Assembly (NCBI RefSeq): GCF_014334135.1
Contig: NZ_CP060497.1
Coordinates: 2,356,001-2,420,000 of the forward strand
DNA from: Olivibacter sp. SDN3
GTDB taxonomy: Bacteria; Bacteroidota; Bacteroidia; Sphingobacteriales; Sphingobacteriaceae
Length of the DNA: 64,000 nt
Direction: 5' to 3'
A model generated the notes under the pieces. It was not told where the DNA came from. It did not search any database and was given only the letters and a program-made list of their open reading frames with translations. This document shows, piece after piece, positions 1-64,000 of the stretch; within the stretch, counting starts at the first letter, position 1; every line of letters begins with the position of its first letter. The position numbers and the translations under genes were made by a program.

Positions 1-96
1 GGTGAAAATGCTATGAAACTGATAAAAGATAGGCAACGAATTCACGTGCATGGAACGGATGGATATATAGAGATTCTATCACATTCCCATGTCTAA
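1..96 (+). CDS. C-terminal end of an unrecognised gene (cut by window edge)
   Basis: The first 32 codons are open from the window edge and end in a TAA at 94-96. The 31 visible residues end in the short His-containing tail LSHSHV. The next gene lies on the opposite strand and ends at 247, so the two would be convergent. Too little is visible to assign a family, and it could be a chance open frame. Confidence 0.3.
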   Translation, partial: GENAMKLIKDRQRIHVHGTDGYIEILSHSHV

Positions 97-246
97 GTCT
101 TCGTCATAAGACAACCCTAGGTCTGGTTTATTTCTTTCTTCTATTTTCGCAAAGCGGAAGTAATGGCCTCTAAGCCTCACTATATAATTGAATTTAATTT
201 TGGCTTACCTATTAACTACTTTCTTTTATTTCACTATTATGCAGTT

Positions 247-2607
247 TTATTCATCGCGTAAGGAATCTACTGGATTTACTATCGCCGCCTTTATTGCTTG
301 CCAGCTTACTGTCAGCAACGTAATCACCAGCGCAGCTAATCCGGCTACGGTAAACATCCACCATTCTACCTCAATGCGGTAGGCGAAGCTATTCAACCAA
401 CTGCTTGCTGCCCACCAAGCTATGGGCACTGCAACTAAAACAGCAGCAAGCACCAGTTTAACAAAGTCTTTTGACAGCAACGCCACCATTCCCGCCACCG
501 ATGCACCCAGTACCTTCCGGATACCAATTTCTTTTATTCGTCTTGTCGTCATCAAGGCCACCAAGCCATATAAACCAAGGGAGGAAATTAGTATGGCCAG
601 TAAAGTGAAATAGCTAAATAGATACATGGTTATGGTATCTTTTCGATATTGTGCCGCGTACGCATCGTCCAAAAAAATATAGTCAAAAACTTTATCTGGA
701 AAGAGACGATGCCATAATGTCTTTACCTTAACTAAATCTTTTGGTTGTATTTTTATAGAAATAAACCAAGGTGCGTCCGTCCGATAGATCATAACCAAGG
801 GTTCTACCAGGTTATGCATGGATTGGTAGTAGAAATTCTTTACGACGCCCACTACCTCTCCTTTACGGTCAAATCCCGTCTCCAAAGGCTGGCCTATCGG
901 GTCAGACCATCCCATAACACGAACAAAAGCCTCATTTACCAAAAATGCTTGCTGCTTATCCGTAAGAAGGCTATCGGATAGGTTTCTGCCTTCCAATAAT
1001 TGGATCTGAAAAAAGGGTACAAAATCAGTATCAACGAAAAAATAATTGCAAAACAAATGGCGTTGTTCACCATTGCTCATACCTAAAGTGGTCGCTAGTG
1101 CGACGTCTTCTCCTTGCACGCCATTCCCCATGGTTATTGACCGTACTTCGGGTAGTTGTTGTAAGGCTTCGTAGAGACCATTCACCTTACTTCGATTTAC
1201 TTCATCTGTGGGAAGCCTTATGCTCACGGCCTGATGGACATTAAATGCCTGATCTGCATTTGTGACGTATTTCATTTGCCTGTATACCACTAATGTGCTT
1301 GTTATCAGTACGATGGTGATAACAAACTGCACCACAACGATACTTTTTCGCAAAGAAATGCCCTTCAAGCCTGTATCCCGCTTCCCTTTCAATACATCAA
1401 TAGGGCTGTAGCCTGATAGCACTAATGCCGGGTAAAGTGACGTCAGAACGGTCGTGAGCACAAATGTGCCGATCAAAAACAACATATAGTCCTGCAAACG
1501 GAATGAAAGTTTTGTATCGAGCAGATGATTGAAATAAGGAATTAGCAGCAGCACGAGTCCAAAGGCAACAGTCCAAGCCAATCCGATAAGTAGAAATGAT
1601 TCGATAACAAATTGACTTATCAATTGTAACCATCGGGCACCGCTTACTTTTCGAACACCCACTTCTTTCCCTCGTTCTGCCGCTTTGGCGGTAGATAGGT
1701 TGATATAGTTAAGTAGCGCAATAACTAAGATGAATAATGCCAATAAAAAGAAGACATAGTTGAATAGCTTGTTGCCCTTAGGTGTATCCATCTGCTTTCC
1801 TTGGCTGAAATGTACATCTGCAAGTGCCTCAACCAAGAAGCGTGCACGGTAACCCGTTGCGCCCCATTCATCCAGCTCAGGTTGTACATATTGCTTGGCC
1901 AGACGTTCCAATGATTGCTCGAAGAGCCGCAAATTCACCTGTTCTCTAAAAAGGACGAAGGTATATACCGGGAAATCGTCTTCCATCCAAGAAGTTGTTT
2001 CGGAAAAGTTTGCTGAAAGTAAGCCTTTAATATGGAGATCTGAGTTGGCGGGTTGATTTGCTACGACTGCAGTAACCCGCTTGGGTTGTCCGTCGCAGAT
2101 AATCGTTTGCCCAAGGGCATGCTCCGGCATGTTGAAATATTTGTTTGCCATACTTTCGGTCAACACGATACTGTTTGGCATCGTCAACGCATCAACCTCG
2201 TTTCCGGCTATTACCGAAAACGAAAATACAGAGAAGATGCTTTGATCGGCTTGGTAAAAGCCTGGTTCACTGATCAACTCATTTTCATAGCTTATCGCTG
2301 CCGGTGATGATTCGAGGCGTACAACGGCCTCGACTTCAGGATACTCGCGTAATAACGCGTCAGCAAGGGGGTAAGGGGAGGTGGCAAGGGATAAGTCATC
2401 CGACTCTGGGGTATGTATAATAGATGTTATCCGTGCTATTCGGTCATGGTGTTTATTGTGTTTATCGTAGGTGAGCTCATACCGCACAAATAGGAAAATG
2501 AGTAGACAGGCTGCAACACCAATTGCCAGACCAACAATATGGATGAAGGAGTGTAGTCTGTGTTTACTCAGATTCCGCCAGGCGATTTTGAGATGATTCC
2601 GTATCAT
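247..2607 (-). CDS. FtsX/MacB-type ABC transporter permease
   Basis: A 786-aa inner-membrane permease of the large Bacteroidota FtsX-like family. These proteins usually pair with a separate ATPase to extrude peptides, lipids or drugs. The N-terminus (residues 1-45) has the typical IAWRNL start followed by a membrane segment, and a MacB-like periplasmic domain follows. A first FtsX domain lies around residues 285-410 (NYINLSTAKAAERGKEVGVRK, a hallmark of the family) and a second at the C-terminus (RIKEIGIRKVLGAS, then two membrane segments). The length is normal for the two-FtsX-domain form. No ATPase gene is adjacent. A sigma-54-like promoter and a dyad lie upstream. The substrate is unknown. 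Confidence 0.93.
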   Translation of the reverse strand: MIRNHLKIAWRNLSKHRLHSFIHIVGLAIGVAACLLIFLFVRYELTYDKHNKHHDRIARITSIIHTPESDDLSLATSPYPLADALLREYPEVEAVVRLESSPAAISYENELISEPGFYQADQSIFSVFSFSVIAGNEVDALTMPNSIVLTESMANKYFNMPEHALGQTIICDGQPKRVTAVVANQPANSDLHIKGLLSANFSETTSWMEDDFPVYTFVLFREQVNLRLFEQSLERLAKQYVQPELDEWGATGYRARFLVEALADVHFSQGKQMDTPKGNKLFNYVFFLLALFILVIALLNYINLSTAKAAERGKEVGVRKVSGARWLQLISQFVIESFLLIGLAWTVAFGLVLLLIPYFNHLLDTKLSFRLQDYMLFLIGTFVLTTVLTSLYPALVLSGYSPIDVLKGKRDTGLKGISLRKSIVVVQFVITIVLITSTLVVYRQMKYVTNADQAFNVHQAVSIRLPTDEVNRSKVNGLYEALQQLPEVRSITMGNGVQGEDVALATTLGMSNGEQRHLFCNYFFVDTDFVPFFQIQLLEGRNLSDSLLTDKQQAFLVNEAFVRVMGWSDPIGQPLETGFDRKGEVVGVVKNFYYQSMHNLVEPLVMIYRTDAPWFISIKIQPKDLVKVKTLWHRLFPDKVFDYIFLDDAYAAQYRKDTITMYLFSYFTLLAILISSLGLYGLVALMTTRRIKEIGIRKVLGASVAGMVALLSKDFVKLVLAAVLVAVPIAWWAASSWLNSFAYRIEVEWWMFTVAGLAALVITLLTVSWQAIKAAIVNPVDSLRDE

Positions 2608-2642
2608 GGTATTTCCGTTTATCTGAATTGCGGTAAAAAAGC

Positions 2643-2659
2643 TACAACTAACTTGCCAA
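2643..2659 (-). promoter_or_regulatory. Possible sigma-54 (-24/-12) promoter of the FtsX permease
   Basis: Read on the minus strand, TGGCAA, five bases, then TTGTA resembles the TGGCAC-N5-TTGCA sigma-54 consensus, with the GG and the TTG in the right spacing. It would start transcription near 2632, about 25 nt before the ATG at 2607. Two mismatches (C to A and C to T) make this a moderate call. Confidence 0.4.
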
Positions 2660-2711
2660 TGTAGAAAAGTATGATGGGACTGGGAAAATGGATATCCAGT
2701 TGCTTCAGCAG

Positions 2712-2750
2712 GTGTCCGAATTCAGACGGCAAGTGTTCGGATTCGGACAC
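2712..2750. promoter_or_regulatory. Dyad upstream of the FtsX permease (possible enhancer site)
   Basis: GTGTCCGAAT at 2712-2721 and its exact reverse complement ATTCGGACAC at 2741-2750 lie about 55-95 bp upstream of the sigma-54-like promoter. This is a normal distance for a bacterial enhancer-binding protein site. The right half also forms a near-palindrome centred at about 2741. No NtrC-family regulator is encoded in the window. Confidence 0.45.
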
Positions 2751-2947
2751 TTTGTGTACTGCTGAGTTAATCTTTTTTGACGATCAGGGAATTTTTAAGT
2801 ACACTCGATTGCCTTACATTACCACTTAATTTAAGTTGTAGATCATAAAATTTGAGGCGATTTTGGATGAAAATGGTGTTTTTTTACAGACAGTAACGTC
2901 TCATAACGCGATGGCTTGAAATGTTGGACAATTTAAAATTTCATGTT

Positions 2948-3180
2948 ATGCGGAAGAGATTCTTCACTTTGTCCCTTCTTTTTCCTTTCTTTACATACGC
3001 ATTCATTACAGGGGTTAAACACGGATGGCCTTAGTATCCTACATTAATGAGCAAGGAGATGTAACTGAGGTTTGTGTCGGAACGAATAAAAAGAATGACA
3101 AAGGCGACTACCGCGACTACTATGGGCAAGTTCCCTATCTTTGGTGTACTGTTGCTCTTTTGGAGGAAATAACTGATTGA
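2948..3180 (+). pseudogene. Internally deleted GH105/GH88-like glycoside hydrolase remnant
   Basis: An ATG at 2948 begins a signal-peptide-like stretch (MRKRFFTLSLLFPFFTYAF). It runs into GVKHGW and then a TAG at 3032. One frame over, from about 3025, the text continues as LVSYINEQGDVTEVCVGTN and later GQVPYLWCTVALLEE, ending in a TGA at 3178-3180. That tail matches my recollection of the C-terminus of unsaturated rhamnogalacturonyl hydrolases (GH105). A functional enzyme has about 380 residues, so roughly 300 are missing and one base is lost at the 3026-3034 junction. Head and tail are both kept, so this is an internal deletion rather than an end truncation. Confidence 0.65.
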
Positions 3181-3189
3181 TTCGATTAG

Positions 3190-3696
3190 CTACTTACTTC
3201 CGGGATTTTCTTCGTACGTTGGTCCGTAAAGACCTGGTACTTTATTGCCGGTGGCGCGCAAGTAAACGACCATTTCGCCACGATGGTGATAAACATGATT
3301 GAAAAGAAAACTGCGGAGCACAATACTCCGGGGCATCGGGCCAAGCACGGTACGATCGCCAATTTTCATGGTCCACTGGTCCTGTAAATTTTCTTCGGTA
3401 GTCGCGTTCAGTGCAGCCCTGGATTTTTCAACGTTTTTCTCAAAAAGATCAAGAGTAGTTTTGATGTCTGCAGGCTCTCCACGCCCAAGGTGATCAGCTG
3501 CCAAATCATATACATCTTGGCTGAGTGTTCCTACATACCAGTAATATATCGTGGCAATATGCTGTGCAAGTTCGCCCATTGTCCATGAAATTGGAGAGGG
3601 TTTGTAATTGATATCTTTTTCAGGTACAGCCTGTAATAATTTTCTTGTGCTTTTTACCTCTTGTTCAAATTCAGCAATTAAGGATTGTAGTATCAT
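3190..3696 (-). CDS. DinB-like superfamily protein
   Basis: A 168-aa four-helix-bundle protein of the DinB/DUF664 type. The putative metal ligands are visible: a His in GELAQHIA near residue 47 and the HVYHHRGEM motif near residue 136. The length is typical for the family. Members act as bacillithiol- or glutathione-like S-transferases or are uncharacterised damage-inducible proteins. It starts at an ATG (3696) after an A/T-rich leader, and its stop lies 9 nt from the end of the convergent GH105 remnant. The substrate cannot be inferred. Confidence 0.85.
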   Translation of the reverse strand: MILQSLIAEFEQEVKSTRKLLQAVPEKDINYKPSPISWTMGELAQHIATIYYWYVGTLSQDVYDLAADHLGRGEPADIKTTLDLFEKNVEKSRAALNATTEENLQDQWTMKIGDRTVLGPMPRSIVLRSFLFNHVYHHRGEMVVYLRATGNKVPGLYGPTYEENPGSK

Positions 3697-4427
3697 AAAA
3701 GGTTATTTTTCACAAACTTAGATAAAATGCCCAGCATTCGCGAATACCAACAAAAATAAATTCAGATCAGCAATTGTTTTCTTTTTAACAGTATTTATCC
3801 GTTTCTCTGCATTAACGTTATCCCTCTAAATGTGCATCGAGGCCTATTTTATCTTAAGTTACCTTTGATTATCCACCATAAACAACCATTTACAGATGTT
3901 ATATAATAATAAGGTGAAGAAGGCACATAGACCGTACACTGCATAAAGTGAGTATCCATAACCATTCAATTCGCAACCTAAACAGCTAACCAATCTTACT
4001 TAAAAACTGGTGTACTTTGCCTCGGAATTACTGGTACATATTGGGAATAGTGTTGTACTTTGGAGCGGAATATCCATACCTTTTTCATTCATTTCGTCTG
4101 TGGATTGTGTATAGATAAAATGGTGTTACCAGATGAAAAATCCATTAAATGTAATCTCTTTATCGTAACCTAATTTTGAATATATCGTCAATTTTATTGT
4201 CACTTTGGGCTTGAATTGTTTTTTGGAAAATTAAGGATAGCGTTATCAGGAGTATGTTTATTTTCATATAGTTTTGGTGATTTACTTCATATAGCTATCA
4301 AATATGCTTTATTACATCAAAGGGTAAATCTAATTTTTCTTATAAAAAATCACTATCAGCATTAGCCTTTACCATGACTAAATCTTATTAGTGACCAATT
4401 CTTATCCGATAAAACCGTTAAACCGGC
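3697..4427. other. Non-coding or decayed stretch
   Basis: About 730 A/T-rich bases between the DinB and methyltransferase genes. Only short open frames occur and none resembles a known family. I see no RNA gene, repeat or clear promoter. Confidence 0.5.
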
Positions 4428-5051
4428 TTACCGGATCTTTCTGCATTTAATTAAAAAGAATGGATAATTTTCTATGACTTCCTTGATTTCGAATAATCCG
4501 ACCTTGCTAAACTCTTCGGTGATCGATTTTCTATCATAAAAGAACATTTTTACCCCACCGAATATTTCGTACCGATCCTTGCTGAGAAATTTGCCTTTGC
4601 CATAAGTGGGGGCTTCTTTGGAAATAGCTGTAAACACCATGTATCCATTGTCCATTAGTTGATTATAGCAATCAGCAATCAATTTTTTTCTTTCCACACG
4701 GTTCAGTAAATGAATTAAAGCATAGCAAAATATTCCATCATATAAGGAATTGTCAAATGGCATATCGGTTACGGAACCATGATAGATCGTCAGAGCTGTT
4801 CCATAATGTTTTCTTGCCATTTCAATAGCCGTTTGCGATATCTCAATCCCTGTTACGGCTATTCCATTATCTTTGAAAATTTGTGCATTCCGCCCATAAC
4901 CGATTCCAGGAATAAGTATGTTTTTCACTGATTTTTCAAGGAAAAAATCCTTTACCAATATGGCAGAATTGGATGGCTCAAAACCCCACATTTCCTGTTT
5001 CTCAACAAAGCTTTTTTCCCAAAATTCAGTTTTGCCGTTCGCGTTTATCAT
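4428..5051 (-). CDS. Class I SAM-dependent methyltransferase
   Basis: A 207-aa Rossmann-fold methyltransferase. Motif I is GIGYGRNAQIF (about residues 49-59), followed by VTGIEIS ending in the acidic residue of motif II, and the motif IV region reads YDGIFCYALIHLL. The N-terminus (WEKSFVEKQEMWGFEPS) resembles the TehB or thiopurine-methyltransferase-like small detoxifying enzymes, but the substrate is not determinable. The length is normal. The ATG at 5051 is the only good start. Confidence 0.85.
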   Translation of the reverse strand: MINANGKTEFWEKSFVEKQEMWGFEPSNSAILVKDFFLEKSVKNILIPGIGYGRNAQIFKDNGIAVTGIEISQTAIEMARKHYGTALTIYHGSVTDMPFDNSLYDGIFCYALIHLLNRVERKKLIADCYNQLMDNGYMVFTAISKEAPTYGKGKFLSKDRYEIFGGVKMFFYDRKSITEEFSKVGLFEIKEVIENYPFFLIKCRKIR

Positions 5052-5350
5052 AAGTGTTTCTCAGTATTTTGTCAAGTTACGTATTTTGCCAATTTATAGC
5101 AGCATCTGCTTTGTACAAATATACCGATAATGATTGCTAGAATAAGGTATATATCTTTACGATAAATCATAATAATCTCCGAGCTTGCGTTGGTTGATAT
5201 AGTTTTTTTATAGAGGCTTTTTATTTTATGATAATTGTAAAATATATAACTCAGCATACCCTTTCGTTTGTCGTAGTTGGTCCAGTCAAAGTTTAACATC
5301 ATGCTTCTGGGCTAAACGCTCTTTCTCTTTGTCTGCCAAGTTTACCTGGG

Positions 5351-5494
5351 TCAACAATATTCTGCATTTCCCCCTCGTTCTATGATGCCATATTGGTAGG
5401 GTCGAGTTAGTTTATAGGTAATCTCAAATCCCAATATTTCCCAAAAGGATAGGGTTTCTTTTATCAATATGCAAGGTAAAGTAGGAATTGTCAC
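5351..5494 (-). pseudogene. N-terminal fragment of a VOC (glyoxalase/bleomycin-resistance) protein
   Basis: A GTG at 5494, preceded by AAAGGAG, starts a 47-aa frame reading MTIPTLP, then KETLSFWEILGFEITYK and YGIIERGG, and stops at 5351. This is the first beta-alpha-beta half of a VOC domain, which normally needs about 120 residues. The metal- and substrate-binding second half is missing. A different 51-aa frame overlaps it (5424-5579) and is probably spurious. Confidence 0.55.
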
Positions 5495-5579
5495 CTACTC
5501 CTTTTGATGCTTTACATGCTCCATGTTCTTTTAAAATTTTGTTTACTGCAAACATAAGGGCTTTAGCATTTAGTACCAT

Positions 5580-5605
5580 CTTTATATACTTTTTTGTATA
5601 TAAAG
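5580..5605. repeat. Perfect TATATAC/GTATATA inverted repeat
   Basis: CTTTATATAC (5580-5589), six T, then GTATATAAAG (5596-5605) form a perfect dyad just upstream of the VOC fragment on the minus strand. Its symmetry and short spacer look like a dimeric repressor operator. As RNA it could also form a weak hairpin. Confidence 0.5.
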
Positions 5606-5667
5606 GAAAAATGAAATAAAGGTTATCAAACTTTCGGTTTTTTAGTTGAAAGTCAGGCTATAGACCA

Positions 5668-6021
5668 TCAATCAGAACTTCGATCAACGCCTGCTTCGTT
5701 CATCAGCGAAATACCGTACGTTGTCAATTGGTCAATAACAGGCAAGGCTCTTATGGCTTTTTCGGTAAGTTGATATTCTACCCTTGGGGGTTTCTCTAGA
5801 AAGGAGTGTCTGGTGAGCATATTTTTATTTTCCAATTCCCGTAACTGGGTGATCAGCATCTTATCTGAAATGTGTGGTATAGACTTTTTCAAATCGCCAT
5901 ATCGCATTGAACCGTTTCGAAGGCACAACAGGATTGGAATTTTCCAAGTTCCGCCTATATGTGCCATTGCAAACTCAACAGGACTGTAATACATTCTATT
6001 GTCGTACTGAAATTCTTTCAT
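5668..6021 (-). CDS. HxlR-family transcriptional regulator
   Basis: A 117-aa winged-helix protein of the HxlR type, normal for the family. The recognisable core is GGTWKIPILLCLRNG, then RYGDLKKSIPHISDKML (recognition-helix region), QLRELE and the wing PPRVEYQLTEKA. HxlR proteins bind DNA as dimers and often answer to electrophiles or quinones, usually controlling a neighbouring reductase or hydrolase. The likely targets here are the decayed VOC region or the detoxifying genes nearby. It has no conserved Cys at the extreme N-terminus, so the sensing mode is unclear. Confidence 0.9.
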   Translation of the reverse strand: MKEFQYDNRMYYSPVEFAMAHIGGTWKIPILLCLRNGSMRYGDLKKSIPHISDKMLITQLRELENKNMLTRHSFLEKPPRVEYQLTEKAIRALPVIDQLTTYGISLMNEAGVDRSSD

Positions 6022-6113
6022 AATATCGTCTCAAATTTGAAGTCCCACTAAACCGCTGAGCAGGAAGAAGGGGTACAATTTATGAAATTTTGTCGTCCCC
6101 TTTTGCACATAAG

Positions 6114-6185
6114 GGCGTTGAAGGTGTGATTCTTGCTAAGAATCTGAGAGGAGAAGAGCTGCTGCGAAAACTGGACGTATTTTGA
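6114..6185 (+). pseudogene. C-terminal scrap of a TlpA-like thiol-disulfide protein
   Basis: A 23-codon stretch reads GVEGVILAKNLRGEELLRKLD and ends in TGA at 6183-6185. It closely parallels the C-terminus of the complete TlpA protein at 55122-56252 (GRIIGRNLRGEELNQKLD). The rest of the gene is absent. It is evidence of a lost paralogue rather than a functional gene. Confidence 0.5.
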
Positions 6186-6316
6186 GGATTAGCATCAGAA
6201 TGATTGCACGGTGAAAGTCCGAATGTTTATAACGATTTCTCATTCTTGGATAGTTAAGACACGTTATAGAGGTAATGATCTATTTTATTCCATAAAAATA
6301 GCTGAATAGACTCAAG

Positions 6317-6751
6317 TCATTTTTTATAATGTATATAATCTGTGGCGATTGGTTCAATTTCACATTCTCTAAAATCTATTGCTATTTGTCCACGATGATA
6401 GGTGGAATGATTGATCATGTGAAATAGAATATCCTGTATTTTTCTTTGTACTTTACCATTGGAATATTGAATAACCTCGTTTAAAGAGTTTCCTTCAATA
6501 ATAGCATTTGTGTTTTCCTGGTTTAATTCCATCAGCTTAGCAAAATCGACAGGATTATGAACCTGCCAAATCTCGTAAATATTTGTTTTTCCCTGGATCC
6601 TTGAATTCCAGATCTCATGTGCGTTGAGAATATGGCAAAATACCTTTACTGATTCTTTTGAAACAATATATTGATTGGCTAAAAATGATTCAGCCAATTT
6701 CGTATTGAAGTGATTGTTATATTCAAATAGCTCTTTAAAAAAAGTTTTCAT
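6317..6751 (-). CDS. DinB-like superfamily protein
   Basis: A 144-aa DinB-fold protein. The three His positions typical of the metal site are seen in LNAHEIWN (about residue 45) and HMINHSTYHRGQIAIDF (about residues 111-127). The length is normal for the compact family members. It is only distantly similar to the DinB protein at 3190-3696. It starts at the ATG 6751. Immediately upstream on the same strand is a Rid fragment. The enzymatic role is unknown. Confidence 0.85.
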   Translation of the reverse strand: MKTFFKELFEYNNHFNTKLAESFLANQYIVSKESVKVFCHILNAHEIWNSRIQGKTNIYEIWQVHNPVDFAKLMELNQENTNAIIEGNSLNEVIQYSNGKVQRKIQDILFHMINHSTYHRGQIAIDFRECEIEPIATDYIHYKK

Positions 6752-6757
6752 ATAGCG

Positions 6758-6913
6758 TTACTGTTCTTTTGAAACTCTAGCTTTCATTTCAATCTCAATC
6801 ATCATTTCGGGCAATCCAAGTCCTTTTACGCCAATCCAATCTGCCTTCGAATAATGATTTGTGTAATTCTCGTTATTCTTTTCTTGGATTTCTCCGCCGT
6901 GCTGCTTACAAAC
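6758..6913 (-). pseudogene. C-terminal fragment of a Rid/YjgF-like protein
   Basis: A frame open from 6913 to the TAA at 6758-6760 reads HYSKADWIGVKGLGLPEMM followed by IEIEMKARV. This resembles the last strand-helix-strand of Rid (YjgF/YER057c/UK114) proteins, where a conserved LP-x-VEIE motif ends the fold. There is no start codon and the N-terminal two thirds are absent or frameshifted. It lies 6 nt upstream of the DinB gene. Confidence 0.45.
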
Positions 6914-6982
6914 TCAATACTGTGAAGCATAGCAAAGCTATTAAAGTTGCCTTAGAAAGTTTGTCCACTGAATTGATATATT

Positions 6983-7870
6983 TTACTTCAGTTGTTGTGT
7001 AAAGAAGTCTACGGTACGCTTCCATGCCAATTCTCCCGCTTCTTTGTCATAACGTGGCGTAGTATCGTTATGAAAACCGTGGTTGGTGCCCGGATAATGG
7101 TATACCGTGTATTCCTTGTTGTTGTTTTTCAATGCCTGTTCATAAGCAGGCCACCCTCCGTTCACGTTGGTGTCGTGTTCGGCAAAATGTAACTGTAGCG
7201 GCGCTTTGATGTTGGGAACGTCTTCTACAGGAGCCTGTGCTCCGTAAAAAGGCACGGCAGCAGTTAAGTCTGCAATCTGCGTAGCCATCATATTGGAAAT
7301 CCACCCGCCAAAGCAAAAACCCACTACACCTACCTTGCCCGTGCAAAATTCATTTTTTTGCAGATACTTAAATCCTGCAATAAAATCTTCCAGCATCTCG
7401 TTCCTATCACGTTCGCTTTGGAGGGCACGTCCATCGTCGTCATTACCGGGGTAACCGCCGAGTGGACTCAACGCATCTGGAGCTAGACTAACAAATCCTG
7501 CCAATGCTGCCCGCCTTGCCACATCTTCTATATATGGATTTAGGCCCCTGTTTTCGTGGATTACTACAATTCCGCCTAATTTTTTCTGGTTTCCACTCGG
7601 CATACACAAAAGTGCCCTGATGGTGCCTCCGCCTTTAGGTGAAGGGTAGTTGATATATGTTGTTTCTATTCTCGGGTCATCTGGTTGTACCTGTATGGTT
7701 CCTTTATAATCAGGATTCAGAAAACTCATCAGCGAGGCAACCGTCAATCCTCCCACGGCATAATAGGAAAGTTTCTGCATAAAGTCTCGCCGAGATAGCC
7801 GATTATGCGCATAATCATTATACAAGTCAAAAACTTCTTGGTTGATATCTTCTTTTTTCAGGTTTTGCAT
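6983..7870 (-). CDS. Exported dienelactone hydrolase-family protein
   Basis: A 295-aa alpha/beta hydrolase of the dienelactone hydrolase family. The N-terminus carries a twin-arginine motif (SRRDFMQKL, residues 26-34) and a hydrophobic stretch, so export through Tat is likely. The catalytic triad is visible as Cys186 in GFCFGG, Asp233 in EHDTNV and His264 in TNHGFH. The catalytic domain begins near residue 70. The family hydrolyses lactones and esters, and exported Bacteroidota members are mostly uncharacterised. It lies 104 bp from an IS256 element inserted upstream of its start, which may have separated it from its promoter. Confidence 0.92.
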   Translation of the reverse strand: MQNLKKEDINQEVFDLYNDYAHNRLSRRDFMQKLSYYAVGGLTVASLMSFLNPDYKGTIQVQPDDPRIETTYINYPSPKGGGTIRALLCMPSGNQKKLGGIVVIHENRGLNPYIEDVARRAALAGFVSLAPDALSPLGGYPGNDDDGRALQSERDRNEMLEDFIAGFKYLQKNEFCTGKVGVVGFCFGGWISNMMATQIADLTAAVPFYGAQAPVEDVPNIKAPLQLHFAEHDTNVNGGWPAYEQALKNNNKEYTVYHYPGTNHGFHNDTTPRYDKEAGELAWKRTVDFFTQQLK

Positions 7871-7997
7871 AGCAATAGCGATTTACAGGGTGAAAGTTCA
7901 AAAATTCAGGTCTAAAATACACATGTTAACAGAGAATACCATAGAACAATAGATATATGGCGGATAAACATTGAGGGAGTGTAAAACAAACTGTGTC

Positions 7998-8039
7998 AAT
8001 GGCTGAATTACCGCCCCGCGGGGCGGTAATTCAGCCATT
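7998..8039. terminator. Perfect 42-bp palindrome at the transposase 3' end
   Basis: The sequence from 7998 reads AATGGCTGAATTACCGCCCCG and is followed directly by its exact reverse complement, giving 21-bp arms with no loop. It ends 4 nt before the transposase stop codon at 8044. It would act as a strong bidirectional terminator or as a barrier to transcription entering the element. It lies just inside the left inverted repeat, so it might also take part in transposition. Confidence 0.6.
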
Positions 8040-8043
8040 TTGC

Positions 8044-9270
8044 TTATTGCAAATCTAACACCATTCTTCCCGGAAACCAAATGGCTAATTTCTGTGCTGT
8101 TGTTCCCCAATTGGCCAGTGGCATCGTCCATTTCTTCTTAATGTTTTTATGGGCTAGATAGATCAGTTTCAATAACGCCATATCTGAAGTGAAGGCACCT
8201 TTAGTTTTAGTGACCTTACGGACCTGGCGATGGAATCCCTCGATCGTATTGGTGGTGTAGATCAATTTTCGGATGGATTTATCGTATCGGAAATAGGTGG
8301 TCAGACGATCCCAGTTACGCCGCCAGGAGTCGATGACCACCGGATACTTTTCACCCCATTTATCCTGAAGTTCATCCATCCGCAATCCGGCAAGATCCAA
8401 TGTGTCAGCCCGGTAGACAGGCTTTAGATCGCTCATAAACTCCTTTTGGTCCTTACTGGCCACATACTTTAAGCTATTCCGGATCTGGTGCACGATACAG
8501 GTCTGTACTTCGGTATCGGGAAAAACACCCTGTATTGCTTCTGAAAACCCTTTTAGGTTATCGATACAGGCAATTAAGATATCCTCTACACCTCGGTTCT
8601 GTAAGTCCGTCAGTACGCTCAGCCAAAAGTTAGCCCCCTCACTCTCCGAAACATACATCCCTAATAAATGCTTATGTCCGTTTCGGTCAACGCCAAGGAT
8701 ATTGTATACAGCCCGAGAAACAAAACGATGGTCTTCTTTCACCTTGTAGTGCATGGCATCCATCCAAACAATCGTATAAAGAGAATCCAGGCTTCGTGAT
8801 TGCCATTCCCTGACCTGGGGAATAATCTTATCGGTAATCGAAGAAAGTGTACTGTGGCTGATATCCGTATCGTACATCTCCTTGATGTGGTTGGAAATAT
8901 CCCGAAAACTCATACCCAAGCCATACATGCCTAAAATCTTCTTCTCTAGGCTCTCAGCTAAAATCGTCTCCCGTTTCTTAACGAGTTGGGGCTCGAAATT
9001 GGATCGACGATCACGGGGAGTATCGATATCGATCGTACCCTCAGAAGTCCGAATCTGCTTACTGGACTTGCCGTTACGCCGATTACCACCGGAGCGTTGG
9101 GCTTCGTCCATATGGCTCTCCATTTCAGCTTCCAACGCGGCTTCTAAAAATTTCTTCATTAAAGGAGCAAAAGCTCCGTTCTTGCCATAAAGTGATTCTC
9201 CGCTGCGTAACTGTTCCAGAGCTTTATCCTTCATGGACTCAAAATCAAAATCGCTTTCTTTAATACTCAT
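8044..9270 (-). CDS. IS256-family (mutator-type) transposase
   Basis: A DDE transposase of 408 aa when started at the ATG 9270 (MSIKESDFDFES). An upstream in-frame ATG at 9315 would add 15 residues but lies inside the terminal repeat. The catalytic residues lie in IVWMDAMH, IACIDNLKGF and TTNTIEGFHRQVRK, and the CIVHQIRNSLKYV motif between the second and third is characteristic of the family. The length is normal and no frameshift is seen, so the element may be active. Confidence 0.95.
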   Translation of the reverse strand: MSIKESDFDFESMKDKALEQLRSGESLYGKNGAFAPLMKKFLEAALEAEMESHMDEAQRSGGNRRNGKSSKQIRTSEGTIDIDTPRDRRSNFEPQLVKKRETILAESLEKKILGMYGLGMSFRDISNHIKEMYDTDISHSTLSSITDKIIPQVREWQSRSLDSLYTIVWMDAMHYKVKEDHRFVSRAVYNILGVDRNGHKHLLGMYVSESEGANFWLSVLTDLQNRGVEDILIACIDNLKGFSEAIQGVFPDTEVQTCIVHQIRNSLKYVASKDQKEFMSDLKPVYRADTLDLAGLRMDELQDKWGEKYPVVIDSWRRNWDRLTTYFRYDKSIRKLIYTTNTIEGFHRQVRKVTKTKGAFTSDMALLKLIYLAHKNIKKKWTMPLANWGTTAQKLAIWFPGRMVLDLQ

Positions 9271-9374
9271 AATTACTATGTCAAAAATAATACTTCTATT
9301 TATTATCCTTGACACAGTCTATTTTACAGTCTCAACATTGATTTTCTACCTGTCATATTTAGCTATAAGTTTTG

Positions 9375-9767
9375 CTATTTAACTGACTTTGTACTTATTG
9401 AAATTCTTCCATCTATAAGCGTGACCGTTATTTTTATTTCCTCACCAGATCCTGCATTTTGTTGAACTGTATATATTTCTGACACATTTAATTCTTCAAA
9501 TGTTTTTGTAATTTCATCACTATATGCCGTCTTTCGCTTATTCACTTCTTCCAATGATTTTAGCAAGGCACGTTGTGTTTCTTCGGAGCTCTTTAAAGCA
9601 TCGTATTTTTTTGCATCAATTGATTTTCTGTGATTAACTTTTGGGTCTTCAAAAACCTCTTTATTCAATTTTTCAATCAAGCTCTTAATTGCTGCCAGTT
9701 TGGCTTCCACATCTTTACTTTCCACGGAAGACGAAAGGAGATTTAATACGTTTGTGTGTACGCTCAT
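9375..9767 (-). CDS. Small coiled-coil protein of unknown function
   Basis: A 130-aa, highly charged, mostly helical protein without signal peptide or membrane segment. Residues 15-95 are rich in Leu/Lys/Glu heptads (for example AAIKSLIEKLNKEVFED and SLEEVNKRKTAYSDE). The last 25 residues look like beta strands (EIKITVTLIDGRISIST). I do not recognise the family. It ends 34 nt from the right target duplication of the IS256 element, so the element may separate it from an earlier neighbour. Confidence 0.55.
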   Translation of the reverse strand: MSVHTNVLNLLSSSVESKDVEAKLAAIKSLIEKLNKEVFEDPKVNHRKSIDAKKYDALKSSEETQRALLKSLEEVNKRKTAYSDEITKTFEELNVSEIYTVQQNAGSGEEIKITVTLIDGRISISTKSVK

Positions 9768-10278
9768 AATATATGTATATTACATTTACACAAATGTAAC
9801 CGTTATATGGCGTAGATGGTATAAATAGTTTCTAACACTCTGTAGCAAATTTGTTAAAAGTTAAATACTTGTAGATTGTATGATGACAACTAAAATTTTA
9901 TTGAACCATGGTAGCGCATTTAATAATAGATGGTGAAGACCTGAAGGTTTGGGAGTCGTTTCACGCGATGGGAAAGCTAACACATACGATAAGCATATGC
10001 AGTATTTGCAGGCCAATTTTTACGATACAAATAAACCTGTTGGGTATTAACTTAGCAATGGGTTACTAATTTAAAAGAACCGTAATACAGCACAGATGTG
10101 CCAAGCAAGATTTGGCCGCTTTGAGTGTTCTTAAATTAAACTAAGATCAAGACGTTGGTTTTATATACAACATGCCCAGCGTTTTTAAACTAGTTAGATT
10201 AAGAGATACTATTTATTGGCAGCATAAGTAAAGGGATGATGGTAATTGATTTTTCCTGTTTTTTCACTTCTAAATTTT
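9768..10278. other. Intergenic stretch with a possible frameshifted remnant
   Basis: No intact gene. An ATG at 9908 opens MVAHLIIDGEDLKVWESFHA. A neighbouring frame continues as DKHMQYLQANFYDTNKPVGY and stops near 10050. Together they look like a short decayed gene of unknown family. The rest holds nothing I recognise. Confidence 0.3.
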
Positions 10279-10294
10279 CTAGACTATAGTCTAG
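10279..10294. repeat. Perfect 16-bp palindrome at the edge of a gene remnant
   Basis: CTAGACTATAGTCTAG is fully self-complementary and sits directly where the recognisable macrolide phosphotransferase sequence begins. It may mark the deletion or recombination breakpoint, or be a protein-binding site. Confidence 0.5.
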
Positions 10295-10295
10295 G

Positions 10296-10648
10296 TTGGA
10301 TAATGACAGTCTCTGGCCGGATTTTACCGTCTTATTCACGGTGATTTGTATGCAGGCCATGTCTCGGCAGCGAAAGAAGGTATAGTCAGCGGTATCATAG
10401 ATTGGTCGGAAGCACAGGTCAGTGACCCGTCTATCGATTTTTCAGGCCATATTCCCGTCTTCGGTGAAGAAAGTCTCAAAGTGTTGATTACTGAATACGA
10501 AAAGCTGGGCGGTAGCGTGTGGAACAGTTTGTTCAAACAAGCAGTAGAGCGACATGCGGCCGCTCCTTTGAGTTATGGCATTTTTGCCATAGAAGCCGGT
10601 AAAGATATGCATATTGAAGCGGCTAAAGCACAGCTCGGTAAGGTGTAA
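10296..10648 (+). pseudogene. Truncated, frameshifted macrolide 2'-phosphotransferase-like gene
   Basis: One frame reads LDNDSLWPDFTVL from 10296. After a one-base shift near 10330 the next frame reads LIHGDLYAGHV and GIIDWSEAQVSDPSIDFSGH, ending at 10648. HGDLYAGHV holds the catalytic Asp, and IDWSEAQVSDP holds the Mg-binding DxD-equivalent segment of Mph/APH-type kinases. About 110 C-terminal residues remain of roughly 300. The N-terminal ATP-binding lobe is gone, so it cannot confer resistance. A hairpin terminator follows. Confidence 0.75.
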
Positions 10649-10665
10649 GAAGTAAATACTGAGAG

Positions 10666-10692
10666 CAAAGTATGTCTAAAAGACATGCTTTG
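10666..10692 (+). terminator. Rho-independent terminator after the mph remnant
   Basis: CAAAGTATGTCT (10666-10677), AAA, then AGACATGCTTTG (10681-10692) form a 12-bp stem with one G-U pair. TTTATTTA follows directly. It lies 18 nt after the stop codon of the remnant. Confidence 0.7.
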
Positions 10693-10861
10693 TTTATTTA
10701 ACAAAATTTTATTAAGGCGGCTTAAAATTTTCACATTTCCTTTTTGGTCTAATAATCGAAATTCAAACGGATGTTGTATTTTTGATACTGTAGTTGGAAA
10801 ACGAATCTTTCGACGCATTTCATATTACTGTGATTAATTTTAAACAGATTTATAAAACGAC

Positions 10862-12001
10862 ATGCATCATATCAAATTGTATTTAACTGCAGTAATATTG
10901 ATTTGGGGTTGCCGCACCAACGCGCAAGAATACCACACAACTTTTGACATACGTGTATTGCACCCTCCGCAGTTGGTAACAATTGACGGAAAGCAATCGG
11001 CCTACTATGAGCTTTTCATAACCAATTTTGCCGCAGACACGCTCGCCATTAACAAGCTTGCCGTTTTCAATGGACTGGACTCAACAGAGGTCCTATCTTT
11101 AACAGGAAAAGAATTACTTAATCAGATAACCCCGGTGGGCCAACTTACTTTCGAAAGGAAGGGGGTACTATATCCTGGATTATCAGCAATATTATATTTG
11201 GAACTCTCCATTTCTGGTGGTCAAACAATATCTCATCTATCCCATCTGTTGGAGTATAGCTTTTTGCCAACTGAATCTGGGCAGGTTAGAACAGTCAGCG
11301 GCGCCAGCGTCAATTTGTTATCTCAGTCGCCAACAGTTTTCGGCCCCCCGCTTAAAGGCGGACCTTGGGTAGCCCTGTACGAGCCTTCTTGGGAGCGGGG
11401 TCATCGAAAGGTCATTTATACCGTTGATGGACAAGCGTGTATTCCGGGTCGCTTCGCGATAGACTTTATGTTGTTGGATGAGCAGGGGAAATATGCTAAG
11501 GGCAATAATGATCAAATTACCAACTGGTATGGCTATGGCTTAGATGTGCTAGCGGTTTCTGATGGTGTTGTGATCATCAGCAAAGATGATTTTCCTGAGA
11601 GCCCTACACTTTCCGATCATCCTAAAATTCCTGCAGAAAAGGCAACCGGCAACTATGTGTGTTTGAAAATCGATTCAGGAAAGTATGTTTTTTATGAACA
11701 TCTTAAACCGGGGAGCCTGCGTGTAAAAGCAGGCCAACGGGTAGAAAAGGGCGAAGTAATTGCTTCTCTTGGCTTCACTGGTCAAACTACTGGGCCCCAT
11801 CTGCACCTTCATCTTGCCGACAGACCATCTCCATTGGGCGCTGAGGGCTTACCATTTGTATTTGAACAATTTGGTTCGCTGGGCACCTACACAGATTTTG
11901 GTCTATTGGGTAAAACACCATGGACACCTAATAAAGGTAATCGACAATTCTTGTTATTAGACGAACGGCCAGGACCGAATACTGTCGTAAAATTCGATTA
12001 A
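10862..12001 (+). CDS. Exported M23-family (LytM-like) peptidase
   Basis: A 379-aa protein with a signal peptide (about residues 1-22, ending NAQ), a beta-rich N-terminal domain to about residue 170 and a C-terminal LytM fold. The HLH zinc motif is visible in TGPHLHLHL (His313, His315, His317). The preceding GYVEKG-like lipoyl turn appears as VKAGQRVEKGEVIASLG. The first motif, normally HxGxD, reads YGYGLD, so the first His ligand is a Tyr. The same region keeps the Asp. This could be a variant metal site or a non-hydrolytic peptidoglycan-binding protein. It stands alone between decayed genes. Confidence 0.85.
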   Translation: MHHIKLYLTAVILIWGCRTNAQEYHTTFDIRVLHPPQLVTIDGKQSAYYELFITNFAADTLAINKLAVFNGLDSTEVLSLTGKELLNQITPVGQLTFERKGVLYPGLSAILYLELSISGGQTISHLSHLLEYSFLPTESGQVRTVSGASVNLLSQSPTVFGPPLKGGPWVALYEPSWERGHRKVIYTVDGQACIPGRFAIDFMLLDEQGKYAKGNNDQITNWYGYGLDVLAVSDGVVIISKDDFPESPTLSDHPKIPAEKATGNYVCLKIDSGKYVFYEHLKPGSLRVKAGQRVEKGEVIASLGFTGQTTGPHLHLHLADRPSPLGAEGLPFVFEQFGSLGTYTDFGLLGKTPWTPNKGNRQFLLLDERPGPNTVVKFD

Positions 12002-12009
12002 GATGATGA

Positions 12010-12119
12010 TTGGAGCTGAATTCCTGCACTTTACTCGGGGTATAGCCGAAATGTTTTTTGAAGGCAGAAGAGAAGTGTGATAAAACCCCTCTTTCAAGCA
12101 ACCCTCTGCCAATTTCCAC
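12010..12119 (-). pseudogene. C-terminal fragment of an AraC-family regulator
   Basis: The minus strand reads SHFSSAFKKHFGYTPSKV, the last helix of the second helix-turn-helix of AraC proteins, where HFS..FKK..G.TP is invariant. The rest of the domain and the sensor half are not found upstream; the frame there (to about 12190) has no recognisable AraC sequence. The frame also runs on into the 3' end of the M23 gene. Confidence 0.6.
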
Positions 12120-12267
12120 TTCTTTTCCTTGATTAGCTAATATACCGGTTCCAAACGGTGCCGCAACATTACCTGTCGCTCATTGAAATAGCCAAAATAG
12201 CATCTCTCTGCGTTGTCTTATCTACAAATTCAATCACGCCAGATAGGGAGAAAATTTAATCCCTTTT

Positions 12268-13079
12268 TTAAAGAATAATATCATTAGGGGCAAAACGTGC
12301 ATAGGGCACCCACTGAAATGTCGAATCACTTGTTCCTATATGCCCCAGCCCTGGCCAAGGCAGGTGATAACCTAACGCCCAATTTCCCGATACTGCAAGT
12401 TCCTGCAAAAGTTTCTTTCTCGATGTGATCGCTAAGTCAATATCCGTATCGCCGGAGAACTTCCACTCTGGGTGTGGAAACAGCAAAACGTCCGAGTGTA
12501 ACTAGGTCAGCCATGAAAACCAAGTTGCCACTGCCACTATGGATCGTCGTCAAAGTCATTCCAAGTGTATGAACTTGTGCCCTTTGGAAAGAAAAGCGCC
12601 CATACAATGGTGTTCCGTGGCTGAAATAACTTGTCTTTGTCTCTATGCGATCCAAGATATGCTTTATAGGAGGAAGCAGCATTTCCAGAAATTCAGGCAT
12701 TTCGGAAAGCCCGCTCTTCTTGAAGTCCGCCAGCTCAGCCCGCATCCAAAAATCGAACTCTTCATGTGCTATATGGTGCCTGGCATTCGGATAGACGAGA
12801 GCACCGTTTTTATCGACTAAACCGCCAATATGGTCGGGATGTGCATGGGAAATCAAAATATCGGTAATCTGTGGCGGGCCGAAATCAGCCAATTGGAACT
12901 AACTTGTCTTTTGTCCTTACCAAGGGGACATTCATCGCCATATCTACATATTCGTCTGATCGAAAGTTGGCTTTCAGTAGTACTTTTAAAGCCGAAAGAT
13001 CTGCACTGGGAGAATACCTATCAATGTTCTTATCCCGGATAAATCCATCTGACAAAATAAAAACTTCCAGTTCGTTCAT
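12268..13079 (-). pseudogene. Decayed metallo-beta-lactamase-fold hydrolase
   Basis: Three successive frames give one MBL-fold protein. Residues from 13079 read MNELEVFILSDGFIRDKN to VRTKDKLV. Then comes a jump near 12885 to LADFGPPQITDILISHAHPD (the HxHxDH zinc motif), which continues to LVFMADLVTLGRFAV, with a frameshift near 12480 to HPEWKFSGDTDIDLA, ending at 12268. About 20 residues before the zinc motif, including the usual DTG turn, are missing. It was probably an exported hydrolase or lactonase-like protein; the N-terminal signal sequence is also gone. Confidence 0.75.
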
Positions 13080-13121
13080 CCTTATCTTTTGGAAACCCGC
13101 CTGACCATATTTAGTACGACA

Positions 13122-13262
13122 TTACTCCTCCGGCTTCCGTGCGAACATAAAAGCAGACCAGAACTGTGAGCTAATCGATAGTGCAATACCTGGGTTTATG
13201 TAAAAGTCGACGGTGATACCGTGAAATTCAGTAAATCGTAGCGTAAACCCATTAAAATCAAA
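13122..13262 (-). pseudogene. Unrecognised 46-codon fragment
   Basis: An open frame without a start codon reads GFTLRFTEFHGITVDFYINP and then SQFWSAFMFARKPEE before a TAA at 13122-13124. The composition looks like real protein (alternating strands) and it ends just upstream of the MBL remnant, in the same direction. I cannot name the family. It may be the tail of a gene lost between the hydrolase at 13285 and the MBL gene. Confidence 0.3.
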
Positions 13263-13284
13263 TTATATCAAATTGATCATTGCA

Positions 13285-14154
13285 TTACTTAGGCAATGTC
13301 ACTATAAAATCCATGATATCTGTGCTAATTTCTGTTACATTTGTTTCAAGAGCGAAATGACCGGTGTCGTAAAATTTCACAATGGCATCAGGAAGATCCT
13401 TTTTGTAGGCTTCCGCCCCCACAGGTAGAAAGAACGGATCTTTGTTTCCCCATACCGCTAATAACCTTGGACGGTAGGTTCGGAAATAGTTGTGAAATTT
13501 TGGATACAGCGCGACGTTGGTCCTGTAGTCTTTCAGTAAATCCAACTGTATCTCAACATTCCCAGGCCTGTCAAGAAAATACTGATCAAGTGTATAGCTT
13601 TCCGGAGCAATCAGTGATGGATCTGATACACCTGCATGATATTGATACCATGTGGCCGTTTTAGAAACAAAATCCCTAAGTGCATCCCGGTTTACCAGGG
13701 AAGCATCTTGCCAGTATTTTTGGATCGGGTTCCAGTCCTTGCTTAAACCTTCTTTATATGCATTACCATTTTGGGATATTATACCGGTAATTTTTTCTGG
13801 ATTGGCCATAGCTAGTCTGTATCCAACCGGAGCCCCATAATCAAACACATAAACGGCAAAGCGTTTCATTCTAAGCTTGTCGACAAATGATTGCATGGTA
13901 CTAGCAAGGTTGTCGAAAGTATATTTGAACCTATCATGATCCGGAGCATCAGAGTAGCCGAATCCGGGAAGATCAGGGGCAAGAATATGATATTTTTTGC
14001 TCAGGATTGGAATCAGGTTTCTGAACATGTGCGATGATGTGGGATATCCGTGCAGTAAAAGGATGGTTGGCGCATCCGCTGCCCCAGCTTCCCGGTAAAA
14101 TAAATTTAACCCGTTTACCTCTATATTGCGGAAGTGAACTGAAGTGTTTTTCAT
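13285..14154 (-). CDS. Alpha/beta hydrolase with Asp nucleophile (epoxide hydrolase/haloalkane dehalogenase-like)
   Basis: A 289-aa alpha/beta hydrolase. The oxyanion HG dipeptide is in LLLHGYPTS (residues 33-41). The nucleophile elbow reads VFDYGAP, placing Asp105 where serine hydrolases have Ser, as in haloalkane dehalogenases and epoxide hydrolases. The acid is Asp239 (GNKDPFF) and the base His266 (TGHFALE). A cap domain lies around residues 130-210. No signal peptide is present. A LysR regulator is divergently transcribed 198 bp away and is the likely controller. The substrate may be an epoxide, halide or similar electrophile. Confidence 0.88.
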   Translation of the reverse strand: MKNTSVHFRNIEVNGLNLFYREAGAADAPTILLLHGYPTSSHMFRNLIPILSKKYHILAPDLPGFGYSDAPDHDRFKYTFDNLASTMQSFVDKLRMKRFAVYVFDYGAPVGYRLAMANPEKITGIISQNGNAYKEGLSKDWNPIQKYWQDASLVNRDALRDFVSKTATWYQYHAGVSDPSLIAPESYTLDQYFLDRPGNVEIQLDLLKDYRTNVALYPKFHNYFRTYRPRLLAVWGNKDPFFLPVGAEAYKKDLPDAIVKFYDTGHFALETNVTEISTDIMDFIVTLPK

Positions 14155-14157
14155 AGC

Positions 14158-14259
14158 TTAATTATTTAAGTTTGACTGTTGATTTGACCGTGCCTCAGCA
14201 TTGCTGGTTAAAAACAGATTAAGTAGTAGGCCGACAAAACGAATTGATACTTTTTCCAT
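14158..14259 (-). CDS. Short signal-peptide-like ORF upstream of the hydrolase
   Basis: A 33-codon frame from the ATG at 14259 to TAA at 14158-14160 reads MEKVSIRFVGLLLNLFLTSN followed by AEARSNQQ. It looks like an export signal with little mature protein. It stops 3 nt before the hydrolase start (14154), so it could be a leader peptide or the head of a deleted exported protein. Confidence 0.3.
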   Translation of the reverse strand: MEKVSIRFVGLLLNLFLTSNAEARSNQQSNLNN

Positions 14260-14317
14260 ATTCTTTTTTGATGAATCGAAATTAAGTATGATATTTGATT
14301 AGTTAAAACGATTATTT

Positions 14318-14334
14318 GTGATATATTAAATCAC
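14318..14334. promoter_or_regulatory. Probable LysR-type operator
   Basis: GTGAT (14318-14322) and ATCAC (14330-14334) form a dyad with a 7-bp A/T spacer. It lies 18 bp before the LysR start codon, in the divergent region with the hydrolase, which is the usual place of an autoregulatory LysR box. Confidence 0.5.
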
Positions 14335-14352
14335 TTTTTATGATTAATTCGG

Positions 14353-15219
14353 ATGAATATCAATGACCTGAAAATATTTGAAGCCGTAGTGGCTAAAGGC
14401 AGTTTTACAAAAGCGGCGGCGGCTATGTTCACCGTTCAATCAAATGTCACTGCTAGAATTAAAAGCTTGGAAGAAGAGTTCGGCACACAACTTTTTACCC
14501 GATCATCCCGGAAAGTGGAGCTCACACCCAACGGGCGAACCCTGTTGCACTACTGTAAGCAGATCGGGCACCTGGTTGAAGAGGTTAAAAATAACATCCA
14601 AAACAGTAACAAGGTCAGCGGAAGTCTAAAAATTGGTTGTATAGAAACGACCATGGCATTGAAAGCACCGGAGATACTCAACCGTTTTGAAGAGGATTAT
14701 CCTCAAGTTGAATTGGAATTTAAGTCGGCTATGCGGAATGACCTGATAAATGATGTTCTGAACCATAAGCTTCATGCCGCGTTTGTATCAGCACCTGTTA
14801 AAGTTAACGGACTTGAGCAGATCAGTATCAAAGAGGAACAATTAATTATTCTAACAGCTTCAAACGGTCCAAAGATAAACGAGTTATTGTCGAAGCAGCC
14901 TTTAAAAATTATTGTGTTTGAAGAGGGATGCATTTTTAGGGTACGGCTGGAATCTTGGTTAAGTTCCAAGGGGATTGTTCATTATAAACGCACTGTACTT
15001 AACTCGATAGAGGGCATTATCAATTTTGTTGAAGCCGGGCTCGGCATTAGTTTACTGCCGGAAGAAGTGGTTTCCAGATATTATTACAGAAGGAGCTTAA
15101 CAACCCATAGTTTGAACCGACAATTAGGCACTATGAACACCGTATTGGTTTTTCGTAAGGATATGCAGCAGTCGCGGGCGTTGAAAGCATTTATCGATCT
15201 GTATTCTTCATCGGTATAG
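14353..15219 (+). CDS. LysR-family transcriptional regulator
   Basis: A 288-aa LysR regulator of normal length. The winged helix-turn-helix is at residues 1-60 (FEAVVAKGSFTKAAAAMF, then SNVTARIKSLEEEFGTQLF). The effector-binding domain of type-2 periplasmic-binding fold runs from about residue 88 to the end, with the conserved GLGISLLPEE near residue 235. It is divergent from the Asp-nucleophile hydrolase at 13285-14154 with a dyad between them, so it probably activates that gene in answer to its substrate. Confidence 0.93.
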   Translation: MNINDLKIFEAVVAKGSFTKAAAAMFTVQSNVTARIKSLEEEFGTQLFTRSSRKVELTPNGRTLLHYCKQIGHLVEEVKNNIQNSNKVSGSLKIGCIETTMALKAPEILNRFEEDYPQVELEFKSAMRNDLINDVLNHKLHAAFVSAPVKVNGLEQISIKEEQLIILTASNGPKINELLSKQPLKIIVFEEGCIFRVRLESWLSSKGIVHYKRTVLNSIEGIINFVEAGLGISLLPEEVVSRYYYRRSLTTHSLNRQLGTMNTVLVFRKDMQQSRALKAFIDLYSSSV

Positions 15220-15364
15220 TCTTGAGATTCGAGCTTTCATTCCAAAACGGAATAACATGTTCACTATTTTGCCTGTTGCTATTTCTAGTTTTACGGATGA
15301 GCCCCGCAGTCATTCCTTCATCACTCTGACCGCAGGTAAATTGAATAAGAAACCTTGTTTTCGT

Positions 15365-16252
15365 TCACACCTGCCGTCCTATAACCTTGGTAATAGCAGC
15401 AAGCTCTTCGTTGCCTAAACCATTTTGATCTGCTGTCTCAAGAATAGTTTTAAGTATTTGCGGAAATTCCTGAATAACATTAAGCTCTTGGAAGCTGTTG
15501 GCAATCCGTTGGGTGGCAGCAACACTGATTGGTAATGGGCTCTGCGTGATCTTATAATTTCCACCGTCTATAACCCCGATCTCGTATTGGAAGAACTCAG
15601 TAAAACCGGGCGTAATCTCACCTATAATACTACTATAATCAGCTAAATTCAACCCGTATTCTTGGCTAAGTTTTACGCCATAGATTAAACCTATATAAGA
15701 ACCATAGAGCCAGGTAAGCGTTGCCAGATCCATAGCTGATGAGGCTGCTGCTTTTTCGCTTAAGTGCCTAAAATTACCCGCAAGTATATTAAGCGTTATT
15801 TTGTGTTGTGTAAAGGCTCCCCTCTCTCCCGAAACGAGGATTGTAGTGCTTTCCAGTCCCATCTGATCGGGGGCCACTTGGATAGCACCATTAAGATAGT
15901 GCCCTCCATGAGAAGAAATAGTCTTTTCGATTTCGGTGGCTTCTTTCGGGCTTCCAGTAGTAAAGTTGACAATAGTTCTGCCACTATAGATGCCTTCGTC
16001 TTGTACACTTCCAAGTATTTCGCATGTACCTTGATTGTCATAGACAATTATAATGCTCAACGGGCTGGCAGCTATAGCTGCTTCGGCGTGATCGACCTCT
16101 ACAACACCTCCCAGTCCTGCCGCTTTTCCTTTTGTACGATTCCATACGGTTACTTGATAACCTGCATCAACATATAGCTGAACAATTTTACGCCCCATTT
16201 GTCCCAATCCTATAACGGATATTTTACCACCTGTTTGCTTTGTCGCTTTCAT
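15365..16252 (-). CDS. NAD(P)-dependent oxidoreductase (imine reductase/6PGDH-like)
   Basis: A 295-aa protein from the ATG at 16252 (MKATKQTGGKISVIGLGQMG). A longer frame upstream antisense to the HxlR gene is not used. The dinucleotide motif is GLGQMGRKI, and WNRTKGKA suggests NADP preference. Residues 165-295 form the helical dimerisation domain typical of imine reductases and beta-hydroxyacid dehydrogenases (SAMDLATLTWLYGSYIGLIYG). It lacks the catalytic Lys motif of typical hydroxyacid dehydrogenases as far as I can see, which favours the imine-reductase-like group. It is divergent from an HxlR regulator. Confidence 0.85.
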   Translation of the reverse strand: MKATKQTGGKISVIGLGQMGRKIVQLYVDAGYQVTVWNRTKGKAAGLGGVVEVDHAEAAIAASPLSIIIVYDNQGTCEILGSVQDEGIYSGRTIVNFTTGSPKEATEIEKTISSHGGHYLNGAIQVAPDQMGLESTTILVSGERGAFTQHKITLNILAGNFRHLSEKAAASSAMDLATLTWLYGSYIGLIYGVKLSQEYGLNLADYSSIIGEITPGFTEFFQYEIGVIDGGNYKITQSPLPISVAATQRIANSFQELNVIQEFPQILKTILETADQNGLGNEELAAITKVIGRQV

Positions 16253-16391
16253 CTTGTTTACGTTTTGATTTGGAACAAAGGTCAGATAAACAGAAAAGGA
16301 GAACAATAACCGAAAAAAGATTCGGTATCGAGATCCGGCTATTGATGGAATTGGGTATCTTTGGATAGTACTGCTTAAAACTATATCAATC

Positions 16392-16760
16392 ATGTACGAG
16401 AGAAAAATGGAGGAAGATTTGGACTGCGGCATTCGCGCAGCACTAAAAGTTTTTGGAGGAAAGTGGAAGCTTTGTATTATCGATGCCATCAAAAGAGGAA
16501 TTGTCCGCCCCGTCGAAATACATAAAAGCATTCCCGGATCAACCTTACGAGTTATAGAAATGCAATTGGCAGACCTCTTTTTTTTTGGTGTGGTAGACCG
16601 GGAAACAGAAGAGGTTTACCCTAAAAAGACCGAATATCGTCTTACCGAACTTGGCAGCAGTATCCTACCGCTATTATCCGGCATTGATAACTGGGGTAAT
16701 GCACATGCTGATTATGTGAAAGATAAAGCAGGAGAGCTTCAACGATCTTTTATCCGGTGA
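16392..16760 (+). CDS. HxlR-family transcriptional regulator
   Basis: A 122-aa HxlR winged-helix protein. It has the family signature CGIRAALKVFGGKWKLCIID with a Cys at residue 11, the position used for redox or electrophile sensing in HypR/QorR-type members. The helix-turn-helix follows (EIHKSIPGSTLRVIEMQLADL) and the wing includes YRLTELG. It is divergent from the NAD(P) oxidoreductase with about 140 bp between starts, and is probably its regulator. Confidence 0.9.
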   Translation: MYERKMEEDLDCGIRAALKVFGGKWKLCIIDAIKRGIVRPVEIHKSIPGSTLRVIEMQLADLFFFGVVDRETEEVYPKKTEYRLTELGSSILPLLSGIDNWGNAHADYVKDKAGELQRSFIR

Positions 16761-17403
16761 CTTTGCCCGCTTAAACTGTTTATTATCCTACGTTAGAAAC
16801 TACACGTTAAGTAAATAGAGAAGGTGCGTGAACTAATGCTAGTTAGCTAGCTATTTACCACCTCGCCCATAGGCAGAAACCTTTCACTTTTACATCTGCG
16901 GTTGCCTTTTCCTTTCATGGTTTCAATAACCATAGTTGGCTGATTAAGTGCTGAAGAAGCCATAAAAAAAATTATTAATTTATATCTCGAGCTTTTGTTT
17001 CCTATCAGGACCCGCTTGTTCATAAGCCGTGGCTGAAGCAGGTCGCACGAGAATCGATTTGCTCTCAAAAGTGATGGCTTGATAACCAAAGGAACAAAAT
17101 GTTAGACTATTTAAATGAATTGCCGATTTAGAGCAAGGACATCTACCGACAAACTTAACAATAGTAGTCAAGAAATGGCTGATCATTATCTTGATGTAAT
17201 GGTTAAAGCATTGGTTGATTTTTCTCTTTGGTCTTTGAGTAGGGTTCTGCTAATATCCTGTGATTATTAGCTAAAATAGACCTATAGAAAAGCGTCAATT
17301 CTTCATAGTTTTATCAAAAATTATAAAACAACGGATGCTTCATTTTAATGTAATGGTTTACGGATGTTTATTTCTTTATATTTAATAATACAGTTCTAAG
17401 AAT
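16761..17403. other. Intergenic stretch before the GH127 gene
   Basis: About 640 bases with only short, unsupported frames on both strands. The last 100 bases are A/T-rich and presumably hold the GH127 promoter, but no clear -33/-7 pair stands out. Confidence 0.4.
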
Positions 17404-20400
17404 ATGAAAATGTACAACGTATTCTTGCGTGTCATCCTTTCTGTGACTGTTTTGGCTGGGGGAGTCCAAACCGCGCAGGCTCAGAGTGGAGATCAGATAT
17501 TGGATGGGATTGGTGAAACAGGAATGATTGCACGTTATGTGTTTGATGGCGATCTCAAGGACTGGTCTCGCAACAATTTACACGGCAAATTTCAAGGTGC
17601 CGGGGCCAAATATGTCAATGACGATCGGTTTGGAATGGTTTTGTCGCTCTCTGGAAACAGAGATGATTATGTTATGGTCCCGGGAGAAGCGTTAACAGAT
17701 TTAGAATCGCTCAGTATATCCGGATGGATAAACTTGCGTTCAGATCAACTTGGACAACGTTTTTTCGATTTCGGAAAGGATGCCGACAGACATTTTTTTG
17801 CGGCTCCTGTTGGGACAAATACCCAGCAGGGCTACCAGGCGTTGATAACCGCAGAAGGCGCTAATGAAAACGGAACGGTTTCTCCAGCTATAAAAGCCGG
17901 TAAATGGGTTCATCTTGCCATCGTGATTGACGTTCCCTCAAAAGCTATGATCACCTATGTCGACAGCAAGCCAGTGGGCGAAGCCAGCGATATTCCGCCG
18001 GAGTTAACAGAGGTATTCGGCCAGCAGGTAGGAGACAAAAACCAGCTTTATATCGGAAAATCGTTTTTGCCGGGCGATCCCAATCTCAAAGCCCTGATAC
18101 ATGATTTTCGTATTTATCGTGTTCCCCTGAGCAGTAAGCAGATTACCGGAATTTATCGCAATGCGCTGAAAGACATTCACGAAGATTCGGCAAATATAGT
18201 TAAGCCTGAAGAGGATCTTCCGCAATTTTCCCCAAGCGCAGCACAACTTTATAATACTTTTCTAGTTCAGGTATCCGATGTGGAAGTTGAAACAGCAGTA
18301 GGTAATCTGCCACGATTACCAAGGTACCTGCAAGGAACTTACAAAGGTGAAATGAAGGGGCCGAAAGTACGTGTGCTGTGGCCTTCCGCTACCGACAATA
18401 GCGCTGTTCTTAAACCCGGACGCTATACTCTCACGGGGCGTGTTGCGGGAACGAATCTACAGCCAAAAGCTATTGTCACGGTAAAAGAGTCCAACAAATT
18501 CACTACGCCAAGTTCGCAGCTGGAGGAATTTGATTTAAACCAGGTTTCTCTGGAAAACGATGCTCATCACCATAAAACAAAATTTATCGAAAATCGCGAT
18601 AAATTTATTACAACATTGGCTGAAACCGACCCCAACTCCTTTCTCTATATGTTCCGCCATGCTTTTGGTCAGCCGCAGCCTGAAGGAGCAAAGCCTTTGG
18701 GCGTCTGGGACAGTCAGGATACCAAATTAAGGGGGCATGCCACCGGGCACTACTTGACGGCAATTGCACAAGCCTATGCCGGTACAGGATATGACAAGGC
18801 ACTACAGGTCAATTTCTCTGGAAAAATGGAGTATATGGTAAATACACTCTATGAGCTCTCGCAATTATCTGGAAAGGCGAAAGAAGCAGATGGCACGTAT
18901 GTATCTGATCCGACGGCTGTGCCGCATGGTCCCGGAAAATCAGCTTATGATTCAGATCTCAGTGAAGAAGGCATCCGTACTGATTTTTGGAACTGGGGCG
19001 AAGGATTCATCAGCGCTTATCCTCCAGATCAGTTTATCATGTTAGAAAACGGTGCCAAATACGGAAGCCAGAAGAACCAGATTTGGGCACCGTATTATAC
19101 CTTGCATAAAATTTTGGCCGGCTTAATGGATGTATATGAAGTGAGCGGTAATAAAAAAGCGCTTGAAATAGCTACCGGTATGGGTGATTGGGTGTATGCC
19201 CGCTTGAGCCAGCTGCCGACGGACACACTGATACAGATGTGGAACACCTACATTGCCGGTGAGTTTGGAGGCATGAATGAGGCAATGGCCCGTCTGTACC
19301 GTATTACAAACGAACCGAGTTATCTGAAAACAGCGCAGTTATTTGATAATATTGACATGTTCTTTGGTGATGCAGTACATTCGCATGGGTTGGCCAAAAA
19401 TGTAGATAGTTTCCGTGGCTTGCATGCCAATCAGCATATCCCTCAAATTGTCGGAAGTATTGAAATATACCGCGTCTCCAATAATTCGGAGTATTACAAA
19501 GTGGCCGATAACTTCTGGTATAAGGCCGTCAATGATTATATGTACAGCATTGGAGGGGTTGCAGGTGCACGTAATCCGGCCAATGCAGAATGTTTTATCA
19601 GTGAGCCGGCAACATTGTATGAAAATGGCTTTTCTGCCGGAGGGCAGAATGAAACCTGCGCTACATACAATATGTTGAAGTTAACCAGTAAACTGTTCCT
19701 CTTCAATCAGCGGGCAGCGTTGATGGATTATTACGAGCGGGGTTTATATAACCATATTCTAGCTTCTGTAGCCAAGGATAGTCCTGCAAATACCTATCAC
19801 GTGTCGCTCAGGCCAGGTGCTATCAAACAATTTGGCAATCCACACATGGCGGGCTTTACCTGTTGTAACGGTACAGCCATAGAGAGTAGTACTAAGCTAC
19901 AAAATTCAATTTACTTTAAAAGTAAGGATAATAAGGCGCTTTATGTCAATCTATACATACCGTCTATGCTGGAATGGACAGAAAAAAAAGTAACGGTAGA
20001 GCAGACAACAAATTTTCCAGAGGAAGACCACACCCGCCTGACTATCAAAGGCAGTGGAAAATTTGATATCCATGTGCGTGTTCCAGGCTGGGCTACCAAA
20101 GGATTCTTAGTGAAGATTAACGGTAAAGAACAGGAGCTTCATACGAAGCCGGGCAGTTACCTGAAAATAAGCCGTAGGTGGAAAGATGGTGATGTGATAG
20201 AATTGAAAATGCCCTTCCAATTTCACTTAGATCCGGTTATGGATCAGCAGAACATAGCCAGTCTGTTTTATGGCCCCATATTACTGGCGGCTCAGGAGCC
20301 CGAAGCAAGAAAAGAATGGCGTAAGGTAACCTTAGATGCCAAAGATATAGGCAAATCCATTAAGGGTGATCCACAGCGTCTACAATTCAAAATTGATAAT

Positions 20401-20469
20401 GTGGTTTTTAAGCCTTTTTATGATACATACGGGCGTCATTCCGTCTACCTTGATGTTACGTTAAAATAG
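17404..20469 (+). CDS. GH127 beta-L-arabinofuranosidase-like enzyme with LamG-like domain
   Basis: A 1021-aa exported glycoside hydrolase. A signal peptide (about residues 1-26, ending TAQAQ) is followed by a LamG/concanavalin-like domain (about 40-255), an Ig-like linker domain (about 285-365) and a GH127 (formerly DUF1680) alpha6/alpha6 barrel with a C-terminal beta domain. The zinc-thiolate active site of GH127 is conserved: Glu750 and Cys752 in NETCATYN, and Cys820-Cys821 in FTCCNGT. In the Bifidobacterium enzyme the Cys of such a pair is the nucleophile. Likely substrates are beta-L-arabinofuranosyl units of plant glycoproteins or pectin. There is no adjacent SusC/D pair. Confidence 0.93.
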   Translation: MKMYNVFLRVILSVTVLAGGVQTAQAQSGDQILDGIGETGMIARYVFDGDLKDWSRNNLHGKFQGAGAKYVNDDRFGMVLSLSGNRDDYVMVPGEALTDLESLSISGWINLRSDQLGQRFFDFGKDADRHFFAAPVGTNTQQGYQALITAEGANENGTVSPAIKAGKWVHLAIVIDVPSKAMITYVDSKPVGEASDIPPELTEVFGQQVGDKNQLYIGKSFLPGDPNLKALIHDFRIYRVPLSSKQITGIYRNALKDIHEDSANIVKPEEDLPQFSPSAAQLYNTFLVQVSDVEVETAVGNLPRLPRYLQGTYKGEMKGPKVRVLWPSATDNSAVLKPGRYTLTGRVAGTNLQPKAIVTVKESNKFTTPSSQLEEFDLNQVSLENDAHHHKTKFIENRDKFITTLAETDPNSFLYMFRHAFGQPQPEGAKPLGVWDSQDTKLRGHATGHYLTAIAQAYAGTGYDKALQVNFSGKMEYMVNTLYELSQLSGKAKEADGTYVSDPTAVPHGPGKSAYDSDLSEEGIRTDFWNWGEGFISAYPPDQFIMLENGAKYGSQKNQIWAPYYTLHKILAGLMDVYEVSGNKKALEIATGMGDWVYARLSQLPTDTLIQMWNTYIAGEFGGMNEAMARLYRITNEPSYLKTAQLFDNIDMFFGDAVHSHGLAKNVDSFRGLHANQHIPQIVGSIEIYRVSNNSEYYKVADNFWYKAVNDYMYSIGGVAGARNPANAECFISEPATLYENGFSAGGQNETCATYNMLKLTSKLFLFNQRAALMDYYERGLYNHILASVAKDSPANTYHVSLRPGAIKQFGNPHMAGFTCCNGTAIESSTKLQNSIYFKSKDNKALYVNLYIPSMLEWTEKKVTVEQTTNFPEEDHTRLTIKGSGKFDIHVRVPGWATKGFLVKINGKEQELHTKPGSYLKISRRWKDGDVIELKMPFQFHLDPVMDQQNIASLFYGPILLAAQEPEARKEWRKVTLDAKDIGKSIKGDPQRLQFKIDNVVFKPFYDTYGRHSVYLDVTLK

Positions 20470-20474
20470 GCTTT

Positions 20475-21092
20475 TTACTCAATGCGATCCGAATTCAACG
20501 CAGCCATCCATACAGTAGCACCACCGCATTCCTGGTCGTCTTCCCGGTATTGCAGAACGCGGAAACCATGGGTTTCAAGAAGTGATCGGTATTGATTTGC
20601 ATGCAGCGAGCCGTGAAACAGGTTTATGCCTCCGCTTATTCCCCAAGCCTCACCATATTCTTTTCCCGAGGTGAATAGCAACACCCCATTGCTATTCAAA
20701 TGATTTTTGAAAATTTGAAACATCGAGGGCTGATCTTCGGGGGGAAGATGGAAGAAACTATGCCATGCAATAATGGCATCAAATTTCTCGCTGAGTAAAA
20801 GTTGACGCATATCTGCTTGTATGAAGTCCGTGGATGGAAAATTTCTCTTTGCGATTTCCAGCATGCGGTAACTCGCATCAACACCCACGACTTGCATTCC
20901 CTGCAACAATAGATAATTCATGATAGGTATGCCTGTACCGCAGCCAAGATCCAGCACGTTCGCTCCTTTGCCAATGTTATCAATTAGGTTATCAAGGTAT
21001 GCTTTCTCCATTATTCCTTTATAACGGTTTTCGAAGAACCAATCTGCAATAACATTGTACGCTTCAAAAACATTTTTCTTTTCATTTTCCAT
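20475..21092 (-). CDS. Class I SAM-dependent methyltransferase
   Basis: A 205-aa methyltransferase with motif I VLDLGCGTGIPIMNYL (about residues 43-58), motif II VVGVDAS, and an AWHSFFHLPPEDQ segment like that of small-molecule methyltransferases. It is convergent with the GH127 gene, the two stops lying 5 nt apart. The substrate is unknown. It is not closely similar to the methyltransferases at 4428 and 26658. Confidence 0.88.
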   Translation of the reverse strand: MENEKKNVFEAYNVIADWFFENRYKGIMEKAYLDNLIDNIGKGANVLDLGCGTGIPIMNYLLLQGMQVVGVDASYRMLEIAKRNFPSTDFIQADMRQLLLSEKFDAIIAWHSFFHLPPEDQPSMFQIFKNHLNSNGVLLFTSGKEYGEAWGISGGINLFHGSLHANQYRSLLETHGFRVLQYREDDQECGGATVWMAALNSDRIE

Positions 21093-21241
21093 ATTGTTAG
21101 GATGAATATAACCTATGAAAGTAAAAATCCGATCCTAAATTACAACAATACGTCGTTAAACACTAACGATTGGATAAATTGCTTAACATCTGGTATCCAC
21201 AATCTTTCAGATAATCTCTTCAAAAACAAAAACCGATTTTT

Positions 21242-21249
21242 TACCTTTG
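21242..21249 (+). promoter_or_regulatory. Bacteroidota -7 promoter element
   Basis: TACCTTTG matches TAnnTTTG. Transcription would begin near 21256, which rules out the TTG frame start at 21254 and points to the ATGs at 21296 or 21359 for the following gene. Confidence 0.5.
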
Positions 21250-21358
21250 GTTTTTGAGCGTTGTTTCATTTGCTAGCCATTACCATAACAAGATCATGGC
21301 TTCTATCGTTTCAACCCAAATGTTCCGGTATGATTTAGAAGAAAGTGAATCGCAAACG

Positions 21359-22225
21359 ATGAAAAATGAAAGTTTTGAAACCATCTGCAAAGACGGTGTA
21401 ATACTAAAAGGAATCTTGCTGATGCCGGAAAACCCAAAAGCCGTCATCCAGTTCAATTGCGGCACAGGAACAAAAAAAGAAGTTTATCTTTCTTTTCTTA
21501 CCTATTTGGCCGAAAACGGTTATTTGTGTTGTCTTTGGGATTACCGTGGAAGCGGAGGCCCTTCTTCTGATAATTTAGGTAAGTGTGATTTTACCTTTTC
21601 AGATTACGGAATAAAAGATATGCCTGCCATTAAATCATTCCTAAATCAAAAATTTCCAAACCTCCCTTACGTTGTCATGGCACACAGTGCGGGCGGACAG
21701 CAAATCGGTTTTATGGAAGAGTTGAACAATATAAAAGGGGTTATCAACTTTGCGGTTTCATCGGGCTATTATCCTAACATGCCTTTAACATACAGAATAA
21801 AGGCCTATTTTTATTTTTACGTTTTTGCACCAATCAGTGTTTTATTGACGGGTTATATCAAAGCAAAGCAATTCGGGCTAATGGAAGATCTGCCAAAAAA
21901 TGTAGTGTATGAATGGCGGGATTGGTTAGAGAAAGAAGACTACTTTTTTGATAAGAAATTCTATGGGAAAACAGTTCCAATCGGGCAATTCAAAAATTAC
22001 AAATTTCCCATTCACACCTATTGGACTGCCGATGATACAATTTCCAACGAGAAAAATACCAAAGCTTTTTGGAAACACATTAACAGTGAAAAAGAGATAT
22101 CTTTTACAAAACTAACACCAAGGGAGTTTGGCCTGGGAAAGATCGACCATTTTGGTTTTTTCAAAAGAGTGATGAAGGATAGGCTTTGGCAAGATGTAGT
22201 TTATAGATTAAACAGACTAGTTTAA
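21359..22225 (+). CDS. Alpha/beta hydrolase-fold protein
   Basis: A 288-aa protein when started at the ATG 21359 (MKNESFETICKDGVILKG). An in-frame ATG at 21296 would add 21 residues. The fold is shown by QFNCGTGTKKEVY, then LWDYRGSGGPSS, and a nucleophile elbow VVMAHSAGGQQIG with the Ser between His and Ala. The late His is probably in KIDHFGFFK. The segment YWTADDTIS supplies the acid. No signal peptide is present. Family members are often annotated as lysophospholipase-like, but the substrate is unknown. Confidence 0.85.
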   Translation: MKNESFETICKDGVILKGILLMPENPKAVIQFNCGTGTKKEVYLSFLTYLAENGYLCCLWDYRGSGGPSSDNLGKCDFTFSDYGIKDMPAIKSFLNQKFPNLPYVVMAHSAGGQQIGFMEELNNIKGVINFAVSSGYYPNMPLTYRIKAYFYFYVFAPISVLLTGYIKAKQFGLMEDLPKNVVYEWRDWLEKEDYFFDKKFYGKTVPIGQFKNYKFPIHTYWTADDTISNEKNTKAFWKHINSEKEISFTKLTPREFGLGKIDHFGFFKRVMKDRLWQDVVYRLNRLV

Positions 22226-22315
22226 ATTTTATTTGTGATCATCCATATACTGTAATACTTTATTTAAATTTTCATCCAATAACCAGTTTACATCTTAATT
22301 GCCGGTAAAATTGAC

Positions 22316-22611
22316 ATGAACAAAACTATGAAGCTTGAAGCAAACGGTGAAGTTGTTACAATCACTAAAGACGCTTCATCTACATACACCCACTGCAGGA
22401 AGAATCTTTCGAAATACTGGGGGGAAAGCTGGGGCTGCTTGTAAACGGGGGAAAAATAGAATTGAGGCCGGGCGAGTCCTATGTGTTGCTCCGAAATACC
22501 ATACACACCTTTTATAATGCCGGCGACACACCGTTTACAACCCGTACTGTTTTCAGGCCATTCCTCCACATGGATTGGTTAACTTCTGAAATGATTCTTG
22601 GGAAAGCCTGA
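22316..22611 (+). pseudogene. Internally deleted cupin-domain gene
   Basis: An ATG at 22316 begins MNKTMKLEANGEVVTITKDA. After a deletion and frameshift near 22376-22390 the frame continues IHPLQEESFEILGGKLGLLV, RPGESYVLLRNTIHTFYNAG and LHMDWLTSEMILGKA, ending at 22611. The second part contains the cupin metal-binding motifs (HPLQEESFEIL and NTIHTFYN). The first His pair (usually HxH) is lost. About 25-30 residues are missing, so function is unlikely. Confidence 0.65.
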
Positions 22612-22718
22612 TATATGAACTTTATGCAAGGCAAGGGCGATGGATTCCAAATTACATTGTTCTACACATTCCATAACTGGCAATGCCTTAAAGGCTACAC
22701 ATATATGAATAATTGCTT

Positions 22719-22769
22719 GTATATACAAATCAATTTTATTGCATATAAACGGCAATTTATCTAAGTTTG
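22719..22769 (+). promoter_or_regulatory. Recurring promoter element, copy C
   Basis: GTATATAC (22719-22726), 12 bp, TTGCATATAAA (-33, from 22739), then TAAGTTTG (-7, 22762-22769) exactly 20 bp after the TTG. The same three blocks with the same 12- and 20-bp spacings occur at 38231-38281 and 53525-53575. It faces the luciferase-like gene at 22929. A 13-codon frame starting at an ATG near 22789 lies in the leader and may be the head of a deleted gene. Confidence 0.65.
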
Positions 22770-22928
22770 ACTATCAAAAGGGAATCCATGAGAGAGCAAT
22801 TAAAACTTAACATGTCAGAAGCTTGGTAAGGCTGCTGCCTAGAACTGGAGTTTGACATTTGGACACTCTTCTAATTTTACATATGGCTAATAATTGACGA
22901 ATTTTTACTGTAACCACATAACGGATTT

Positions 22929-23951
22929 ATGAAAAAAATAGGGTTTTTATCGTTTGGACATTGGTCCAATCATCCTGCCTATAGCACCCGCACAGCGAGT
23001 GACACTTTGCTCCAGTCCATTGATCTGGCTGTCGCTGCCGAAGAAATCGGTCTGGATGGTGCCTATTTTCGGGTACATCATTTTGCAGCCCAGTTGGCAT
23101 CGCCGTTTCCGTTGCTCTCGGCTATCGGTGCAAAGACGAACAAAATAGAGATTGGCACAGGGGTGATCGATATGCGCTATGAAAACCCACTGTATATGGT
23201 GGAAGATGCCGGAGCTGCCGACTTGATTTCGGGCGGCCGATTGCAGTTGGGAATCAGCCGAGGTTCTCCGGAACAAGTGATCGATGGTTGGCGCTATTTT
23301 GGTTATGAACTGGCCGAAGGGGAGACCGACGCGGACATGGGACGCCGTAAAGCCTTGGAGTTTTTGAACAGGCTAGAAGGCGTCGGATTTGCCCAACCGA
23401 ACCCGTATCCGATGTTCCCGAATCCGCCAGGTTTGTTACGCTTAGAACCACATGCTGCGGGCTTGCGTGAACGGATCTGGTGGGGCGCTGCTTCCAATGC
23501 CACAGCCGTCTGGGCAGCCGAAAATGGAATGTACCTGCAAAGCTCTACCCTGAAATACGACGAAAGCGACAAGCCCTTCCACATACAGCAAGCAGAGCAG
23601 ATCAGGTTGTACAAAGAAGCGTGGAAAAAGGCTGGGCACCAACGTGAGCCAAGGGTCTCGGTAAGCCGATCAATTTTTGCATTGGTAAATGATCAAGACC
23701 GGTATTACTTTGGGCAGGAAGGCAATCGGGACGATAAAATCGGTATGATCGAAAAGGACAAACGCGCTATTTTTGGACGGAGTTATGCGGCAGAACCTGA
23801 TCAGCTTATCAAGGAATTGGGGCAGGACGAAGCCATCCGGGAAGCGGATACGCTCCTTTTGACTATACCCAATACCTTAGGCGTGGATTACAACGTACAC
23901 GTGTTGTCTGCTATATTGGAGCATGTGGCACCCGGATTGGGATGGCGTTAA
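22929..23951 (+). CDS. LLM-class (luciferase-like) flavin-dependent oxidoreductase
   Basis: A 340-aa TIM-barrel protein of the bacterial luciferase-like monooxygenase family, normal in length. Diagnostic segments are the start KIGFLSFGHW, then GAYFRVHHFA (about residues 43-52), IEIGTGVIDMRYENPLYMVE and SGGRLQLGISRGSPEQV. These proteins use FMNH2 supplied by a partner reductase, or F420, to oxidise small molecules. The next gene encodes a flavin monooxygenase and begins 13 nt later, so the two are probably cotranscribed. Confidence 0.92.
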   Translation: MKKIGFLSFGHWSNHPAYSTRTASDTLLQSIDLAVAAEEIGLDGAYFRVHHFAAQLASPFPLLSAIGAKTNKIEIGTGVIDMRYENPLYMVEDAGAADLISGGRLQLGISRGSPEQVIDGWRYFGYELAEGETDADMGRRKALEFLNRLEGVGFAQPNPYPMFPNPPGLLRLEPHAAGLRERIWWGAASNATAVWAAENGMYLQSSTLKYDESDKPFHIQQAEQIRLYKEAWKKAGHQREPRVSVSRSIFALVNDQDRYYFGQEGNRDDKIGMIEKDKRAIFGRSYAAEPDQLIKELGQDEAIREADTLLLTIPNTLGVDYNVHVLSAILEHVAPGLGWR

Positions 23952-23964
23952 GCATACGTTCGCT

Positions 23965-25047
23965 ATGGCAAAAAACCTGCGATATAAAACCAAGATAGCA
24001 GTTATCGGTGCGGGTCAAGCTGGGCTTTCCGCTGCCTACCATTTAAAAAAGTCAGGAATGGAAATCGGTCGGGATTTTATCATCCTGGACGAAGCGCCTC
24101 GTCCGGGTGGTGCCTGGCAATTTCGCTGGCCTTCACTAACACTGAGTACGGTCAACAAAATTCACGATTTGCCGGGGATGTCTTTAGAAGAAACGTTAGA
24201 GACAGACGAAGCAGTTGTGCGCGCAAGCGTGGCTGTTCCGCATTATTTTGATTTATACGAAAAGAAATTCGGGCTCCAGGTATATCGTCCTGTAAAGGTC
24301 GAAAAAGTCTTTCCGCATCGAGACCGTTTTTATATAGACACAGCGCAAACCTTATTCTCCGCGTTGGGCATTATCAATGCGACCGGCACTTGGTACAATC
24401 CCTATATTCCGGATTATCCGGGTGCAAGGCTTTTTCAGGGTGAACAACTGCATACTAAGGATTTTAAGAATGCGGATTATTTTCGGGGCAAGCATGTCAT
24501 CGTGGTGGGAGCGGGCATTTCAGCCATCCAATTGCTGGATCAGATTTCGAAGGTAACTACCACCACCTGGGTTACGCGTCGTCCACCCGATTTCAGGGAA
24601 GGGCCTTTTGATGATGTAGCCGGACATCATGCGGTTGCCTTGGTGGAAGAGCGTGTGAGGCAGGGATTACCGCCCCTGTCGGTGGTTTCCGTAACTGGGT
24701 TGCCAGTGACGCCGGCAGTCGAAGATATGGACAGACGCGGCGTGCTGAAACGTTTTCCCATGTTTAGCGAAATTACCAAAAATGGCGTAAAATGGGAAGA
24801 CGGGAGAGGAGTAAGAGCGGATGTCATCCTATGGAATACGGGCTTCAGGAGTGCATTGGCACACTTGGACCCTGTACTGCCAAGGGAAGAAAGTGGTGGA
24901 ATCCTCATGACGGGGAGGTTAGCAACAATGGTTGCCAAAGAACCGAGAATTCATTTGGTAGGCTATGGCCCTTCGGCATCTACCATTGGCGCCAATCGTG
25001 CTGGAAGTGCGGCTGCTAGGGAATTAATGAAAACTTATGGTCAATAG
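23965..25047 (+). CDS. FAD/NAD(P)-dependent flavin monooxygenase (FMO/BVMO-like)
   Basis: A 360-aa protein from the ATG at 23965 (MAKNLRYKTKIAVIGAGQAG). An in-frame ATG at 23923 would overlap the preceding gene by 29 nt. It has an FAD motif GAGQAGLSAAYHL, an NAD(P) motif VVGAGISAIQLL, and between them FQGEQLHTKDF. The last fits the FxGxxxHxxx(Y/F/W) fingerprint of flavin-containing and Baeyer-Villiger monooxygenases, with Phe at the last position. The pair with the luciferase-like oxygenase suggests a two-step oxidation of a hydrophobic compound. The substrate is unknown. Confidence 0.9.
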   Translation: MAKNLRYKTKIAVIGAGQAGLSAAYHLKKSGMEIGRDFIILDEAPRPGGAWQFRWPSLTLSTVNKIHDLPGMSLEETLETDEAVVRASVAVPHYFDLYEKKFGLQVYRPVKVEKVFPHRDRFYIDTAQTLFSALGIINATGTWYNPYIPDYPGARLFQGEQLHTKDFKNADYFRGKHVIVVGAGISAIQLLDQISKVTTTTWVTRRPPDFREGPFDDVAGHHAVALVEERVRQGLPPLSVVSVTGLPVTPAVEDMDRRGVLKRFPMFSEITKNGVKWEDGRGVRADVILWNTGFRSALAHLDPVLPREESGGILMTGRLATMVAKEPRIHLVGYGPSASTIGANRAGSAAARELMKTYGQ

Positions 25048-25111
25048 GGAGCCCTTATATCGATCTGTTTATTTTTGCTGAAAATTAGATTCTGTAATCA
25101 TAAAAAAAGAA

Positions 25112-25274
25112 TTACATCAACCAAATGATACAATCCTCATCTACAGCAAAATCCGGTGAATCTGGATCTGCGATCAATCTTTTTTCAGAATTTGAGCGAC
25201 CCAGGAAGAAATAAATACTTGGGGTTTTGTTTTGGAAATAGGAAAAGTCGTCACCTAAACCTCCTGGCAGAACG
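25112..25274 (-). pseudogene. C-terminal fragment of an M20-family amidohydrolase
   Basis: A startless frame reads GDDFSYFQNKTPSIYFFLGR, then SPDFAVDEDC, ending in TAA at 25112-25114. This is the conserved end of M20/M40 amidohydrolases (usually MGxEDFSYF followed by FFLG and SP.F..DE). About 50 of roughly 420 residues remain. The metal-binding N-terminal half is absent. Confidence 0.65.
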
Positions 25275-25435
25275 CCTTTAGTAGTACATTGGGCTCACCG
25301 AGATAGAAGTTTCGCAAATTTATACAAATTAGTAATTCAAAAATGATTTATTGATGAAGGTTTCCCGGTTGATGAGCGTCTGAACACCTTTGCTGGATAT
25401 GAAAAACTATACAAATCCAAAACGGCTATGATTAG

Positions 25436-25654
25436 GAACTGACTATTAATCCTGACATAGAACTTTTTGATTACGTTAATCCCGATTGTAACTATCGTTT
25501 AATAGGGCGAGAGTCCAAAGTCGTAAGAGATTCTGTTTTACTGGAAAAAATAGACGCTGAGTTGGAAAAGCATGATAAAGTTATAGTGGTTTTTGGACAT
25601 GATCATGTTTTGGCTATTGAACCTGCTTTAAAAATGCTGATGGATAAACAGTGA
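25436..25654 (+). pseudogene. C-terminal fragment of an unrecognised protein
   Basis: A 72-codon frame opens directly after an in-frame TAG and has no start codon. It reads FDYVNPDCNYRLIGRESKVV, then EKHDKVIVVFGHDHVLAIEP and ends at 25654. VIVVFGHDHV looks like a strand-turn with catalytic or metal-binding His. An upstream frame (GFPVDERLNTFAGYEKLYKS) may be part of the same lost gene. I cannot name the family. Confidence 0.4.
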
Positions 25655-25693
25655 AGTTGCATAATGAAGTTTGGTAGAAAGCCCGTATTAAAA

Positions 25694-25909
25694 TCAATAT
25701 CTATCCCTTAAAACACTTTCATAGATCCATAAGGCAACAGCGACCATGATTCCATACAATAGTGTGTAAAAAGTAGGTATGATGATTACCGCCAAAAATT
25801 CCATTCGCTCAGAAATAGTCCATATAAAAAGTGATATCCAGAGGATGACTCCAATAGCGACAAGTAGGCGTTTTACGCCGAGGGTTAGTAGGTTGAATCT
25901 TGTTTTCAT
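25694..25909 (-). CDS. Small two-helix membrane protein
   Basis: A 71-aa protein from the ATG at 25909 (MKTRFNLLTLGVKRLL). Two hydrophobic helices are evident (about residues 13-31 and 38-60), separated by SERMEF. The last residues, YESVLRDRY, are charged. A longer frame upstream has no better start. The function is unknown. The remnants on both sides mean its original partner may be gone. Confidence 0.5.
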   Translation of the reverse strand: MKTRFNLLTLGVKRLLVAIGVILWISLFIWTISERMEFLAVIIIPTFYTLLYGIMVAVALWIYESVLRDRY

Positions 25910-26214
25910 AAGGTTTTTATCAAATATAGCTATAAGGACACCTAAATGACGTATACAATTTAATATGAAAACCTGGGAAATATAATATGCTTCCAATATC
26001 CATAAGGGTTTTTAAGAATAATTTGCACAATATTGGCGGTTTGCAGGTAGCTTACAGCTATGGGCAACAACGCTATGGATATAACGACGGCTTTTTGTTG
26101 TAAATATAAACGTTAAAGCGTATTGGTGTGTAAATATGACCCGAATGCAGTTCGTATGGTATGCTTCCGGGTTCTGTTAATATACATAAAATTTAGCATT
26201 GCAAATAAATCGGT

Positions 26215-26222
26215 TAATTTTG
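26215..26222 (+). promoter_or_regulatory. Bacteroidota -7 promoter element of the VOC-methyltransferase pair
   Basis: TAATTTTG fits TAnnTTTG and lies 36 nt before the ATG of the VOC gene at 26259, placing a start site near 26229. Confidence 0.45.
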
Positions 26223-26258
26223 GGGTATAATGAAGGAAAATAAAAACAAAGCGAAAAT

Positions 26259-26624
26259 ATGAATACAAAATTTGAGGCAGGAATTAATATTGCAATCAAA
26301 ATACCTAAAAGCAAGTACGAAAAAACGGTTGCTTTTTACAAAGACATTTTGAAGTTGGAAGTTGAGGAAAAACTTATAGACAATCCAACTGTTTCCAGAA
26401 CACACGAAGTGAAATTCGGTAATAATATAGTTTGGTTAGATTGTGTTGATAATTACACCCATTCCGAAACCTGGCTACAGCTAACTGTACCCAATGTAGA
26501 TGAAGCGACAAGTTATTTGAAATCGAATGGTGTGGAAACTTGTGACGAAATTGAAGAATTACCTGAAAATATGCATTGGATTATGGATCCAGCAGGTACT
26601 GTTTTCAATTTGCAACAAAACTAA
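26259..26624 (+). CDS. VOC-family (glyoxalase/bleomycin-resistance-like) protein
   Basis: A 121-aa protein of normal VOC length with paired beta-alpha-beta-beta-beta units: INIAIKIPKSKYEKTVAFYK in the first half and TWLQLTVPNVDEATSYLKSN in the second, ending in the conserved WIMDPAGTVFNL. His near residue 47 and Glu in the second half could be ligands, but the usual metal set is not obvious. It may bind or modify a small molecule. The methyltransferase 34 nt downstream is probably cotranscribed. Confidence 0.88.
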   Translation: MNTKFEAGINIAIKIPKSKYEKTVAFYKDILKLEVEEKLIDNPTVSRTHEVKFGNNIVWLDCVDNYTHSETWLQLTVPNVDEATSYLKSNGVETCDEIEELPENMHWIMDPAGTVFNLQQN

Positions 26625-26657
26625 CGCAACTTAAAGTCGTTATGAAAAGCAAAGCTT

Positions 26658-27299
26658 ATGCAGTCAAAAGAGAAAATAATTAAATGCTACAACGATGTGG
26701 CAGATGATTATGCAGCCCATCGCAGCAACGAACTTTCCAAAAAGCATTTTGACTGTTTGTTATTGAAGGAATTTGCTTCGGTCAACAAGGACAAAGGGCC
26801 ATGCGCCGACTTTGGCTGCGGACCAGGACAAACAACAAAATTTCTATATGACCACGGTATAAAAGATGTAACCGGCATCGACATATCTTCCAGAATGATT
26901 GATGCTGCGAAAAGGCTTTTTCCAAAAAATAAATTTGAAACGGGTGATATTCTGAATATATCCAATGAATCAAATTATTTTGGAAGTGTACTTGCATTCT
27001 ACGCTATTGTACATTTTACTTACGACCAAATCAAAACAGCTTTTAGTGAAGTAAACAGAGTGCTGGAAAAAGGAGGACAGTTTTTATTCTCTTTTCATGC
27101 CGGGAATAAGGTAGTGCATTTTGACAAGGCTAATGATATAGATGTGGATATTGATTTATACTTCTTTCATACAGACAAGATAATAGCCGTGCTTCAGGAA
27201 ACCAGTTTTAGAATAATAGATGCAATAGAACGCCAACCTTACAACAATGATGTAGAATATCAAAGCAAGAGGGCATATATATGGGCAGAAAAGATATGA
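26658..27299 (+). CDS. Class I SAM-dependent methyltransferase
   Basis: A 213-aa methyltransferase. It has motif I CADFGCGPGQTTKFL (about residues 48-62), motif II VTGIDIS, and a post-motif FYAIVHFTYDQIKTAFSEVN typical of ubiE/TehB-like small-molecule enzymes. The length is normal. It follows the VOC gene closely. The substrate is unknown. Confidence 0.88.
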   Translation: MQSKEKIIKCYNDVADDYAAHRSNELSKKHFDCLLLKEFASVNKDKGPCADFGCGPGQTTKFLYDHGIKDVTGIDISSRMIDAAKRLFPKNKFETGDILNISNESNYFGSVLAFYAIVHFTYDQIKTAFSEVNRVLEKGGQFLFSFHAGNKVVHFDKANDIDVDIDLYFFHTDKIIAVLQETSFRIIDAIERQPYNNDVEYQSKRAYIWAEKI

Positions 27300-27415
27300 A
27301 AACCAATTGAAAAAGTTGGCTGAAGAAGTAATATACGAAATCAAAAGATTGTGTTTTTGAGTTGATTTAAAAAATTTTTACGCTTCTATACTAAACAGAA
27401 ATAATTAAAAACAAC

Positions 27416-27709
27416 TTGTTGCTTGACATTACCGTTGACAAGACAATAAAAAAGGTATTCGTAAACAGGGAATTTGCGGCCGAGCGCAATTTGGTTTGGG
27501 ACGTAACCACTAAACAAGAAATCCTTGGCCAGTGGTGGGCACCGAAACCCTGGATCTCCAGGACAAAATACACGGACTTTAAAGTTGGCGGAAGGAGATT
27601 CTATGCAATGTGTGGTCCCGACAGAGAAGAACATTTGGCGGTGCAGGACTTTACAGCCATATCGCCCAAAACAAATTTAAAAATTAAAGAGATATCGTTT
27701 CAAGGCTAA
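27416..27709 (+). pseudogene. Truncated SRPBCC/AHSA1-domain gene
   Basis: A 97-codon frame with only a TTG as possible start reads [20 protein letters not shown], then [20 protein letters not shown], ending [15 protein letters not shown]. This is the N-terminal part of an AHSA1-like ligand-binding domain (normally about 150-165 residues). The sequence departs from the family at NLKIK, so the C-terminal helix that closes the cavity is gone, and the normal start appears lost as well. Confidence 0.6.
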
Positions 27710-27713
27710 TCAC

Positions 27714-28094
27714 TCAAAAGGGACGGTTTGTTAGGAGAATAGGGCACTCTACAGACCCTGTTTTTACTGTGCTTTTGTTGTTTTCTTTGCTGCTTGCAGC
27801 GCGAAATTCATTTGGACTAAGTCCGACCATTTTTTTAAAAAACCGGGAAGAATGTTGTGGATATTTAAAACCCAGATCAAAAGCAATCTCATTAATTGAC
27901 TTATCCTTATCGCTGATCCTATTTTTTGCCTCCTCGATTATCCTATTATGAATATATTCTCGCGCCGATTTTCCCGTTTCCTTCTTTATCAGATCTCCAA
28001 AATAATTTGGTGAGTGGTGTAATCGATCGGCAAAATAAGCTACGGTAGGAATTCCGGTTTCGTAAATATTCAATGAAAGATAATCATTTAGCAT
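27714..28094 (-). pseudogene. AraC-family regulator reduced to its DNA-binding half
   Basis: A 126-aa protein from the ATG at 28094 holding only the AraC helix-turn-helix pair. GIPTVAYFADRLHHSPNYFG, LIKKETGKSAREYI and EIAFDLGFKYPQHSSRFFKK align closely with the complete AraC protein at 30014-30910. The sensor half (about 170 residues) is missing. The tail after GLSPNEFRAA is extra and unlike the family. Its stop is 5 nt from the end of the convergent SRPBCC fragment, suggesting a deletion joined the two. It could still make a DNA-binding protein that interferes with its paralogue. Confidence 0.6.
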
Positions 28095-28472
28095 AAGATC
28101 AAACCGTTTCAGATTCCAGGGTTAGCTGAGATCGCTTCTCCAAGCTAACCAAAGAGTGTCTTGTTTCAACTTTATTGAACGTATTGAATACACAGATTGT
28201 ATCGAGATTGATAGCCTTTTACATGGTACGAGTTTGTCATAATATCTTATCAAGCAAACTTCTCAAAATTGACTATACCTATTTATATTGAGAGATTGAA
28301 ACGAAAAACATGGGGTTGAAAACGGAAATTCAGCAAGCGGTCACGTAGGAAAAATTGTTCATTTCCTTTGGCGGCGAAGTGTTGAAGTACAAATAAGAAT
28401 CCAATACCTCATCCATTCAAAAAAATGAATAAATTTGATACAATAAAGTACAAATAAAACAATATTTTCTCT
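28095..28472. other. Intergenic stretch between two AraC genes
   Basis: About 380 A/T-rich bases with no supported frame. The final 40 bases before the next gene are very A/T-rich and presumably contain its promoter. Confidence 0.35.
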
Positions 28473-29303
28473 TTGGATTCTTTTATCAAAATATCCGGCT
28501 TCAATGATCCTGATTCTATTCCAAAACTCAATGATCCTTATTATTTCATTATCTTGGTGGATGGCAAAGCTTCTTTTTCCGTAGATTTTAATAATTATGA
28601 TATCCATGGAAGGCATATTCTTTTTTTATCTCCGTACCAACTATTTAGGTGGGATTCTGGAAATTTGAAAAGGATTCGTTTTCTGCGGTTTCACGGTGAT
28701 TTTTATTGCATTGAGTATCATAAAGCAGAAGTTTCGTGCAATGGCATATTATTTAATAACATATATGACAAGCCTTTCATCTCTATTAACGATGATTTTT
28801 TTGATGAAATCATGGTGCTTTTTGATAAGATAGACGAGTTTGGGGATGCTAAGGTGAATTATGATTTGTCTATAGTCAGGTCGTATCTTCAGCTTATACT
28901 AGCTCTGTGCAGTAAGGAAAAGCAGATTGAAAATAGGCACGTTGAAATACCACGTAAAAAGCCGGACCTTCTAAATTTCAAATCGATGCTTGATACCAAT
29001 TTTGCTTCATCAAAATCGGTTTCTTTCTATGCAGATCGATATGGCTTATCCGCAAACGCATTTAACAAAAAAGTAAAGAAATACTACGGGAAAGCACCTT
29101 CAAAGCTGATCCGGGAGCGTCTAATACTGGAGGCAAAAAGGTTGCTTCATCTTACGTATAAAAGTATTAAAGAGATTTCCGCAGAACTAGGTTTTGAAGA
29201 TGAGTTTTATTTTAGCAGATATTTTAAAAAAGAGGTGGGCGTCTCTCCAAAGACTTTTCGCGAAAAAGTAGGCATATCTGTAGTAGCCGAAAAATCTATG
29301 TAA
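28473..29303 (+). CDS. AraC-family transcriptional regulator
   Basis: A 276-aa AraC protein with a cupin-like sensor half (residues 1-150) and two helix-turn-helix motifs near the C-terminus (VSFYADRYGLSANAFNKKVK and IKEISAELGFEDEFYFSRYF), ending in the family hallmark VSPKTFREK. The first start in frame is a TTG at 28473, closely preceded by an in-frame TAA, so a TTG start or an internal start must be used. It lies 70 bp upstream of the DUF417 gene in the same direction and may control it. Confidence 0.88.
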   Translation: MDSFIKISGFNDPDSIPKLNDPYYFIILVDGKASFSVDFNNYDIHGRHILFLSPYQLFRWDSGNLKRIRFLRFHGDFYCIEYHKAEVSCNGILFNNIYDKPFISINDDFFDEIMVLFDKIDEFGDAKVNYDLSIVRSYLQLILALCSKEKQIENRHVEIPRKKPDLLNFKSMLDTNFASSKSVSFYADRYGLSANAFNKKVKKYYGKAPSKLIRERLILEAKRLLHLTYKSIKEISAELGFEDEFYFSRYFKKEVGVSPKTFREKVGISVVAEKSM

Positions 29304-29373
29304 TATCCACATTTGTCCATTTTTAACCAAGATTGTCTATTGTATTTTTGACAGCATTCAAAATAAATTAAAA

Positions 29374-29979
29374 ATGGAAAAAATTCTTAGACTATTTGTC
29401 TATTTTCAAAACAAATTTATTGATTTGATGCGAATTGCTATATTTATAGTGATGACATGGATTGGCGGATTGAAAGCCTTTCCATACGAAGCGGACGGCA
29501 TAGTGCCCTTTGTTATCAACAGTCCTTTTATGAGTTTCTTTTACCATAATACCGGTAACAACGCAGTAAATGAGCAAGGTGAAGAGGTCGCAGCATACAC
29601 GTTGCATAAAAATCCTGAAGGCAAAACCGTCCAAGAAAATGTGAATTGGCATCAGCAAAATGGCACTTATATTTTTTCTTTCGGATTGGGGGCGGTTATT
29701 GTTACTATCGGAATTCTAGTACTATTGGGTATTTGGTTTCCAAAAATCGGTTTTTGGGGCGGTCTTCTAATTGTTGGAATGTCCGTGGTTACACTTTCAT
29801 TCCTCATCACAACACCCGAAGTTTATGTACCTAATCTCGGTGGAGATTTTCCAACACCGAATTATGGGTTCCCTTATTTATCAGGAGCGGGAAGACTAGT
29901 GCTAAAAGATATCATTATGTTGGCTGGAGGTCTTATCATTGCTGCTGAAGCAGCAACAAGAAGCTTACGGAAGTTTTGA
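29374..29979 (+). CDS. DUF417 (RclC/YkgB-like) inner-membrane protein
   Basis: A 201-aa membrane protein of the DUF417 family. Residues 1-35 (FIDLMRIAIFIVMTWIGGLK) and the motif FPYEADGIVPFVINSPFMSF are diagnostic. Three further hydrophobic segments lie at about 100-120, 125-145 and 178-195. The E. coli homologue RclC belongs to a reactive-chlorine resistance operon under an AraC activator. The AraC gene immediately upstream here fits a similar stress role, though this is inference. Confidence 0.88.
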   Translation: MEKILRLFVYFQNKFIDLMRIAIFIVMTWIGGLKAFPYEADGIVPFVINSPFMSFFYHNTGNNAVNEQGEEVAAYTLHKNPEGKTVQENVNWHQQNGTYIFSFGLGAVIVTIGILVLLGIWFPKIGFWGGLLIVGMSVVTLSFLITTPEVYVPNLGGDFPTPNYGFPYLSGAGRLVLKDIIMLAGGLIIAAEAATRSLRKF

Positions 29980-30013
29980 AGCTCTAATGGATATAAGATT
30001 AACACATTTTTCA

Positions 30014-30910
30014 TTAATTCAAATTCCGAAACTCGTTCGGTGTAAAACCGACTCGTTTCTTAAAGAGCCTACTGAAATGCTGAGGATATTTGAAGCCTAA
30101 TTCATATGCAATCTCGCTGATAGTCTTATTGTTATCGAATATCTTGTCTTTGGCGATATCAATAATTTTGTTCTGCGTATATTCTTGGGCTGATTTACCT
30201 GTCTCTTTTTTTATTAGATCACCAAAGTAATTAGACGATAAATTGAGCTTGTCCGCAAAGTAAGCTACAGAGGGTAATCCGATACTGTAAGGCTTTTCAG
30301 AAGAGAAATAGCTATTCAACAATTCTTCAAAGTTTTCCAATACTCCCTTATTGATATGCTCCCGGGTAATAAACTGACGGTCGTAAAAACGCTCACAGTA
30401 ATTCAGGAATAGTTCAATATTGGAGGCAATTAACCTTTTGCTGTGTTTATCAACCGACTGGCTTAATTCGTATTCAATCTTGTCAAAACAATCGAAAACA
30501 ATCTTTCTTTCTCGCTCGGATAAATGTAATGCCTCATTGGTGTTATAATTGAAAAAACTATACTCATTCAGGCTCTTGGCAAGAGGTGTCCCTTTTATCA
30601 AGTCGGGATGAAAAACCAAACCATGGCCCATAGGCTGATAATAATCTACTTTGTTCTCCACGTCGATAACTTGTCCGGGAGAAATGAATACCAATGTGCC
30701 GGCCTCATAATCATAGTAATTACAGCCATACTTTAAATCTCCGCAGTTCACCTCCTTAAGGAAAATACAGTAAATTCCAAAAGTCATGCGAGAACCGGTT
30801 CTTTCCTTCGCTTTTGAGAAATCAACGATACTAACTAATGGATGTAAAGTTTCGTGGTTATTGAAAGCATTGTATTGGCTTACCGTATCAAATTTATACG
30901 CCTGTGTCAT
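30014..30910 (-). CDS. AraC-family regulator, probable activator of the neighbouring regulon
   Basis: A 298-aa AraC protein with a cupin-like sensor half (residues 1-170, including FISPGQVIDVEN and GHGLVFHPDLI) and a C-terminal double helix-turn-helix (SVAYFADKLNLSSNYFGDLI and ISEIAYELGFKYPQHFSRLF). It is divergent from the aldo/keto reductase operon. A 64-bp block in the shared intergenic region recurs in front of a second operon at 36008, making this protein the natural candidate to bind both. Broken paralogues occur at 27714 and 52571. Confidence 0.92.
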   Translation of the reverse strand: MTQAYKFDTVSQYNAFNNHETLHPLVSIVDFSKAKERTGSRMTFGIYCIFLKEVNCGDLKYGCNYYDYEAGTLVFISPGQVIDVENKVDYYQPMGHGLVFHPDLIKGTPLAKSLNEYSFFNYNTNEALHLSERERKIVFDCFDKIEYELSQSVDKHSKRLIASNIELFLNYCERFYDRQFITREHINKGVLENFEELLNSYFSSEKPYSIGLPSVAYFADKLNLSSNYFGDLIKKETGKSAQEYTQNKIIDIAKDKIFDNNKTISEIAYELGFKYPQHFSRLFKKRVGFTPNEFRNLN

Positions 30911-30980
30911 AACTGTTATTTTTTCTTATACAAAATTAAACATTCTGCTATAACAAGAACAGCAGGTGCGTCACAATCAG

Positions 30981-31044
30981 TGATATTGGTAGTAAAATCC
31001 GTAATAGGTATACCAATCCATTCAAAATCAAACAAGAACTTTGT
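30981..31044 (+). promoter_or_regulatory. Conserved 64-bp regulon promoter, copy 1
   Basis: This block aligns without gaps to 35877-35940. Shared blocks are ATATTGGTA, CCGTAATA, GTATACCAATCCA and GAACTTTGT. ATTGGTA (30985-30991) and TACCAAT (31011-31017) form a dyad with a 19-bp spacer. GAACTTTG serves as -7 box. There is no -33 TTG, which suits an activator-dependent promoter. It drives the aldo/keto reductase operon starting at 31102. Confidence 0.75.
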
Positions 31045-31080
31045 GTTCTCGGTTCTACATGAAGAATTAGATAGCAATGA

Positions 31081-31482
<402 letters not shown>

Positions 31483-31508
31483 TAGACAGTAATTTTAAAT
31501 TTGTAGAA

Positions 31509-31808
31509 ATGCATAGAAAATTTGATGATTCGTTTAAGATAATGGCGGTCGATTTGAGCGTTGTTAAGGGATCTGTAGCCGATGTAGCTAAGGAATTAGA
31601 CATAGACCCCAGTTTACTGAGTAAATGGCGTAGAAATCCACGTTATAATGGGAATAAGGTTTTACCTGACAATCCCAAGATCAGTCCGGAGGAGCAGGAG
31701 TTAAGGATTTTACGCAAGAAATTAAGAGATACAGAATTAGAACGCGATATCTTAAAAAAGGCCATAGCCATCTTCTCCAGGGGAGACGGTCCATATACCG
31801 GTTCATAA
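31509..31808 (+). CDS. IS3-family transposase OrfA
   Basis: A 99-aa protein with an N-terminal helix-turn-helix (FKIMAVDLSVVKGSVADVAK, then DPSLLSKWRRNPR) and a C-terminal leucine-rich coiled coil (ILRKKLRDTELERDILKKA). It binds the element ends and dimerises with the OrfAB fusion. A slippery heptamer lies near its end (31754-31760). Confidence 0.9.
   Translation: MHRKFDDSFKIMAVDLSVVKGSVADVAKELDIDPSLLSKWRRNPRYNGNKVLPDNPKISPEEQELRILRKKLRDTELERDILKKAIAIFSRGDGPYTGS
31754..31760 (+). promoter_or_regulatory. Programmed -1 frameshift site A-AAA-AAG
   Basis: The heptamer is in the correct phase (orfA codons TTA AAA AAG). Slipping back one base leads into the open orfB frame at 31760, which reads through RSIYRFIKENREVYSVEKMC into the OrfB start region. 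This gives the OrfAB transposase fusion typical of IS3 elements. Confidence 0.8.
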
Positions 31809-31840
31809 AGGAGAACCGAGAAGTATATTCCGTAGAGAAG

Positions 31841-34440
<2,600 letters not shown>

Positions 34441-34450
34441 AGTAACAGAG

Positions 34451-35101
34451 ATGAAGAAGTTGACGACATATTGGTTTTTACTGAGCACATTTTTATTAAC
34501 GTGGACATCCTGTTCTGCAGAATTACCAGCAAAAGGAAAAGAAGAATCGCATACAGAAAAAGGCAGATTATTAACAGATAAAAAGGTGTTAATCGTTTAC
34601 CTGTCACGTACTAAAAACACGAAGGCTGTCGCTGAAATCATCCAAAAAAAAGTAGGTGGCGACTTGGTGGCATTGGAACTGGTTACGCCTTATCCTGAAC
34701 ATTATCAAACTACCGTTGATCAGGTAGCGGATGAAAATGCGCGCGGTTACTTGCCGCCACTAAAAACAACCATTGACAACATCGCGGAATACGATGTGGT
34801 CTTTGTCGGATTCCCCACCTGGGGCATGCAATTGCCCCCGCCAATGAAAAGCTTTTTGAATGAATATGAGCTACGTGGGAAAACGGTGATTCCCTTTAAC
34901 ACCAACGGTGGTTATGGCATTGGCAGCACCTTTGAAACGGTGGAACAATTGTGCCCCGATAGTAAGGTGCTGGAAGGATTCACGACCAAAGGCGGTGTGG
35001 AAAGGGATGGGATTTTATTCGTGATGCAGGGTGACAGGGAGAAACAGGTGCAGAACGAGGTACAAAACTGGTTGAAAAAATTGGGCTGGTTAACTGAGTG
35101 A
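34451..35101 (+). CDS. Exported flavodoxin-like lipoprotein
   Basis: A 216-aa protein from the ATG at 34451 (MKKLTTYWFLLSTFLLTWTS). A lipobox-like Cys follows at residue 19. The flavodoxin core has the FMN-phosphate loop LSRTKNTKAVAEII, then VFVGFPTWGMQLPPPMKSFL and FNTNGGYGIG, which contact the isoalloxazine ring. Placing a flavodoxin outside the inner membrane is unusual and recalls a WrbA- or FMN-reductase-like role on quinones. Its start lies 11 nt after the hydrolase stop. Confidence 0.85.
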   Translation: MKKLTTYWFLLSTFLLTWTSCSAELPAKGKEESHTEKGRLLTDKKVLIVYLSRTKNTKAVAEIIQKKVGGDLVALELVTPYPEHYQTTVDQVADENARGYLPPLKTTIDNIAEYDVVFVGFPTWGMQLPPPMKSFLNEYELRGKTVIPFNTNGGYGIGSTFETVEQLCPDSKVLEGFTTKGGVERDGILFVMQGDREKQVQNEVQNWLKKLGWLTE

Positions 35102-35145
35102 TTAAGCAAAATCAAAATTCAAGAATTTATTAACTAATTATCGAT

Positions 35146-35592
35146 ATGAGAGCATTAACTGTCGGGCTGTTTTTACTCATTATGAGTACACAATCATCGT
35201 TTGCCCAACAAGCAACTGCAGATCAGGAAATCATCGAACTTTCCAAAGAAAAATGGCAGTGGATGGCTGAAAAGAATGTAGAAGTGCTGGGTGATCTTTT
35301 TGATGAAAAATCCATGTTTGTACACATGGGCGGATCATGGGGGAAGGAGCGGGAACTCGAGGTCATCGAAAGTGGAGGCATCTGGTACAAAAAAGCGAAT
35401 ATCCATGAAGTGTCCGTGCAGGTCATCGACAATACGGCCATTCTTTTGAACAGGATTGATCTGCTGGCCGTTGTTGGCGGAAATGAAGTGACGAATCCAT
35501 TTATGGTGACGGAAGTCTATATCAAACAGGACGGAAGCTGGAAACTGGGGTCATTATCGTTTACTCGATTACTTACCCCAGGTGGTAACTAA
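35146..35592 (+). CDS. Exported NTF2/SnoaL-like (DUF4440-type) protein
   Basis: A 148-aa protein with a signal peptide (residues 1-21, ending SFAQ) and one NTF2-like cone fold: LSKEKWQWMAEKNVEVLGDL, then FVHMGGSWGKERELEVIESG, and the strand pair VYIKQDGSWKLGSLSFTR. Such proteins bind small ligands or act as isomerases or dehydratases. It is the last gene of the operon begun at 31102. Confidence 0.85.
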   Translation: MRALTVGLFLLIMSTQSSFAQQATADQEIIELSKEKWQWMAEKNVEVLGDLFDEKSMFVHMGGSWGKERELEVIESGGIWYKKANIHEVSVQVIDNTAILLNRIDLLAVVGGNEVTNPFMVTEVYIKQDGSWKLGSLSFTRLLTPGGN

Positions 35593-35876
35593 TTGACCAA
35601 GCTTCTTGTTTTATGTTTTTTCTCTCACAATCCCCAAAGGAATGAGCTCCTCGAGTTCCGGACTGATGATTCGGCGGCTGGCGATTCCGATCCCAAGAGA
35701 GCACGACTGGATGTAATCGAGAAGGACGCAAAAAATAAAAATGAACAAAACGAAAACCTATAGTTCATGCATAACTTTTCGCATAAAGTTCTATTTCTTG
35801 TGTTCTGCAAGCTCTGACAATATAGACATTGCGGACCTGATGGCAAAAATGGTTACAGGAAAAGGGATTGTATAGG
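35593..35876. other. Intergenic stretch with a possible short remnant
   Basis: One startless frame (about 35623-35762) reads RNELLEFRTDDSAAGDSDPK and stops; it resembles no family I know. The remainder precedes the second copy of the 64-bp promoter. Confidence 0.3.
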
Positions 35877-35940
35877 TAATATTGGTAAACAAAACCGTAA
35901 TACGTATACCAATCCAATGGATGTAAAACGGGAACTTTGT
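35877..35940 (+). promoter_or_regulatory. Conserved 64-bp regulon promoter, copy 2
   Basis: It is gaplessly alignable to 30981-31044, including ATATTGGTA, CCGTAATA, GTATACCAATCCA and GAACTTTGT. It lies 68 bp before the ATG of the CMD-like gene at 36008. The shared dyad and -7 box indicate control by the same activator, most likely the AraC protein at 30014-30910. Confidence 0.75.
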
Positions 35941-36007
35941 ATCAATCACTTTTCAGTTGCAGAAGGGAAGTAAGTTGAAAAAATTAAATGATAAAAACGA
36001 AATTATA

Positions 36008-36730
36008 ATGAGCAGACTCGTAAAATCAATAGCAGTTGTTATGGCAGTGATTGTTACCTCAAACGCTAATGCCCAAATAAATGCAGATCAGAATTTAGAC
36101 AGCAAGCAACAGGCCATAGTCCGCATTTCGGCACTCACCGGCAAAGGCGATCTGGCGAAACTGGAAGCAGAACTGAATGCAGGGCTTGAGGCCGGATTGA
36201 CCATCAACCAGATCAAGGAAGCGATCATGCATGTCTATGCCTATGCCGGGTTTCCCCGTAGCCTGCGCGGGTTACAGACTTTTATGGCCGTATTGGATGA
36301 ACGCAAAGCCAATGGGATTGAAGATGAAATGGGAGCCGAAGCATCACCAATACAGGATGAACGCAGTAAATATGAACGGGGCAAATCCATACTGGAAGCG
36401 TTAAGCGGTGTACCGGAAACCGGACCGAAAACGGGTTACGCAGCATTTGCGCCGACCATAGAGGTCTTCCTGAAAGAACACCTTTTTGCCGATATTTTCG
36501 AACGGGATGTGCTGACTTATATAGAACGGGAGCTGGTAACCGTGTCGGTACTCAGCAGTATCGGCGGCGTGGAACCCATGTTGCGTTCCCATTTTAATCT
36601 GTGCCTGAATGTAGGTTTAACACCGGATCAGTTGCAGCAATTTGTAGGCGTGATCAAATCAACGGTTGGCAAAAAAGAAGCGGAAGCAGCACAAAACGTG
36701 TTGGACGAGGTATTAAAAAGTAAACATTAG
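36008..36730 (+). CDS. Exported carboxymuconolactone decarboxylase (CMD)-like protein
   Basis: A 240-aa protein from the ATG at 36008 (MSRLVKSIAVVMAVIVTSNA), with a signal peptide ending NANAQ. The TTG frame upstream is not used. Two CMD-like helical repeats are seen: around residues 55-100 (TINQIKEAIMHVYAYAGFPR) and 165-230 (LVTVSVLSSIGGVEPMLRSH and GLTPDQLQQFVGVI). The CxxC of AhpD-type peroxidases is missing, so decarboxylase, hydrolase or binding roles are likelier. It begins the second operon of the regulon. Confidence 0.9.
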   Translation: MSRLVKSIAVVMAVIVTSNANAQINADQNLDSKQQAIVRISALTGKGDLAKLEAELNAGLEAGLTINQIKEAIMHVYAYAGFPRSLRGLQTFMAVLDERKANGIEDEMGAEASPIQDERSKYERGKSILEALSGVPETGPKTGYAAFAPTIEVFLKEHLFADIFERDVLTYIERELVTVSVLSSIGGVEPMLRSHFNLCLNVGLTPDQLQQFVGVIKSTVGKKEAEAAQNVLDEVLKSKH

Positions 36731-36749
36731 CATATAAAATATTCAAAAG

Positions 36750-37811
36750 ATGAGGAAATTATCATTAATAATTGCATTTGCGATGTCAATGGCAGAAACA
36801 GCTATTGTAAATGCACAAGCTAAACAAAAAGGGCACCAGGAAAATCCCTACACGTTAGTATATGAAGGAGCCCTTACCGAAAATGAAGAGGGAAAAGTAA
36901 ATATCCATCCGGTCACCTACAAACTGAACGGGATTGAGATTGCGGCCAATGTGTATACCCCTGCGGGTTACGATGCATCAAAGAAATATCCGGCAGTAGT
37001 GGTAGCACACCCCAACGGGGGAATAAAAGAACAGACTGCCGGGCTATATGCACAGCGTTTGGCGGAGGCGGGTTACATTACCATTGCCGCCGATGCAGCT
37101 TACCAGGGAGCGAGTGATGGTGAGCCACGCCATACAGATAACCCGGCATCCCGGACAGAAGATGTTCATGGTATGGCCGACTTTATTACCCAATACCCGG
37201 GGGTTGATGTAAATCATTTAGGGGCTTTAGGCATTTGTGGTGGGGGCGGTTATACGTTGAAAGCAGCCCAATCGGACAAACGGCTTAAAGCTGTCGCTAC
37301 GTTGAGTATGTTCAATTCAGGTGAGGTAAGACGTAATGGTTTCCAGAATACTCAGTTAAACACCATCCAGGAACGTTTGCAACAAGCTTCGGACGCCCGC
37401 GCGCAGGAAGCTGCCGGCGGTGAAATTATTTACGCAGGTGTGGCAAGCGTAACAGATGAAGAAATTGCTAAAACGCCAACGAATCTGTATCGTGAAGGAT
37501 TTGAGTACTATTATAGAACCCACGCACACCCAAATTCAACCTTTCTATACACCATGAGTAGCTTGCTCGACCTCATGACCTGGGATGCCACTTCGGATAT
37601 GGATCTGATCGATCAGCCCCTGTTGATGGTGGCGGGAAGCAAAGCCGACACAAAATACATGACCGATGAGGCATTTGCCAAAGCAACCCACGCAAAAAAC
37701 AAAGAACTGTTTCTGATTGATGGAGCCACGCACATACAGACCTACTGGAAACCCGAATATGTATCTCAGGTTGTAAATAAATTGGTTAATTTTTATCAGA
37801 GCAATCTTTAA
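36750..37811 (+). CDS. Exported alpha/beta hydrolase (dienelactone hydrolase-like)
   Basis: A 353-aa protein with a signal peptide (residues 1-23, ending NAQ). The oxyanion strand is PAVVVAHPNGGIKEQT and the nucleophile elbow ALGICGGGGYTLKAA has Cys in place of Ser, as in dienelactone hydrolases. The acid is probably in VAGSKADTKYM and the base in DGATHIQTYW. It follows the CMD gene by 19 bp and precedes a cupin remnant. Such trios recur near aldo/keto reductases in many bacteria. Confidence 0.9.
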   Translation: MRKLSLIIAFAMSMAETAIVNAQAKQKGHQENPYTLVYEGALTENEEGKVNIHPVTYKLNGIEIAANVYTPAGYDASKKYPAVVVAHPNGGIKEQTAGLYAQRLAEAGYITIAADAAYQGASDGEPRHTDNPASRTEDVHGMADFITQYPGVDVNHLGALGICGGGGYTLKAAQSDKRLKAVATLSMFNSGEVRRNGFQNTQLNTIQERLQQASDARAQEAAGGEIIYAGVASVTDEEIAKTPTNLYREGFEYYYRTHAHPNSTFLYTMSSLLDLMTWDATSDMDLIDQPLLMVAGSKADTKYMTDEAFAKATHAKNKELFLIDGATHIQTYWKPEYVSQVVNKLVNFYQSNL

Positions 37812-37819
37812 AATTCAGG

Positions 37820-38032
37820 ATGATGAACGTTAAAAACATAGCGATACCATTTCTTATCGGAACAGTTTCATTTTCTTGTAAGAAACCCGTCGAAATTATT
37901 GAACAGGGTGATGTGGTGAAATGTCCGCCTCATATCGAGCATTGGCATGGGGCGACACCGACGGAGTCAATGACACGTAGTGCCATAGGAACAAATACCA
38001 ATTCTTTTGGCTCCCCTTCAAATCGGATCTGA
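37820..38032 (+). pseudogene. Internally deleted cupin-domain gene
   Basis: The head MNVKNIAIPFLIGTVSFSCK is an export or lipoprotein signal. It joins directly to GDVVKCPPHIEHWHGATPTE, the last cupin motif with its HxH, and then loses similarity after IGTNT. About 60 residues carrying the first metal motif are missing, as is the C-terminus. Its position as third gene after the CMD-like and hydrolase genes fits the usual cupin partner of such clusters. Confidence 0.65.
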
Positions 38033-38163
38033 TGGGATCTCAGGAAAAATGGTTCCCCGGGGGAGGTGTCTCGGTTTTTCTTCTTACCTAGATTATTAAC
38101 TTTCCCCAATGCCAACAAAGGCACAGATAGCAGGGATGAGAACAGAAATTTGCGTCGTTGCAT
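37998..38163 (-). pseudogene. N-terminal fragment of an exported protein
   Basis: From the ATG at 38163 the minus strand reads MQRRKFLFSSLLSVPLLALG, a signal peptide with a twin-arginine-like start, then about 35 residues. It runs into the 3' end of the cupin remnant on the other strand, where any further reading is antisense. The head of one gene and the tail of another thus meet at about 37995-38040. The recurring promoter element (copy A) lies 68 bp upstream and would drive it. Confidence 0.5.
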
Positions 38164-38230
38164 ATCAGGTGATATCAGTGAGCAGAATTAAGGTTTTTTT
38201 GGTATTTACAGACGTTGTCTAGGGTTTATC

Positions 38231-38281
38231 CAAACTTAGATAAATTTGTTTTTATATGCAATATGATTGGGTCGTATATAC
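38231..38281 (-). promoter_or_regulatory. Recurring promoter element, copy A
   Basis: Read on the minus strand: GTATATAC (38281-38274), 12 bp, TTGCATATAAA, then TAAGTTTG (38238-38231) with 20 bp between TTG and -7. This is the same architecture as 22719-22769 and 53525-53575. It points at the truncated gene starting at 38163. Confidence 0.65.
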
Positions 38282-38314
38282 CGATAATAACAACCAGTGG
38301 CTCATTTGTGTATC

Positions 38315-38659
38315 TCATTTCCGGTCTTTAGATGCTCGCACTTCCTTGTTAAAAGCTAGACAAAGCTCTATCCAATAGCTGAAATCGTCCGGCTGGCCGT
38401 ATCCTTCGAGGTTGACTAAGCAATATCCCGGTAAAGTCTTCCCTTTCATAACCATTGACTGATAACCTTTACGTTTTTCAACCTCAGACAGGTCTGCCGG
38501 ATCAAACCTGCACATGAGCTTGTCGCCACTAACGTTGATGCACATCTTCCCGTTGACTAGGAAAGCCATCCCTCCAAACATTTTCTTTTCCTCGATCGTT
38601 AAACCGGGCGCGCCTATCAGGTAGGCTCTTACCCTATCCGCTAAATCTGTATCATACAT
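38315..38659 (-). CDS. TfoX/Sxy N-terminal-domain protein
   Basis: A 114-aa protein consisting of the TfoX N-terminal fold alone. The signature is EEKKMFGGMAFLVNGKMCIN, followed by DKLMCRFDP and MKGKTLPGYCLV. Stand-alone versions are widespread in Bacteroidota and have no proven role; a link to competence should not be assumed. The ATG at 38659 is the only sensible start. Confidence 0.9.
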   Translation of the reverse strand: MYDTDLADRVRAYLIGAPGLTIEEKKMFGGMAFLVNGKMCINVSGDKLMCRFDPADLSEVEKRKGYQSMVMKGKTLPGYCLVNLEGYGQPDDFSYWIELCLAFNKEVRASKDRK

Positions 38660-38835
38660 ATGCCATAACTTTCAGTTACATAAATATCGCTATTTACGTG
38701 AATTCTCCAAAAAACAAATATCCAAGAGAAAACCAGTTCCCGGCCATAAACCAAACGGCAGCCTTGTGTTTATTATCCAACTAGTTTAGCCTTGGAAATA
38801 TATATTCATTATTTTACTCCGAAAATGACAGCATC

Positions 38836-39027
38836 CTAAATTTCCATTGGAGGATAGAAGAGCGACATGGTAGAGCTCCGGCCCTCTTTAAGGTTAAGAG
38901 CATGTACTTTAGTAGTCATCCCGAATGGAGCCTGCCATGTCTCCAATGCCTTTGGGTCAGTGATGGCCTTAAAGATCTTCTCTGCGGAAGCTTTAATTAT
39001 CCTTGAATTTTGCGTGGTTTGTGACAT
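38836..39027 (-). pseudogene. N-terminal fragment of an SRPBCC/AHSA1 protein
   Basis: A 63-aa frame reads RIIKASAEKIFKAITDPKAL and ETWQAPFGMTTKVHALNL, then SLFYPPMEI and a stop. This is the first third of a polyketide-cyclase-like SRPBCC domain (about 150 residues). The cavity-forming strands are cut off. A different SRPBCC remnant lies at 27416. Confidence 0.6.
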
Positions 39028-39324
39028 GGCTTTTTCGCATTAAAGTTATTGGTTACTTTACTTTCAAACACAAATATAAACCGTATTCCTTCCAATAATA
39101 GGGTTCAATTAAGACAAACTAGATGGCGTTTTAGGACAATGATTGACCGGCAAAACTCTGTGGACCTAGGGGGCTTATCCGTCTATAGTTTTATAGTTGG
39201 TCTCGTCCGATTTTCTCCTTACTTAGCCTAAAGCTATTTTAGGATCACACAGTTAATTCTGAACATATCGTGTCAAACCGTATGCCAGCTACGAAATAGC
39301 TGTTAAATTTGTTAACTTCGTCGC

Positions 39325-39645
39325 GTGAAGTTTGTTGCGCTTATTCTTTCTATATTTGTACTGACGCTTTCGGTAGTGCCGTGTAGCGTATTGGAACCAG
39401 CGTTTGGGCATGGACAAGAACAGTGCAGTACCGAAAAGGATCATCACGCTCAGGGCGATGACTGCAGTGGCCTTTGTTCCCCTTTTTATACCTGTGGTAC
39501 TTGTCTGGGCTTGGTTTTAATAGTACCGGTCACGTATCCGTCGACATATTTATCGTTTGAGTCCACGGAACATTATGTACTATATCTACTCTCCGCTTTG
39601 AGGGAACCCCTTTCTTCAATCTGGCAACCACCCAGGATAGGTTAA
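39325..39645 (+). CDS. DUF6660-like small exported Cys/His-rich protein
   Basis: A 106-aa protein with a GTG start at 39325. A signal peptide (FVALILSIFVLTLSVVPCSV) is followed by a Cys/His-rich stretch around residues 34-60 (CSTEKDHHAQGDDCSGLCSP) and a hydrophobic segment. This pattern matches my recollection of DUF6660 proteins found just upstream of TonB receptors. The thiol- and imidazole-rich core suggests metal binding. It is followed 61 bp later by a TonB receptor, probably in one transcript. Confidence 0.7.
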   Translation: MKFVALILSIFVLTLSVVPCSVLEPAFGHGQEQCSTEKDHHAQGDDCSGLCSPFYTCGTCLGLVLIVPVTYPSTYLSFESTEHYVLYLLSALREPLSSIWQPPRIG

Positions 39646-39706
39646 ACCATATTTCGGCTAGGGAAAGGCCTGGTCATTATATGTTTAACTTAATCTTATT
39701 TTTATA

Positions 39707-41890
39707 ATGAAAAAACTCACAGTGTTGGTGGCAGCACTGCTTTATGCTACCGTCATATATTCCCAGAATAATACATTTAGGGCCGTCATCAAAGACGGCA
39801 AAACAAACATATCGTTGTCGAGGGCTTCGGCGCAAGTATTGGGGTCCTTCATTGGGGCATCTTCCGATTCCTTGGGAGCGGTTACCCTCCACAATATCCC
39901 GTCGGGCAAGCATATCATCGAATTCCGCTTCATAGGGTATGATATCCGCAGGGATACCCTTATATTCCCGTTGACACAGACTGCACCCCTGGAGATTGGC
40001 CTAGAGCTAGCAGGAGATGGAGATGAGTTAGAAGAGGTGGTCGTTTCAGCTACCCGGAGCAGCCGTACCATCGATAACATCCCTACCCGTGTGGAGGTCA
40101 TCGCGGGTGAGGAACTGGATGAGAAGGGTAATATGAAACCCGGCGACATCCGGATGCTGCTTGCCGAAAGCACCGGCATCCAGACTCAGCAAACTTCGGC
40201 AACCAGTGCAAACGCCAGTATCCGTATCCAGGGGCTTGACGGTAAATACACGCAAATGATCCGTGACGGCCTTCCATTATATTCCGGCTTTTCGGGAGGG
40301 CTGGGACTGTTACAGATCGCACCCTTAGACCTGCAGCAGGTGGAGGTGATCAAAGGATCATCTTCTACCCTGTATGGGGGCGGTGCTATTGCAGGTCTAG
40401 TTAACCTGGTTTCCAAAAAGCCAACCGAGGAACGCCAGTTTGACTTCCTGCTGAATGGAACTTCTGCTTTAGGGATCGACGTCAGTGCTTTCTATGCGCA
40501 AAAGTTTAGAGGTGTGGGTACCACGGTATATGCAGCCTACAATGGTGGTATTGCCTATGACCCGGCAGATATCGGCCTGACCGCTATCCCACAATTCGAC
40601 CGGTTCACGCTTAACCCGAAGCTCTTTGTCTATTTCAATGACAATACTACTCTGACAGCGGGAATAAATGCCACTACTGAAAAACGTATAGGTGGTGATA
40701 TGCAATATATCAAGGGAAATGGTAGCAGCGAGCACTCTTATTTTGAGGAGAATAAAACCGGCCGCTACAGCACCCAACTCGAACTCGAGCACCGTTTGAA
40801 TGACAATGCAAAGCTGGTATTTAAGAACAGCGTCAGCTATTATAACCGTTCCATCGGTCTGCCGGCTTATCGCTTTTCCGGCGACCAGGTTTCCACGTTT
40901 ACCGAGGCAAGCTACTCCCGTAATGGAGAACAGGCAGAATGGGTGGTTGGCGCTAATTTCTTGACCGATATATTCGATGAAGACCAGACTACCGGTACGA
41001 CGGCACGCAATTACAACTATACCACCGTCGGCGCTTTCATCCAGAATACTTGGAATACTACCAGAAAATTCAGTATAGAGTCCGGAATTAGGGGGGATTA
41101 CCACGATGAATTCGGATTCTTTTTTCTGCCCAGGATTTCTGCTTTATGGAAGATCGATGAACAGTTTTCCACCCGCTTGGGGAGCGGTTTGGGGTATAAA
41201 GCGCCAACGGTCTTCACAGAAGATGCAGAACGCGTACAATTTCGCGGCGTGCTTCCCCTAGATGTAGACAATACGAAGGCAGAGCAATCTAACGGTGCGA
41301 ACTATGATATCAACTATCGTACATCACTTTTTGATGAAAAGATTGGTTTCAGCATTAACCATATGTTCTTTTATACCCGTATCAACAACCCGGTGCTGCT
41401 GACCCAGACCACCGGGAAAAATTACCAATACGTACAGCCTGAGGGTAATTTTAATACAAAGGGTATGGAGACGAACATCAAGCTCACCTATGACGACTTC
41501 AAACTGTTCGTGGGTTACACTTATGCTGACGTCAACCAGCATATAGGCAACACCACGACAACCTATCCGCTGGTATCCAGGCACAGGCTCAATCATGTGC
41601 TGATGTATGAAATTGAGGAGAAATGGAAGGTGGGAGCAGAGGCGTATTACTTCAGTCCCCAGCAATTGAACGATGGCGCGACCGGCAAAAGTTATTGGAC
41701 GGCTGGCCTGATGTTAGAGCGGATATGGGAGAGATTTTCGTTATTTATCAATTTCGAGAATTTCACGGACACTCGCCAGACTAAGTTTGGCCCCATCTAT
41801 TCGGGATCCATTACCAACCCGGTATTCGGGGATATTTATGCACCGGTAGATGGCTTTGTAATCAATGGCGGCATCAAGCTGCGCCTTTAG
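39707..41890 (+). CDS. TonB-dependent outer-membrane receptor
   Basis: A 727-aa receptor with a signal peptide (residues 1-19), a carboxypeptidase-regulatory-like head (about 22-105, IPSGKHIIEFRFIGYD), a TonB box/plug region (EEVVVSATRSSRTIDNIPTR, then IRIQGLDGKYTQMIRDGLPL and VEVIKGSSSTLYGGGAIAGL) and a beta barrel ending in GGIKLRL. It lacks a SusD partner, so it belongs to the siderophore/metal/vitamin type rather than to a glycan SusC. The Cys/His-rich protein upstream hints at a metal or metallophore. Confidence 0.93.
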   Translation: MKKLTVLVAALLYATVIYSQNNTFRAVIKDGKTNISLSRASAQVLGSFIGASSDSLGAVTLHNIPSGKHIIEFRFIGYDIRRDTLIFPLTQTAPLEIGLELAGDGDELEEVVVSATRSSRTIDNIPTRVEVIAGEELDEKGNMKPGDIRMLLAESTGIQTQQTSATSANASIRIQGLDGKYTQMIRDGLPLYSGFSGGLGLLQIAPLDLQQVEVIKGSSSTLYGGGAIAGLVNLVSKKPTEERQFDFLLNGTSALGIDVSAFYAQKFRGVGTTVYAAYNGGIAYDPADIGLTAIPQFDRFTLNPKLFVYFNDNTTLTAGINATTEKRIGGDMQYIKGNGSSEHSYFEENKTGRYSTQLELEHRLNDNAKLVFKNSVSYYNRSIGLPAYRFSGDQVSTFTEASYSRNGEQAEWVVGANFLTDIFDEDQTTGTTARNYNYTTVGAFIQNTWNTTRKFSIESGIRGDYHDEFGFFFLPRISALWKIDEQFSTRLGSGLGYKAPTVFTEDAERVQFRGVLPLDVDNTKAEQSNGANYDINYRTSLFDEKIGFSINHMFFYTRINNPVLLTQTTGKNYQYVQPEGNFNTKGMETNIKLTYDDFKLFVGYTYADVNQHIGNTTTTYPLVSRHRLNHVLMYEIEEKWKVGAEAYYFSPQQLNDGATGKSYWTAGLMLERIWERFSLFINFENFTDTRQTKFGPIYSGSITNPVFGDIYAPVDGFVINGGIKLRL

Positions 41891-42332
41891 TATTATGCAA
41901 AGTGGCTGTCTCAAAAGTAACAATTGGGGCAGCTCTTTGACCCTCTTTTGCCGTGGCACTGGGTAGCAGGAAACTATTACGTGGTAAGGTCACCAAAGCC
42001 GGGGCATTAAACCTATTCTACAAAAATGGGAGAGGTTTCGTTTGGGTTTCGCAGAGCACCTGTTCCATTTTCGCATCCGCGTTTCCCGTCCAGCAGCTGC
42101 TTGCGGACGAACTTGAGTTCCTCGATTTTCAAGTCTATAAGCAGGATTTTTTTGTCAATTTTATACACCGCGACAATGAATCCGTTTACAGGACGCGTTT
42201 CATAAACAGCTGGATAAGTTAAAGCAAAAAATTCATGTTATAAAAAAACATCTGTCTTAAATTGAATGAATGTTGTCATTTAAGACTATTCTGTTACTTA
42301 TTATCTTTGATGAAATATAAAAATAATCAGAA
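41891..42332. other. Decayed stretch between the TonB receptor and gap
   Basis: GGCTGTCTCAAAAGT near 41909 resembles the terminal repeat of some Bacteroidota insertion sequences, but no matching end or transposase is present. On the minus strand a frame reads RPVNGFIVAVYKIDKKILLI and KIEELKFVRKQLLDGKRGCE, which may be a scrap of a lost gene. No intact gene is supported. Confidence 0.3.
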
Positions 42333-43331
42333 ATGTTAAAAGTTGCAATAAACGGATTTGGGAGGATTGGAAGAATGACCTTCCGAAAATTATTTGATCA
42401 GGATAGTGTTAAGATCGTAGCTGTTAATGATTTAAGCACGCCTGAAATGTTGGCCTACTTGTTAAAGTATGACTCTGTACACGGTGTATTTCCGCATTCG
42501 GTTAGTTCTGGTACGAAGGAGTTGATCATTAATGAACAGAAAATCAATGTATATGCTGAACGAAATCCCGATCGTCTTCCATGGGAAAAACTGGATATTG
42601 ACGTAGTGCTCGAGTGTACAGGAATATTTGAATCCAAAGAAAAGAGCTCATTACATTTAGCGGCCGGTGCAAAAAAGGTGATTATATCAGCACCTTCAGA
42701 CAATGATGTCAAAACAGTAGTATTTAACGTTAATCATCATATATTAAGGGGTGATGATAGGATTATAAGTGCGGCATCGTGTACTACCAATTGTCTTGCT
42801 CCACTTGCCAAAATTTTAAATGATCATTTTATGATTGTATCTGGGCAGATGAATACCATTCACGCTTACACCAATTCTCAGCCCTTGATGGACGTATCGG
42901 ATAAAAAAAATGGATTTCGGAAATCTAGAGCCGCTGTAGACAATATCATTCCGTTTACAACAGGAGCAGCTAAGGCCATTGGACTTGTTGTTCCGGAATT
43001 AAATGGAAAGCTAGATGGATCATCTCAAAGGGTTCCAGTACATTCGGGCTCATTGGTAGAGTTATATACAGTTTTGGAGCGAGTGACTTCCTTGGAAGAA
43101 ATTAACAACGTTATGAGCAGTGCAGCGAACGAGTCTTTTGGTTACAGTGAAGCTCCCATTGTATCGCAAGACATTATTGGAACAAGTTATGGTTCTATAT
43201 TTGACGCCACACAGACAAAAATAGTCGGAAGTGGCAACCAGCAATTGATAAAAACCGCTGCATGGTATGACAACGAGATGTCATTCGTCTCACAGATGGT
43301 CAGAACGATGCGGTATTTCGGAACTTTATAG
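42333..43331 (+). CDS. gap: Type I glyceraldehyde-3-phosphate dehydrogenase
   Basis: A 332-aa GAPDH of normal length catalysing the phosphorylating oxidation of glyceraldehyde-3-phosphate. The NAD motif is INGFGRIGRMTFRK, the active-site Cys is in AASCTTNCLAP (about residue 150), and the partner His is in NTIHAYT. The C-terminal signature WYDNEMSFVSQMVR is intact. It has DLSTPEMLAYLLKYDSVHGV as in Bacteroidota enzymes. It is an isolated copy rather than part of a glycolytic operon, and its stop overlaps that of the GlxA-type regulator on the other strand by 6 nt. Confidence 0.95.
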   Translation: MLKVAINGFGRIGRMTFRKLFDQDSVKIVAVNDLSTPEMLAYLLKYDSVHGVFPHSVSSGTKELIINEQKINVYAERNPDRLPWEKLDIDVVLECTGIFESKEKSSLHLAAGAKKVIISAPSDNDVKTVVFNVNHHILRGDDRIISAASCTTNCLAPLAKILNDHFMIVSGQMNTIHAYTNSQPLMDVSDKKNGFRKSRAAVDNIIPFTTGAAKAIGLVVPELNGKLDGSSQRVPVHSGSLVELYTVLERVTSLEEINNVMSSAANESFGYSEAPIVSQDIIGTSYGSIFDATQTKIVGSGNQQLIKTAAWYDNEMSFVSQMVRTMRYFGTL

Positions 43332-44309
43332 CTTTACACCAAAATTTTTTCTATAGATACCCGGGCTGGTAGCCAGGTGGCGCAAAAATAGTCTCCGTAA
43401 GCCATTAGCGTTTACCAGCCCACACTCTTGTGCGATCTGATCTAAGCTTAAATTGCTTTCTTCCAGACGTCGCCGAGCAGCTTCAACTCTTACTTTTTCT
43501 ACATATTTCGCTGGGGAGATACCTGTTTCTTTAGTGAACACCCGCGAAAAATTTCTGCTACTCATAGATAATCTGTCTGCCATCGCCTCTACGGATAGAT
43601 CTTCACTTAAATGCTCCTGAATAAATTGAACAATCTGGTTTATAGGTAAATTATCGGTTGACTGAATCATGAGTATAGTGCTAAACTGGGACTGGCTTCC
43701 AGGTCTCTTTAGGTATAAAACTAATATTCTAGCTATTTTCATGGCCACATTCCTGCCTAAATCCTCCTCTACCAATCCTAGAGTCAGGTCAATTCCCGTG
43801 GAGATGCCAGCAGATGTATAAAAATTTCCATCTTTTATAAATATAGGATCTCTTTCAACTTTTATCTCGGGAAATTGAAAGGCCATTTGATCGCATAGCA
43901 TCCAATGTGTGGTTGCTTTCCGACCATTCAAAAGCCCTGTTTCAGCGAGAATAAAAGCTCCTGCACAAACCGACGCTATTCTTGTTTTGGAATTCTCTTT
44001 CACAATAGCTCTTAAGTAATCTAAAATATTCTGAGGGATATTTTGATTGTATATTCCTCGACCTGCAATGATAACAGTGTCTATTGAATAAAAAATACTC
44101 GAAAACCCTCCTTCGCATATAACAGGCATTCCACATGAGGTTTGAACAACAGAAGAGTTATCCATTGATATTAGATGTGTAATGTAGAAAGTCCTGCTTT
44201 GTTCATTAGTAGATTGTATATAATCATTTGTCTTTGACAAAACTTCCAAAGGCCCTGCAATGTCTAATATTGAAGTTTGTGGAGGTATTAATATTACAAT
44301 GTGTTTCAT
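43326..44309 (-). CDS. GlxA-type regulator (DJ-1/PfpI domain + AraC helix-turn-helix)
   Basis: A 327-aa protein from the ATG at 44309 (MKHIVILIPPQTSILDIAGP). A longer frame to 44387 is A/T-rich and unlikely. Residues 1-190 form a DJ-1/PfpI amidotransferase-like domain with a Cys in ASVCAGAFILAETGLLNGRK. Residues 220-327 hold the AraC double helix-turn-helix (SVEAMADRLSMSSRNFSRVF and DQIAQECGLVNANGLRRLF). The nucleophile-elbow Cys is kept, so aldehyde or thiol sensing is conceivable. It is tail-to-tail with gap, with the 3' ends overlapping. Confidence 0.92.
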   Translation of the reverse strand: MKHIVILIPPQTSILDIAGPLEVLSKTNDYIQSTNEQSRTFYITHLISMDNSSVVQTSCGMPVICEGGFSSIFYSIDTVIIAGRGIYNQNIPQNILDYLRAIVKENSKTRIASVCAGAFILAETGLLNGRKATTHWMLCDQMAFQFPEIKVERDPIFIKDGNFYTSAGISTGIDLTLGLVEEDLGRNVAMKIARILVLYLKRPGSQSQFSTILMIQSTDNLPINQIVQFIQEHLSEDLSVEAMADRLSMSSRNFSRVFTKETGISPAKYVEKVRVEAARRRLEESNLSLDQIAQECGLVNANGLRRLFLRHLATSPGIYRKNFGVKL

Positions 44310-44618
44310 GCATATAAGGTAAAAAAAATAATGCATTTTAAAATGTCTTAAAAAAATAAAAAGTTCAAAATAAGACAATATATTCATTTAATAATATTTA
44401 AACCTATTGACACTAAATGATGATGTCGTTTAGCAAAAAAATCGAGTTTGATGCCTATAATGCGGGATATGCAAAGGTAATATAATGGCCTTATCCATTA
44501 ATCTGGCTATTGAAGATCATTTTCAACTGAGGCGAGCAGAATTTCTAGATGTCGATCGCGTATAAACATTTCGTCATTGAGCGAATTGACAAATGCAATA
44601 TCACGTTCCTTGAATTTG

Positions 44619-44646
44619 AAGGTTTTAGCGAACTCGCTAAAACCTT
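44619..44646. terminator. Perfect hairpin downstream of the AKR operon
   Basis: AAGGTTTTAGCGA (44619-44631) and TCGCTAAAACCTT (44634-44646) are exact complements around a 2-base centre. It lies 76 nt beyond the stop of the aldo/keto reductase gene on the minus strand. A clear T-run is lacking, so the terminator call is moderate. Confidence 0.5.
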
Positions 44647-44721
44647 TATTATCTAAACTCCATAGCTTCCTAAGAGGCCATGGAGTTTTACAAATGCGAC
44701 GATGCTTTAAATTCAGTTTCG

Positions 44722-45567
44722 TTAAAATGTCAGCTTTGTCAGCCATTCAGCAGTTTCGGGATCACGATGGTCAAAGAATACACTATTGCCCGTATCTAAC
44801 GTCGCTATGGCATCCATATCATCCTTGCTCAGCTCAAAATCCCAAACACTATAGTTTTCCAGCATCCTCTCTTTACGCACCGATTTTGGGATCACGGCAA
44901 TCCCTCTTTGGATAAGCCAGCGCAAGGTAATCTGTGCAACGGATCTATTGTGTTTCCGACCAATAGAAGAGATCACTTCGTTGTTGAAGAAGTCATTTTT
45001 ACCTTCAGCAAATGAGGCCCAGGACTGCGTCAGTATATTGTTCTTCTTCAACAACTCGTGCTCGTCAGCTCTTTGGTAGAAAGGATTTATTTCTATCTGA
45101 TTCACTGCCGGAACGATCTCGTTATGTGCGATCAGATCTACCACCCTGTCCGAGAAGAAGTTGCTGATGCCAATGGCGCGAATCTTCCCGTCTTTGTACA
45201 GGTCTTCCATCGCACGCCACGAACCGTAATAATCTCCCAAAGCCTGATGGATGAGATATAGATCCAAATACTCCAACTGCAATTCCTTTAAGGACCTTTC
45301 GAAGGCAGTTTTGGTTTTTTGATAACCGGAGTCCTGTACCCAAAGTTTCGTGGTGACAAACAGTTCTTCCCTTACTACGCCACTTTTTTTGATGGCGTTG
45401 CCGACCGCAGATTCGTTCAGGTAAAACGAGGCTGTATCTATAAGACGGTAACCTGATTTTATGGCTGTTAAAACGGTTTGTTCGCATTGGTCAAGATCTG
45501 CTATCTGAAAAACGCCCAAACCTAATAGGGGCATTTCTACGCCATTGTTTAATTTAATTTTTTGCAT
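44722..45567 (-). CDS. Aldo/keto reductase
   Basis: A 281-aa AKR of the 2,5-diketogluconate-reductase-like group and normal length. Catalytic Asp and Tyr lie in [16 protein letters not shown], Lys in [12 protein letters not shown] and His in [13 protein letters not shown]. The NADPH-binding end contains [13 protein letters not shown]. It is the third gene of a TetR-monooxygenase-AKR operon and 60 bp downstream of the second gene. It is not closely similar to the IS-interrupted AKR at 31102. Confidence 0.94.
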
Positions 45568-45627
45568 GTTATTTATTTAAATTATTATATGAAAGATGTT
45601 CAAATGGGTTTTACTGATCGCCGCTAT

Positions 45628-46431
45628 TTACCGGGATATATCTTTTACTATCCAACGGGTACCCATTGGGTTGGATATAAAAAGGCCTTCTGTGGCTGCA
45701 TTCAGCTGGCTGATATGATCCAGTTTTAACTGTGTTTCATGGTTAGCTACACTTTCCCAGCCTTCCATCAAAACAAATTTGTTAGGATCATCTGCATATT
45801 GATAAAGATTAAATTCCAGGTTCCCTCGAGTTTTCCTGGATAGAGGAGCTACCTTGGCCATGGCGTTGATAAAGGATCGTCTCTTTTCCGACCTGACTTC
45901 AAACAGCACGATCACGTAACGTGTTGTTTCCGGCTTATCGGAAAATATTGGGATCGCCGCAGGAATTTCGTCTAACTCTTTAAGTTCGATAGACCTCGCT
46001 TCGCCTTCTAAAGATTTTTGAATAACCGTTATGGCATCTTTAAAGTAGTTCTGCTCTTTGTGAGAATTATGAGCCTCTTTATCTTTAAATCGTTCAAACC
46101 ATATGGGTTGAAGCTTCCCGTTTTCAGGTTGGAATAAACTGAAAGACATGTTCCCCGATTCCCTTCTTGAGTTGATTATATTGTTCTGTACTGCCTGAAT
46201 AAAGTCATTCCATTTGTCTTTTTTGATAGGACCAAAAAAACCTAATTCCTGGAAGGTTTTTGATTTTGTGGCAGCAGGTATCGAATCCTTTTTCGTCATA
46301 TTATTATTTTGATCTGCGGTTCCGTTGCAGCCCAATAATAGGAGAACACCTAATGCAACCACGAACATTAAGTTTCCTATTAAATGGGCTCCAAAAGCCG
46401 TGTTATTGTTTAGTTTTTGTGGTATGATCAT
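45628..46431 (-). CDS. Lipoprotein with two antibiotic-biosynthesis-monooxygenase (ABM) domains
   Basis: A 267-aa protein. A membrane-spanning signal ends in a lipobox (LLLLGCNG, Cys near residue 35). Two ferredoxin-like ABM units follow: GPIKKDKWNDFIQAVQNNII to FKDKEAHNSHKEQNYF, and VRSEKRRSFINAMAKVAPLS to VLMEGWESVANHETQLKLDH. Single-domain members are quinol or anthrone monooxygenases needing no cofactor. The tandem, surface-anchored form is unusual. It lies between the TetR gene and the AKR gene. Confidence 0.85.
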   Translation of the reverse strand: MIIPQKLNNNTAFGAHLIGNLMFVVALGVLLLLGCNGTADQNNNMTKKDSIPAATKSKTFQELGFFGPIKKDKWNDFIQAVQNNIINSRRESGNMSFSLFQPENGKLQPIWFERFKDKEAHNSHKEQNYFKDAITVIQKSLEGEARSIELKELDEIPAAIPIFSDKPETTRYVIVLFEVRSEKRRSFINAMAKVAPLSRKTRGNLEFNLYQYADDPNKFVLMEGWESVANHETQLKLDHISQLNAATEGLFISNPMGTRWIVKDISR

Positions 46432-46475
46432 GATTTATTTTAAACCTATCGTTTCAATATAAGGCAAAAAAATTA

Positions 46476-47048
46476 TTAGGGTATTGATTCTATTAAAATA
46501 TCAGTAGTTTGTTTGGTTAGTTTTCTATCAGCGAATAATATATGTGTATTATAGATCGATACGAGGCCCGATACTAAAAAGTGTGCCAGTGCCAAAGGAT
46601 CTTTATCTGACTGTAGTGTTCCGTTTTCTTTTGCCTGCTTCAATAATTTTTCGAAAAGACCCACTGCTTTTAATGTCTGCTTTGTAAGAAGTTTGCTTAC
46701 TTCTTTATCGGTAGGCGCCAGTTCAAAAACAGAATTAGTGAACAGGCAATTATTATCCTGTAATGCGGATTCAAATACAGAATAGATGATGTTTTTTACC
46801 GCTTCCAATGGTTCTTCACTTTTTTTTGCCGCCTGGCTGTATTGCTTATCTTTCTTTTGTATATAATTGGTCAGGGATTTTAAGAACAAATCATGCTTAT
46901 TGCCATAGGCAAGATATAAACTGCTTCGGTTGATCTGCATAGCATCCACCAGATCATTCATGGTAGTTGCATTATAACCTTTCTTCCAAAAGATATCTCT
47001 AGCTGTTTTCAGCTTTTTATCGTAATCAAATTCTTTGTTCCTCGGCAT
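46476..47048 (-). CDS. TetR/AcrR-family transcriptional regulator
   Basis: A 190-aa TetR repressor of the AcrR/NemR-like group. The helix-turn-helix is at residues 10-50 (ARDIFWKKGYNATTMNDLVD, then RSSLYLAYGNKHDLF). The helical ligand domain includes a Cys in ALQDNNCLFTNSVFEL, like the electrophile-sensing Cys of NemR-type proteins. It is the first gene of a co-directional set with the ABM lipoprotein and the AKR, so it probably represses its own operon. Confidence 0.92.
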   Translation of the reverse strand: MPRNKEFDYDKKLKTARDIFWKKGYNATTMNDLVDAMQINRSSLYLAYGNKHDLFLKSLTNYIQKKDKQYSQAAKKSEEPLEAVKNIIYSVFESALQDNNCLFTNSVFELAPTDKEVSKLLTKQTLKAVGLFEKLLKQAKENGTLQSDKDPLALAHFLVSGLVSIYNTHILFADRKLTKQTTDILIESIP

Positions 47049-47349
47049 ACATTACAAATGTATATATTAAACCTAACGTTTCAAAATAATTATCAGAAAC
47101 TATTGTAATAGTTATAGATCTAAAGCCCTTCGATTTTCAAATGATAACTACATCACGTACTCACAAACCATACTTTGTCATTTGTTATTTTTTGTTGTCA
47201 TTGCTCGAAATTGATGATACAAAATTGGGCTTTACCGTCCGGTCTTATGTAACCAATACCTAGTCTGTTGTAGTTAAATCTCTCATGATATCGATTGTAA
47301 CGGCATAAACCCGAGCTGGTCGGGTATCAGATATTGGCGGGGTTCTTAA
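47049..47349. other. Intergenic stretch upstream of the TetR operon
   Basis: About 300 A/T-rich bases. It must contain the TetR promoter near 47060-47100 (sequence ATGTATATATTAAACC close to the start), but no clear operator dyad was found. No gene is supported. Confidence 0.35.
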
Positions 47350-47622
47350 TTATTGTTTATTAACCCGATAAAGAAATAATACCCTTTCGGTTTGCCTGGA
47401 GGGATAGTTTTCAAGAAACAGCCCGGCATACTCCGGCACCCGGTATTTTGTCCACACGTTGCTGTACATGGTACCTGCGCGGTCCAGATACAGCGTTGCC
47501 GTATCCGTTTGCCGGCCGGGACAAAATTTACCCGCTAATAATAATATACAGCAGCAGATCACCTTAATAGTCTTTTTAACGGCGTTGTCCGTCATCTGAT
47601 ATCTTAATTTGTTGACGTTCAT
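47350..47622 (-). pseudogene. N-terminal stub of an exported glycosidase-like gene after GH92
   Basis: From the ATG at 47622, which overlaps the GH92 stop (TAATG), the frame reads MNVNKLRYQMTDNAVKKTIK, a membrane signal (VICCCILLLAGKFCPG) and then YLDRAGTMYSNVWTKYRVPE and LFLENYPSRQTE, stopping after 90 codons. The last part looks like the start of a helical-barrel glycosidase such as GH76, which often accompanies GH92. Most of the gene is missing. The coupling to GH92 shows it was an operon partner. Confidence 0.45.
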
Positions 47623-49985
47623 TATAACTCGCTCGGCGGCGGTGTTTCTATCCCCCATTCTTCATTGGGTCCGGCACCCATACCCAGCTCCAGTACACCC
47701 CCTTCCCGTATCTGTTCATGGTACAGCCAGGCATTTTTCAGCTCTTTCCCATTGAAGGTTGCCGATTGGATATATACGTTGTCCGGTGAGTTGTCGATCG
47801 TTCTAACGGTCAACGTCTTTCCGCCGGGAAGCGCGATAACGGCTTCGTCAAAAACAGGGCTGCCGATCTGTACCGTTGGCTTTAGATCGGTGAGGCCCTT
47901 TACATCAAACAGCCCCAGTGCCGACATCACGTACCAGGAACCGAGCTGTCCCTGATCTTCATCCTGTCCGTAACCATAGCCGTGAATGGGTTCAACACCA
48001 TAGAATTCGTTACATATGGCCCTCGTCCACTTTTGGGTCAGCCACGGTTTTGCCGAGTAGTTGAAAAGCCAGCTGACATGGAGGTTGGGCTGGTTGCCAT
48101 GGTTGTAGGGGGAGTGGATCCCCGCAAAGGCATCTATTTCCTTTCCTCCGCCAAAACCACCTTTCCGGGCTTCGGTAAAGATACTGTCCAGCCGTTCGTT
48201 GAACCGGTCCTGCCCGGCATTAGCTATTAATTTTGCCGGGTTATGCGGCACGTAATAGGTGTACTGTACCGCATTTCCCTCCTGAAAACCTCTCCAGGGT
48301 TCGGTAGGTTTGAAATTTTCAATAAAATTGCCCTTTATATCCCTCGGCCTGATCAGCTTTGTGGAAGGGTCCCACAGTTTTTCCCAACCTCCGGCATAAC
48401 CTATCAGTTCTTTATAGTCGCTTTCCCTTCCCAGTGCGCTGGCGAATTGCGCTGCCGCAAAAGCGCTGAAGCTGTACTCCATGGTATGCGAAGCTGAAAA
48501 ATATGCACCGCTGGTGTCCGTAATGTTTTCTTCCAGAAAAGGCACATAACCTTTGTTGATAAATGCCCGTACGTCCTGCTTACCGGAACCGTCCGGTCGG
48601 CTCTCCGTACTCAGTTCGTTCGCTCTCACCGCCCGGTAAGCGAGATCGGTGTCAAAATTCCGGATGCCCGCCTGGTAGGCCCCCGCAATTGCCAGTCCCA
48701 CAAAATTGGTACCTACACCCGAGGTAAACTGGCTGTTGGAGATACCGTCACCGAACCATCCGCGATGTTTATACATCTCCAGCTGCGTATTGACGTAATC
48801 GTTATACCGCTCCGGATAGGCAAGTGCCCAAAGCTGGGTAAGGTTCCAGAAAGCCCCCCAGATGGCATCCGTATTGTAAAAATTATAGGCCGGTTTCCCT
48901 TCTTCGGACAGGGGGATCTGTCCCGCTGTACCGTCATGTAACGGAAAGGCACCGTTTACATCATTGGCAACGCCCCTGCCCAGCAGGGCATGGTAGAGAC
49001 CGGTATAGAATTTGATCCGGTCCTGCTCCCTTCCGCCTGACACCTGTATCTTTGCCAGCTCGTCCCGCCAGGATTCCTGCGCCCGTTGTTTTGCCTGATC
49101 AAACGAAAGTGCGGCCGCTTCCTTTTGGAAATTTTCCCTCGCATTCGCGATAGAAGTGTAGGACAGCCCGACCTTCATCTCCAGCACTTCGTCTGCCGCT
49201 GTTTTGTACTCCAGTGATAGGCCCGCCCCAACGCCCCCGGCCTCCCTGCTTTCCCGGTGAATACCTTCCCTGTTAAAGGCATTGGTGCCTAGCGGTGCCC
49301 TGTTCAACTCCCCCCAAATGTACATCGTGATCTCTCCCCCGGGATCGTACGTTTCCACATACTTGGGGTAGGTGCTTACAGATCCTTCGAAATGGGTATC
49401 ATCGATCATGCGGACCTGTGCATCTTTTACCTCGCCACTTTCGCCCTGTTCGTTGCCTACATCCAAAATGATACGGGATTGGCTACTTTCCGGAAAGGTA
49501 TAGCGGTGAAACCCCACGCGGGCAGTGGCGGTGAGTTCCGCCTTTACGCCGTAATCATCCAGTACCACGCTGTAATAGCCCGGTTCGGCAATTTCCGTTT
49601 TTCTGTTGAACGCAGAACGGTAACCTGTTTCGGGCTGCTGCAGACTACCTGGCACCACCTTCAGCTCTCCGGTAGCGGGGATAGCCGATACGCCGCCTAT
49701 CTGCCATTCATGGAAATGTACAAACCCGGCGATGGATTGGTGCCTGATGTCGTAGCCGACAGCCTCCCAGCCGGATGGGTTGCCCTCGTGACCGTTGGTG
49801 GAAGGGGCCAGCTTTGCCATACCGTGCGGCACAGCTGCCGGCGTATAAAAGAACCACCTGCTGTGCGCCGTGCCGATACCGGGTTCTACATACTGTAGCG
49901 GATCAAATGTTTTCTCTGAACAGGAAGCTAATATTCCCCCGATCAGTATAGCTGTAAAAACAGAAAATAATTTTCTACTTGTCAT
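47622..49985 (-). CDS. GH92 alpha-mannosidase-like lipoprotein
   Basis: A 787-aa exported GH92 enzyme with a lipobox (GGILASCSEK, Cys near residue 22). The N-terminal beta sandwich carries the YVEPGIGTAHSRWFFYTPAA and PHGMAKLAPSTNG motifs, and the C-terminal alpha6/alpha6 barrel holds the catalytic residues. The likely general acid is Glu569 in QEGNAVQY and the calcium-dependent base pair is Asp675/Asp677 in GQDEDQGQLGSWY. The later HGNEP motif reads HGNQP (Gln632), which may change the +1 subsite and linkage preference. It acts on mannans or N-glycans, and was once coupled to a second glycosidase downstream. Confidence 0.93.
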   Translation of the reverse strand: MTSRKLFSVFTAILIGGILASCSEKTFDPLQYVEPGIGTAHSRWFFYTPAAVPHGMAKLAPSTNGHEGNPSGWEAVGYDIRHQSIAGFVHFHEWQIGGVSAIPATGELKVVPGSLQQPETGYRSAFNRKTEIAEPGYYSVVLDDYGVKAELTATARVGFHRYTFPESSQSRIILDVGNEQGESGEVKDAQVRMIDDTHFEGSVSTYPKYVETYDPGGEITMYIWGELNRAPLGTNAFNREGIHRESREAGGVGAGLSLEYKTAADEVLEMKVGLSYTSIANARENFQKEAAALSFDQAKQRAQESWRDELAKIQVSGGREQDRIKFYTGLYHALLGRGVANDVNGAFPLHDGTAGQIPLSEEGKPAYNFYNTDAIWGAFWNLTQLWALAYPERYNDYVNTQLEMYKHRGWFGDGISNSQFTSGVGTNFVGLAIAGAYQAGIRNFDTDLAYRAVRANELSTESRPDGSGKQDVRAFINKGYVPFLEENITDTSGAYFSASHTMEYSFSAFAAAQFASALGRESDYKELIGYAGGWEKLWDPSTKLIRPRDIKGNFIENFKPTEPWRGFQEGNAVQYTYYVPHNPAKLIANAGQDRFNERLDSIFTEARKGGFGGGKEIDAFAGIHSPYNHGNQPNLHVSWLFNYSAKPWLTQKWTRAICNEFYGVEPIHGYGYGQDEDQGQLGSWYVMSALGLFDVKGLTDLKPTVQIGSPVFDEAVIALPGGKTLTVRTIDNSPDNVYIQSATFNGKELKNAWLYHEQIREGGVLELGMGAGPNEEWGIETPPPSEL

Positions 49986-50278
49986 GGAATTGATCTTTAA
50001 GGTTCTTGCTTAAATTTTGCTATTAATGCATAAATCTCCACCATACAGTTCTGGTTGATGATCCATACCCCCCTTCCGGGATTATTTCCGCTCCAGTCTT
50101 CCAAATCGCCCAGAGACGTGATAAGTACAGCATCCAGTGTTTCCTGTTCAGGTTGAAATGGAAGACGCTTTCGTTTCGGGCAATAACCTGTAGACCACAA
50201 CAAGCGCTGCCAGGCAGAAAAATGCAAATACTCAGATGGCAAACATGCCACACCATGGTTCCCATTATAAAGAGATAA
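49986..50278. other. Upstream region of GH92 with a possible remnant
   Basis: A minus-strand frame contains LDAVLITSLGDLEDWSGNNP and EIYALIAKFKQEP, which might be a scrap of coding sequence, but there is no family match. The GH92 promoter must lie near 50000-50080. No clear element was found. Confidence 0.25.
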
Positions 50279-50491
50279 TCATAAGACCCAATTTACGTCC
50301 ATATAGACAATTTTATTGTTAATAATGGCATTTACCAGCGTATCAAAACCTCTATGGATATTGTTTGAGCCAAGACTATGAGAAGGGCTGATTTCATAAG
50401 TATTATTTTCTATATAGGCCGTATCTTGAACAGTTTCGTAGTTTTCCGTACTTGACATATGGCGCTTACTGTAAGAATCAGTCGTACTCAT
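50279..50491 (-). CDS. Small hypothetical protein
   Basis: A 70-aa polar protein from the ATG at 50491, rich in Asn, Ser and Thr (TENYETVQDTAYIENNTYEI). It has no signal peptide, membrane segment or known motif. A 22-bp palindrome lies 39 bp upstream of its start. It could be a genuine small regulated protein or a chance frame. Confidence 0.3.
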   Translation of the reverse strand: MSTTDSYSKRHMSSTENYETVQDTAYIENNTYEISPSHSLGSNNIHRGFDTLVNAIINNKIVYMDVNWVL

Positions 50492-50529
50492 TTAATGATT
50501 ATCTAAGTTTATAAATACAAATACAAACA

Positions 50530-50551
50530 TATATATGTATATACATATATA
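50530..50551. repeat. Perfect 22-bp A/T palindrome
   Basis: TATATATGTAT followed by ATACATATATA is fully self-complementary. It sits upstream of the small gene at 50279-50491 and looks like an operator or a DNA-unwinding element. Confidence 0.5.
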
Positions 50552-51093
50552 CAAATATTTTCCTGAATTTATTGCTGTTTCGAGATAGATACAAATAAAA
50601 AGATATATTAATGTCTCATTAACAAATTATTGATACGAAAATTACAATGAAAAACATGTACATACATTTAGATAAAGAAGTTCTTTCACCACATTATATT
50701 GAAAAGGACCAATAGGTCTAATATATTTTTTAGTGCTTTAAATATAGATTTCGCGTAAGTTGGTTTTTCGACAATTTTGGTAGAAATAACAGCCAAATAA
50801 TTGTTCGTTGCTTCTCCATCTTTAAGTCCGCTAGCTTAGGCAGTCATTCATTTTAACCCACTGATGTTGCGTTTTCCGATATGCTTGTTTTAGAACGGCA
50901 TATCCTGCATTGCTAGAGGCTCCGAACATAGTAATCCTTTTTAGTGCATCCTCCATATATTTATCCGATATTTTTTCATAGTCGTTTTTATAGAGGCCGC
51001 CGAAATTGAAGAAAATGGAGTATATTAGCCTAGAACAAAGACAGTATTTTGGAACCACAGACTGTCAGATCAAGTAGTGGCTATTACATCTTA
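50552..51093. other. Intergenic stretch before the RarD-like transporter
   Basis: About 540 A/T-rich bases. A 75-codon minus-strand frame (50831-51058) overlaps the transporter leader and has no family resemblance. Nothing else is supported. Confidence 0.35.
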
Positions 51094-52005
51094 ATGAAAT
51101 ATTATCTATCTGCCGTATTGGGCTTTGCTATTTGGGGTACTTTTGCATTGGTATTAAAGCCTTTAAGTGCTTATGCCGCTCTGGATATTCTTATCCATCG
51201 TGTAATCTTTGCCGCGATCAGCATCGTTTTAGCCTGTTTTATTTTCAGAAGGAAACAAACCTCTGCCAGTATCCATTATCTCAGAACAACGTCGAGGAAA
51301 GAAAGGATGAACTTGATGGTGAACATACTCTTTAGCGCCGTTATGCTCGCATTGAATTGGTTCCTGTTTATTTACGTGATGAATGCGGTCAGTGTCAATG
51401 CCACTTCTTTGGCCTATCTGATCTGTCCCATCGTAGCCACGGTTCTGGCAAGCCTTTTCTTACATGAAAAACTGAATAAAGGGCAATGGTTTGCAGTATT
51501 GTTAAGCTTGGTTAGTTGCATCATCCTAGCGTACGGCCATTTTATGGACCTGGTTTACAGCATGGTGATTGCTGTTTCGTATGCAATTTACATAGTGCTC
51601 CAGAAGAATACGTTTAAGATGGATAAATTTTTCACATTGACCATCCACGTCGTCGTAAGCACCATCCTGTTGCTCCCAATATTAACGGTTATTGATACCG
51701 CTGTTCCGAAAACAATAACGTTCTATAGCTTTGTTGCGATCATTGCTGTGGGTTACACCATTATTCCACTGTTCCTCAATATTTTTGCCTTAAAAGGATT
51801 GGATTCTTCCGTTGTCGGCACCTTGCTATACTTAAATCCCATTATCAGTTTCTTATTGGCAGTTCTTTATTATAAAGAGCCCGTCAATACGGTACAGATC
51901 ATCGCCTTTGGAATGATTTTTACGGCTGTCGTGATTTTCAACCTCGCCTATCTGTATAGAAGGAAAAGCAATACCACGTTAAAGTACGCTGAAAATAAGC
52001 TTTGA
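51094..52005 (+). CDS. EamA/RarD-type transporter
   Basis: A 303-aa protein from the ATG at 51094 (MKYYLSAVLGFAIWGTFALV). The in-frame ATG at 51049 adds 15 polar residues and is less likely. About ten membrane helices form two EamA repeats: the first includes LDILIHRVIFAAISIVLACF and NWFLFIYVMNAVSVNATSLA, the second VGTLLYLNPIISFLLAVLYY. The family exports metabolites and drugs; the RarD-like subset was linked to chloramphenicol sensitivity. No partner gene is adjacent. Confidence 0.9.
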   Translation: MKYYLSAVLGFAIWGTFALVLKPLSAYAALDILIHRVIFAAISIVLACFIFRRKQTSASIHYLRTTSRKERMNLMVNILFSAVMLALNWFLFIYVMNAVSVNATSLAYLICPIVATVLASLFLHEKLNKGQWFAVLLSLVSCIILAYGHFMDLVYSMVIAVSYAIYIVLQKNTFKMDKFFTLTIHVVVSTILLLPILTVIDTAVPKTITFYSFVAIIAVGYTIIPLFLNIFALKGLDSSVVGTLLYLNPIISFLLAVLYYKEPVNTVQIIAFGMIFTAVVIFNLAYLYRRKSNTTLKYAENKL

Positions 52006-52222
52006 GTAACAGGCACAGCAATGGGTAATCCGCTATATATCCTCTCATAGGGGGGCGTTCATTCCAATACGCTTCATTTCGCTCTCGAAGCAGAAAATGA
52101 AGCAAATGAACCGATAGGCGGTCTGTTAAAAGTTTACCTTATGAAACTTATTGCCCTGAAAAATGTTATGTTCTTGATTACAAGAAAGCGGTATAGAAAG
52201 GAACATTCACGTAGAACATAAG
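52006..52222. other. Short gap with a possible remnant
   Basis: A startless frame from about 52079 reads FALEAENEANEPIGGLLKVY and runs to about 52221. It has no recognisable family and may be a scrap of a lost gene. Confidence 0.25.
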
Positions 52223-52450
52223 ATGAAGAAAAATCATTATTTAACAAGTAAGATTAGGAGCGCAGCTGTTGGACAGGCTGCTGCTGGTCGTCTGGCGGTT
52301 GGAGCATTAGCTGTTGGAGCGATGGCTGTTGGGGTTCTGGCAATAGGAGCGCTTACTGTCGGTGTACTACGAATCGGAAAAGGCAAATTCGGAAAGCTGC
52401 ACATCAATGAGCTGGAAGTCGACCGGTTGATAGTGAAAGATCAGATATAA
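52223..52450 (+). CDS. Small protein built of five-residue repeats
   Basis: A 75-aa protein. After residue 13 it is built almost wholly of 5-residue units of the form xVGxL: AVGQA, AAGRL, AVGAL, AVGAM, AVGVL, AIGAL, TVGVL, RIGKG, KFGKL, HINEL, EVDRL. The period and the Leu at the fifth position resemble pentapeptide-repeat right-handed beta helices, but with Gly in the third place. The last units are charged. No signal peptide is visible. The role is unknown; similar short proteins occur scattered in bacteria. Confidence 0.65.
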   Translation: MKKNHYLTSKIRSAAVGQAAAGRLAVGALAVGAMAVGVLAIGALTVGVLRIGKGKFGKLHINELEVDRLIVKDQI

Positions 52451-52570
52451 CCGCCATGATATGGCAGTAGAAATGCTTGAAAAAGGCTAGAAAATCAGTC
52501 TTGTTTTTTTTAAGATTTCCTTCTAGTCTGCATTTAAAGGGCATACAAAATATTGGCAAGCGTATTATGA

Positions 52571-52705
52571 TTTTTGAAGAAGGCGGGATGGCGTTTTAAA
52601 ACCAAACAGGTTGTTTATTCGCCAGAAGATACCGATAGTTATGTAGGATATGCGTTATGTTTTCATTCAGATTTCATCCGGAACTACCCTTTAGGAAACG
52701 CCTGA
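52571..52705 (+). pseudogene. Sensor-half fragment of an AraC-family regulator
   Basis: A 44-codon startless frame reads VVYSPEDTDSYVGYALCFHS then DFIRNYPLGNA and stops at 52703-52705. It parallels the sensor half of the AraC protein at 30014-30910 (the GHGLVFHPDLIKGTPLAKS segment), where this stretch leads into the helical linker. The DNA-binding half is absent. It is the counterpart of the DNA-binding-only remnant at 27714, though not necessarily from the same gene. Confidence 0.5.
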
Positions 52706-52893
52706 CCATTCTTCCACTCGACAAACATAGGGGGTACGCTAAATAATAAGCAAAGAAATGGATGAAGTTGAAATATATTAGTTTAATACGGCCATTGCCC
52801 AATCATCCGGTAGAGGGCGGGTATAATAATAGTAGCTTAAAAAGGAGTTGCTGTTCCTTAACTTTACAATATCAATTCCCGGAATGCTGAATG

Positions 52894-53520
52894 TCAGGTT
52901 TTTTTCAGTTTTTTTCTCTGGTAGTATCGTTTTGACTTCTCTAGACTTCCACACGCCTGCATATCACACCATTTTCTCCGATGATTTTTAGTCTCATCAA
53001 TAAACAGCCACTCGCATGCCCTACATTTTTTAATGTATTGTTGGTCTCTGTTAACCAGCAAATCGTGTGCTGACAATAAAAATGCCCACAATGGTTGCCA
53101 AAGGTCTACCCTGTCTTTTTTCCAATCCCTTTTTAGCTGAGACCCTTCGATAAAAAAAGATTGATTTGAATATGCTCGCGAAATATATCCGTTAAATGCT
53201 TTAAGAATCTCCTGATTAAGCTTATCCAGCATGCCTGTTGCGAGAGCGGTAAATACCTTGAAAAATACCTGTCTCACTTCACGTGCCACGGTTAAGACCC
53301 GTTCGCCTTCTTCAATATGGGTTGTAGAAAGTATTCTCAAGGCCCCTATTTTTTCCTTATCTAACAGCGATAACCTTTCAGAAAGCGTAAGTAGATCGCT
53401 GTAATCGCGCAGTCTTTCCACTATCGTGTCCTTTTCAGTGTCAAAACCGGAGTTAACGAAATCGAGACAGGCTATTCCTCCGTCAAGAGGCATGTTCTCT
53501 ATAGTCTTTGCTGTTGGCAT
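52894..53520 (-). CDS. CGNR zinc-finger (ABATE-domain) regulator
   Basis: A 208-aa protein. The N-terminal ABATE domain starts at LDGGIACLDFVNSGFD (residues 12-27). The C-terminal zinc finger reads CRACEWLFIDETKNHRRKWC then CGSLEKSKRYY, where the family normally has CGNR; here it is CGSL. The protein is a probable stress or antibiotic-responsive DNA-binding regulator. The promoter element only 4 bp upstream implies a nearly leaderless transcript, or a start at Met10 (53493). It is divergent from an EamA transporter, its likely target. Confidence 0.85.
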   Translation of the reverse strand: MPTAKTIENMPLDGGIACLDFVNSGFDTEKDTIVERLRDYSDLLTLSERLSLLDKEKIGALRILSTTHIEEGERVLTVAREVRQVFFKVFTALATGMLDKLNQEILKAFNGYISRAYSNQSFFIEGSQLKRDWKKDRVDLWQPLWAFLLSAHDLLVNRDQQYIKKCRACEWLFIDETKNHRRKWCDMQACGSLEKSKRYYQRKKLKKT

Positions 53521-53524
53521 AGGA

Positions 53525-53575
53525 TAAACTTAGATAATTTTCATTTTATATGCAATTTAATCGCGTTGTATATAA
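53525..53575 (-). promoter_or_regulatory. Recurring promoter element, copy B
   Basis: Read on the minus strand: TATATAC-like block (53575-53568), 12 bp, TTGCATATAAA, then TAAGTTTA (53532-53525) with 20 bp between TTG and the -7 box. It drives the CGNR gene and shares its architecture with copies at 22719 and 38231. Confidence 0.65.
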
Positions 53576-53723
53576 AATCATATTTGTCGATCTCTCCTCT
53601 GCTATTGAGAGCTTATTTTATAGAGGAAATATACGAAAAAACATAACCGGCTAAACCGGTTTTAAAGGTTGTTATCTTTTATAATTTTACTACCTTTAAA
53701 ATAAATTTTAACAGTAATAAACT

Positions 53724-54671
53724 ATGGTCAACAAAAAAGGTTACAATCGCATTACCATGATCTTGGCGTTCATAGCCATTTATTTTGTTTGGGGGACGAC
53801 GTATCTCGCCAATTTATTTGGCCTTGAAAGTATGGAGCCATTTGTACTTTCTTCTTTGAGGTATCTCGTCGCTGGTTTATTATTGCTTACCTGGGTAATT
53901 GGCAAAAGGCTTATCTGGCCTGATCTATATGGGATAAAAGTCTTGTCTGTAAGCGGAGTCCTTATGCTGGTCGGTGGCTCTGGGCTGGTAGTGTTTGCCG
54001 AACAATATATTAATTCAGGTTATGCTGCAGTAGTCGTGGCGTCAGAGCCATTTTGGTTCGTGTTGTTGGATAAAAAACACTGGAAATTCTATTTTAACAA
54101 CCGCAACATACTTGTGGGGCTTTTCTCGGGTTTTTCCGGCATTGTTTTGTTCTCCTATTTTTCGCCGGAATCCGGAATTGCCGGAACTGCTGATAAATTG
54201 GTCGGAACCACTATTTTACTGGTCAGTGCCGTTTTATGGGTAGTGGGAACGTTATACGCAAATAAAAGAATGAGAACTGGAACCTCTAATATAACGAATT
54301 CTGCAATACAACTATTGGCGGCCGGTACATTTTCGGCGTTGATTGCTTTTTGCCTTGGCGAATGGAACCGTTTTACAGTCCATGATATAAGCCTGAAGGC
54401 CTGGTCCGGATTGATCTTCTTGATATTTATGGGTTCAATGGTGGCATATATGGCTTTTACCTGGTTGGTTACCATACAGCCGCCCGCGGTCGTGAGCACG
54501 CATACTTATGTCAACCCGATGGTCGCCGTTTTTATTGGATGGTTGATAGCTGATGAACGGATCGTTCCCCATCAGATCTATGCCTTCGTGCTGGTTTTAG
54601 GAGGCGTTCTGCTTACGCAGATAGAAAGGAAAATTAGTTTGAATCCAAATCAGATTAAAGAAATCACGTAG
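53724..54671 (+). CDS. EamA-family (DMT) transporter
   Basis: A 315-aa protein with about ten membrane helices and two EamA repeats. The first has YFVWGTTYLANLFGLESMEP and LRYLVAGLLLLTW, the second contains GSMVAYMAFTWLVTIQPPAV followed by THTYVNPMVAVFIGWLIADE, the usual end signature. It is divergent from the CGNR regulator with 203 bp between starts, a recurring regulator-exporter arrangement. It probably exports an amino-acid-like or drug-like compound. Confidence 0.92.
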   Translation: MVNKKGYNRITMILAFIAIYFVWGTTYLANLFGLESMEPFVLSSLRYLVAGLLLLTWVIGKRLIWPDLYGIKVLSVSGVLMLVGGSGLVVFAEQYINSGYAAVVVASEPFWFVLLDKKHWKFYFNNRNILVGLFSGFSGIVLFSYFSPESGIAGTADKLVGTTILLVSAVLWVVGTLYANKRMRTGTSNITNSAIQLLAAGTFSALIAFCLGEWNRFTVHDISLKAWSGLIFLIFMGSMVAYMAFTWLVTIQPPAVVSTHTYVNPMVAVFIGWLIADERIVPHQIYAFVLVLGGVLLTQIERKISLNPNQIKEIT

Positions 54672-54735
54672 ATAAAAATTCCTTTGCCAACTTGCGGTCA
54701 ATTAAAATATACAGCCTTCAGGAAATAGCTCCATA

Positions 54736-55104
54736 TTACCTTTTGCTCCTCATACTACTCATCCCGGAGAGATAGGCTGCGGGATAAACTCCTGCAAGTA
54801 GCCCTACCCTAATAGCTGAAAGTAGAATAGCTGGAAACAGCCATACGCTTGTCCATGGAAATACCAGTTGCTTGCCAGCGAGCGGGTTGAAAAACGGCAG
54901 GAGCAGCCAAGCCATCAATACGCCGAGCACGATAGACAGTAAACTGTACAGCATGGATTCGGCAGGGAATTGCATCATCAAACTACGGCGGTAGGAGCCA
55001 AGGACTTTACGCAACTCCACTTCCCTGGCACGGCTGGCTGATTTGACGGTAGATAGGTTGATGAAATTTATGCAAGCAATCAACAGGATAAACCCGGCGT
55101 GCAT
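54736..55104 (-). pseudogene. Internal fragment of an FtsX-type ABC permease
   Basis: A 122-aa frame holds only the first FtsX domain of a permease: GFILLIACINFINLSTVKSA, EVELRKVLGSYRRSLMMQF and three membrane segments, ending YPAAYLSGMSSMRSKR. It aligns with about residues 285-415 of the complete permease at 247-2607. Everything before (the MacB-like domain) and after (the second FtsX domain) is missing. The coding similarity continues upstream right to the stop of the TlpA gene, so a recombination joined the two. Confidence 0.75.
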
Positions 55105-55121
55105 CCAAAAGGCGGTGCTGA

Positions 55122-56252
55122 TTAATCTGCCGCGGTGATGGTATCTAGTTTTTGGTTCAGCTCCTCTCCGCGTAAATTTCTTCCGATAATCCTTCCTTCC
55201 CGGTCGAGTAGAAAATTATCTGGCACCGATGTAACAAGTAGTTTTTTTGCAATAGCACTATTCCATAGATTCTGCAATTCCGAAACATGTGTCCAAGGCA
55301 ACCCATCTTCTCTGATTGCGTTTATCCAGTCCTCCTGTTTCTGATCAAACGAAACCGCTAGAATCTCGAAGCCTTTCGATTTATACTCATTATAACTTTT
55401 AACAAGATTCGGGTTTTCGCGTCTACATGGCGTACACCAGCTGGCCCAGAATTCTACCAGTACGTACTTGCCCTTATAGTTGGAAAGACTGACGCTGTTA
55501 CCTGCCGTGTCAGCCAAAGAGAAATCCTCTAACTGCTCCCCCAATTGCACTGATAGTTGTTTCCTGAGAAGCTCTTGTAAAACTTGGCCCTTCTTTGTTG
55601 CCTTGACTTCAGGCGTTAGCTTATTATATAAGCGCTCCCCACGTGCATAAAACGAAGGGTCGTTTCGTATATAACCGTGCAGTAAGCTTGCTGCAAAAAA
55701 TGTATTCGGATGCGTATCAATAAATTGAATATTCATTTCATCACGTTCTCTCGCCAATGAGTCGTATACGCGGCGATCCTCTTCGGTATAAGCGTTCGAT
55801 CTGATTTTTTTGTCCAACGAAGCCAGTTGAGTACTGAGTGGCTCCGCTTTAAGGCGGAGTTCCTCACTTAATCGCTGCGTTTCCGAGTTCCGAACTATCT
55901 GTTTGTCAAAACCACGAAGGCCCTCAAAATAGATTTCTTTATCCGGCTCCACCCAAAAAGAATAGCACCGCCAGTTGCCCAGGTAGTTTTTATCATAGAT
56001 ATTGTCTATAGAAAGCGATATGGTCGTTGGTTCAGTGATGTATCCGCTCAAAATGAAATGCCCGTTTTCATCCAAATTAACGGTGTCATAAACCAGACTA
56101 TCGGGATTATAGCGGTAATCTACATAATAAGATGCGCCCGGAACAGTATCTATCGAACCTACCACCTTAAACGGTTTGGCATCTTGTGCCTTAGTGGTCT
56201 TAGGGTTGAAAAATAAGAGAAAAGCTGATAAGAGCAAAAGATATTTTATCAT
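55122..56252 (-). CDS. TlpA-like thiol-disulfide oxidoreductase with DUF4369 domain
   Basis: A 376-aa periplasmic protein. The signal peptide covers residues 1-22 (ending TKAQ), a DUF4369 beta domain about 28-125, a helical linker to about 230, and a thioredoxin domain to the end with the redox motif FWASWCTPCRREN. The cis-Pro loop is in LLVTSVPDNFLLDREG. It probably reduces cysteines of c-type cytochromes or envelope proteins. The C-terminus matches a scrap at 6114-6185, so at least two paralogues once existed. Confidence 0.93.
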   Translation of the reverse strand: MIKYLLLLSAFLLFFNPKTTKAQDAKPFKVVGSIDTVPGASYYVDYRYNPDSLVYDTVNLDENGHFILSGYITEPTTISLSIDNIYDKNYLGNWRCYSFWVEPDKEIYFEGLRGFDKQIVRNSETQRLSEELRLKAEPLSTQLASLDKKIRSNAYTEEDRRVYDSLARERDEMNIQFIDTHPNTFFAASLLHGYIRNDPSFYARGERLYNKLTPEVKATKKGQVLQELLRKQLSVQLGEQLEDFSLADTAGNSVSLSNYKGKYVLVEFWASWCTPCRRENPNLVKSYNEYKSKGFEILAVSFDQKQEDWINAIREDGLPWTHVSELQNLWNSAIAKKLLVTSVPDNFLLDREGRIIGRNLRGEELNQKLDTITAAD

Positions 56253-56608
56253 GGCTTTGTCGTTTAGAGCATCTTGTTAGATAGTCATGCCTATCGACAA
56301 GAGAATAACCGGGGTTTATACATATCGATGAGCAAACTCAGTCAGGCGGAGAATCTCCTGTGCATGATTTGCAAACCGAATCACAATTGTCAGTCAATGC
56401 TAATATAATAAAATCGGGATATCGTGTCAAGCTCATCAAGCATTTATTCACCTTTGATTTAGTAAAATCAAATTATCGAAGATCACCTTTTTTCTTAGTA
56501 TTAAAATTCCTCCATTTTATAATCAAAAATTACACAGAAATTCCTATCTTACTCTAGTAAATGATCTAAACAAAAGCTTATAACACTTTAGGATCGAACC
56601 ATCTTGTA
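56253..56608. other. Intergenic stretch before the zeta-toxin-like gene
   Basis: About 350 A/T-rich bases with only unsupported short frames. No operator, repeat or RNA gene was recognised. Confidence 0.35.
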
Positions 56609-57187
56609 ATGCCAAATTTATATATAATAGCAGGTTGTAATGGTGCTGGCAAAACAACAGCTAGCTACACCGTTTTACCCGAAATCTTGAATTGTAAAGA
56701 ATTCGTAAATGCCGATATAATTGCGGCTGGGATATCTCCCTTTAATGTAGAGAGTGTTGCTTTGGAAGCAGGTAGAATTATGCTTAATCGAATTAATGAG
56801 CTAATTGAAGAACGAGTCGATTTTGCATTTGAGACAACCCTGGCTACCCGTAGTTATGTTTCATTGATTCGCAATGCGAGAGACAGAGGTTTTAATGTCA
56901 TTTTACTTTTTTTCTGGCTGGACTCTCCAGAACAAGCCCAAAAACGTGTAGCAAAAAGAGTTGCAAGCGGGGGACATCACATTCCTGATGATATAGTAGC
57001 TAGACGATACAAGAGGGGTGTTGTCAATTTATTTGAATTGTATATACCCATATGCGATGAATGGATGGTTTTTGTTAATATGGATGTAAGCCCTGAATTG
57101 ATTGCAAAGTCTGATTCACTTGGAAAAGAAATTTATAATACCGAACTTTGGGAAAGGATAGAAAGACAAGGCCATGATAAATATTGA
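56609..57187 (+). CDS. Zeta-toxin-family P-loop kinase
   Basis: A 192-aa P-loop NTPase. Walker A is AGCNGAGKTTASY (about residues 8-20). NADIIAAGISPFNVESVALE contains the substrate-binding Asp region, FAFETTLATRSYV is the zeta/AAA_33 signature, and KRVAKRVASGGHHIPDDIVA holds the lid Arg and His. Zeta toxins phosphorylate UDP-sugars; related kinases of this short form may act on other small molecules. Its last 14 bases overlap a 63-aa gene, so the two are translationally coupled and resemble a toxin-antitoxin pair with reversed order. Confidence 0.82.
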   Translation: MPNLYIIAGCNGAGKTTASYTVLPEILNCKEFVNADIIAAGISPFNVESVALEAGRIMLNRINELIEERVDFAFETTLATRSYVSLIRNARDRGFNVILLFFWLDSPEQAQKRVAKRVASGGHHIPDDIVARRYKRGVVNLFELYIPICDEWMVFVNMDVSPELIAKSDSLGKEIYNTELWERIERQGHDKY

Positions 57188-57365
57188 TTCAGCCTCAAAG
57201 GAATCGCCATTAAGTGCTCGTGTTCTCTTAGGACTTCGAAAGGCTATGCGTAAATTGGTAGAGGAAACTGCAGCGACAGGGGGCAGTCTTGTTGTGAAGA
57301 AGGATGGTGTAATCAAAGAAGTGCCTGCCAAAGAATTGCTCGGAACGTTGCCTAAAGAAGAATAA
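57174..57365 (+). CDS. Small partner of the zeta-toxin-like kinase
   Basis: A 63-aa, positively and negatively charged protein (RVLLGLRKAMRKLVEETAAT, then SLVVKKDGVIKEVPAKELL). It begins inside the kinase gene by 14 nt in another frame. It has no helix-turn-helix. The conserved coupling suggests an antitoxin or regulatory subunit, but it does not resemble the classic epsilon antitoxin. Confidence 0.6.
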   Translation: MINIDSASKESPLSARVLLGLRKAMRKLVEETAATGGSLVVKKDGVIKEVPAKELLGTLPKEE

Positions 57366-57409
57366 AACAATTAAAATTAATAGATACTTAACCCATTTTT
57401 TTAAAGCTG

Positions 57410-57637
57410 TTAATTTCTGATCAAAACAATCAATTTTTCTTTTTTTGCCATCGCCATTCTATCTATAATTACCATTGATCTTCTACCGCCTAGCGAAAAG
57501 GGTTTCTCTTCTTTAGATTTTTCGGGTCGATACCCGAATTTATAAAGCATAGTATAGGAGCTAATGTAAATTTCTACGCTGCTTTTTTCTAGAACAGGGA
57601 TATGACATATATTCAGCCATTCGAAGAAAACAAACAT
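57410..57637 (-). CDS. Hypothetical small protein
   Basis: A 75-aa frame from 57637. The C-terminal half is basic (YRPEKSKEEKPFSLGGRRSM and RMAMAKKEKLIVLIRN) and the N-terminal third hydrophobic. No family is recognised. It ends 45 bp from the kinase partner gene and lies just downstream of the PAP2 gene in the same direction. It may be a chance frame. Confidence 0.3.
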   Translation of the reverse strand: MFVFFEWLNICHIPVLEKSSVEIYISSYTMLYKFGYRPEKSKEEKPFSLGGRRSMVIIDRMAMAKKEKLIVLIRN

Positions 57638-57654
57638 TACGAGGGGCTCACCGT

Positions 57655-59067
57655 TTAGAAAAATGCTGTTAACTTTAAGCCTGCCGTTATGTAATTCATA
57701 TTATTCTTTTCCTTGAATGTTTGTACTGCCGAAGGTTCTGGGTCGGGATCCTCAAAATCTTCAGCTATGGTATAGGTAAAGATTGGCTTCAAATGATGGT
57801 AATCGGCATAGGCAGTAACTCCTAATTCAGTATTCAACATCCGTGTAAGAGCAAGCCCGCCATTCATCTTAAAAGCGCGCGCTGGCTTATAAGTTAGTAA
57901 GTCAACCTCATCATTAAGTATATTGTCATCATCGTCTTCGTATTTAAATGAAATTTTTCCCGTAGCGCCAGTAGCTATCCCTGCACCAAGTTTCGCTTGT
58001 ACGAGCCAATCGGAGGTGATTTCGTAGGTGTAATGTGGACCTATTGTGAAGTTCAAGACACCAACAGATTGTGTTACAATTGATGAGGATGAAGAACCAA
58101 TATCTGGATCTGAAAAAGTTGTCTCACTCGTACTTATCGGGAAACTTGCAAATGAGAAATCACCGCCCAAACCCCAACTCTTAGTAAAATAATAGGCGCC
58201 GTCTAAGCCAGCCTCAAAACCAGCTTTCGATCGAATTCCAATATCAAGGTTTTCAACCAGATTTCGAATAGAAGAGGCAAAACCAACTTTTAAAGATAGA
58301 TACGAAGGCTTATTTAGCGGGTTGTCAAAACGAAAATCACCTGGGCGATCACCCTGGTTCTTATAAAATTTGTTCACAAAAAAATAACCCAGTTGCGTAG
58401 ATAATATGCCAATACCAGCCCCTGCCAACACATCGGAAATCCAATGCCTATTGTTAAGCCCCCGTCCAATCCCCGTAAAGGTACTCATAGAGTATCCTGC
58501 GATACTATACATGGGGCTGATATGGCCAAATTCCCTGTGCATAAAAGTAGCGTTCATAAAAGCATTAGACGTATGTCCCGAAGGAAAAGAGTTTGCACGT
58601 GAGCCATCTGGCCTCTCTACTTTGGCGGTGTACTTAACTGAGTTTACAATAACAGCCATGATTGCGGCACTCGCAGCATAAGAGATGGTAGCACGCCCCA
58701 GCTTGTTACGACCTTCTACACCCGAAAGGTTTAAGGCGTAAACACTTGCTGCCGGCACATACTGCATGTAATCATCATAATGATGTGCGAAAGTAGGAAT
58801 GTACCGATTACGAACTTCTCTGATTTTCTCTCTACCGCTCCAAGTTGCTGCACTAGCCGCGAAGAAAATAGCCGGAGCGAGCCCAATTCTTACCGCGTCT
58901 TTTTCAAAGAAAGACTGTTTAACTCTTTTTAGTGTTAAACTGTCTTCACGTTGAAATAACGTACTTTTTTGGGATAAGGTTTGTGCCGTTAAATTAGCGT
59001 ATGTAACTAATAAATAGATAAAAACAGCTGTTAAGTTAAGAACTAAGTGTGTAAAGCTTGTTTTCAT
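57655..59067 (-). CDS. PAP2-family phosphatase fused to an outer-membrane-like beta barrel
   Basis: A 470-aa protein from the ATG at 59067 (MKTSFTHLVLNLTAVFIYLL). The signal peptide ends near residue 28. The PAP2 domain is at about residues 60-215 with all three motifs: KYTAKVERPDG, FPSGHTSNAF, and RGLNNRHWISDVLAGAGIG. From about 235 on, alternating strands (LSLKVGFASSIRNLVENLDI to YITAGLKLTAFF) end in Phe, as outer-membrane barrels do. It would dephosphorylate lipids such as undecaprenyl-PP or lipid A from an outer-membrane anchor. Confidence 0.85.
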   Translation of the reverse strand: MKTSFTHLVLNLTAVFIYLLVTYANLTAQTLSQKSTLFQREDSLTLKRVKQSFFEKDAVRIGLAPAIFFAASAATWSGREKIREVRNRYIPTFAHHYDDYMQYVPAASVYALNLSGVEGRNKLGRATISYAASAAIMAVIVNSVKYTAKVERPDGSRANSFPSGHTSNAFMNATFMHREFGHISPMYSIAGYSMSTFTGIGRGLNNRHWISDVLAGAGIGILSTQLGYFFVNKFYKNQGDRPGDFRFDNPLNKPSYLSLKVGFASSIRNLVENLDIGIRSKAGFEAGLDGAYYFTKSWGLGGDFSFASFPISTSETTFSDPDIGSSSSSIVTQSVGVLNFTIGPHYTYEITSDWLVQAKLGAGIATGATGKISFKYEDDDDNILNDEVDLLTYKPARAFKMNGGLALTRMLNTELGVTAYADYHHLKPIFTYTIAEDFEDPDPEPSAVQTFKEKNNMNYITAGLKLTAFF

Positions 59068-59220
59068 AATAGTGTTTTTAGCATTATATTTAAAGAGCGA
59101 TGAAAATAAACAGAAAAAACCTGAAGGTGTCAATGCTTCTGCGGCAGATAGCTATCAGGTAAAGTATACGTAATATAGTAGAACGTGTTTGTCGCGTCTA
59201 ATTGAATGTTAGTTATATGC

Positions 59221-60003
59221 TCATTTTGAAGGGTGCTTTAATGATAAAAAATAATTGTCGTACAATTCCCTGATGTTCTTTATATCGGTAAAGTCTGGTT
59301 TGATAATCCCCGCTGACGGGTTGTCAAGATCTTGTATTGTATAAAGAATAATATAGCTCATCACCGCAAAAATAATAGCCGAAATATGCATTTTGGTATG
59401 CAACATTCCACGCAGGAAGCCCAACAAAAAGCCAATAAGTAGAGAAAAAAGTATTAAAATAAAAAGAATTAGGGTAGGAGTGTTTCGATGATATGAATAG
59501 AGTAACCTGTAATAGATGTGTTCCATCTCTTCGAGCGCATTTATCAATTCAGAAACATTTTGTTTTTTTCCCGGATGCCTTGCAATATAATCTACTAAGA
59601 AGCGATCAAAGCTGTGGTCTAATGTTTCTATTTCTCTTACGGTTTCTCGCACTTCGGCGTTCGATCTCTGTACAGCGTTTAGCTGCATATCAAAAATACA
59701 GGACATGTAGTTGTAAAGTTCTACTTGTAATTCGTGATCGTATAACTTACTTTTCCGTAATATTAAGGCTAATTTATCCGCGGTATCATGGATATATCCG
59801 GTACGTTCTTTGGCGTTATTTCCAGCCTGTACCAATGAAAATGAAATCAATAATGAGTAGAATCCTACAAGTCCATTTTCGATCCCAAGTGGCGTCCATT
59901 TAGGTCTTGTTGGAAAAACATAATCAGCTACTTTCTTGCCGATACCTAAACTGGCAATTAACAATACAGGATAAACAATTATGTGAAAAATAAGGCCTAA
60001 CAT
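59221..60003 (-). CDS. Bestrophin-like (DUF4239) membrane protein
   Basis: A 260-aa protein with two N-terminal membrane helices (about residues 3-22 and 42-62) and two C-terminal ones (about 172-192 and 200-220), separated by a helical cytoplasmic domain. The motif GLVGFYSLLISFSLVQAGNN resembles the family's conserved second helix. The length is typical. It might be a channel-like protein, but no function is established. Confidence 0.7.
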   Translation of the reverse strand: MLGLIFHIIVYPVLLIASLGIGKKVADYVFPTRPKWTPLGIENGLVGFYSLLISFSLVQAGNNAKERTGYIHDTADKLALILRKSKLYDHELQVELYNYMSCIFDMQLNAVQRSNAEVRETVREIETLDHSFDRFLVDYIARHPGKKQNVSELINALEEMEHIYYRLLYSYHRNTPTLILFILILFSLLIGFLLGFLRGMLHTKMHISAIIFAVMSYIILYTIQDLDNPSAGIIKPDFTDIKNIRELYDNYFLSLKHPSK

Positions 60004-60078
60004 GGAATTGATAAGGTTATATCGAGATCAAGAGCATGGGCAGCCTGCTCATCCCGCTTGTATAGTAACGATAAATAA

Positions 60079-60675
60079 CTACTTAATCCTATATGCCAAC
60101 ACGAGATTAGCAATGCCTTTATAGCCATAACCAACGTTTAAAGAGATACTAAACGGATTTCCATAGCTAATGCCTATGGCATCCAGCTGATATGCAAAAT
60201 CGGTGGTTTTGTCCTTTTCAATAATTACATCGTCTTTTGTGGAACTCCGAGCGTGCGCAACACCGGCACCAATACCCGAATGCAATCTAAAGTTTTTATG
60301 ATTAATGTAATTATATTTGAGTTCAGCTAATACCGCATAAGTATTAGTAGATATGCTGCCCGCCTTAGTGGATTCCATCAAAAGATCTTTGCTGGAATTC
60401 TCATAAACAAAACTTCCACCAAACTCCAGTTTTTCAGTTACGTAAGCTCTATATCCTCCGAAAATTGCGCCTGTATATTTAGAATCAGCCACATTATACG
60501 CGCCTCCAGTAGCGGTTGTTATGATAATATCCGCAATGACGTCGTCTATTGAATTAGCTGTCGCAACTCCATATCCTAGATAGAAACTGGCACCATCTTG
60601 AGCAAAACCATTTCGCGTAATACAGGCAAATAAAAATAAGGTAGCTACAAATAATTTGATAGAAAAATTCTTCAT
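60079..60675 (-). CDS. Outer-membrane beta-barrel protein
   Basis: A 198-aa exported protein with a signal peptide (residues 1-25, ending GFAQ). It has eight or so alternating strands rich in Gly and aromatic residues (SFYLGYGVATANS, GAIFGGYRAYVTEKLEFGGS, FRLHSGIGAGVAHA and SLNVGYGYKGIANLVLAYRI), as in OmpW/OprF-like small barrels. No ligand can be inferred. The three envelope genes from 57655 to 60675 are co-directional and may be linked. Confidence 0.8.
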   Translation of the reverse strand: MKNFSIKLFVATLFLFACITRNGFAQDGASFYLGYGVATANSIDDVIADIIITTATGGAYNVADSKYTGAIFGGYRAYVTEKLEFGGSFVYENSSKDLLMESTKAGSISTNTYAVLAELKYNYINHKNFRLHSGIGAGVAHARSSTKDDVIIEKDKTTDFAYQLDAIGISYGNPFSISLNVGYGYKGIANLVLAYRIK

Positions 60676-61221
60676 AATAATTGGTTAATAATTGTTTTTA
60701 AGGGGTATTGTTTAAATTTATAATCAATAATATTTAAAATATAACTGATTTTCTTAAAAATTGTTTTGCTATTTCATGTTGTTTATTCTCATACACTTCT
60801 GTCTGAAAAACAAGTAGCACAACTATTATAGAAATTGCTCCAAAAATTACTCCTTTCACGCCAAAAGTACTGTGATCGGAAGTGCCTCACATATCATAAA
60901 CGTGATGGCCCTCACCTATATATGATGCTAGGCAACCAAAAACTCGGGTATAACCTAGGCTTTGCCAGCTAAAATAATAGAAGATTTCTCAAAGTATAAA
61001 TTTTTTACACGAATGGTCACCCTCCTTACACAGAAAATATTTTGCCGAAACAAACAGTAATAAAATCTGCCTATTGTTTCATATATATCCATCCTATGAA
61101 CTACATGTTTTCTTGTTGAACAATATTTTAATAGTTCTGCGGATACAGGTCTTTAAGATTTTTATGGTTTATGGATATGATGTTTTCCAATGTCTATTTC
61201 AACTACTGAAAAGGATTTATC
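60676..61221. other. Intergenic stretch without recognisable gene
   Basis: About 545 A/T-rich bases. The first part must hold the promoter of the beta-barrel gene. No intact or clearly decayed gene is visible. Confidence 0.35.
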
Positions 61222-61265
61222 GGAATTATAACAAAAAATGTCTTCCACTTTTTTGTTATAATTCC
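61222..61265. terminator. Perfect 17-bp inverted repeat downstream of an AraC gene
   Basis: GGAATTATAACAAAAAA (61222-61238) and TTTTTTGTTATAATTCC (61249-61265) are exact complements around a 10-base loop. It begins 42 nt beyond the stop of the AraC gene (61308). The A/T-rich stem with its own U-run suits a bidirectional terminator. Confidence 0.6.
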
Positions 61266-61307
61266 TTATTCGCTAAACCGATTATATGCAGACAGGTTTT
61301 CGCTTGG

Positions 61308-62315
61308 CTATTTATACTTGTGTCGGTATTCAGATGGCGTTTTTCCTGTCCATTTTTTAAATGCTCGAACAAACCCGCTTGGTTCCGCGTAACCCAAAAT
61401 TGACGAAATTTCTTTTATAGACGAAGTACTGTTTTGAATGTAATGAATCGCCAACGACTTTCGCACTTCTTCTACTATTTGAAGATAAGACACGCCCTCT
61501 TCTTTGAGTTTTCGTTGAAGTGTACGCACACTTAAGTTGAAATTTCCGGCTACGGATTCAATAGAAAGTGAGTATAGGTAAGAGTTTGCAATCAGAAAAT
61601 TAAAAATCTTTTTTGAAAAACCGCCATTTAACGATGTTGGATTTTGTAGTTTATTGATTTGTTCAATTAACAGATTTTGAATTTCATAATTGGCGGTTAT
61701 GATTTTTGTTTTCAGGTAGTCTTTTTTGAACTCTAAAGAATAGTTATCATTTTTCTTCGTTGAGCATTTTAAAATGTTTTGGTATTCTCTGTCGTAAATC
61801 TTTTTATAAGTTAACAGACTAGCTTTTATCGGTTTCGGATTTTCAAGTACCAACCCTTTTAATTCATATAGTGTAAAAGTAATCAAAAAATCACCCATTT
61901 GATTTCGAGCGGTAGGAAAGTTGTCAAATCCATCATTTTTTTGGAAAGTAATTGTAAATGTTTTTGTTTTTTCCTCAATCTGAATCGTGTAAAAGTCCGT
62001 AATCAAATGAACAAGTGAACACGCGTGTTGCAAAGCTTCTTTAACGGTATTGCTTGTTTGAATAATCTGACCAATTGTATTCAGGGCCGCAATTTGCATT
62101 GTCGCTCCAAAATGTAATCCTATCAGTTCATCGCCTGAAAGCTGAACAATGTTTTTCCATACATTCTCCAGTTGTTGATTGGTAAGGTTGAACTTTGTTT
62201 TGGTATTTAATTCACGAAGCGAAATGCCCGATAACGATGTTATTCTTTGAGGATCTATATTTCTTTCTCCGCAAAATAGCAGCAATGCCTGCAAAAAAGT
62301 TCGCCTGTAATTCAT
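61308..62315 (-). CDS. AraC-family regulator with arabinose-binding-type (PF12625-like) sensor
   Basis: A 335-aa protein from the ATG at 62315 (MNYRRTFLQALLLFCGERNI). The frame upstream to 62372 lacks coding character. Residues 1-200 form an OruR/ArgR-like sensor (NVWKNIVQLSGDELIGLHFG). The C-terminal helix-turn-helix is SIESVAGNFNLSVRTLQRKL and IKEISSILGYAEPSGFVRAF. It is divergent, with 130 bp between starts, from a two-gene unit of membrane and SnoaL-like proteins that it probably controls. Confidence 0.9.
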   Translation of the reverse strand: MNYRRTFLQALLLFCGERNIDPQRITSLSGISLRELNTKTKFNLTNQQLENVWKNIVQLSGDELIGLHFGATMQIAALNTIGQIIQTSNTVKEALQHACSLVHLITDFYTIQIEEKTKTFTITFQKNDGFDNFPTARNQMGDFLITFTLYELKGLVLENPKPIKASLLTYKKIYDREYQNILKCSTKKNDNYSLEFKKDYLKTKIITANYEIQNLLIEQINKLQNPTSLNGGFSKKIFNFLIANSYLYSLSIESVAGNFNLSVRTLQRKLKEEGVSYLQIVEEVRKSLAIHYIQNSTSSIKEISSILGYAEPSGFVRAFKKWTGKTPSEYRHKYK

Positions 62316-62445
62316 GGCGTAAAAGTACAGAAATGTTTTGTTGCCTTGCAATAGATTGACGTAAAATACCAATACAGTGTCGTATTAAGATAACAGTAAA
62401 AGGTCAACTTAAAGATAACTTTGTTGAAAATAAAAAGCTAAGGTT

Positions 62446-62814
62446 ATGACACTAAAAAAAGTTCTGCTGATAAATGCTATCAGCTCAGGAGTTACAGGAA
62501 TTCAGTTGGCACTAATGCCAAATTTTTTTGCAAACCTGTTTAAGGTGAGTTATGTCGTTCCATTTGTGGAAGTCGGGATTTTTCTGATATTATTTTCATT
62601 ATTTGTACTGGCAACTGCTTTTAAAAACCCTAATCAAAAAAGCTGGACGAAACTCATTATCGGAATGGATATAACCTGGGTAATTGCAAGTATTATTGCT
62701 GTCATCCTATTGTTTCAGTTGATCAGCATAGTTGGTTCTGTTATCATTCTTGCAGTTGCAGGTTGGGTAGGGTTAATGGCGTACTTGCAAAACAGAGGTT
62801 TACAAAATATTTAA
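62446..62814 (+). CDS. Four-helix membrane protein of unknown function
   Basis: A 122-aa protein with four membrane helices (about residues 5-27, 38-58, 68-90 and 92-112) and short basic loops (KNPNQKSWTKL). It is separated by only 3 nt from the SnoaL-like gene, so the two are one transcript under the divergent AraC regulator. I do not recognise the family. Confidence 0.7.
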   Translation: MTLKKVLLINAISSGVTGIQLALMPNFFANLFKVSYVVPFVEVGIFLILFSLFVLATAFKNPNQKSWTKLIIGMDITWVIASIIAVILLFQLISIVGSVIILAVAGWVGLMAYLQNRGLQNI

Positions 62815-62817
62815 GAT

Positions 62818-63216
62818 ATGGTCAGTCCAAAAATAATGGCAGATGTTTTCCTTAAACACCTTCAGGATAGAGATTTAGAGAGCCTTGTAAATTTGTTCTC
62901 TGATGAAATAGAATGGCAGATTCCCGGAAACACAGACGACATAAAATGGTTAGGAACAAGAAGTTCTAGGATTGAAGTGAAAGAATTTTTCGAATTACTT
63001 TGGTCAGCGACAGAACCTGTTTCTGCTGAAGTGTATAAAATTTTTATTGACAAATCTGACGTTGTTATTACGGGAGCATTTGTTACAAAAATGTTGGAAA
63101 CAAACAAAACTGTAAGTTCAATTTTCTTTATTCATTTTGTTGTGGAGGATAGTAGAATTGTCAAATACACATTGTTGGAAGATAGTTATGCTGTTTCAAA
63201 GTCTTTATTGAAATAA
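62818..63216 (+). CDS. SnoaL/NTF2-like protein
   Basis: A 132-aa NTF2-like protein with the family layout: helix FLKHLQDRDLESLVNLFSDE, then IEWQIPGNTDDIKWLGTRSS, FFELLWSATEP, and strands VVITGAFVTKMLETNKTVSS and IFFIHFVVEDSRIVKYTLLE. Such cones bind small hydrophobic ligands and can act as cyclases or isomerases. There is no signal peptide. It is the second gene of the AraC-controlled pair and is followed by a hairpin terminator. Confidence 0.88.
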   Translation: MVSPKIMADVFLKHLQDRDLESLVNLFSDEIEWQIPGNTDDIKWLGTRSSRIEVKEFFELLWSATEPVSAEVYKIFIDKSDVVITGAFVTKMLETNKTVSSIFFIHFVVEDSRIVKYTLLEDSYAVSKSLLK

Positions 63217-63312
63217 CTATTCCTGAAGGCATTATAACTGTCTTTTCTTTGCTTTAAAGAAGCTTCAATTGTGTAAATATCAAACGCGCTTCAGGGGTTG
63301 TTTTATCTATCA

Positions 63313-63350
63313 AGGCCCTTACCTATGCCAGGCGAAATAGCTAAGGGCCT
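63313..63350 (+). terminator. Hairpin terminator after the SnoaL-like gene
   Basis: AGGCCCTTA (63313-63321) and TAAGGGCCT (63342-63350) pair exactly, with an inner CTA/TAG pairing after one mismatch. T-rich sequence follows. It lies about 95 nt past the stop at 63216 and suits the end of the two-gene unit. Confidence 0.55.
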
Positions 63351-63450
63351 CTAGTTGTTCTTTTGTAAAGGGGAGAAAGATCTTATAATCCCCCTCAAAT
63401 TTCAATTCTTTACCTCATTAGCCTTCAGCCCTCGCAAAAGGCAACTTTAA

Positions 63451-64000
63451 TCATTCGCTCACCATGAATTTTTTTAATCCCTCGAATCCTTCGGTACCGT
63501 AATTGCTGTATAGGATTTCCCCCGTCCTGTCGATAATCATATATGTAGGAAAATTGGAAACGTTTAGACCTCTACTAATTGTACTTTTCCTAGCTTGCTG
63601 GTTGTCCAATAATTGAGGCCATGCTACCCCGTGTTCGGAAAAGATCTCTTTTGCCTTGTCAAAGTTTTCAGGCCGGTCGAAGCAAATGCTCAGAAAATCA
63701 TATTCCTCCTTTGAGGAACTGTACAACTCCTGTAAATGGGGGAGTGCTTCGATACAGGGAGCACACCAGGTCCCCCAGAAATCCAGCACCAGATATTCGT
63801 TATTTTCGGAAAAATAGGGTAGGAGCTTCGCCAGGTGAACGTCCGGTATATATGCTGCACCGGTTTCCACAACTGGATGCAGATACAAGTTTTCCATTCC
63901 CGTATCAAGACTGTCAAGTCGATAGGGCTTTCCTTCGATATTGACCGTGTCCTGTAAACGATAGGAATGTTTATATGCCAATCCTTCGTTAATTCTGTCT
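63451..64000 (-). CDS. TlpA-like thioredoxin-domain protein (cut by window edge)
   Basis: A thioredoxin-domain protein open to the window edge on its 5' side; at least 180 residues are visible. The frame continues upstream of the TTG at 63981 without a stop, so the true start lies outside. The redox motif is FWGTWCAPCIEAL and the cis-Pro loop SNFPTYMIIDRTG. It is probably a periplasmic thiol-disulfide reductase, perhaps with an N-terminal DUF4369 domain like the one at 55122. Confidence 0.85.
   Translation of the reverse strand, partial: DRINEGLAYKHSYRLQDTVNIEGKPYRLDSLDTGMENLYLHPVVETGAAYIPDVHLAKLLPYFSENNEYLVLDFWGTWCAPCIEALPHLQELYSSSKEEYDFLSICFDRPENFDKAKEIFSEHGVAWPQLLDNQQARKSTISRGLNVSNFPTYMIIDRTGEILYSNYGTEGFEGLKKFMVSE

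What the first reader, a model, noticed from the sequence alone, without database searches (positions are those of the whole stretch)
56609..57365. Zeta-toxin-like kinase overlapping a small, non-epsilon partner gene
The kinase has the P-loop and FETTLA signature. A 63-aa protein starts 14 nt before its stop. The order (kinase first) and the partner sequence differ from epsilon-zeta. It could be a distinct toxin-antitoxin or small-molecule kinase module.
Basis: partly seen in the sequence, partly recalled or inferred. Interest (0 to 1): 0.5.

Follow-up and report, generated by a model that had tools for sequence, protein, structure and literature searches.

The report
Kinase toxin with unnamed downstream antitoxin
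A small bacterial kinase of the zeta-toxin type is followed, with overlapping genes, by a tiny protein of no named family that nearly always travels with it; together they look like a widespread, little-noticed toxin-antitoxin pair whose toxicity has not yet been tested.

Summary
Window 56609-57187 encodes a 192-aa zeta-type P-loop kinase (Pfam Zeta_toxin, 40.5 bits, cut-off 22.3); 57174-57365 encodes a 63-aa protein overlapping its stop by 14 nt, without Pfam or NCBIfam match. The small gene is real: a profile built from other loci finds it behind the kinase in 24 of the 30 best Bacteroidota loci at E 1.3e-8 or better, in 5 more weakly, not in one; 77 of 80 named loci have it. It is under purifying selection, and in two related genomes it is fused to the kinase's C-terminus. 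The pair is patchy (2 of 5 genomes of the genus), lies elsewhere in the congener, and occurs on plasmids. Of 33 strong partner places in 395 genomes, 9 have a broken or missing kinase and 2 more a substituted K15 or D36. Best reading: a kinase-first toxin-antitoxin module. The kinase lacks the published UDP-GlcNAc motif, so its substrate is unknown; the partner is modelled as helix plus hairpin. The architecture has precedent in AvrRxo1-Arc1, the kinase in Rv0366c. Against: one intact kinase has no adjacent partner (its MAG holds another pair), one a frameshifted partner. Toxicity and neutralisation are untested. New variant of a known kind.

The parts
56609..57187 (+). zeta-type P-loop kinase, 192 aa, the presumed toxin
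   Evidence: ORF; Pfam PF06414 40.5 bits vs cut-off 22.3; AF2 model of a fused homologue matches AvrRxo1, PezT and zeta by fold
56633..56656 (+). Walker A / P-loop, residues 9-16 GCNGAGKT
   Evidence: sequence; G9, N11, G12, G14, K15, T17 invariant in the 20 kinases of A2; exceptions elsewhere: K15 is Q in L016
56714..56716 (+). codon for D36, position of the published catalytic Asp
   Evidence: invariant in A2; A in L014; same residue number as Asp36 of Rv0366c in PMC6362051; not aligned to it here
56828..56845 (+). FETTLA motif, residues 74-79
   Evidence: E75, T77, L78 invariant in the 20 kinases of A2; published GTXR UDP-GlcNAc motif absent (residues 76-79 read TTLA)
56945..57010 (+). RVxxRVxxGGH ... 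RRY block, residues 113-134, with R113, R117, H123, R132, R133
   Evidence: invariant columns
57174..57365 (+). 63-aa partner, the presumed antitoxin; helix, beta-hairpin, short helix
   Evidence: ORF; conserved downstream of the kinase; AF2 model mean pLDDT 84.5, H12-34 E38-43 E46-51 H52-55
57174..57187 (+). 14-nt overlap of the two genes
   Evidence: in 72 of 76 named loci measured the start chosen nearest the kinase stop overlaps the kinase gene by 1 nt or more (the choice of start leans towards the stop)

Best explanation
A two-gene, kinase-first toxin-antitoxin module. The 192-aa zeta-type kinase uses its P-loop (K15, T16) to hold ATP, D36 to activate a hydroxyl of a small nucleotide-like substrate and R117 for catalysis; free kinase depletes or poisons that substrate and stops growth. 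The 63-aa helix-hairpin protein is made from the same message by coupled translation across the overlap, binds the kinase and keeps it inactive. The module moves as a unit and persists partly because losing the partner alone is costly. Shown: the two genes, their overlap, co-conservation, purifying selection on the partner, conserved catalytic positions in the kinase, fusion in one lineage, the kinase fold family. Inferred: toxicity, direct inhibition, coupled translation, the nature of the substrate.
For: Kinase family, fold and catalytic positions. Published toxicity of Rv0366c, whose landmark residue numbers (9-16, D36, E75, R116, H122) nearly coincide with those here (PMC6362051). Partner behind the kinase in 24 of 30 loci strongly and 5 weakly, in 77 of 80 named loci (one locus is shared by the two sets), in 8 of 8 further loci of relatives. 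Natural fusion in two genomes, 68% identical, recognised by profile. Of 33 strong partner places in 395 genomes, 26 have a kinase match directly upstream: 24 open frames, of which L014 has A at D36 and L016 has Q at K15, and 2 with an in-frame stop (L017, L018); 7 have only remnants, a broken kinase or none. The partnerless open kinase L083 is in a MAG with a second complete pair, the kinases 161 of 188 identical. Patchy: 2 of 5 genomes of the genus, the congener's pair in a different neighbourhood; pairs on plasmids.
Against: No experiment. The kinase is about three times longer than the partner, so more kinase breakage is expected anyway: at 3:1, 9 of 9 has chance 0.075 and 9 or more of 10 has 0.24. 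L109 has an open kinase and a partner that reads as frameshifted; L026's downstream ORF is not recognised; L083 has no partner beside it. No DNA-binding family was found in the partner, which many type II antitoxins have. A small subunit that completes an enzyme would also be co-conserved and fused. I could not see in the model whether the partner covers the active site.
Confidence: 0.68

Rival explanations
1. The small protein is an obligate subunit or activator of a non-toxic small-molecule kinase, like a detached C-terminal domain, rather than an inhibitor.
For: It is fused C-terminally in L027 and L126 and the fused model is predicted with confidence as one unit (pTM 0.88, C-terminal blocks of residues 201-240 at pLDDT 94-96). 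VIA alignments to AvrRxo1, zeta and PezT span model residues 1 to 239-247, so part of it may stand where larger zeta kinases have their own C-terminal elements; ranges only, residues not seen.
Against: Partner retained where the kinase is broken, gone or substituted at K15 or D36 (11 of 33 strong places), which an activator would not explain; patchy distribution; toxicity of the nearest published relative (PMC6362051).
Confidence: 0.15
2. It is an ordinary epsilon-zeta / PezAT type system: a UDP-GlcNAc kinase with a diverged epsilon antitoxin.
For: Pfam Zeta_toxin match and fold matches to 1gvn and 2p5t.
Against: GTXR motif for UDP-GlcNAc absent; partner is downstream, helix plus hairpin in the model and has no Pfam match.
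Confidence: 0.07
3. The pair works mainly as a phage-defence or mobile-element-stabilising device, with the kinase released by infection.
For: Pairs on plasmids and relatives in 5 viral or proviral contigs, 3 with a separate partner; on pSYSG next to a restriction subunit.
Against: Only P-loop noise in PADLOC; no defence gene that I recognised by eye among the ORFs at 46000-64000. It is a use of a toxin-antitoxin pair, not an alternative mechanism.
Confidence: 0.08
4. The small ORF is a chance reading frame and the kinase works alone.
For: Short ORF, no database family.
Against: Conservation and purifying selection, fusion.
Confidence: 0.01

Closest known systems
Rv0366c-Rv0367c (PezAT-like, Mycobacterium), PMC6362051
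   Same: Short zeta-type kinase (197 aa) without the UDP-GlcNAc motif; published landmarks 9-16, D36, E75, R116, H122 nearly coincide with 9-16, D36, E75, R117, H123 here; overexpression is bacteriostatic and rescued by the partner (paper)
   Different: Its antitoxin is 129 aa, upstream, with a predicted ribbon-helix-helix domain; here the partner is 63 aa, downstream, helix plus hairpin. The sequence was not fetched or aligned here.
AvrRxo1-Arc1, PMC4938570 (passages)
   Same: Zeta-superfamily kinase first, small antitoxin second; top Foldseek match of the fused homologue's model (4z8q_A, E 1.2e-8); the paper reports arc1 kept intact where avrRxo1 is a pseudogene
   Different: AvrRxo1 is 421 aa and also a secreted effector; Arc1 is 98 aa. 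No relation between Arc1 and the partner appeared here, which is not proof of none.
epsilon-zeta and PezAT
   Same: Kinase fold, P-loop, catalytic Asp and Arg
   Different: Antitoxin upstream and of another kind; zeta has an N-terminal helical region (as described in PMC6362051) and the GTXR motif, both absent here
sll8004 / ssl8003 of plasmid pSYSG, Synechocystis (PMC4963859, passages)
   Same: The annotated pSYSG pair at L112 1465-2001 and 1998-2177 has the same layout and the partner profile recognises it (i-Evalue 5.2e-5); the paper lists sll8004 and ssl8003 among TA-related genes that failed its strict criteria
   Different: Not characterised there in the passages seen; that these tags are this very pair is my inference
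EzeT (E. coli), as described in PMC4963859 (passage)
   Same: Zeta kinase and antitoxin fused in one chain
   Different: Its antitoxin domain is N-terminal; here the fused partner is C-terminal

Membership tests
epsilon-zeta / PezAT | zeta-type P-loop kinase | tested here: met
   PF06414 above cut-off; Foldseek 2p5t_B E 1.4e-7, 1gvn_B E 2.7e-7 for the fused homologue's model
epsilon-zeta / PezAT | GTXR motif that binds UDP-GlcNAc after the conserved Glu | tested here: not met
   E75 is followed by T76 T77 L78 A79; motif definition from PMC6362051; register rests on the paper's equivalence of zeta E116 with Rv0366c E75
epsilon-zeta / PezAT | epsilon or PezA antitoxin encoded upstream | tested here: not met
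   partner is downstream; 25 partner sequences scanned against Pfam gave at best E 0.0072 (Phd_YefM, 1 of 25) and 0.013 (DUF150_C, 2 of 25), no epsilon or PezA family among the 17 listed; an upstream 65-aa ORF has no relatives in related loci
AvrRxo1-Arc1 | kinase gene first, small antitoxin gene second | tested here: met
AvrRxo1-Arc1 | partner homologous to Arc1 | tested here: inconclusive
   not listed in the profile search of PDB sequences at E up to 10 nor among the 50 Foldseek matches shown; no direct comparison made
AvrRxo1-Arc1 | long kinase of about 420 aa with a secretion-linked N-terminal part | tested here: not met
   192 aa, P-loop at residue 9; AvrRxo1 length from PMC4938570
Rv0366c-type PezT | short kinase with P-loop 9-16, D36, E75, R116, H122, no GTXR | tested here: met
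   positions 9-16, D36, E75, R117, H123 here against the numbers printed in PMC6362051; no alignment to Rv0366c was made, so this is a match of numbers
Rv0366c-Rv0367c | upstream RHH / ParD-like antitoxin | tested here: not met
   the nearest long gene upstream is thioredoxin-like (named by eye) on the other strand; the one short + strand ORF close upstream has no relatives in related loci
type II toxin-antitoxin module | two small, adjacent, co-conserved genes | tested here: met
type II toxin-antitoxin module | patchy distribution and movement as a unit | tested here: met
   2 of 5 genus genomes; congener's pair in another neighbourhood, and a Trx orthologue without the pair in G413
type II toxin-antitoxin module | toxicity neutralised by the partner through binding | not testable with these tools
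   needs expression and binding experiments

The most novel reading that the evidence does not exclude
A widespread, unnamed class of toxin-antitoxin module: a zeta-like kinase lineage that pairs with a downstream helix-hairpin protein of a new family where its relatives have other, upstream partners, spread across Bacteroidota and cyanobacterial plasmids, with the partner at times fused to the kinase, and with a cellular substrate that is not UDP-GlcNAc.
Probability: 0.5. Interest if true: 0.55.

Novelty: new variant of a known kind. Interest (0 to 1): 0.43.

Why it matters
If true, a gene annotated as 'zeta toxin family protein' has a cognate antitoxin that annotation leaves as 'hypothetical protein'. 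This gives a defined, testable two-gene module for Bacteroidota and cyanobacterial plasmids, a case where one kinase scaffold is paired with unlike small proteins on either side of the gene, and a way into the open question of what non-UDP-GlcNAc zeta kinases phosphorylate.

Tried and rejected
Rejected: chance ORF. Rejected as a filing: epsilon-zeta (motif and antitoxin not met). PADLOC gave only P-loop noise (E 0.024 and 0.037); PHROGs gave E 0.031 and 0.044 for the kinase. Sequence searches of the PDB gave no useful relative of the window kinase (best E 0.61, SNAP25), weak ones with the kinase profile (best E 0.0015; PezT 0.65) and none convincing for the partner (best E 1.3 alone, 0.067 with the profile). 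The partner's model has no Foldseek match at E 0.001 or better and a best VIA Z of 3.5, to prefoldin; this does not show a new fold. Scattered weak Pfam hits of 25 partners were not pursued. Phage records: 3 of 50,697, none covering 80% of the kinase (68-73%). The fused model's coordinates are not readable, so the interface was not seen. An alignment of the fusion with separate small proteins misplaced them and was not used. The second fusion-like pair, L122 and L124 in viral contigs, is suggestive only: i-Evalues 0.068 and 0.0074 with an extended model searched against four sequences, 0.2 and 0.25 with the plain one; the tree counts them as fusions on my label. In that tree of 68 chosen kinases the split of downstream-partner from upstream-partner kinases has support 86/92, not starred, with long branches; the labels D of L158, L160, L174, L179 and L026 rest on weak or no profile support. 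The substrate could not be named: fold neighbours include AvrRxo1 (phosphorylates NAD, by PMC6362051), polynucleotide kinases and zeta. A promoter pattern search failed on its syntax and was not repeated. Literature: 'COG4185' (a label recalled, from no call) occurs in 0 papers; searches listed no paper that I recognised as characterising this pair, in this open-access library and judged from listings, not all hits being shown.

Full report
What is there. The window carries two overlapping genes on the + strand: a 192-aa kinase at 56609-57187 and a 63-aa protein at 57174-57365. The kinase passes Pfam's Zeta_toxin cut-off. The small protein matches no family in Pfam, NCBIfam, PADLOC or PHROGs at the thresholds used. 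The nearest long ORFs on either side are on the other strand (thioredoxin-like and PAP2-like, named by eye). A 65-aa + strand ORF just upstream (56360-56557) has no relative in 124 related loci.

Is the small gene real? Of 395 genomes of the phylum, 78 have a kinase match at E 1e-5 or better. I read the 30 best loci (30 of the matches listed). Each has an ORF over or just after the kinase stop, or, in L027, a C-terminal extension. With a profile from 37 partner sequences not among these 30, 24 of 30 score at or below 1.3e-8, five (L027-L031) between 0.0012 and 0.028, and L026 is not recognised. Of the 80 named loci kept from the species-level collection (408 candidates confirmed, best 80 kept), 77 have the partner at E 1.6e-4 or better within 110 nt before to 400 nt after the kinase stop; that profile was built from the first set, and one locus, L105 = L013, is in both sets. 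The three others: L076 ends at the contig edge, L083 has none, L109 has a partner that seems frameshifted behind an open kinase frame. In 72 of 76 measured loci the chosen start overlaps the kinase; starts were chosen nearest the stop, which leans that way. Eight further loci from the window's closer relatives all have the partner (8 of 8). Twenty loci of lower kinase rank gave a profile hit behind the kinase in 16, several weak (i-Evalue up to 0.03); the 4 without are distant kinases of 28-30% identity. Selection: 99 pairs of partner genes at 60-99.5% amino-acid identity have median pN/pS 0.26; choosing by amino-acid identity favours low values.

Fusion. L027 (257 aa) joins kinase and partner in one frame. 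A second genome, G395, has a 68% identical fusion (2 of 21 genomes of that family), and the partner profile recognises both C-termini. So the fusion is not a sequencing slip. Two viral-contig kinases, L122 and L124, end in a similar stretch, but profile support is weak. If they count, the tree needs two origins of fusion.

Decay. Searching 395 genomes of the phylum with the partner profile gave 62 places, 33 of them at E 3.8e-9 or better, in 32 genomes. The 29 weaker ones mix true partners (such as the fusion in G055) with likely noise inside long frames and are left out. Of the 33, 26 have a kinase match right upstream: 24 open frames and 2 with one in-frame stop (L017, L018). Two of the 24 open frames are substituted at key residues, L014 (A at D36) and L016 (Q at K15). 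Seven have no intact kinase: L151, L152, L153 broken, L148 and L149 remnants, L147 and L150 none found in about 1.1 kb upstream. Three kinase fragments without partner were also seen (L154, L155, L156). In 118 loci (L002-L111, L181-L188) thirteen landmark residues are kept except in six: L014, L016, L017, L018, L049 (K at R132) and L184. Each of the 28 loci without an in-frame stop has an overlapping ORF or fusion. L083, an open kinase without a partner, lies in a MAG that has a second, complete pair, the kinases 161 of 188 identical; binning error cannot be excluded. This is what is expected if the kinase harms cells without the partner. But the kinase is three times longer, and at 3:1 the excess of broken kinases is not significant (0.075 for 9 of 9, 0.24 for 9 or more of 10).

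Mobility. In the genus, 2 of 5 genomes have the kinase; 16 of 60 genomes searched as relatives, the window's own included, have it at E 1e-20 or better. In the congener G415 the pair (74% and 60% identical) sits among other genes, and G413 has the thioredoxin gene (70%) without the pair. Of 72,556 plasmid records 535 have a related kinase; I opened eight. Three (pSYSG, Parabacteroides, Nostoc) have the small gene downstream with 4-8 nt overlap and a profile hit (5.2e-5, 1.7e-22, 6.4e-13); five (Agrobacterium, Lactobacillus, Vibrio, Paenibacillus, Rhizobium) have another ORF upstream and no profile hit downstream; the Paenibacillus upstream ORF itself hits weakly (0.061).

Structure and mechanism. 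AF2 of the fusion: mean pLDDT 90.7, pTM 0.88; kinase plus helix 201-220 and strands 223-245. Two of its 26 alignment rows were kinase plus partner read through a stop. Its best Foldseek matches are AvrRxo1 (E 1.2e-8), PezT, zeta and a polynucleotide kinase; VIA Z 13.2-13.8 for these. AF2 of the window's partner: mean pLDDT 84.5, a helix and a hairpin. G9, G14, K15, D36, E75, T77, R113, R117, G121, G122, H123, R132, R133 are invariant in the 20 kinases of A2, which did not include L014, L016, L017 or L018. PMC6362051 (abstract, two of three parts of the results and one later section read) describes Rv0366c with landmark residues at nearly the same numbers, lacking the UDP-GlcNAc motif, bacteriostatic, with K15, D36 and R116 needed. 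I did not fetch or align it. PMC4938570 (passages) gives the kinase-first precedent and the retained arc1. PMC6504116 (passages) notes that the cluster holding Rv0366c pairs mostly with ParD-like antitoxins. PMC4963859 (passages) lists sll8004 and ssl8003 as TA-related but below its criteria. In PMC2701414 the words zeta and PezT were not found. PMC5923241 (passages) describes zeta subfamilies with other sugar specificity.

Verdict. Most likely a kinase-first toxin-antitoxin module with an unnamed antitoxin family (0.68). The chief rival is an enzyme with an obligate small subunit (0.15). The architecture and the kinase type are known; the pairing and the partner family were not found described in my searches. 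Hence a new variant of a known kind.

Noticed in passing
L083:1780-2343 and L203 (reverse strand 932-1677): One Prevotella MAG holds a kinase copy without partner and, on another contig, a close copy with partner.
   Followed up: partly
L204:300-1487 (G000:C1:5710800-5713200): The window's own genome has a second, distant zeta-like kinase (33% identity) with an in-frame TAA, behind a 162-aa ORF.
   Followed up: no
L112:1182-2177 (pSYSG of Synechocystis): A nucleotidyltransferase-family gene overlaps the start of the zeta kinase, next to a restriction subunit S gene: a run of overlapping genes.
   Followed up: no
L114:1297-1488, L115:1313-1495, L117:1302-1499, L119:1296-1469: Distant zeta kinases on plasmids are preceded by short unannotated genes of 57-65 aa; the one in L117 hits the partner profile weakly (0.061). 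Possible further antitoxin kinds or a moved partner.
   Followed up: partly
L158 and L160 (reverse strand): Kinases of a divergent branch are followed by small proteins with a shared hairpin pattern (P-[LN]-V-Y-S-x-x-G-[KQ]-I) and an added ELPDG stretch.
   Followed up: no
L109:3500-3750: Bacteroides rodentium draft: open kinase frame, partner split over two frames; sequencing error or real loss not decided.
   Followed up: partly
L014 and L016: Kinases with an open frame but A at the D36 position and Q at the K15 position, both with the partner kept: likely inactive natural variants.
   Followed up: partly
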